Translations under genes and position numbers: made by a program
Shown here: piece after piece, positions 1-24,476 of the stretch
Layout: every line of letters starts with the position of its first letter
How positions within the stretch are numbered: the first letter of the stretch is position 1
Notes under the pieces: model-generated
Databases searched by the model: none
Seen by the model: only the letters and a program-made list of their open reading frames with translations
Told to the model about the DNA's origin: nothing
Source: a virus
Length of the DNA: 24,476 nt
Reading direction: 5' to 3' (one strand)
Virus record (IMG/VR): IMGVR_UViG_3300010885_012889
Location: 1 to 24,476 of that record

Positions 1-1
1 A

Positions 2-319
2 GATACTGATTATTCTCATACTATAAGTCAATGTTGCGGCATCAGATTAAATCGATATAATACTAACACACTAATGAGATCACATTTTGATCATATTCAT
101 TCATTGTTCGATGGAAAACAAAAAGGCATTCCAGCGTTGTCGATGATCGGAGTGTTAAATGAAGAATACACCGGCGGAGAATTAACATTCTTTGACGACT
201 ATACCGTTCCAACTAACACTGGGGATGTAATTGTATTTCCGAGTTGTTTCTTGTATCCGCATAGAATTAAAGAAATAACCAGCGGTACTCGTTATAGTTT
301 TGTTAGTTGGGCTTGGTAA
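2..319 (+). CDS. 2OG-Fe(II) oxygenase, prolyl-4-hydroxylase-like (5' partial)
   Basis: The frame stays open to the left edge, so this is the C-terminal 105 residues of a longer protein; the ATG at 74 is internal to the fold, because a conserved LNRY stretch lies before it. The double-stranded beta-helix core is visible: HFD (His28, Asp30 of the visible part) gives the HxD iron ligands, TGGELTFFDD is the central strand pair, GDVIVFPS is followed by the distal ligand in YPHR (His87), and Arg97 in GTRYS is placed to bind the 2-oxoglutarate carboxylate. Members of this family couple 2-oxoglutarate decarboxylation to hydroxylation of a protein or small-molecule substrate; the substrate here is unknown. 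It is the first visible gene of a + strand oxygenase operon and ends 3 bp before the next gene. Family assignment is firm; prolyl specificity is not shown. Confidence 0.85.
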   Translation, partial: DTDYSHTISQCCGIRLNRYNTNTLMRSHFDHIHSLFDGKQKGIPALSMIGVLNEEYTGGELTFFDDYTVPTNTGDVIVFPSCFLYPHRIKEITSGTRYSFVSWAW

Positions 320-322
320 ACT

Positions 323-1078
323 ATGAAGAAAATTTTTTATGCTCCGCGGTTTGACAATTATTCAATGCCATACGATCATCCATTATTGGAGGAGGAAGTA
401 TATATTCCGCCAGTACCGTATCTAACGTACTTCAAGGATTCGCATGAGAAACATGTCTATTGGAAATGCCCTGCATGGAAAACTTCTTTTAAAAACAGCT
501 ATGTATTCTTTTCTCAAATTGACATTGAAGTAAAGTATAACAAAGAAACAGGCGTTGTAGACAATGAAGCATTTAAGTATTGTACATTTGATGAAGCCAG
601 GGGTGCAGTCTATGAAAATGCTGGATTCTTTGACCCTCGAGAGCAAAAGCCGCCACCACCTTACAACGGTGTAGCAATTGGGCAGGTAAATCAGCAATTG
701 ATATTTTGGTTAGAAAAACAAAAATATAAAAATTTATGGTTAGAAATACAACCTATACCTGACATGATTCGCACACACAACGCAGAATTAATCGGAGGCG
801 AGTTCCCATTCAGCCGTTGGTTCAGGCCGTCATTGTTTGCATTTAAATTCCATAACGAAACAACTACTATTAAACGCGGCGATCCATTGGGCATTATTAA
901 ATTTAAAAATCTCGATGACTATTTAGAAGAAATTGTATTAGAACGTGCAGAGCCGTCTAATCAATTGATTAGAAAATCTGAAAATCACACAAGATTAAAG
1001 ATTTTCTTACCTAATAAATCATGGAATCTTATCAAGGACAAACCGGAATCAAAATGTCCGTTTAAATTTTGGCGATGA
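323..1078 (+). CDS. Conserved phage protein of unknown function (DUF6065-like)
   Basis: A 251-aa protein without the HxD...H...R oxygenase pattern of its neighbours. Recognisable stretches are YWKCPAWKTSFKNSYVFF (about 46-63), a Pro run at 110-113, LWLEIQPIPDM (138-148), a GGEFPFSRWFRPS segment (158-170) and IKRGDPLGIIKF (183-194). The CPA...F.NSYV and RGDPL signatures resemble the DUF6065 family that I recall from phages and bacteria; I assign this from memory of the pattern, not from a search. No signal peptide or membrane segment is seen. The start lies 3 bp after the previous stop and the TGA stop overlaps the next ATG (ATGA), so it is translated as part of the oxygenase operon. It may be an accessory or a substrate of the oxygenases; the function is unknown. 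Confidence 0.7.
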   Translation: MKKIFYAPRFDNYSMPYDHPLLEEEVYIPPVPYLTYFKDSHEKHVYWKCPAWKTSFKNSYVFFSQIDIEVKYNKETGVVDNEAFKYCTFDEARGAVYENAGFFDPREQKPPPPYNGVAIGQVNQQLIFWLEKQKYKNLWLEIQPIPDMIRTHNAELIGGEFPFSRWFRPSLFAFKFHNETTTIKRGDPLGIIKFKNLDDYLEEIVLERAEPSNQLIRKSENHTRLKIFLPNKSWNLIKDKPESKCPFKFWR

Positions 1079-1770
1079 GTGAATTATATTTGATGTTTCC
1101 TACACCGGTAGTTCGTGTAGCGGCTACAATAGAAAATTATGATCCTGTACAATTAGAAATACAGGCAGCCTATAATCAAATTCAAAGCACACACGACACA
1201 TCATCAGTTTCGTATCTTTATAAATCTATGGAAGAAACTGATATATTTGAAAAAACCTACAATTTTATTGAGAAATATAATTGTGTTAATCTAAAAAATA
1301 GAATACACGATGCTGTTAATCAATATGCAGATAAGATAGGCTGGACTGGTAATAGAGATTATGTCATTAAAAATTCCTGGATTAATATCGCTGATCAGCA
1401 CGATGTGCATGGAGTCCACTGTCATCCTGGTTATGCTATTTCAGGAACTTATTATTTTAGAGTAAGCAAGGAGCAAGGATCAATTTGTTTCAATAATCCT
1501 AACCCAGCAATGATGCATTGTCAGTTTCCACAGGGTGCGCTGTGTCCACAGACCATAGATATTATACCTAACGATGGGGACATTGTTCTGTTTCCAAGCT
1601 GGTTAATGCACAGTACACGGAAAAATAAATCTACAGAACAGAGAATCAGTGTGGCATTCAACGTTGATTTTGTAGGTGGTCACGATATTGCCTACGGTCT
1701 TAATAAAGAAAATTACAGTCCATTCCATAAAGTAGAGAGAAGTCTTAGGGATATAAGCAATATACAATGA
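1075..1770 (+). CDS. 2OG-Fe(II) oxygenase-like protein, HxH type (TIGR02466-like)
   Basis: A TTG start at 1069 is possible, but I choose ATG 1075 because it forms an ATGA overlap with the preceding stop, as at other junctions here; this gives 231 aa. The N-terminus LYLMFPTPVV is typical of the TIGR02466 putative 2OG-oxygenase group. Core motifs: SWINIA (101-106), VHCHPGYAISGTYYF (His115 and His117 as candidate iron ligands in HxH form), GDIVLFPSWLMH (distal ligand His179) and QRISVAFN (Arg190 for 2-oxoglutarate). It has a clear paralogue at 3482-4153, sharing the YDPVQ(L/I)EI segment, SWINIA and the C-terminal half. About 30 residues after the core (GGHDIAYGLN onwards) are absent from the paralogue. 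Substrate unknown. Confidence 0.85.
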   Translation: MSELYLMFPTPVVRVAATIENYDPVQLEIQAAYNQIQSTHDTSSVSYLYKSMEETDIFEKTYNFIEKYNCVNLKNRIHDAVNQYADKIGWTGNRDYVIKNSWINIADQHDVHGVHCHPGYAISGTYYFRVSKEQGSICFNNPNPAMMHCQFPQGALCPQTIDIIPNDGDIVLFPSWLMHSTRKNKSTEQRISVAFNVDFVGGHDIAYGLNKENYSPFHKVERSLRDISNIQ

Positions 1771-2291
1771 AATACGATTTATTTTCTATTCCGATTTTTG
1801 TAGATCAAGTTGATCTAACAAAGATTCAAATAACTGAAACGGGTTACGATGCCACATGGTTGAGTGATGTCAAAACTAACTATCTGCATCAACCGGAGAT
1901 TCATCCAGATACATTTGATTATTTGAGCAGTGTTATTGATAAGCATCTTTCCACTACCGGAACGTATAAAAATCCAACCATCGGTGCTATATGGCGCAAT
2001 GCCTACAGTAAAACTGATACGCAGGAAGTACATATTCATGCAGGATTCCAATGGAGTTTTATAATTTATGAAACTGTGCAAGAGTCTAAAACTGTATTTT
2101 TAAATCCTGCATGGAAACTTATTGAAAATCAAATGGGGATCTGTGCACCGGCATTTCCGATGAATTATCGACCAAAGGTAGGCCCAGGTACTATTATAAT
2201 CTTTCCAAGTTTTATCGAACATCATGTACTTGCTGGCAACGAAGGCACTACCATTGCTGGAAATATTAGATTAGAATATATCGATGAATAA
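1767..2291 (+). CDS. 2OG-Fe(II) oxygenase-like protein lacking the canonical arginine
   Basis: A 174-aa protein that begins in an ATGA overlap with the upstream gene. The fold is recognised from an N-terminal LFSIPIFV strand, IWRNAYS (75-81), the VHIHAGFQWSFIIYE segment with His89 and His91 as an HxH pair, and GTIIIFPSFIEHH with His152 or His153 as distal ligand. When TTIAGNIRLEY is aligned with the RISIAFN strand of its relatives, the position of the 2-oxoglutarate-binding arginine is occupied by Gly160; Arg168 lies further along the strand. It may therefore use a different anchoring residue, bind another co-substrate, or be catalytically weak. It overlaps the next gene by 8 bp. The family call is reasonable; activity is uncertain. 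Confidence 0.7.
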   Translation: MKYDLFSIPIFVDQVDLTKIQITETGYDATWLSDVKTNYLHQPEIHPDTFDYLSSVIDKHLSTTGTYKNPTIGAIWRNAYSKTDTQEVHIHAGFQWSFIIYETVQESKTVFLNPAWKLIENQMGICAPAFPMNYRPKVGPGTIIIFPSFIEHHVLAGNEGTTIAGNIRLEYIDE

Positions 2292-2796
2292 TTATAAATT
2301 ATTTCAATCTCGATATATTATAGATAATCAACAGGCATTTATCGATCAATGTCAGGAAGTTAAAGCAGCGTTTTCTGGCGAGGACACAACTAAAAATTAT
2401 TACAAATATAATTTATTTGCTGTTACCGCTGGGTCTGTATACTTTTATAATCTCTACAAAGAGCTTAGAGATATAATTAGAGCAGAATTTCCAACACAAC
2501 AGATATGGTTCCAGGCATGGGTCAATTTGCATACTCAAGATAATGTATTAGATTGGCACAATCACGTTTGGGACTATCACGGATACATTTCAATAGATCC
2601 AAAAAACACCATAACTGAATTTGAAGACTATTCGATCACTAATAAACCAGGACAGATCTATCTTGGACCAGGGCAGCGCCTACACAGAGTCAATGTAACA
2701 GCACCATACGAGGGTGATAGGATAACTATAGGATATGATATAACAATGGATCCTATGATGAATACAGGGTGCAGTGGGTTATTTCCGCTAATATAA
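2284..2796 (+). CDS. 2OG-Fe(II) oxygenase-like protein, HxH type
   Basis: A 170-aa protein starting 8 bp inside the previous gene, which implies coupled translation. Motifs: WFQAWVNLHTQDNVLDWHNH (75-94) places His92 and His94 as proximal ligands, DYHGYISI is the following strand, GQIYLGPGQRLHRV provides distal His134, and DRITIGYDI provides Arg146 for the 2-oxoglutarate carboxylate. The order and spacing (about 40 residues between HxH and distal His) match a minimal jelly-roll dioxygenase. The N-terminal 70 residues are poorly conserved and may form the substrate lid. It diverges from the TIGR02466-like neighbours and lacks their HPG sequence. Substrate unknown. Confidence 0.75.
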   Translation: MNNYKLFQSRYIIDNQQAFIDQCQEVKAAFSGEDTTKNYYKYNLFAVTAGSVYFYNLYKELRDIIRAEFPTQQIWFQAWVNLHTQDNVLDWHNHVWDYHGYISIDPKNTITEFEDYSITNKPGQIYLGPGQRLHRVNVTAPYEGDRITIGYDITMDPMMNTGCSGLFPLI

Positions 2797-2804
2797 GAGA
2801 ATAT

Positions 2805-3470
2805 ATGTTACCATTTCCAACAATGTGCATAGATAATTTTTACTTAGAACCAGACAAGGTTCGAGAGTTTGCACTGGCACAAGAGTTTACAGCATCTCCC
2901 ACTGGGCAGTGGCCTGGCAAGCGAACTAAGGATATCTTTTTATTAGATCCAGAATTTATGAGCAAGTTCTGTCATAAAATATTTTCTTATTATTTTGATT
3001 TACAATATAGTAAATTACGATGGAAAATTACTTCATCGTTTCAACTTATTGATGCATATGACACCGATGTTAGCTCATCTAAAAATAAAGGATGGATACA
3101 TTATGACGATGCAATATTTGGCGGAATTATATACCTTAATAAGTCACCAAATATCAATAGCGGAACTTCATTGTATGAAATCGTTGATCCAAGTAAGTAT
3201 GACAAAGAGCATCAAGCCAAACATTTCTTTTATCTAAATCAGACCTACAATGAAAATTATGAAACAGAAATGACTCAACAAGATTCTAATTTTATAGAAA
3301 CTGTGCGATTTTCAAATAGATATAATAGAATGATAAGTTTTGACTCTGGTGTTCCGCATAGGGCTGATAATTTTTCTATGGATTCTGAACCAAGATTAAC
3401 ACAGGTGTTCTTTGTAGAAGAAATAGAAAGTAATAGACCCAGATCAGCTGAGCTTATCTCTACAGTATAA
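2805..3470 (+). CDS. 2OG-Fe(II) oxygenase-like protein (DUF6445-like), HxD type
   Basis: I place the start at ATG 2805, 8 bp after the previous stop and preceded by a weak AGAGA ribosome site; a GTG at 2769 would overlap the previous gene and adds 12 residues of non-conserved sequence. The product is 221 aa. MCIDNFYLEPDKVREFAL (7-24) is the typical start of the DUF6445 group as I recall it. WIHYDDAIFGGIIYLN carries His99 and Asp101, SGVPHRADNF carries distal His185, and PRLTQVFFVEE carries Arg197. The W.GKRT motif near residues 36-41 is also typical of the group. It belongs to the + strand oxygenase operon. The substrate is unknown. Confidence 0.75.
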   Translation: MLPFPTMCIDNFYLEPDKVREFALAQEFTASPTGQWPGKRTKDIFLLDPEFMSKFCHKIFSYYFDLQYSKLRWKITSSFQLIDAYDTDVSSSKNKGWIHYDDAIFGGIIYLNKSPNINSGTSLYEIVDPSKYDKEHQAKHFFYLNQTYNENYETEMTQQDSNFIETVRFSNRYNRMISFDSGVPHRADNFSMDSEPRLTQVFFVEEIESNRPRSAELISTV

Positions 3471-3481
3471 GGAATAATATA

Positions 3482-4153
3482 ATGCCTCTCATGTACCTGT
3501 TTCCAACACCGATATATAAAGATCCTGCCACAGTGTATAATTACGATCCTGTGCAGATTGAAATTCGTGATTGTCTGCAATATATCAAAGATAACGACGA
3601 TTTAGAAAACGTATCTTTTATCTATAAAGATTCAGGCAAACGTAAACAAGAAAAAGAACTTGGTGGGTATTTTATCTCTGATGATTTAATAGGAAAACAT
3701 AATTTAAAAAATCTCGAGTCACGAATTTACGAAGCATTAGAAAGATACCTTGCCGGAGTTGAGTGGACTACAGTTATACACAATCCCGATCCGGTAATCC
3801 CTAATTTAAAGGGCGGTAACTTTAAGATTATGAATTCTTGGATCAACATTGCTGAAAAAAATGTTAAACATGATTACCATTCACACCCAGGATATACAAT
3901 TGCCGGAGTCTATTACTTTAGAGTCAGTGATGCGCAGGGCGGACTGTGTTTTAATAATCCAAATTTAATGCTGTACAATGCAGGCTTTCCTGAAGGTAGA
4001 TGCTCACCGCAAAGCATTGAATTAATTCCAGCCGACGGCGATCTTATATTATTTCCAGCCTGGCTGCAACATGCTACTCATGCAAATACTACCGACGAAG
4101 AACGTATCAGTATTGCATTTAATATCAATTATATTCCATCTGTTAAAGAATAA
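3482..4153 (+). CDS. 2OG-Fe(II) oxygenase-like protein, HxH type, paralogue of 1075-1770
   Basis: A 223-aa protein with a good ribosome site (AAGGA at 3469-3473, 8 bp before ATG), the clearest on the + strand, suggesting independent initiation. It begins MPLMYLFPTPIY and shares with the gene at 1075-1770 the YDPVQIEI segment, NSWINIAEKN, HSHPGYTIAGVYYFRVS, GGLCFNNPN, GDLILFPAWLQH and ERISIAFN. Candidate ligands are His133 and His135 (HxH), distal His197, and Arg208 for 2-oxoglutarate. A segment at about 51-75 and another at about 98-115 are longer than in the paralogue. The two genes probably arose by duplication within the operon, with three other genes now between them. Confidence 0.85.
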   Translation: MPLMYLFPTPIYKDPATVYNYDPVQIEIRDCLQYIKDNDDLENVSFIYKDSGKRKQEKELGGYFISDDLIGKHNLKNLESRIYEALERYLAGVEWTTVIHNPDPVIPNLKGGNFKIMNSWINIAEKNVKHDYHSHPGYTIAGVYYFRVSDAQGGLCFNNPNLMLYNAGFPEGRCSPQSIELIPADGDLILFPAWLQHATHANTTDEERISIAFNINYIPSVKE

Positions 4154-4155
4154 TC

Positions 4156-4722
4156 ATGTTGAAAAAAACTATAGAATATCAAGATAAAAAAATTGTAATC
4201 TATGAACAGGCGTTCGATCATAGAGAAAATTTAACAATATACAATCAGATTGTAAATTTATCTTTTGTTAGAACAAACATCGACTGCTATCTGCTTAATA
4301 ATTTAGATAGAGATGTAAAATGGCAAAGCATGATTGATCTGGACGGGCCGCTGTCTGAAATAATAAACAAAAAATATTCCAGAGTTATCAGCGAGTTAGA
4401 TTGGTCTAAAGTTGCATTAAAAGAACAGTATGTAAATTATGCAACATCAAACACTGTGGATTTTTTACATACAGATGTGCCAGATAATAACCCTGGATCA
4501 TATACTCTATTACATTATGCGAATCATACTTGGAATGTTAACTGGCACGGCGAGACAATGTTCTATAGTGATAATCAAGATGAAGTTATCTATTCAGTTA
4601 CTATTAAACCGGGTAGTATAGTTTTATTTGATTCAAGACTTCAACATTCAGCAATTGCTCCATCTATTGTTGCTGAACATCCAAGATATACCATTGCATC
4701 TAAGTTGGTTTTGAAGACTTAA
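4156..4722 (+). CDS. 2OG-Fe(II) oxygenase, HxD type
   Basis: A 188-aa protein that starts 2 bp after the previous stop. The iron-binding triad is textbook: FLHTDVP (His105, Asp107) and RLQHSAI (His164); HPRYTIASKL supplies Arg177 for 2-oxoglutarate. Between them lie YTLLHYAN, WHGETMFY and a KPGSIVLFDS turn, the usual order for small phage and bacterial proline/asparagine-hydroxylase-like enzymes (2OG-FeII_Oxy type). It ends the + strand cluster and its last 23 bp overlap the 3' end of the oppositely transcribed gene at 4700-5464, so no terminator fits between them. The target is unknown; a protein side chain or small metabolite is possible. Confidence 0.87.
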   Translation: MLKKTIEYQDKKIVIYEQAFDHRENLTIYNQIVNLSFVRTNIDCYLLNNLDRDVKWQSMIDLDGPLSEIINKKYSRVISELDWSKVALKEQYVNYATSNTVDFLHTDVPDNNPGSYTLLHYANHTWNVNWHGETMFYSDNQDEVIYSVTIKPGSIVLFDSRLQHSAIAPSIVAEHPRYTIASKLVLKT

Positions 4723-5464
4723 CAACATCTTGTTGCATACGTTTATGCATATTTTCTATTTTAGCTTTTTGATCTAACTCGGCAAAAAAATCTGTTAGGT
4801 CTGGGTGAGGTATAATTGTGTCCATAACACCTCGGTCTCTTCGAAGTGAATTATTAATTTCACATCTGTTTAAAAGATAATTAAATGCCAAGCTGATTCT
4901 GAATCCTTCTTTGGGATTTTCTGCAGCATGCCAGTATATAGAAGGAAAAAATACAGCACGGTTTTTTTTAAATTGTACTCTATGTACTTCTTTAGGTGGT
5001 AACAAATTTCCTTCTTCGTCTGGTTCTGGATTTTCGTAGAATAGAGTGTCGCCGTCATCTCCGTCGAGATAATAGACCATAGTCCACATATCTAATATAT
5101 CCCAATCAAGATGAACTGCTAATTTATTATTGGTAGGGAATTGACCGTTAAAATGAACTCTATGGATATTCATTACTGTGGCATCTGGAATTAGTCGTGG
5201 CAAATGATGATCTTGCCACAGATCATTGAAATAATTGGCAATTCCTTCGTGATCGCCTGTAAATGGTCCCCTGGGTCCTTTATGCGATCCTGCTTGTGCT
5301 ACCCATAGTACAAAGAATCTACCGTAATCCTGTCGAGTAGCAGCCATTCCGTACTTCCAACGCTGTGCTTCTGTAATACGGTTCACCCAGGAATCGTATA
5401 ACCACTCAGGAGCAACGTCGTCGACTACAAAAATTTTATTGATATCTACAAATTTTTCACTCAT
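4700..5464 (-). CDS. 2OG-Fe(II) oxygenase, HxD type, with C-terminal extension
   Basis: A 254-aa protein, the last gene of the long - strand unit. VHLDWD gives His118 and Asp120, DGDTLFYENPEPDEEGN is the central strand with a long acidic loop, FPSIYWHAAEN gives distal His179, and FRISLAFNYLLN gives Arg189. WTMVYYLDG just after the HxD is typical of phage prolyl-4-hydroxylase-like proteins. About 50 residues after the core (from NNSLRRDRGVMDT to the end) are Lys/Glu-rich and probably helical, which is unusual among the neighbours. The start is set by an ATGA overlap with the upstream gene (stop at 5461-5463). It converges on the + strand oxygenase operon and overlaps its last gene by 23 bp. 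Confidence 0.87.
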   Translation of the reverse strand: MSEKFVDINKIFVVDDVAPEWLYDSWVNRITEAQRWKYGMAATRQDYGRFFVLWVAQAGSHKGPRGPFTGDHEGIANYFNDLWQDHHLPRLIPDATVMNIHRVHFNGQFPTNNKLAVHLDWDILDMWTMVYYLDGDDGDTLFYENPEPDEEGNLLPPKEVHRVQFKKNRAVFFPSIYWHAAENPKEGFRISLAFNYLLNRCEINNSLRRDRGVMDTIIPHPDLTDFFAELDQKAKIENMHKRMQQDVVKSSKPT

Positions 5465-6093
5465 GCTAATCTCACATTAATTGACGAATCACCATTACCC
5501 AATATCCCAACAGGAAACAAATTAAATGCTAAAGAATATCGATCTTCAGTACCCGTGTATCTGCTTATTCTATGCTTAAGGAGGCTTGGAAAGAATACCA
5601 ACAAATTAGCGTCTGGCTCAATAGTAATACGTTTACTGTTTAAAATATTCCATTCCGTAGGCTCGTTAATCAACATAGTGTCATTTTTAATACCCATATC
5701 AGAAAATAATAAGTTTCCACTATCGAGGCTGTTGGTTTTTGAATGATACAACACTCCGCTATACAAACAATTTTTATGACTATGATATTGACAAAAACCC
5801 CCTGCCACAGTTTTTGTCATCCATGAAGTTGTAAATTCAAAATCTGTTTTTTCTAAGTGCAGTACAGAATTTTTAAATTCGTTAAACTGATTTAAAATAA
5901 TATTTTTAACAATGGGGTAACTGTCTAACAGTCGCATGTTTTGACTGCAATAAACCGAGTGACTGTCGTCTGATGTAGTTTCGTGATATTCTAATAATGG
6001 AGCGGCTTGCCATAATTCACTGATATCTTCTTTTATTTTTGCTGCGGCAATTACAGAAGGAAACACTGGAAGAATTTCAAAATTAGTGGTCAT
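5461..6093 (-). CDS. 2OG-Fe(II) oxygenase-like protein, HxH type (TIGR02466-like)
   Basis: A 210-aa protein. The N-terminal FEILPVFPSVIAAAKI resembles the FPTPV start of TIGR02466-type proteins. TTSWMTK (88-94), QYHSHKNCLYSGVLYH (His104 and His106), a SGNLLFSD strand, ANLLVFFPSLLKHRI (His174) and EDRYSLAFNLFP (Arg185) give the complete metal and 2-oxoglutarate pattern. It is joined by ATGA overlaps on both sides to the neighbouring oxygenases, so three such genes are probably co-translated. It differs from the + strand HxH genes in having KNC instead of PGY after the second histidine. Substrate unknown. Confidence 0.83.
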   Translation of the reverse strand: MTTNFEILPVFPSVIAAAKIKEDISELWQAAPLLEYHETTSDDSHSVYCSQNMRLLDSYPIVKNIILNQFNEFKNSVLHLEKTDFEFTTSWMTKTVAGGFCQYHSHKNCLYSGVLYHSKTNSLDSGNLLFSDMGIKNDTMLINEPTEWNILNSKRITIEPDANLLVFFPSLLKHRISRYTGTEDRYSLAFNLFPVGILGNGDSSINVRLA

Positions 6094-6704
6094 GTGTTTT
6101 CAACTCCAACATTGAATACCATAGTTATTCTACCATCTATATTTTGATTAGGAGGAACTCGGTGCATGGCCCACGATTCCCAAAATAAAAATAATCCTGG
6201 TTTAGGAACTACCATAATAGTATGATCATCTCTTATTTTAAAAATCTCTGAATTGTGTGTATACGAATCTTCTTGGAGATAGTTTCTCCAGGCTGCGCTG
6301 ACATGTCTTGGGGATTTAAATTCTAAGTTTGACGACCCTGGCGGAACTTGAAGATATATTAATCCTGATAATAATGCACCGGGGTGTGCATGAGGAGCAT
6401 GTTCGTCTCCTAACACCATTTCGCTGGCAAATAGGCTAACCCAAAGTCCAAGATTTGGTTTTAGTTTTATTTTTTGTTTTTCTAAATATGCTGTCGATTG
6501 TTCTAAGATATAATCAACAAAGAATTTTAATTCAGGTTCTGTAGCGAGCCCATCAACTTCGGAATAGGTATTTTTATAATTCCATTCGTTGGTTAATTTA
6601 GAGGGCATAGACAAAAACTTCCGAGCTAACGGAAGTAATTGTCCAGCTAATGCTGCGTCTTGAGTATGATTTATTGTGAAAGAATAAAAGAATTGCTCAT
6701 CCAT
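6090..6704 (-). CDS. 2OG-Fe(II) oxygenase-like protein, HxH type (TIGR02466-like)
   Basis: A 204-aa protein, first of the three - strand oxygenases. LGLWVSLFASE (85-95), HAPHAHPGALLSGLIYLQVP (His105 and His107), SNLEFKSPR, PKPGLFLFWESWAMHRV (His181) and GRITMVFNVG (Arg192) form the full jelly-roll dioxygenase signature, closest to TIGR02466. The ribosome site is poor: AGGTG lies only about 2 bp before the ATG, within 8 bp of the upstream stop, so it may depend on translational coupling. The AATAAATA sequence immediately upstream resembles a late promoter box, but it would leave almost no leader. The gene follows the tail-chaperone-like gene and so ties the oxygenases to the fibre block. Confidence 0.84.
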   Translation of the reverse strand: MDEQFFYSFTINHTQDAALAGQLLPLARKFLSMPSKLTNEWNYKNTYSEVDGLATEPELKFFVDYILEQSTAYLEKQKIKLKPNLGLWVSLFASEMVLGDEHAPHAHPGALLSGLIYLQVPPGSSNLEFKSPRHVSAAWRNYLQEDSYTHNSEIFKIRDDHTIMVVPKPGLFLFWESWAMHRVPPNQNIDGRITMVFNVGVENT

Positions 6705-6712
6705 GCACCTAT

Positions 6713-7171
6713 TTATTGGCTGGAATCTTTCACTGCCTTAATTGTGGTATAGAATGTGCTGGTTTTTGCGGCTTCACCTAACTTACCATTGTTGATATCT
6801 TTGTATAACATATCCAATTGGTCGCGCCAGTCTGGATATTTTCTTGCTCGCTTACCAGCAAGACTGTCATATTCTTCAAGATTGTGTTGATGACGTGCTT
6901 CTAATTCTGCCCATGTTGGCAAATCGCCTTGAATCTGATCCCATGTGTATACGTTTTTTGCTTCGCCTGTCCAACGATCAATTTCTTTATCTTCTTCTGA
7001 AGCAAGTGTATCTCTAAATCTTAACTGTTGATATTCACCTTCAGAGCTGAAGCTGTAGCTGCCAACGAATTCCCAACGACCGCCACGCTCTATTAATTCG
7101 TCAGCTAAGGCATGACCATAGAACGGTGCTTTTAATAAATCATATCCAACGGTTTTATCTAATAATGCCAT
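6713..7171 (-). CDS. Small tail-fibre-associated protein (putative fibre assembly chaperone)
   Basis: A 152-aa, charged, probably helical protein. KYPDWRDQLDMLYKDI (111-126) followed by TTIKAVKD (142-149) is the YPxxxDQLDxLYKD...IKAVKD signature of small proteins found beside tail-fibre genes of many phages (XkdW/DUF4376-like or T4 gp38-type accessory proteins, by recollection). Such proteins are usually chaperones or fibre-assembly factors. The N-terminal 60 residues are unlike anything I recognise. AAGGA lies 7 bp before the ATG. It sits just downstream of the three tandem beta-rich proteins and the S74 fibre gene, consistent with a role in assembling them. Function is inferred from motif and location only. 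Confidence 0.6.
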   Translation of the reverse strand: MALLDKTVGYDLLKAPFYGHALADELIERGGRWEFVGSYSFSSEGEYQQLRFRDTLASEEDKEIDRWTGEAKNVYTWDQIQGDLPTWAELEARHQHNLEEYDSLAGKRARKYPDWRDQLDMLYKDINNGKLGEAAKTSTFYTTIKAVKDSSQ

Positions 7172-7192
7172 TTTAATTTCCTTGTATTTTTG

Positions 7193-7759
7193 TTAATAAC
7201 GAGAAAGGTTACCAGAATTCATTACATACTGGTCAATTTCCCATACTTCTAATAAATTGTTATTCCATCCGCCTCTACGGTCTTGTCGGCCAATGTCGCA
7301 ATGTACTCGACATGGACCGTTCCAGTTGGCGTGATAGATTCTAAAACTGTGTGCTTCACTTGGATAGCTTGGATGTACTGGAATTAGATAATCCACAGCA
7401 CACATCCAATATAAGTCTCCGGCATCGTTTTCAAGTGTTGCATGATGGCCTTGGTCCATAACGCGATTCCACCCCGAGCTCGGAGTCCAACGATAAATGG
7501 CCGCTCCGGTTCCTTGTGCGCCACCACCTTGGTCGTCACAGATTGTTTGATAACGAATTCTATACCAGTTATTGGCATTCGCTGGAACACCCATATCTAC
7601 CTGTGATCCTGCATACTGCCATTGCGGACCAAAACCGCTGCCTGCTGAAAAACTTGTATTTTGTGATGATGTGAAACCTACTTTAACAAATCCTTCGATA
7701 CTGTTTTGTGCAATAGTGTCTGCGTTAACTATTCCTGTTGATGTTAATGTTGTTGGCAT
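7193..7759 (-). CDS. Beta-rich putative virion/adhesin protein, tandem paralogue 3 of 3
   Basis: A 188-aa protein with no family that I recognise. It shares with the next two genes an N-terminus of the type MPTTLTSTGI, then SQVDMGVPANANNWYRIRYQ (52-71), a DDQGGG turn, RWTPSSGWNRV, HATLENDAGDLYW, PVHPSYPSEAHSFRIYH, IGRQDRRGGWNN and LLEVWEIDQ, ending LSRY. The high content of Trp, Gly, Tyr and Asn with no hydrophobic helix suggests a compact all-beta domain such as a fibre head or carbohydrate-binding domain. It is not visibly related to the giant WxGxW repeats. The ribosome site is the GAGG made by the last codons of the upstream paralogue, 9 bp before this ATG. Confidence 0.72.
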   Translation of the reverse strand: MPTTLTSTGIVNADTIAQNSIEGFVKVGFTSSQNTSFSAGSGFGPQWQYAGSQVDMGVPANANNWYRIRYQTICDDQGGGAQGTGAAIYRWTPSSGWNRVMDQGHHATLENDAGDLYWMCAVDYLIPVHPSYPSEAHSFRIYHANWNGPCRVHCDIGRQDRRGGWNNNLLEVWEIDQYVMNSGNLSRY

Positions 7760-7762
7760 TCT

Positions 7763-8326
7763 TTAATACCTCGATAAATTCGTTGTTGTGGCCCAGTTGA
7801 AGTCTAATTCCCAGACTTCAAACATGCCGTTATTCCAGTTGTCATGACGGTAATCTGCACCAATTGAGCAGTTACAGCGCATGGCTACGTCTGGGTGTCT
7901 ACGACCATAAACTCTAAAAACGTGCTGTTGAGTCGGGTAGCTTTGATGTACTGGTGCATACCAAATGCTTCTAATACTCGTATAAAAGTCACCGGCGTTG
8001 TTATCGTAGTTAGCATGCCAACCATAGTCAAGGATACGATCCCAGCCAGAACTTGGAGTCCACCGATATAGTGCGTAACCACTGCCGCCGTTACTGCCGC
8101 CCTGGTCATCAGTATCTGTATAAAATTCGCAACGGTACCAATTTTGTGAATTTTGTGGAACACCCATGTCAATCTCAGTGCCGTTGATAAAATCCCAGTT
8201 ACCGTTAGGCAAGCCTTGGTCCACTGAGGTGCAACCGGATAATCGATGTTTGATAATTGGGCGTGTGCGTAATTGTGTTAGTCCTGAGTTATAAGTAATC
8301 CCAGTTCCTGTCATTGTTGTTGGCAT
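7763..8326 (-). CDS. Beta-rich putative virion/adhesin protein, tandem paralogue 2 of 3
   Basis: A 187-aa protein starting MPTTMTGTGITYNSG and ending NLSRY. Its shared core is TEIDMGVPQNSQNWYRCEFY, DDQGGSNGGSGYALYRWTPS, DRILDYGWHANYDNNAGDFY, APVHQSYPTQQHVFRVYG, IGADYRHDNWNN and MFEVWELDFN. The variable parts relative to its neighbours are the N-terminal 50 residues and the loop after FRVYG, as expected if those loops contact different ligands or partners. Translation probably initiates at a GAGG located within the last sense codons of the upstream paralogue, 8 bp before this ATG. The location next to an S74 fibre and a fibre-chaperone-like gene suggests a virion surface protein; no direct evidence. 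Confidence 0.72.
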   Translation of the reverse strand: MPTTMTGTGITYNSGLTQLRTRPIIKHRLSGCTSVDQGLPNGNWDFINGTEIDMGVPQNSQNWYRCEFYTDTDDQGGSNGGSGYALYRWTPSSGWDRILDYGWHANYDNNAGDFYTSIRSIWYAPVHQSYPTQQHVFRVYGRRHPDVAMRCNCSIGADYRHDNWNNGMFEVWELDFNWATTTNLSRY

Positions 8327-8328
8327 AA

Positions 8329-8931
8329 TTAAAACCTCGACATATTGTTAGTTGATTGGATACGATCGCCATCAACTTCCCAAACTTCAAAACAATTGTT
8401 TTGAAATCCGTTACGACGGAGGTCGTTACCGATAGATGCGTTGAATCTCATGTTTCCGTTGTCATGTTTGTGCCAACCGAATCTAAATTGATGTTGTTCT
8501 GACTGATAACTTGGATGCGTTGGGACCCAGAAAATTCCATGATTTTGGCGATACCAATCACCGTAGTTGTTATCATAGCTGGCATGTGAACCCTGTGCTA
8601 ACACTTGGTTCCAGCCCGAACTTGGTGTCCAGCGTTCAACACGGATACCAATACCACTGATGTTTCCGTCGGTATCGTCTGTTACTGTTTGCCAGCAAAG
8701 TCTGTACCAGTTGTTGGTTTTTGTTGGAACCCCCATGTCTACTTGTGAACCGTCTACGATTCCGCTTGTACCGTCTGGAGTTCCGGTATACTGATCAACA
8801 GTTGATCCGCTGCCAAAGCGTACCCTAACAATCATATTAGAGTTTGTTTGATTAGTTGTAGATGCGCTTGTACCGTATTGATCGTATATTGGCGATCCGT
8901 ACTGTACTGCTGTTCCAGTTAATGATGCCAT
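8329..8931 (-). CDS. Beta-rich putative virion/adhesin protein, tandem paralogue 1 of 3
   Basis: A 200-aa protein, the longest and first translated of the three tandem paralogues. It starts MASLTGTAVQYGSP, carries SQVDMGVPTKTNNWYRLCWQ, DDTDGNISGIGIRVERWTPS, NQVLAQGSHASYDNNYGDWY, VPTHPSYQSEQHQFRFGWHK, IGNDLRRNGFQNN and CFEVWEVDGD, and ends NNMSRF. It has about 12 extra residues near the N-terminus. The stop of the upstream S74 gene is only 1 bp outside this ATG, and the best purine-rich site (GGGGAG) lies about 11 bp away within that gene, so translation may be coupled. The family is not recognised; a receptor-binding or decorative virion role is inferred from context. Confidence 0.72.
   Translation of the reverse strand: MASLTGTAVQYGSPIYDQYGTSASTTNQTNSNMIVRVRFGSGSTVDQYTGTPDGTSGIVDGSQVDMGVPTKTNNWYRLCWQTVTDDTDGNISGIGIRVERWTPSSGWNQVLAQGSHASYDNNYGDWYRQNHGIFWVPTHPSYQSEQHQFRFGWHKHDNGNMRFNASIGNDLRRNGFQNNCFEVWEVDGDRIQSTNNMSRF
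8335..8338 (-). promoter_or_regulatory. Ribosome site embedded in the C-terminal Ser-Arg codons
   Basis: The TCG AGG codons for the terminal Ser-Arg of the gene at 8329-8931 create GAGG, placed 8 bp before the ATG of the next paralogue. The same arrangement recurs at 7769-7772, 9 bp before the ATG of the third paralogue. The third paralogue encodes Ser-Arg with TCT CGT and lacks the site; its downstream neighbour has its own AAGGA. Confidence 0.6.
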
Positions 8932-8932
8932 A

Positions 8933-9850
8933 TTAAGCTAATCTCCCCTTCAATTCTTCGATTTGTGCTTGTTGTTCTTTAATTGCTTCACTTAATAGTG
9001 CTACAATGTTTCCGTAGGCAATAGATTTCATTCCATCTGCGGCAGTATGTACCACTTGAGGTAATATTTTTTCTACTTGTTGCGCCAAATATCCAATCTC
9101 GTCATCTGTTTGACCGATACGATTGAATATTACACCGGCTAATTGCTGTACTAAATCCAATGCGCCTGTAATAGGACGAACGTTTTCTTTTAGTCTTTCG
9201 TCTGATGATGCTGTAACAATTGTTGATGTTAGTGTACCAGTAGAAGCATTAAAGGTAAATGCTGTTGCTACGTTTGGTGCTTGGTTTGTTGTAGTACTGT
9301 TGCTGCTGACAAACGTAGGATAGAATGTAGAGTTTGTTGTTGTCAGTGTAGTTGCAATATTACTGGCAGATCCAGAAAAAATTGTAGCTGCTAATGTTCC
9401 AGTACTTGGCTGGAATGTTAATTTTGTACTTGAAATATTAACGGCTGTTGCAGTACCAGTTGATGTTGTACCAATGTAGAGATAGTGTGTGCTTGATGAT
9501 GATGTTTGATCACTAACACTGACACCACCGTTTTGCCAACTTAGTGTACCTGACGCATTAGTTGATAAAAACTGACCGTTGGTACCATCTGCTGCGGGTA
9601 AGGTCCACGTAACGTTTGCTGCTACAGTAGCAGCTGATTTAAATCCCACCCAGTTTGAACTGTCTGCGTCGGCGAATCTAAACACACCTGCATCGTTAAT
9701 TTGCGCATCTGAGGCAATTTTAAAAATACCAGTGCCAGACGGATCAACAGTTATGTCTGCGTTATCAGCTGTGGTAAGTGTAGTAGCAGTAAATTGTACT
9801 CCTGCTGCTGCTATACCGCCGGCTGCGCCTCCTGAAATTCTTCTTGCCAT
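8933..9850 (-). CDS. Phage fibre protein with C-terminal peptidase S74 chaperone domain
   Basis: A 305-aa protein. Residues 1-210 are Ser/Thr/Gly/Ala-rich, low-complexity fibre sequence with motifs seen in repetitive phage fibres (VTWTLPAADGTNGQFLSTNA at 80-99, then GTLSW). From about 215 the intramolecular chaperone (peptidase S74) begins with SSDERLKENV, continues through GVIFNRIGQ and EIGYLAQQVEKILPQVV, and ends in a coiled-coil-like IKEQQAQIEELKGRL. In characterised S74 domains a Ser preceding Asp and a downstream Lys in this motif (here Ser216 and Lys221) carry out self-cleavage after trimer folding, releasing the chaperone. AAGGA lies 7 bp before the ATG. It probably forms a trimeric fibre or spike made with the adjacent small proteins. 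Confidence 0.85.
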   Translation of the reverse strand: MARRISGGAAGGIAAAGVQFTATTLTTADNADITVDPSGTGIFKIASDAQINDAGVFRFADADSSNWVGFKSAATVAANVTWTLPAADGTNGQFLSTNASGTLSWQNGGVSVSDQTSSSSTHYLYIGTTSTGTATAVNISSTKLTFQPSTGTLAATIFSGSASNIATTLTTTNSTFYPTFVSSNSTTTNQAPNVATAFTFNASTGTLTSTIVTASSDERLKENVRPITGALDLVQQLAGVIFNRIGQTDDEIGYLAQQVEKILPQVVHTAADGMKSIAYGNIVALLSEAIKEQQAQIEELKGRLA

Positions 9851-9865
9851 GATTCGTTCCTTATA

Positions 9866-10198
9866 TTAAACCGTTGATGTTTCGATGCCGTAGACGTTAA
9901 CTGATACACCAGTTCCGCTGGCGTATACTATCACGTACTTGTTAGCTTCATCTAAGATCAAACCTGTTCTTTCTAATACGCCCTTGCCTGCTAACACTGT
10001 ATCGTATTCAATCCATTCTGCGTTTGCAGGTGAACTTGCGCTGGTTGAAATTGCGAGTCTAATGCTTACCGATGTGCTGGGATTGCGATTAAGCACGTTT
10101 ACAGTAACCACTGAAAAAACGCTTGCCGCTACTGGGCCGTACACTGGCGTGTTTGTCGCTGCGCTTAAATCTGCTGCTCCTAATCTTCCTGTTGCCAT
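9866..10198 (-). CDS. Small beta-sandwich-like virion protein
   Basis: A 110-aa protein, MATGRLGAADLSAATNTPVY onwards, with alternating hydrophobic and Ser/Thr residues (VFSVVTVNVLNRNPSTSVSI), then LERTGLILD and a terminal strand ending VYGIET. The layout (an unpaired N-terminal strand, an 'NRNPSTSVSIRLAI' strand, a loop, and a last 'VNVYGIE' strand) is like that of the 110-aa protein at 24017-24349, so both may belong to one family of small phage tail or fibre accessory proteins, though direct sequence identity is low. GGAG lies about 10 bp before the ATG. It sits just downstream of the giant gene A. Function not known. Confidence 0.65.
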   Translation of the reverse strand: MATGRLGAADLSAATNTPVYGPVAASVFSVVTVNVLNRNPSTSVSIRLAISTSASSPANAEWIEYDTVLAGKGVLERTGLILDEANKYVIVYASGTGVSVNVYGIETSTV

Positions 10199-10215
10199 AA
10201 TTTATTTCTCCGTTG

Positions 10216-10222
10216 TATTTAG
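10216..10222 (-). promoter_or_regulatory. Weak late-promoter-like box (CTAAATA) before the 110-aa gene
   Basis: On the - strand CTAAATA overlaps the stop codon of giant gene A and is followed by the GGAG ribosome site of the gene at 9866-10198. It differs from TATAAATA at two positions. Listed as a weak candidate only. Confidence 0.2.
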
Positions 10223-13200
10223 TTTAAAAAGTAGTTCCAAGCTACTGGATAACCTCTGACTCCACCTTTGAATTCAAAAGTTGCTCTCATGTTAATTGCA
10301 CCACCTGTTGTAGTGGTAATCTGCTGTCCTGCAATATAGATGTAACCTGCTGTTACGCTATTTACGTTCAATGCAGCGCCACCGCCACCAATCTGTGATG
10401 TAATATAGGCTTTAATTGCTCTCTGTGTAGGAACTACAGTGTCTGAATTCTGTGTAAAGAATGGATCTGTACTAAATTCAGTAATAGTAGCTGAACCGCC
10501 ACCTAAAGATAAGTTACCAAGCGTAAGTTCTTGTAGACCTGCAATGTTAAACGCATCTGCATTCAATGTTGCAACACCGGTGGACTGTTCAATTGTAAAC
10601 AATTCACCAACTCGGAAGTTACCGTCCTGGTCAGTTGATGTGTAGAACACACGTCCACCGTTTGAATCTACAGTTTCATTAGCCTGTGTAGGTGCATTAA
10701 CTGGAATGCCGCCTGGATAATTAGTGTCATCATAATTGCCTGAACCAATATCAAGGAAGTCGTGTCCTGTTAAACGAACCTGTGAGTAACGAATTCTTGT
10801 TGTTACGCCCTGCTCATGCTCTGGAGGACTGTAATCCTTCATGTTAGGAGCAATCTGGAAGAACGCTGAATATGCACCTGGGAATGATCCAAGCTGTGTA
10901 AGTACCTGTACCAATTTAAATGTTTGGTTTGGTAGGTGTGCAAATACCACGTTAGATCCTGCTACTGGATATTTGGTCAATCTCTTGACTGCAATATACT
11001 GACCGCTTTGATAGTAATCACCGTATCCGTCACCGGTATCAAGATCAACTGCTGCTGCAATATAGCCAGTACCTCTGTTAATGAAGCTTGGATTGCCTAA
11101 TGCTCCGTTGCCAATACGCACCTGTGTCGGTGCTTCGTAGGTATTGTTTGGATCTGTGATAGTAATAGTCGGAGCCACAGTGTATCCGCTACCTGGCTCT
11201 GTTAATCTAATAGCAAAGATCTTCTGCTGTGATACATACGCACGAGCTTTTGCTTGGGCACCAACTAATAGCTGTGAAGCTACTGTACTTGCTGTGCTGC
11301 GTTGTACTGCTACAAACGATCCTGACTGATTTGGATTACCAAATATTACTGCGCTGAAACCGTTAGCTGCTGTTGATGTAGTGCGTGAAGTCCATAATAC
11401 GCCATCTTCAGAGCTGGCTGCTTGTGTGCTTTGGCTTACAGCAAGGAACACGCCTTGACCGTAACTTACATCTGTGTATTGTGCAGACGGTACAGTGCTG
11501 GCTACCCATGTAATACCATCAAGACTATAAGCTGCTGCTGTGCCTGATGTATTTGATACTGCTACAAATCTATTGTTACCGTAGGTCACTGATGTCCAGT
11601 TTGTGCTGCTTGGTAATGTACGTGACACCCAGTTCAGACCACCGTCTGTTGAGCTGGCTGCTTGTGTACCGCCGCTGGCGATAGCAACAAATTTTCCGGC
11701 TCCGTATGCAACCGCAGTCCATGTTGTGTTTGCTGGCAATGCACCGCCGGATAACCAGCTGATACCACCGTTGATACTGTATGAAGACGCTGTGCTACCG
11801 CTTCTAACTGCTACCCATTTACCTTGTCCGTATGCAACACCAGACCATGTACCTGAAGATGATAGTGCTCCACCTGCTGTCCATGTTATACCGCCATCAA
11901 TTGAATAAGCGTTAACTGTTGTGCTACTCGATACTGCTACAATAGCTGTTGCATTTGGAGTAGCTGTTCCTGTTCCAGAACCTGCTCCTGTAGCAACAAA
12001 TATTTCTCCTACTACCTGATTGACAGCACCAATAGTAGTCCAAATTGTATCGCCAAGACTTAGAATAGTATATGAACGACCGATTACAAACGACCCTGCT
12101 GTTTCTTGAGCAGTTAATTTACCGCTGGCCATTGCAGTCCAGTTTGAAGTGCTTGGCAGAGCTAATAGTCTTTCAGTCCAAGTAGTTCCATCAATCGATG
12201 TATTAATAGTTCTTGAACCTGATGATATTGCAACAAAGTTACCACCAGATGCTTTTCCAACGAATTCAAACGCTTGAATAGCACCGTTAGTTGAGTTAAC
12301 TGCGGTAATAGTTATAGTAATATTATTAGTTGTTGCTGCACCGCCGAGAGCAGTACCAGCTAATGTAATAGTATCTAATCTTGCATAGCCAGTACCTGCT
12401 GTTCTTAATATAACTGAAGAATACTTCGTGCCTTTTCTTGTTACGTTAAACGCAGCAGCACTACCAGAACCAGAAGTTGTACCAGTAACACTTAGGTATG
12501 TTCGTTGTAATTCAGCATAGGCAACATCTGTATATGTTTGGCTGGTTGCTAATGTTCTTGCTGTAGACGAATAAGTCGGTGCTGTGAATGAAATTCTTGG
12601 TTCCATTACATAGGTTGTTGATGCATCAGGAGATGTAATAGTTGTTCCTGGAACAATATGATCCCACCCAGCCGCACCTGTTGATTCTTTGTTAACTGTA
12701 GCTATTTTTGTACCTGAATTGTATGTTGCAACAATACCAAATTGACCAGCAGCAGTGCCGCCAGTTAAAAATAATTTCATTCCAATATATGCACTGCTTA
12801 ATTCGCCGTCAGTAGCAGCAATGGTAATCTGTGTAGTTGTACCGCCCTGTGCAGTATTGGCATTTGAAACATAGCCGTAACCACCATAGTTGCCGTCGGC
12901 TTCTGGTGCTGATGTTGAATCGTCTACATAATCAAGCAATCTAACTTGGAAAACTGCACCGTCACGTATCTCGTCACCTTGTTCAACGCTGGCATTAATA
13001 CCTGCGCCACTGATTGAGTAAGTTGCAGTAGTGTAATCTGTTCCAGCATTGGTCCACTCTACGTTGAATATTGAAGTACCACCGTCAGTGTTAACTTTAC
13101 CTGTGGCTGCTACGAAGTTTCTGTTGTCAACAATACCTGTACCAACAGTTTCAGTTACGTCATACCCTTCTGCTACTGAACCGAACTTACCGTAAGAGTT

Positions 13201-16200
13201 GTTACCGTTTGTACCGCGAATACGTCCGCCTGCTTCTGACAAATAACCGACGTGTGCGTAGTATGTAAACACAGAAACAAGTTCTGCACGACCGTTATTA
13301 GTTACCCAAGCGCCGATACCGTCGCTGATCAATTGTGTAAAGTCGTTTGACACGATAGACTTGTTACCACCGTTATGCAATGCACCGTCAATCTTTTGAC
13401 CAATTGCAGCATAACCAAAACAGACACAGTTTTGTACGTATGGTGAGCGGTTAGTAATCCAACCACGGAAGTCTGCAGGTCCCCAACCCGGATCAAGACT
13501 TGCGTATGCTCCTGCGGTTGTTCTTGAAGTACCGTAAATGTTTGGAGGTGTAAGATCTCCATACAGTCCTTCAAGCGTCATATTGCGTAGACCAGTACCA
13601 TTGCGTAGATAGAATGCATCTTCTTCATAACTACCAAGAACAGCATTGGCATAATATCTTGCAGCCATTATTGTTTTGTAGTTTCCTGGATACATTGTAT
13701 CAAACTTAAATGCATCGATCATTCTGCCTACATCACGTAAGCATAATGCTGTATTAAAGTAATAAGACACTGTCATTGATCCTGCGGCTGTTGATAGGTC
13801 TGCCGGAGTTGTAGCATTACGTGTTAACGCAACGGTGAAACGTGTTGAGCTTATTACGTTTTGAACATAGTAAGTTGTTTCTGTACTTACTCCCCCAAAC
13901 ACTGTTCCGGAAAATCTAACAGCAGCATTTCGTTTCAACCAACTTGTGTCACTGATAGTTAAGTAATCAGCGGAATTGGTCGCTGTAACAGTACCTTTAA
14001 ATGTCTGAGTCATATATGCTGAAATTTCAGCAACAATGTATGCTCTGTTGCGCTCAAGTTGTAGGCGAGCCCAATCAGCTGCACGAATTTCTGTTTGACA
14101 TACTGAACCATCAAAGGTTGCACCAAAGATAATATCATCGATAGTTGTCATTAATGTAGAAATTCTTGCCTGTGCAGTTGCATCTCCGCCTACGTTGGCG
14201 TTGGCCTGTGTCTTAACATAGGTAAACGCTGCACGAGTAGCTGTTTTCTGATTGTTAGTAAACACATCACTGGCGCTGGATCTTAGATATGCATAGGCTG
14301 CATTAGTTGACTGAACATTAGAGTTAAACATAAAGTCAAACATCACAGCTTCAAGAATTAATCTAACATCTCGCTGGCACTTGGCTGTGTTGTATACCAA
14401 TGTTGGATAGGTTGCAGTCAAGTAACTGGTTGAGTTTGTAACAATTGTTTCTTGTGCAGCATCAAGTGTCTGTGCTGCTGTGATTAGTGCAGTAGTTGAT
14501 GTTACAGCGTTAGTTGCTACTGGGTAATCGATCTTTTCAAAGTCGAGGTCAAGTCCAGAACCGTTGGTAAATGTAGCTAATACGCTGCCACCATAAGATG
14601 CTGCCAATTGGAATGTATTAGTAGCAACCGTTCCTACTACCCAGTATTTTACTCCAGCAGTTAGTCCGTTGGAAGTAGTTCTTGGAATTACAGCATCGCC
14701 AACTAATAAACCGTGTGTTGCAGAAGTAAATGTGTTATTAGTTGCAATCTGTGTAATATTGATCTGCGGAGTTAGGCTGGTTGTTGAATCCCCTGCAATG
14801 ATATTAATAATAATATCAATGCCGTTACCAATAAATGTAGATGCTGATGATCCGCCAGTGCGATTAGTACTATCAGTAAACTGAGTTGATAAGTTACCGG
14901 TCGAACGTGTTACAGCGGTATTGGCAACAATCTGTTGCATTACTGTTTTTAATCTACTGTAAGATGCTGATGTTGCAGCTAATTCTGTAGAGTCAATCAT
15001 TAATGTTGTGCTTGAATTACCGTCAAAGTAAGCAAGGCCAGCATTTAATGTCTGTGAATATCCACCGTAGGTTAAATCGTAAACCATTGCATCGACAACA
15101 TATCCAACATCGCGTTTGCATCTGGTTTTGGAATACTTAACTGTAGGATAGTTAACTGCAATAAACGCAGTGATTTCTTGTTTCAAGAATTCTTTGTTTT
15201 CTTGCAATAGGTAACGTGCATCGCCGTATCCTGACAAATATGCAGAATTGTAACCTGTCGGGTCAGTTAATAGAATAGGATCTGTAGAATTTAATCTATA
15301 GGCAGTGTTCCATTTCAGTGTACGAACAAGTTGTTGTAAACTGGTAACTTCTACAGAGCTGGCGTATGGCCAAGCACGGCTCTGTACTGCTGTATTTCCA
15401 GAACTTTCTGTAACGTCAGTACCAAGGATAACTTGGCCGACAACAGTTTCTAAACGATCTAATGTAGCAAGACTGTATTTTGCATCAGTTAAATTAACAG
15501 TGCTGCCAATAGGTCCAGCATGTGTTGAACGTACTTCGTCACCGATCAAACAAGTTTCAGCTGGAACAATAATCGGCAATACTTCTTGGAATACACCGCT
15601 CTTGATAAAAATACTGTTTGCTGGAACTGAACGATCTGGAAGATTAGTTGCTGTCTGTTCAGTTAGTGCTGTTGTAAGAATTCCTACCAAGGTAGTTATT
15701 TCAGTGATTGCTGTAGGTTCAGCTGTGTAGGCTAAATCGATGTATTGCGCTACTGTTGAAGTGGAATTATCACCGTTAAGTGTTTGATAGTTTGCAGTAG
15801 GAGCAGTATTGTTTAATACCTTAGCAACTAATGTCAGCATGTAATTATAAGCTGCTGCATCTTTAGTACCTTCTACCCCCACCTTAGAGTATATCCCAGT
15901 ACCATTACCTTCTTCGGCTGTTGCATATATGTCACCGTTAGACAATAGATTGATATAGGCCAATGCTGCTGATAATGTTTTTAAGTTTCCGCCGTGATTA
16001 ATATCCCAGATCAAACGATCAACAACAAACCCTGTATCTCGCTCACACTTATATTCATCGTAATCAAATGCAGAAGTAAACGGAGAAATATTATTTGCTA
16101 TCTGGTAATCAATCCACTCTGTAACTTCTCGTTGAATAAATGCACGGTTCATCTCAAGCAAATATGCAGCGTTAGGTTTTCTGCAGCCGTTTTCTACCTG

Positions 16201-17910
16201 TTCACAGGCATAACGAATTGTTCTCCATGGTTTATCTAATGACAATCCATATACAGGAGCAGGGCCGTCTGTGCCGTGTTCTGCAACATAGTAAACGTGA
16301 TCAGTTTTACCAAGTGTTACCCATTCTGGATCAGTACCGTTAGATCTTAAAAGTTGACCCTCTGTACCAATCGGTAATCTATTTGGTCCTGATCCGCTAT
16401 AATATGCAAGGTCACCGCGTGTAGTTAATACCGCAGTTTCGCTACCTGTCGATAAGATACTCCAATATGTTCCAGCGGTATCGCGATCAGGGCGACTATT
16501 TGCAGCGCCACCACCCTGTACTCCGACAGTCGATCCGTCGTCTTCTTCCGAACGATGATCTAAAACGCAGATATATGCGTTAGAACCATAACGAACAGCA
16601 TCACCAAGGCGATACTCTGAGTCATCGGCCCATGTGCCTTGCCATGATATACCAGAATTTAATCTTGTCCAGTATGATGCATTTGGGGGTTCTGCCGATA
16701 CCGTTGCAGTCATTGTACCTGTTGCATTAGAAGGAACATCAAATGTAGTTCCGCCCGATGTGGTACTGATCGTAATGTAACCAGCTGCAACAGTTTTAAC
16801 ATAATATCTTGCAGTTGTAAACACGTTGCCAAAAGTAGTACCAGTAAATCTTACAGTCATTCCAGCAACAATACCAGTGGTGCTGGCTATAGTGAATTGA
16901 TCATTTGCTGCGGTGGCTGCTGTAACAGTGTAGGTGTTGGCAGGTGAATCAGTAGTGGCCAAGTATGTATAGCCGTTTAATCTTACAACTTCGCCGATCT
17001 TATAAGAAGTTGAATTGGTCCAGTCAGATTGGAATTTAAATCCTTCGCTGAATAGATCCCATCTTGAAGTTTGTGTTAGCGGTGTCTCAGTTACGGCTGC
17101 TGCTGTATGAACAGTCTTAGCTACGTATTGATTACCACCGTACTTGACCACATCGCCTGATTGATATGTAGTTGTGTAAACCCAAGTGTCTTCAAATTCA
17201 ATACCTTCAACAAACTGACTCCAATTTGATGAGTCAGCTGCAAATGAAGCAGTTGATGTATGTTGCGCTGTGCAGATCCAAAGTCCTGCACCATATTTCA
17301 CAACATCATTTAATTTATAACGTGTGCTGGCGCCAGCCCAAGTACCTTTGTATTCTAATCCTTGATTGAAAGAATCCCAGTATGAAGAGTATGCTTCTAA
17401 GCCTAAGGTAGTAGTTGCAGATGAAGTATGAGCCGTGTTACATACATAGGTGTATCCGCCGTATTTTACAAGATCGTTTTTCTTGTAGCGTGTTGAGATT
17501 GTCCAGTCACCTTGCCAATCAAATCCTTCAGCATACAATGTCCACTTGGCTTGATCTTTTTCAAGACCAGTAACTGTTTCTGCACCGGGTGTTCCTGATT
17601 GCGCTAAATTGGTAGATGTATGTTTGGTATTACAGATGTATAATAAACCACCGTATTTTACAATATCGTTAGCTTTATAAAATGTATTAACTGTCCAGTC
17701 CCCTTTCCAGTCAGTACCATTAGACATTAGATTCCATTTAGTTGGATTATATTCTAAGTCTGTATTAAAATCAGCTGCGGCAGAATGGCCGACTGTACAA
17801 ATATATGTACTGCCGCCGTACCTTACAACGTCATCTATGTAGTATGTAGTACCAGTTGCCCAGTTACCTTTCCATACAAATCTAATTCTACCTAATTTAA
17901 ATTCTGCCAT
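10219..17910 (-). CDS. Giant modular virion/tail fibre protein A (2563 aa)
   Basis: Residues 12-488 hold seven WxGxW...YxxxDxVxYGGxxYxC repeats resembling small carbohydrate-binding modules. A GDL...RLPIGTEGQLL linker (498-534) leads to a beta-helix-like core opening at PWRTIRYACE (561-570). Helical modules with a CxRD motif occur at Cys622, Cys931, Cys1178 and Cys1390. LRNMTLEG (1441-1448), WGPADFRGWITNRS and NGRAELVSVFTYY (1539-1551) are shared with protein B. Residues 1890-2207 form seven Asp-box-like blades, and GHDFLDIGSGNY through NGGRVFYTSTDQ (about 2382-2427) and FTIEQSTGVATLNADAF belong to the conserved C-terminal part known from marine myoviruses. GGAG lies about 6 bp before the ATG. 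No catalytic residues are evident; a host-recognition or structural fibre role is inferred. Confidence 0.88.
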   Translation of the reverse strand: MAEFKLGRIRFVWKGNWATGTTYYIDDVVRYGGSTYICTVGHSAAADFNTDLEYNPTKWNLMSNGTDWKGDWTVNTFYKANDIVKYGGLLYICNTKHTSTNLAQSGTPGAETVTGLEKDQAKWTLYAEGFDWQGDWTISTRYKKNDLVKYGGYTYVCNTAHTSSATTTLGLEAYSSYWDSFNQGLEYKGTWAGASTRYKLNDVVKYGAGLWICTAQHTSTASFAADSSNWSQFVEGIEFEDTWVYTTTYQSGDVVKYGGNQYVAKTVHTAAAVTETPLTQTSRWDLFSEGFKFQSDWTNSTSYKIGEVVRLNGYTYLATTDSPANTYTVTAATAANDQFTIASTTGIVAGMTVRFTGTTFGNVFTTARYYVKTVAAGYITISTTSGGTTFDVPSNATGTMTATVSAEPPNASYWTRLNSGISWQGTWADDSEYRLGDAVRYGSNAYICVLDHRSEEDDGSTVGVQGGGAANSRPDRDTAGTYWSILSTGSETAVLTTRGDLAYYSGSGPNRLPIGTEGQLLRSNGTDPEWVTLGKTDHVYYVAEHGTDGPAPVYGLSLDKPWRTIRYACEQVENGCRKPNAAYLLEMNRAFIQREVTEWIDYQIANNISPFTSAFDYDEYKCERDTGFVVDRLIWDINHGGNLKTLSAALAYINLLSNGDIYATAEEGNGTGIYSKVGVEGTKDAAAYNYMLTLVAKVLNNTAPTANYQTLNGDNSTSTVAQYIDLAYTAEPTAITEITTLVGILTTALTEQTATNLPDRSVPANSIFIKSGVFQEVLPIIVPAETCLIGDEVRSTHAGPIGSTVNLTDAKYSLATLDRLETVVGQVILGTDVTESSGNTAVQSRAWPYASSVEVTSLQQLVRTLKWNTAYRLNSTDPILLTDPTGYNSAYLSGYGDARYLLQENKEFLKQEITAFIAVNYPTVKYSKTRCKRDVGYVVDAMVYDLTYGGYSQTLNAGLAYFDGNSSTTLMIDSTELAATSASYSRLKTVMQQIVANTAVTRSTGNLSTQFTDSTNRTGGSSASTFIGNGIDIIINIIAGDSTTSLTPQINITQIATNNTFTSATHGLLVGDAVIPRTTSNGLTAGVKYWVVGTVATNTFQLAASYGGSVLATFTNGSGLDLDFEKIDYPVATNAVTSTTALITAAQTLDAAQETIVTNSTSYLTATYPTLVYNTAKCQRDVRLILEAVMFDFMFNSNVQSTNAAYAYLRSSASDVFTNNQKTATRAAFTYVKTQANANVGGDATAQARISTLMTTIDDIIFGATFDGSVCQTEIRAADWARLQLERNRAYIVAEISAYMTQTFKGTVTATNSADYLTISDTSWLKRNAAVRFSGTVFGGVSTETTYYVQNVISSTRFTVALTRNATTPADLSTAAGSMTVSYYFNTALCLRDVGRMIDAFKFDTMYPGNYKTIMAARYYANAVLGSYEEDAFYLRNGTGLRNMTLEGLYGDLTPPNIYGTSRTTAGAYASLDPGWGPADFRGWITNRSPYVQNCVCFGYAAIGQKIDGALHNGGNKSIVSNDFTQLISDGIGAWVTNNGRAELVSVFTYYAHVGYLSEAGGRIRGTNGNNSYGKFGSVAEGYDVTETVGTGIVDNRNFVAATGKVNTDGGTSIFNVEWTNAGTDYTTATYSISGAGINASVEQGDEIRDGAVFQVRLLDYVDDSTSAPEADGNYGGYGYVSNANTAQGGTTTQITIAATDGELSSAYIGMKLFLTGGTAAGQFGIVATYNSGTKIATVNKESTGAAGWDHIVPGTTITSPDASTTYVMEPRISFTAPTYSSTARTLATSQTYTDVAYAELQRTYLSVTGTTSGSGSAAAFNVTRKGTKYSSVILRTAGTGYARLDTITLAGTALGGAATTNNITITITAVNSTNGAIQAFEFVGKASGGNFVAISSGSRTINTSIDGTTWTERLLALPSTSNWTAMASGKLTAQETAGSFVIGRSYTILSLGDTIWTTIGAVNQVVGEIFVATGAGSGTGTATPNATAIVAVSSSTTVNAYSIDGGITWTAGGALSSSGTWSGVAYGQGKWVAVRSGSTASSYSINGGISWLSGGALPANTTWTAVAYGAGKFVAIASGGTQAASSTDGGLNWVSRTLPSSTNWTSVTYGNNRFVAVSNTSGTAAAYSLDGITWVASTVPSAQYTDVSYGQGVFLAVSQSTQAASSEDGVLWTSRTTSTAANGFSAVIFGNPNQSGSFVAVQRSTASTVASQLLVGAQAKARAYVSQQKIFAIRLTEPGSGYTVAPTITITDPNNTYEAPTQVRIGNGALGNPSFINRGTGYIAAAVDLDTGDGYGDYYQSGQYIAVKRLTKYPVAGSNVVFAHLPNQTFKLVQVLTQLGSFPGAYSAFFQIAPNMKDYSPPEHEQGVTTRIRYSQVRLTGHDFLDIGSGNYDDTNYPGGIPVNAPTQANETVDSNGGRVFYTSTDQDGNFRVGELFTIEQSTGVATLNADAFNIAGLQELTLGNLSLGGGSATITEFSTDPFFTQNSDTVVPTQRAIKAYITSQIGGGGAALNVNSVTAGYIYIAGQQITTTTGGAINMRATFEFKGGVRGYPVAWNYFLN
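11290..12246 (-). repeat. Seven-bladed Asp-box (BNR-like) propeller region in giant A
   Basis: Residues about 1889-2207. Each blade is about 42 residues with pattern W..V.YG.G.FVAV......S.DG..W. Asp-box motifs are SIDGTTW, SIDGGITW, SINGGISW, STDGGLNW, SLDGITW and SEDGVLW; a seventh FVAVQRS strand pair without the box closes the ring. Such propellers are common in sialidases and photosystem assembly factors, but the catalytic arginine triad and nucleophile of a sialidase are not evident. The blade 1-2 connection carries an extra module (11959-12108). Confidence 0.75.
11959..12108 (-). repeat. AGSFVIGxxYTI...GAGSGTGTA module in the propeller
   Basis: Residues about 1935-1984 of protein A read ETAGSFVIGRSYTILSLGDT, then IWTTIGAVNQVVGEIFVATG and AGSGTGTATP. 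I recall this compact beta module (FxxGxxYTIxxxGxTxFTxIGAxxNxxGxxFxATGAGSGTGTA) as very widespread in marine phage structural proteins. Here it interrupts the link between propeller blades 1 and 2. Protein B has no copy at the corresponding place. Confidence 0.7.
13262..13296. repeat. 35-bp direct repeat shared with 21005-21039
   Basis: An exact 35-base match between giant genes A and B over the codons for NGRAELVSVFTYY, identical at every third position as well. A second exact match of 24 bases occurs at 10640-10663 and 18416-18439 (codons for the NGGRVFYT segment). Surrounding codons differ between the genes. Confidence 0.9.
13765..13995 (-). repeat. Inserted beta module, copy 3 (in CxRD module 4 of giant A)
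   Basis: Residues about 1306-1382 of protein A. It reads SADYLTISDTSWLKRNAAVR, FSGTVFGGVSTETTYYVQNV, then RFTVALTRNATTPADLSTAA and GSMTVS. It splits helical module 4 between AYMTQTFKG and YYFNTALCLRD, a position occupied by a short loop in the other modules and in protein B. Closest to copy 1. Confidence 0.75.
14533..14766 (-). repeat. Inserted beta module, copy 2 (giant A, diverged)
   Basis: Residues about 1049-1126 of protein A. It reads NNTFTSATHGLLVGDAVIPR, then GLTAGVKYWVVGTVATNTFQ and LAASYGGSVLATFTNGSG. The layout (TFTS..HGL..GD.V, T.G..Y.V, TFQLA, closing strand) matches copies 1 and 3, but it is more diverged and resembles the separate HGLxxGDxV variety seen in phage structural proteins. 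It lies between CxRD modules 2 and 3. Confidence 0.6.
16447..17877 (-). repeat. Seven WxGxW/VxYGG protein repeats in giant A
   Basis: Residues 12-488 of protein A. Units start with KGNW (14), KGDW (69), QGDW (133), KGTW (188), EDTW (240), QSDW (294) and QGTW (424), each followed by Y...(N/G)D(V/I/L)V(K/R)YGG, a YxC or YVA strand, HTS or similar, and a closing W before a short NG/EG linker. The spacing is about 50-65 residues, except unit 6, which carries an inserted beta module. The pattern resembles carbohydrate-binding module 5/12-like folds. Protein B carries the same number of units. Confidence 0.85.
16705..16929 (-). repeat. Inserted beta module, copy 1 (in WxGxW unit 6 of giant A)
   Basis: Residues about 328-402 of protein A. 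The sequence runs ANDQFTIASTTGIVAGMTVR, FTGTTFGNVFTTARYYVKTV, then ITISTTSGGTTFDVPSNATG and TMTATV. It interrupts WxGxW unit 6 between its TYLATT strand and the closing YW. It matches copy 3 in the same protein (VRFSGTVFGG...TTYYVQNV...GSMTVS) in order and spacing, so it behaves as a movable domain. Confidence 0.75.
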
Positions 17911-17939
17911 TATCCACTCCGATTTTTTTGAAGTTAGTG

Positions 17940-17946
17940 TATTTAT
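17940..17946 (-). promoter_or_regulatory. Candidate T4-type late promoter box upstream of giant A
   Basis: On the - strand this reads ATAAATA (preceded by A), one base short of the T4 late consensus TATAAATA. It lies in the largest intergenic gap of the window (17911-17949, 39 bp) and would leave a leader of about 20-25 bases carrying the GGAG ribosome site of giant gene A. AT-rich sequence makes chance matches fairly likely. Confidence 0.4.
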
Positions 17947-17949
17947 TCA

Positions 17950-20900
17950 TTATAATCCATTGTCATTAAATGATTTATAAAACATTGTTTGCGCCAACAT
18001 ACTACCACGAATATGTGTTGCTGCCCCTCTTTCGCCACGCCCGCTGAAGTCTGCCATTCTTGGGATAGTAATAGTTAACCCAGCTGTGTTTGAAATTATG
18101 TTTGGACCAACTCGAACAGTACCTGCAATGAAGCTGGCTGTTAATAGATCTGATCCGCCAACGTTTAAACGATTTGCCAAATAGGATTTAATCGCTTTTT
18201 GCGTTGATACTACGTTATTTGAGTCTGCGGTAAACAGCGGGTCTGTTGAAAATTCACGAACGATCGCTCCTGAACCACCAAGTCGAACTCCGCCCAGTGC
18301 CAATTCTGTTAGACCCTGTAGATCGAAGAAGTCCGCACTAATTGTAACTACACCGGTTGCCTGTTCAACTGCAAATAATTCACCTGTTCTAAAGTTACCG
18401 CTTTGGTCGGTACTGGTGTAGAACACACGTCCACCGTTTAATTCAACAACTTCGTCTTCAGGTGCATAGAAGTATGTGTTTAGAGTGTACAGCTCTGGGT
18501 AATTTGTTTCTAAGAAATTTCCAGATCCTACATCAAGGAAGTCATGTCCTGTAATACGAACCTGACTGTAACGTTCACGAACTTCTACCTGCGCACCGTG
18601 CTCAAGATAGTAATCGTAATCTAACGGCGGACTTACTCTAAATGTTCCTGTAATAGTTCCATTGCTTTCGCTGCTTTCAAATTCTACAGTTGCCACTGTA
18701 AAATAGTTTGTTTCGCCGCGGAATCTAAATTGTGTACCAGGGCCTGTCAGTGTTGGTAGTCCCGCAACTGTTACAAATTGTGTATTTGGAATAACGTCAG
18801 CATAACCGTCACCAGATATTGTTACCCGTGTCGAGCTGGTCTTATAGTTTGTCCCTCTGAAAATCCAGCTTGGTTGTGCTAACACACTATCACCCAGTCT
18901 TGGATTGATAAATGCTTCACTGGTATTCTTGGGATCTGTAATTGTATAGGTTGGAGTTGAAGAATATCCGCTACCAGGTTCCCAAATTCTTATAGACTTG
19001 ATTCTTCCAGACTCAACAATCGCTCTGGCAATTGCTCGAGCGCCTGTTAATATCTTGCAGGCTGTACCAGTCAATGATTGGTGAACTGCGATCCACATAG
19101 GTGTGCTATTAGAAGCTGTACTGTCGCCCATTGATATATCAGGATTACCAAATGCTACTGCACTCCATAATGCAGCTTCTGGCAGACCTCTATTAGTCCA
19201 TCTAATACCGTCATATGATGTTGCTGCGAATGTTGTTTCTGACGCTGGTACAGGGTCTGCACCGATGTCTCTGCCACCAGAATCACCTACTGCAAAGAAT
19301 ACACCTTGGCCGTATCTAATTTGTTTCCAGTTATGTGCTGTCGAACCGTCTTGGCTTGCTGCTGTAGCTCCATACCATGTTTCTGTATCAAAGCTGTAGG
19401 ATATATCACCAGTTGATGATATTGCTACGAATCTGTTATTACCATAGGCAATGCTGACCCAATCTTTCTGTGATGAGTCTGCAACAGAATCCATAATTAC
19501 GCCAACCCAGGAAATTGTTGATGTAATTGAATTATATGTACCAACTGCAACAATATTTCCGCTGTTAGCCAGTGCTACAAATTTACCTTTACCGTAGGCA
19601 ATGTCAACCCATTCGTTCAATGTCGAATCGCCAAATACTGGTAGCGATATTGCAGTCCATGTAGTACCATTAGTACTGACTGCACCTGCGTTGGCTGTTC
19701 CTGCTACTGCTACAAACAGTCCGTTGCTGCCAACAGGGGCTCCGTAAGCAATCGAATTCCAATTTTGTACCGAAGGCATATTTCCGCCAGCAGTCCATGC
19801 TATGCCATCTAACGAATATGCAGTACTGTTAGTACCAAATGCAACAGTTACAAATTTAGCCTCACCTGCTGCTAATGCTTTCCAATTGTTTTCGCTTGGT
19901 AAAGTTCCAGTTCCCCATACTACGCCATCTTCGGAATATGAAGTAGTAGTAGCTGATGTTGGTGTTGCTACAAATCGTCCGCTGGCTGCAAGGCCTGAAT
20001 AATCAAAATCTAATATTGAATTAGTACTATCATCAGACACTGCTGTAATTGTAATTGTAATATCGTTTTCAATAGTTTCACCGCCAACATCTTCACCGTC
20101 AATTGTTACTGTTTGACCTACAATATAGCCTGCGCCGCCCTGTGCAAGAGTTATGGTATAACCTCTTCCAACTTTAACAATATTCCAGGTTGCGGTAATT
20201 GGCGTTATATCAAGAGTAGTGCCTAATCCAGCACTACCGGTAACATCGGTATAAGTACCAGATGTCTCGCCATATACTACGTTTGCCCAACTTACTGATG
20301 TTCCTAAATTAAACAGAGTTGTTGTAAACCCTGGATCTGAGAATGTTATTCTTGGCTCAAGACGATATGTTGCATTCGTAGTCATTGTGGTCACTATAGG
20401 TTTACCTGGAACTATGTGATCCCATCCTGGTTGACCGTCACTTTCTCTTATGACATTTAATAATTTAGTTGTGGAATTATAGGATGCAACCTGACCGTAT
20501 TGTCCTGTACCATCACCGCTGGTTATTACAATTCTCAATCCTAACAAATCTGCTTCAGTATTTGCATCATTGGTTGCGAGTGTAATTGTAGTAGCGGTAC
20601 CTGTTTGTGCGTTGTTACCGACCAAGCTGTATCCTGAGCCGCCTGGTGTTCCAGTAAATGTACCCGACGGATCGTTACGAACCATCATTTCAAAAATAGC
20701 GTTATCTCTAAATTCTTCTTGAAGAACACTGGCATTTACACCAGCGCCAGTAACTGTATAATCGGCTCTGGTATAGTTTTCACCAGCGTGACTAAATTCA
20801 AATGCTAAAATTTCGTCGTTAATTTCTCCAGCGAACGCTGCTGCGATCGTTGCTTGAGTTGTTTGATTGTTAATAGTTGCATAAACTGGTACTTCACCAG

Positions 20901-23628
20901 GATCATTGCCGTCTGCCAATGCTCCAATATTACCATATGAACTGTTGCCGTTAGTAGCACGAATAACACCGCCATCTTCGGCAAACATACCAATATTGCA
21001 ATAATATGTAAACACAGAAACAAGTTCTGCACGACCGTTGTTTAATACCCAAGCTCCGATACCATCACTGATAACCTGTGTAAAGTCGTTTGAAACAATA
21101 GATTTATTACCACCATTGTGTAGTGCCCCGTCAATCTTTTGACCGACTGCACAGGTACCAAATGTGGTTACGTTTTGTACATAACATGATCGAGTTGTAA
21201 TCCAACAGCGAGTATCGTTAGGGCCCCAGCCTGGGTCAAGACTTACAAAGGCACCACCAGTTGGTCGCTGATACAGTTCATATACTCTTGGAGGATTAAG
21301 AGTTCCTGTTAATCCTTTTAAGGTCATGTTACGAATACCAGTAGCATCACGTACATAGAACATGTCCTCGCCTTCTGATCCGAGAACTGCATTTCGATAA
21401 TATCTTGCACCTAATAATGATTTGTAGTTACCTGTGTAGATTATATCGTACTTAAATGCATCAATGTATCTACGAATATCTCTCTTACACTGAGATGCAT
21501 CATAATTTAATAATGGGTATTGTTGAGCAATAAATGCAGACACTTCTTCTGCAAGGAAATTCTTATTCGCTTCAAGGACTAAAACTGCATTAGTGTAACC
21601 TAATGCCGTAACCGCTGTGTTAGAACCAGTCATAGTAGGTTCTGTTCCTTGTCCAGCTACGTAGAAATTAATATAATCAGTAATGTCACTGATTATATCT
21701 TGAATATCTGTGGCTGCTGCCGGACTGACAGTTATTGGTTGCGTAACATCAATGTATGTTGGAGTTACCATTCCAGTCATTGTATCAATGATTGGAGGAC
21801 CAGCTACCTGTACTGTTTCTGTTAAGAATACTTGGTCTTCTGTATTACCAACAGCCTTAGTTATAGTATTGTTGGCAAATAGATCTTGAATAATATCAGA
21901 GATATGATCTAATGCAACCAATGAATATGGTCGATCATTAGCCAATGCTGGATTTGCTGGTTTAGGTCTAACCTGCGTTGCTCTAAGCTCGTCTCCAACC
22001 ACAGCAACTTTTTCAGGTACTATGATCGGTAACACTTCTTCGTATTCGCCTGTGGATACTCTGATAGTATAATGCTCTGATGCAGTGTTTAAATCTTCAA
22101 TGTGTTCGCAGGCATAACGAATTGTTCTAAATGGTTTAAATGGACTAATACCACGTTCAGGATCTGTATCATCGTCTAATGCTATCGATTCATCGGCGCT
22201 GACATAACGAACTTTGTCAGATTGTCCCCAGAAGTTATAAAAAATAGTATCAGCATCGTCGATGGTTGCCAGTTGACCTAACTCGCCTATCGGCACAGAA
22301 GTTTCATTAAAAGTACTACCGTCACCGACTAAATCACGAGATAGGTTATAGGTTAACAAATCTCCTCGATTTTTCATACCGGTGTTCGAACCGGATAGCA
22401 ACACAATATCCCAATAGAAGAATCCTGAACCACTGTCTAATGACGGCCAATTTTCGTTGCTGGCTATATGTTCGTAGTTAGATCTCCATAGCGTCCCTTC
22501 ATATGTTACAAGATCGCCTACTGCGTAAGTGTTACCAATGATCCATTCTACTTTATGGTCGTTACCTGGTATCACTGCTTCCCAATTAGTTGAATCGAGA
22601 TAATCAAGACTGCTACCATCAGCAGTTAACGCTGTATCTAATAATGCACGATATGTGTATCCGCCACGGCGAACAACATCACCAGTTTTGTACTGGCCTG
22701 CGGCTGTCCAATCGCCTTTAAAGCTGTCAGCAGCTGATACAACCTGCCAATCGATTTCTGGATTAGCACGGTCAAGAATTTGATAGGTGCTGCTGGTAGG
22801 GTTACTATTGTAATTTGTAGTTAGACTGTAATATAGTTTTCCGCCGTGTTGAACAATGTCTCCGTTTTGGTAGACTGTAGAATTATTCCACATGCCAGAT
22901 TTTTGAAACCCTGGAAATTCAATTTGCCAATGTAAGTCTAAATCAAAGTTTAAAGTTGAATCGTTAGCGTGTTGGTGTCCTTTTTTACATCTAAAAACTG
23001 TTCCGCCAAATTTTACTAAATCGTTTATGCGATATCTTGTGTTAACAGTCCAATTGCCACGATATTGAACTCCTGAATATACAATCTCCCATGATTCGAG
23101 AGTACTGTCTTGGTATCCGTCATTGTTACTGACTTCTAAACCGTTAGTTAATGTTGAAGAAGTATGTTCTACAGTACAACGATACACAATGCCGTTGTAT
23201 CTTGCAACATCTCCAACTGCATAACGTGTGTTAATAGTCCAATTTTGGACCCAATTATGCAATGCGGTATAGACTGCCCACTTGAGATCATTGGCAGCGA
23301 ATGTTGCAGCAGAAGTATGGCTCAGTATACAGAGATAGATAACACCACCGTATAGAGAAATGTCACCTGGGTTATACAATGTAGATGCAGCCCAATCGCC
23401 GCGCCATGCATAACCATCGGTCATTTTAATCCATGCTGGAGTAAAATCTGTATCGTCTGGATTTGCCAAATATATTTGATCAGTCGCAAATGCTGAAGCT
23501 GTATGTTTTCTAACACAGACCCACGATGCGCCACCGAATCTTACAATGTCGTCTTTGATATAATCAGTACCAGTGGCCCAAGTATCGCGCCAAGTGTACC
23601 GTATTCTACTGATCTTAAATTCTGCCAT
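17950..23628 (-). CDS. Giant modular virion/tail fibre protein B (1892 aa)
   Basis: Same plan as giant A, located immediately upstream in transcription order. Residues 12-407 hold seven WxGxW/DxVxxGG repeats; RGDLLTYN...VPIGELGQL is the linker; PFRTIRYACEHI (499-510) opens the beta-helix-like core, followed by EVLPIIVPEKVAVVGDE. One CxRD module contains Cys714. IRNMTLKG, WGPNDTRCWI, QKIDGALHNGGNKSIVSNDF and NGRAELVSVFTYY align well with A. Residues about 1218-1525 form a seven-bladed propeller; GHDFLDVGSGNF and NGGRVFYTSTDQSGNF close the conserved C-terminal part. The last 35 residues (SGRGERGAATHIRGSMLAQT and after) are unlike A. The start has GGAA 8 bp upstream and the MAEFK(I/L) start is shared with A. 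Confidence 0.88.
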   Translation of the reverse strand: MAEFKISRIRYTWRDTWATGTDYIKDDIVRFGGASWVCVRKHTASAFATDQIYLANPDDTDFTPAWIKMTDGYAWRGDWAASTLYNPGDISLYGGVIYLCILSHTSAATFAANDLKWAVYTALHNWVQNWTINTRYAVGDVARYNGIVYRCTVEHTSSTLTNGLEVSNNDGYQDSTLESWEIVYSGVQYRGNWTVNTRYRINDLVKFGGTVFRCKKGHQHANDSTLNFDLDLHWQIEFPGFQKSGMWNNSTVYQNGDIVQHGGKLYYSLTTNYNSNPTSSTYQILDRANPEIDWQVVSAADSFKGDWTAAGQYKTGDVVRRGGYTYRALLDTALTADGSSLDYLDSTNWEAVIPGNDHKVEWIIGNTYAVGDLVTYEGTLWRSNYEHIASNENWPSLDSGSGFFYWDIVLLSGSNTGMKNRGDLLTYNLSRDLVGDGSTFNETSVPIGELGQLATIDDADTIFYNFWGQSDKVRYVSADESIALDDDTDPERGISPFKPFRTIRYACEHIEDLNTASEHYTIRVSTGEYEEVLPIIVPEKVAVVGDELRATQVRPKPANPALANDRPYSLVALDHISDIIQDLFANNTITKAVGNTEDQVFLTETVQVAGPPIIDTMTGMVTPTYIDVTQPITVSPAAATDIQDIISDITDYINFYVAGQGTEPTMTGSNTAVTALGYTNAVLVLEANKNFLAEEVSAFIAQQYPLLNYDASQCKRDIRRYIDAFKYDIIYTGNYKSLLGARYYRNAVLGSEGEDMFYVRDATGIRNMTLKGLTGTLNPPRVYELYQRPTGGAFVSLDPGWGPNDTRCWITTRSCYVQNVTTFGTCAVGQKIDGALHNGGNKSIVSNDFTQVISDGIGAWVLNNGRAELVSVFTYYCNIGMFAEDGGVIRATNGNSSYGNIGALADGNDPGEVPVYATINNQTTQATIAAAFAGEINDEILAFEFSHAGENYTRADYTVTGAGVNASVLQEEFRDNAIFEMMVRNDPSGTFTGTPGGSGYSLVGNNAQTGTATTITLATNDANTEADLLGLRIVITSGDGTGQYGQVASYNSTTKLLNVIRESDGQPGWDHIVPGKPIVTTMTTNATYRLEPRITFSDPGFTTTLFNLGTSVSWANVVYGETSGTYTDVTGSAGLGTTLDITPITATWNIVKVGRGYTITLAQGGAGYIVGQTVTIDGEDVGGETIENDITITITAVSDDSTNSILDFDYSGLAASGRFVATPTSATTTSYSEDGVVWGTGTLPSENNWKALAAGEAKFVTVAFGTNSTAYSLDGIAWTAGGNMPSVQNWNSIAYGAPVGSNGLFVAVAGTANAGAVSTNGTTWTAISLPVFGDSTLNEWVDIAYGKGKFVALANSGNIVAVGTYNSITSTISWVGVIMDSVADSSQKDWVSIAYGNNRFVAISSTGDISYSFDTETWYGATAASQDGSTAHNWKQIRYGQGVFFAVGDSGGRDIGADPVPASETTFAATSYDGIRWTNRGLPEAALWSAVAFGNPDISMGDSTASNSTPMWIAVHQSLTGTACKILTGARAIARAIVESGRIKSIRIWEPGSGYSSTPTYTITDPKNTSEAFINPRLGDSVLAQPSWIFRGTNYKTSSTRVTISGDGYADVIPNTQFVTVAGLPTLTGPGTQFRFRGETNYFTVATVEFESSESNGTITGTFRVSPPLDYDYYLEHGAQVEVRERYSQVRITGHDFLDVGSGNFLETNYPELYTLNTYFYAPEDEVVELNGGRVFYTSTDQSGNFRTGELFAVEQATGVVTISADFFDLQGLTELALGGVRLGGSGAIVREFSTDPLFTADSNNVVSTQKAIKSYLANRLNVGGSDLLTASFIAGTVRVGPNIISNTAGLTITIPRMADFSGRGERGAATHIRGSMLAQTMFYKSFNDNGL
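19054..19977 (-). repeat. Seven-bladed Asp-box (BNR-like) propeller region in giant B
   Basis: Residues about 1218-1525. Boxes: SEDGVVW, SLDGIAW, STNGTTW, a degenerate SITSTISW, SFDTETW, TSYDGIRW, and a closing IAVHQSL strand. The W..IAYG.G.FVA pattern recurs between boxes. Two blades carry long loops, for example around RDIGADPVPASETTFAATSY. The number of blades equals that in protein A. Confidence 0.72.
21005..21039. repeat. 35-bp direct repeat shared with 13262-13296
   Basis: The second copy of the exact repeat, inside giant gene B, in the same orientation and reading frame as the copy in giant gene A. It could serve as a site for homologous recombination between the two genes. Confidence 0.9.
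22408..23595 (-). repeat. Seven WxGxW-type protein repeats in giant B
   Basis: Residues about 12-407 of protein B. Units begin RDTW (14), RGDW (76), VQNW (127), RGNW (190), SGMW (244), KGDW (304) and VEW (360), each followed by Y...(G/N)D(I/V/L)(V/S/A)...GG or an equivalent and an aromatic strand, with HTS/HTA after units 1-3. The repeats are more diverged from each other than those in A. Carbohydrate-binding module-like fold is inferred. Confidence 0.8.
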
Positions 23629-23640
23629 AATTTATTCCGT

Positions 23641-24006
23641 TTAACTTGAATGTCCTGTTGGATATGAGTATCCTTGGTTGATACGTTGAACTAATCGTCC
23701 TTGACTATCTATATAGTAAAGCATGTTACGGTTATCCCATCGATACTGAGTCCAGTATAGATTATCGTAAACAACTTCATGATCGGCTGCGATACCATCG
23801 AAGTAATCTACACCTGGTTCAAAATCTTCAAAGTTTTCATTTGGAGCACCTGGTAAGTTTAATTCGATAGAATCTTTATCCTTGGCTTGATCGCTGCGTA
23901 ATAGAAATAGTTCACCGTCTGCATTTCTGCGAATTGCATACCAATATCTCGGACTATCTCCAAGTGCTTCGTCTGGGCTGGTACCTAAATAATATGTACT
24001 TGGCAT
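23641..24006 (-). CDS. Small phage structural protein, function unknown
   Basis: A 121-aa acidic protein starting MPSTYYLGTSPDEALGDSPR, with YWYAIRRNADGELFLLRSD (21-39), then FEPGVDYFDGIAADHEVVYD (62-81) and YRWDNRNMLYYIDSQGRLVQ (88-107), ending PTGHSS. The aromatic- and Asp-rich strands look beta-structured. I recall similar short proteins from T4-like marine phage structural clusters but cannot name a function. AAGGA lies 7 bp before the ATG, and the stop is 12 bp from the giant B start, so it belongs to the same unit and probably the same particle part. Confidence 0.65.
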   Translation of the reverse strand: MPSTYYLGTSPDEALGDSPRYWYAIRRNADGELFLLRSDQAKDKDSIELNLPGAPNENFEDFEPGVDYFDGIAADHEVVYDNLYWTQYRWDNRNMLYYIDSQGRLVQRINQGYSYPTGHSS

Positions 24007-24016
24007 AATTTAATCC

Positions 24017-24349
24017 TTATGATATCTCAACATAACTAACTGTAGCATCGATACTGTCTGGCGTATCGCTTCTTAATCTTAATCCTGTGGTAGCAGGAAG
24101 TATTAATTTTTCACCTTGCGTAATTACTTTTACGCTGGTATTTGGAGGAATTACCAATCCCTTGACGTAATGTGTCACTACACTATCTGCTCCAAATACA
24201 TATAGGTCAGCAACCACGGTGTCATATTCTGTTACGTTAGCCAAGTTGCAGCCAATAACTGTTGCTCTAACACCTGCGTCAACTGTTACAATATCAGTTG
24301 CTGATGTACCAACTTCTGTTACTAATGCGTGTTTAAATACGGTTGGCAT
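24017..24349 (-). CDS. Small beta-sandwich-like virion protein
   Basis: A 110-aa protein starting MPTVFKHALVTEVGTSATDI. The pattern of ATVIGCNLANVTEYDTVVAD, a YVKGLVIPPNTSV segment, GEKLILPATTGLRLRSDTPD and a terminal ATVSYVEIS is the common layout of small phage tail or head-tail accessory proteins (unit cell of strands with 'IPPNTSVKV...GEKLIL' in the middle). AGGA lies 7 bp before the ATG within the last codons of the upstream gene. Its counterpart by layout is the 110-aa gene at 9866-10198. Function not established. Confidence 0.68.
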   Translation of the reverse strand: MPTVFKHALVTEVGTSATDIVTVDAGVRATVIGCNLANVTEYDTVVADLYVFGADSVVTHYVKGLVIPPNTSVKVITQGEKLILPATTGLRLRSDTPDSIDATVSYVEIS

Positions 24350-24353
24350 TTTA

Positions 24354-24476
24354 TTATCCTAATGTTAATGCGATCTGAACCGCAATGTCGTTGGCTTGTG
24401 TAATACTAACAGCACCTGATGAACCTGCAGGACTGGCCCAAGCAATGCCGTCCCATATTTCAAGAGCTTTTGAATC
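24354..24476 (-). CDS. Structural protein, C-terminal 40 residues (partial)
   Basis: An open - strand frame enters from the right edge and ends at TAA 24354-24356, giving 40 residues: DSKALEIWDGIAWASPAGSS, then GAVSITQANDIAVQIALTLG. LEIWDGIAW is a motif type common at subunit ends in phage fibre proteins ('leVydGtaW'). The stop is 4 bp from the next ATG, and its last codons carry the AGGA ribosome site of that gene. The body of the gene lies outside the window, so its identity cannot be given. Confidence 0.7.
   Translation of the reverse strand, partial: DSKALEIWDGIAWASPAGSSGAVSITQANDIAVQIALTLG

Follow-up and report, generated by a model that had tools for sequence, protein, structure and literature searches.

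What does a virus gain from ten putative 2OG-Fe(II) oxygenase genes packed against its fibre genes, and on what would their products act? The question was raised by a 24,476-base virus contig (hereafter the window, i.e. the whole stretch of DNA that was analysed), for which a first-pass annotation had reported ten adjacent genes of this kind, seven on the + strand and three on the - strand, beside a fibre block.

Layout of the oxygenase block

Region 2-6704 contains 11 ORFs (eight + and three -), with gaps or overlaps of at most 11 bases apart from the longer overlaps seen in the coordinates below. Pfam and PHROG profile searches identified ten of them as 2OG-Fe(II) oxygenase-like (seven + and three -), while the family profiles gave no such recognition for the eleventh, 323-1078. 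The features are as follows (genes are referred to below by their coordinates or first coordinate; G numbers denote related contigs).

2-319, + strand: 2OG-Fe(II) oxygenase truncated at its 5' end by the contig boundary, with the C-terminal 105 aa left; H28 x D30, H87, R97 (PF13640, 1.5e-11; ligands invariant in the G002 and G005 orthologues)
323-1078, + strand: non-2OG member of the block, phrog_17480 (1.5e-14; orthologues in G002, G003 and G005)
1069-1770, + strand: 2OG oxygenase, PF13759/TIGR02466; HxH H117/H119, H181, R192 (PF13759, 3.6e-24; TIGR02466 above cut-off; invariant ligands)
1767-2291, + strand: 2OG oxygenase, PF13759; H89/H91, H152, without the canonical Arg (PF13759, 9.2e-7; phrog_81, 2.5e-25; three His invariant)
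2284-2796, + strand: 2OG oxygenase-like, phrog_2696; H92/H94, H134, R146 (phrog_81, 1.2e-5; DSBH model; invariant ligands)
2769-3470, + strand: 2OG oxygenase-like, DUF6445/phrog_1644; H111 x D113, H197, R209 (DUF6445, 3.4e-9; phrog_1644, 2.9e-37; invariant ligands)
3482-4153, + strand: 2OG oxygenase, PF13759/TIGR02466; H133/H135, H197, R208 (PF13759, 3e-21; TIGR02466 above cut-off; PDB 3BVC and 2RG4 by sequence)
4156-4722, + strand: 2OG oxygenase, PF13640; H105 x D107, H164, R177 (PF13640, 5.2e-6; phrog_274; invariant ligands)
4700-5464, - strand: 2OG oxygenase, PF13640/phrog_274; H118 x D120, H179, R189; 23-base overlap of its 3' end with 4156-4722 (PF13640, 1.9e-7; invariant ligands)
5461-6093, - strand: 2OG oxygenase, PF13759; H104/H106, H174, R185 (PF13759, 3e-14; invariant ligands)
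6090-6704, - strand: 2OG oxygenase, PF13759; H105/H107, H181, R192; 8 bases downstream of the fibre-operon gene 6713-7171 (PF13759, 5e-18; invariant ligands)
6713-24349, - strand: fibre block, one operon (family matches; intergenic gaps of at most 39 bases)

The gene count, strands and motifs of the first-pass annotation were thus reproduced exactly, and the location beside a fibre block was borne out, the three - strand genes lying directly downstream of the fibre operon (an 8-base gap followed by 4-base overlaps). The description of ten adjacent genes held in part: all ten lie within 2-6704, but 323-1078 separates the first from the second. The first gene is truncated by the contig end, which leaves the array incomplete in the window; in contig G002 it is two genes longer.

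The fibre block encodes a phrog_8886 protein, three phrog_8195 paralogues, a Peptidase_S74 fibre protein, two giant fibres with CBM_5_12 repeats (10219-17910 and 17950-23628) and small accessory proteins. The giant fibres (2563 and 1892 aa) are paralogous, being 42% identical in part, and carry 6-7 repeats. The phrog_8195 paralogues are in tandem (7193-8931), neighbours being ~40% identical, and are possibly alternative adhesin tips. A weak, sub-threshold Pfam match of 6713-7171 to 'Cytotoxic' (0.0079) is probably due to chance, as phrog_8886 matches far better. Scans for sigma-70 promoters and terminators performed near chance, Rfam gave zero matches, and the defence library returned generic 2OG matches only.

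Families, active sites and divergence of the oxygenases

Eight of the ten oxygenases were assigned above the Pfam cut-off to PF13640 (2-319, 4156-4722 and 4700-5464) or PF13759 (1069-1770, 1767-2291, 3482-4153, 5461-6093 and 6090-6704); 2769 was recognized through DUF6445, and 2284 through phrog_81 and its fold. The NCBIfam model TIGR02466 scored above its cut-off for 1069 and 3482, and below it for 1767, 5461 and 6090. Iterated profiles tied all ten proteins together. Among the PHROG families concerned, phrog_274 is labelled 'DNA endonuclease V' and phrog_1644 'minor coat protein'; both match 2OG-like proteins under names that look wrong and that have been propagated into RefSeq phage records.

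Structure prediction, proposed in the first-pass annotation as a check, was run with AlphaFold on the gene that is weakest by sequence, 2284-2796, and gave a confident DSBH fold (pLDDT 93.3); the fold was modelled for this protein alone, the other nine being assigned by homology. The best PDB matches of the model include 3BVC, mimivirus lysyl hydroxylase L230 (6AX7), 2RG4, proline 3-hydroxylase and P3H1. The nearest solved folds are 6AX7 and the PF13759 structures 3BVC and 2RG4, at 12-15% identity. The substrate of L230 is viral collagen.

Four genes encode an HxD..H..R motif, five HxH..H..R, and 1767 HxH..H without the Arg; HxH..H is therefore present in six genes, as in the PF13759 relatives 3BVC and 2RG4, and HxD..H in four. 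The whole HxD/H..H..R pattern was found in 9/10 genes, compared to 12% of composition-shuffled copies. The putative metal ligands, among which the second His of the HxH members may count, are invariant across orthologues, and in 1069, 3482 and 5461 the ligands and the Arg are nearly the sole invariant H, D, E or R residues in comparison with relatives down to ~30% identity (30-45%). The Arg, expected to bind the C5 carboxylate of 2OG, occurs in nine of the ten genes, exactly as first reported; it is missing from 1767-2291 and also from the relatives of this protein, in which no invariant Arg replaces it. Ligand invariance points to enzymes kept under selection, and the oxygenases of the block look catalytically competent, although such conservation is no proof of 2OG chemistry, which is least secure for the three-His and Arg-less members.

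Pairwise global identities were not used, since free end gaps make them unreliable, and divergence was read from a tree. There, every window oxygenase groups with its own orthologue in other phages and lies at least 3.96 substitutions per site from its nearest window paralogue, the exception being the pair 1069/3482 (1.2). The low mutual similarity noted at first was thereby upheld, and the suggestion that so diverse a set has different substrates is plausible given the depth of divergence; the alternative raised with it, serial modification of one polymer, may also apply. Judged by these distances, the array expanded mainly by collecting diverged lineages; recent tandem duplication is ruled out as its main origin, except for 1069/3482.

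The block in other phages

The block occurs in the same place and arrangement, at 52-85% protein identity, in contigs G001/G002 (near-identical), G003 and G005. Its gene content is not constant: 2769 and 5461 are missing from G002, G005 has a different oxygenase in the region of 4156, and in G003 the 1069 orthologue (PF13759) is fused at its N-terminal side to a domain showing GDS and DxxH motifs (28611-30098). This domain is SGNH-like by eye and without a Pfam match; family, PDB and phage searches gave nothing usable. Inside the array, G003 (30150-31175) and G005 (20249-21283) also encode an orphan protein of 341-344 aa that had no usable match in family, PDB and phage-record searches. A viral scan with DUF6445 on its own returned zero relatives, and no tRNAs were found in the examined stretches of the related contigs.

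G002 extends past its orthologue of window gene 2-319 with two extra oxygenases (31379-32050 and 32052-32687), followed by genes for a NUDIX protein, two homologues of PA5oct proteins annotated as MS-detected, an adaptor, a dNMP kinase, sheath, tube and terminase. Its oxygenases on the strand opposite to the fibre genes come after the NUDIX gene and these two homologues. As read in G002, the array sits where the fibre operon and the neck/tail operon converge, in a T4-like order. A fibre-bearing variable island before the neck genes is found in G002, G005, G007 and G008; the window ends inside the block. Pelagi- and cyanomyophages have a hypervariable host recognition cluster, located between VrlC and gp14, that is likewise a fibre-bearing island in the same kind of position before the neck genes, but it was described with glycosyltransferases, not with 2OG arrays (PMC7029224).

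The density of the array had been called striking, and ten diverse genes in 6.7 kb are indeed present, but such density is not unique. Besides the syntenic blocks in four contigs (two of them near-identical), many other contigs carry arrays of 5-10 oxygenases. A scan with the 2284 family, in a sample biased towards arrays, gave 80 loci, of which 24 have contiguous arrays of at least five genes and nine have eight-gene arrays. At 59290-64780, the cultured cyanophage S-CREM1 (OP535465) carries nine contiguous genes with 2OG/JmjC annotations, out of ten oxygenases in total (PMC9964418). As in the window, this array is dense, contiguous, of low mutual similarity and downstream of fibre-like genes, and S-CREM1 has homologues of 2284 (39%) and 2769 (33%). 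S-CREM1 differs in being a member of the Kyanoviridae, and its array is one-stranded, includes JmjC, follows a flavin halogenase and consists of largely different 2OG subfamilies.

G007 and G008 carry ~11 contiguous oxygenase-like genes (some recognized only by homology to the S-CREM1 annotation) at the fibre/neck boundary, in a gene order close to that of S-CREM1 and with glycine-rich fibre-like proteins at the same boundary. In each, four PF04820 genes (tryptophan-halogenase family, flavin halogenases) flank the array, at 157510-162027 and 170216-171832 in G007 and at 32553-34169 and 42400-46983 in G008; a fifth lies elsewhere in G008, and some PF04820 genes lack the WxWxIP motif. Large 2OG repertoires per genome are also reported for S-SCSM1 (24 genes; PMC9602691) and S-SZBM1 (nine; PMC9146016) and seen in HTVC008M (16 phrog_81 matches), but the copies are reported as scattered in S-SZBM1 and are spread over the genome in HTVC008M, not gathered in a single block. 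With such arrays in S-CREM1, in G007/G008 and in part of the surveyed loci, the window block is a dense example of an already known type.

The link to T4-like cyanophages drawn at first was upheld in part. The diverse oxygenases belong broadly with the 2OG genes of cyanophages, and the phage-record relatives of the oxygenases, of 323-1078 and of the phrog_8195 proteins are cyanophages, with some pelagiphages and unassigned marine viruses. However, the G002 terminase is closest to that of PA5oct-group jumbo phages (54% identical), so the phage is not a typical cyanophage; the same terminase is 74-78% identical to those of the 278-kb contig G007 and the 265-kb contig G008. As in PA5oct-type phages (Arenbergviridae), the adaptor, kinase, sheath, tube and NUDIX genes of G002 lie in the same modules, whereas PA5oct itself (NC_071039) has zero phrog_81 matches. 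The G002 lineage combines a PA5oct-like virion core with a cyanophage-like fibre and oxygenase module. The shared modules suggest horizontal exchange between lineages, and the window phage is probably an uncultivated T4-like jumbo phage. As a host clue, psbA is absent from the jumbo relatives and present in only one 189-kb contig.

Possible substrates of the oxygenases

The phage literature cited here reports no substrate for 2OG oxygenases of aquatic phages. We tentatively favour, at less than even confidence, a hotspot for gene gain where two late virion operons meet; its oxygenases would act on the adhesion proteins of the phage itself. The ten to twelve enzymes gathered at this point would probably be produced alongside the fibre and neck proteins, presumably through late expression and co-transcription. 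Particular residues of the adhesion proteins, or modifications on them, would be hydroxylated or otherwise oxidized before assembly, and this would tune receptor binding or fibre stability.

The adhesion apparatus is favoured as the substrate because the block lies where virion operons end and because large arrays are close to fibre genes. A fibre homologue lies within 4 kb in 8/10 de-duplicated loci with arrays of at least five genes, compared to 1/25 loci with arrays of at most three; with both flanks of at least 4 kb the figures are 7/9 and 1/9 (p=0.015), in a comparison biased by the choice of fibre references, which belong to the same phage lineages, and by a survey seeded from an array gene. 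Several observations count against virion proteins as substrates. A collagen-like substrate encoded nearby would be expected for collagen prolyl/lysyl hydroxylases, but no window protein, fibres included, contains a run of at least six Gly-X-Y triplets. The late promoter motif TATAAATA is absent from the window, the best-known solved PF13759 relatives, 3BVC and 2RG4, have no assigned function, and some cyanophage 2OG genes lie among sugar genes.

It is this last context that makes surface-glycan tailoring the main rival to adhesin oxidation, and a possible, if on balance unlikely, explanation: the enzymes would hydroxylate or oxidize sugars or amino-sugar substituents, either in the surface polysaccharide of the host or in virion glycans, for example blocking other phages or altering the receptor. 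In the comparable fibre-to-neck locus of Sf-FS3, 2OG genes are interspersed with those for carbamoyltransferases, a cytidylyltransferase, a PfkB kinase, a phosphoheptose isomerase and an epimerase, and the S-T4 homologue of 323-1078 lies inside a heptose/glycosyltransferase cluster; with such neighbours the rival stays strong. The SGNH-like fusion in G003 fits it as well, and a jumbo-phage review has already proposed polysaccharide decoration where cyanophage clusters combine 2OG enzymes with a halogenase (PMC7824862). On the other side, profile searches found no recognizable glycan genes either in the window block or in the orthologous block of G002, and neither family nor phage-record matches were obtained for the SGNH-like and 341-aa proteins.

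A wider form of adhesin oxidation, which we regard as rather doubtful, would make the banks of 2OG oxygenases, with the flavin halogenases of sister phages, an oxidative system shared through exchange by PA5oct-like jumbo phages and cyanophages. Such a system would hydroxylate and halogenate adhesins post-translationally, combinatorially tuning or disguising receptor-binding surfaces. Few accessory genes are commoner in aquatic phages than those for 2OG oxygenases, and as the block recurs in several lineages and the cultured S-CREM1 is workable in the laboratory, the substrate question is testable.

The halogenases beside the arrays of the jumbo relatives and in S-CREM1 would also suit the production of a small secondary metabolite, halogenated or hydroxylated, as suggested earlier for S-SSM6a (PMC7824862), but the window block and its closest relatives contain neither a halogenase nor a scaffold-building enzyme, which leaves this improbable. 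Slightly less can be said for an effect on host metabolism or 2-oxoglutarate signalling, in which the enzymes would deplete 2OG or produce succinate, an idea put forward for cyanophage 2OG genes (Sullivan 2010; PMC3037559): ten diverged active sites would be needless, and the genes lie at the ends of virion operons. Least probable of all is DNA or nucleotide modification or repair, since the phrog_274 label looks like an inherited misannotation of PF13640 members, the NUDIX gene adjoining the block in relatives is also present in PA5oct, which has no phrog_81 match, and replication genes are absent from the block, leaving the dUTPase-like model of 323-1078.

This model is of low confidence (pLDDT 53). 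Its best PDB matches are all dUTPases, which we keep merely as a hint given the poor model; the protein possibly has a dUTPase-like beta-clip fold. A profile comparison with the dUTPase-like protein of S-CREM1 was unconvincing (4.5%). The S-CREM1 gene at a place comparable to that of 323-1078 is annotated as a nucleotidohydrolase, and the phrog_17480 protein accompanies 2OG arrays in several contigs.
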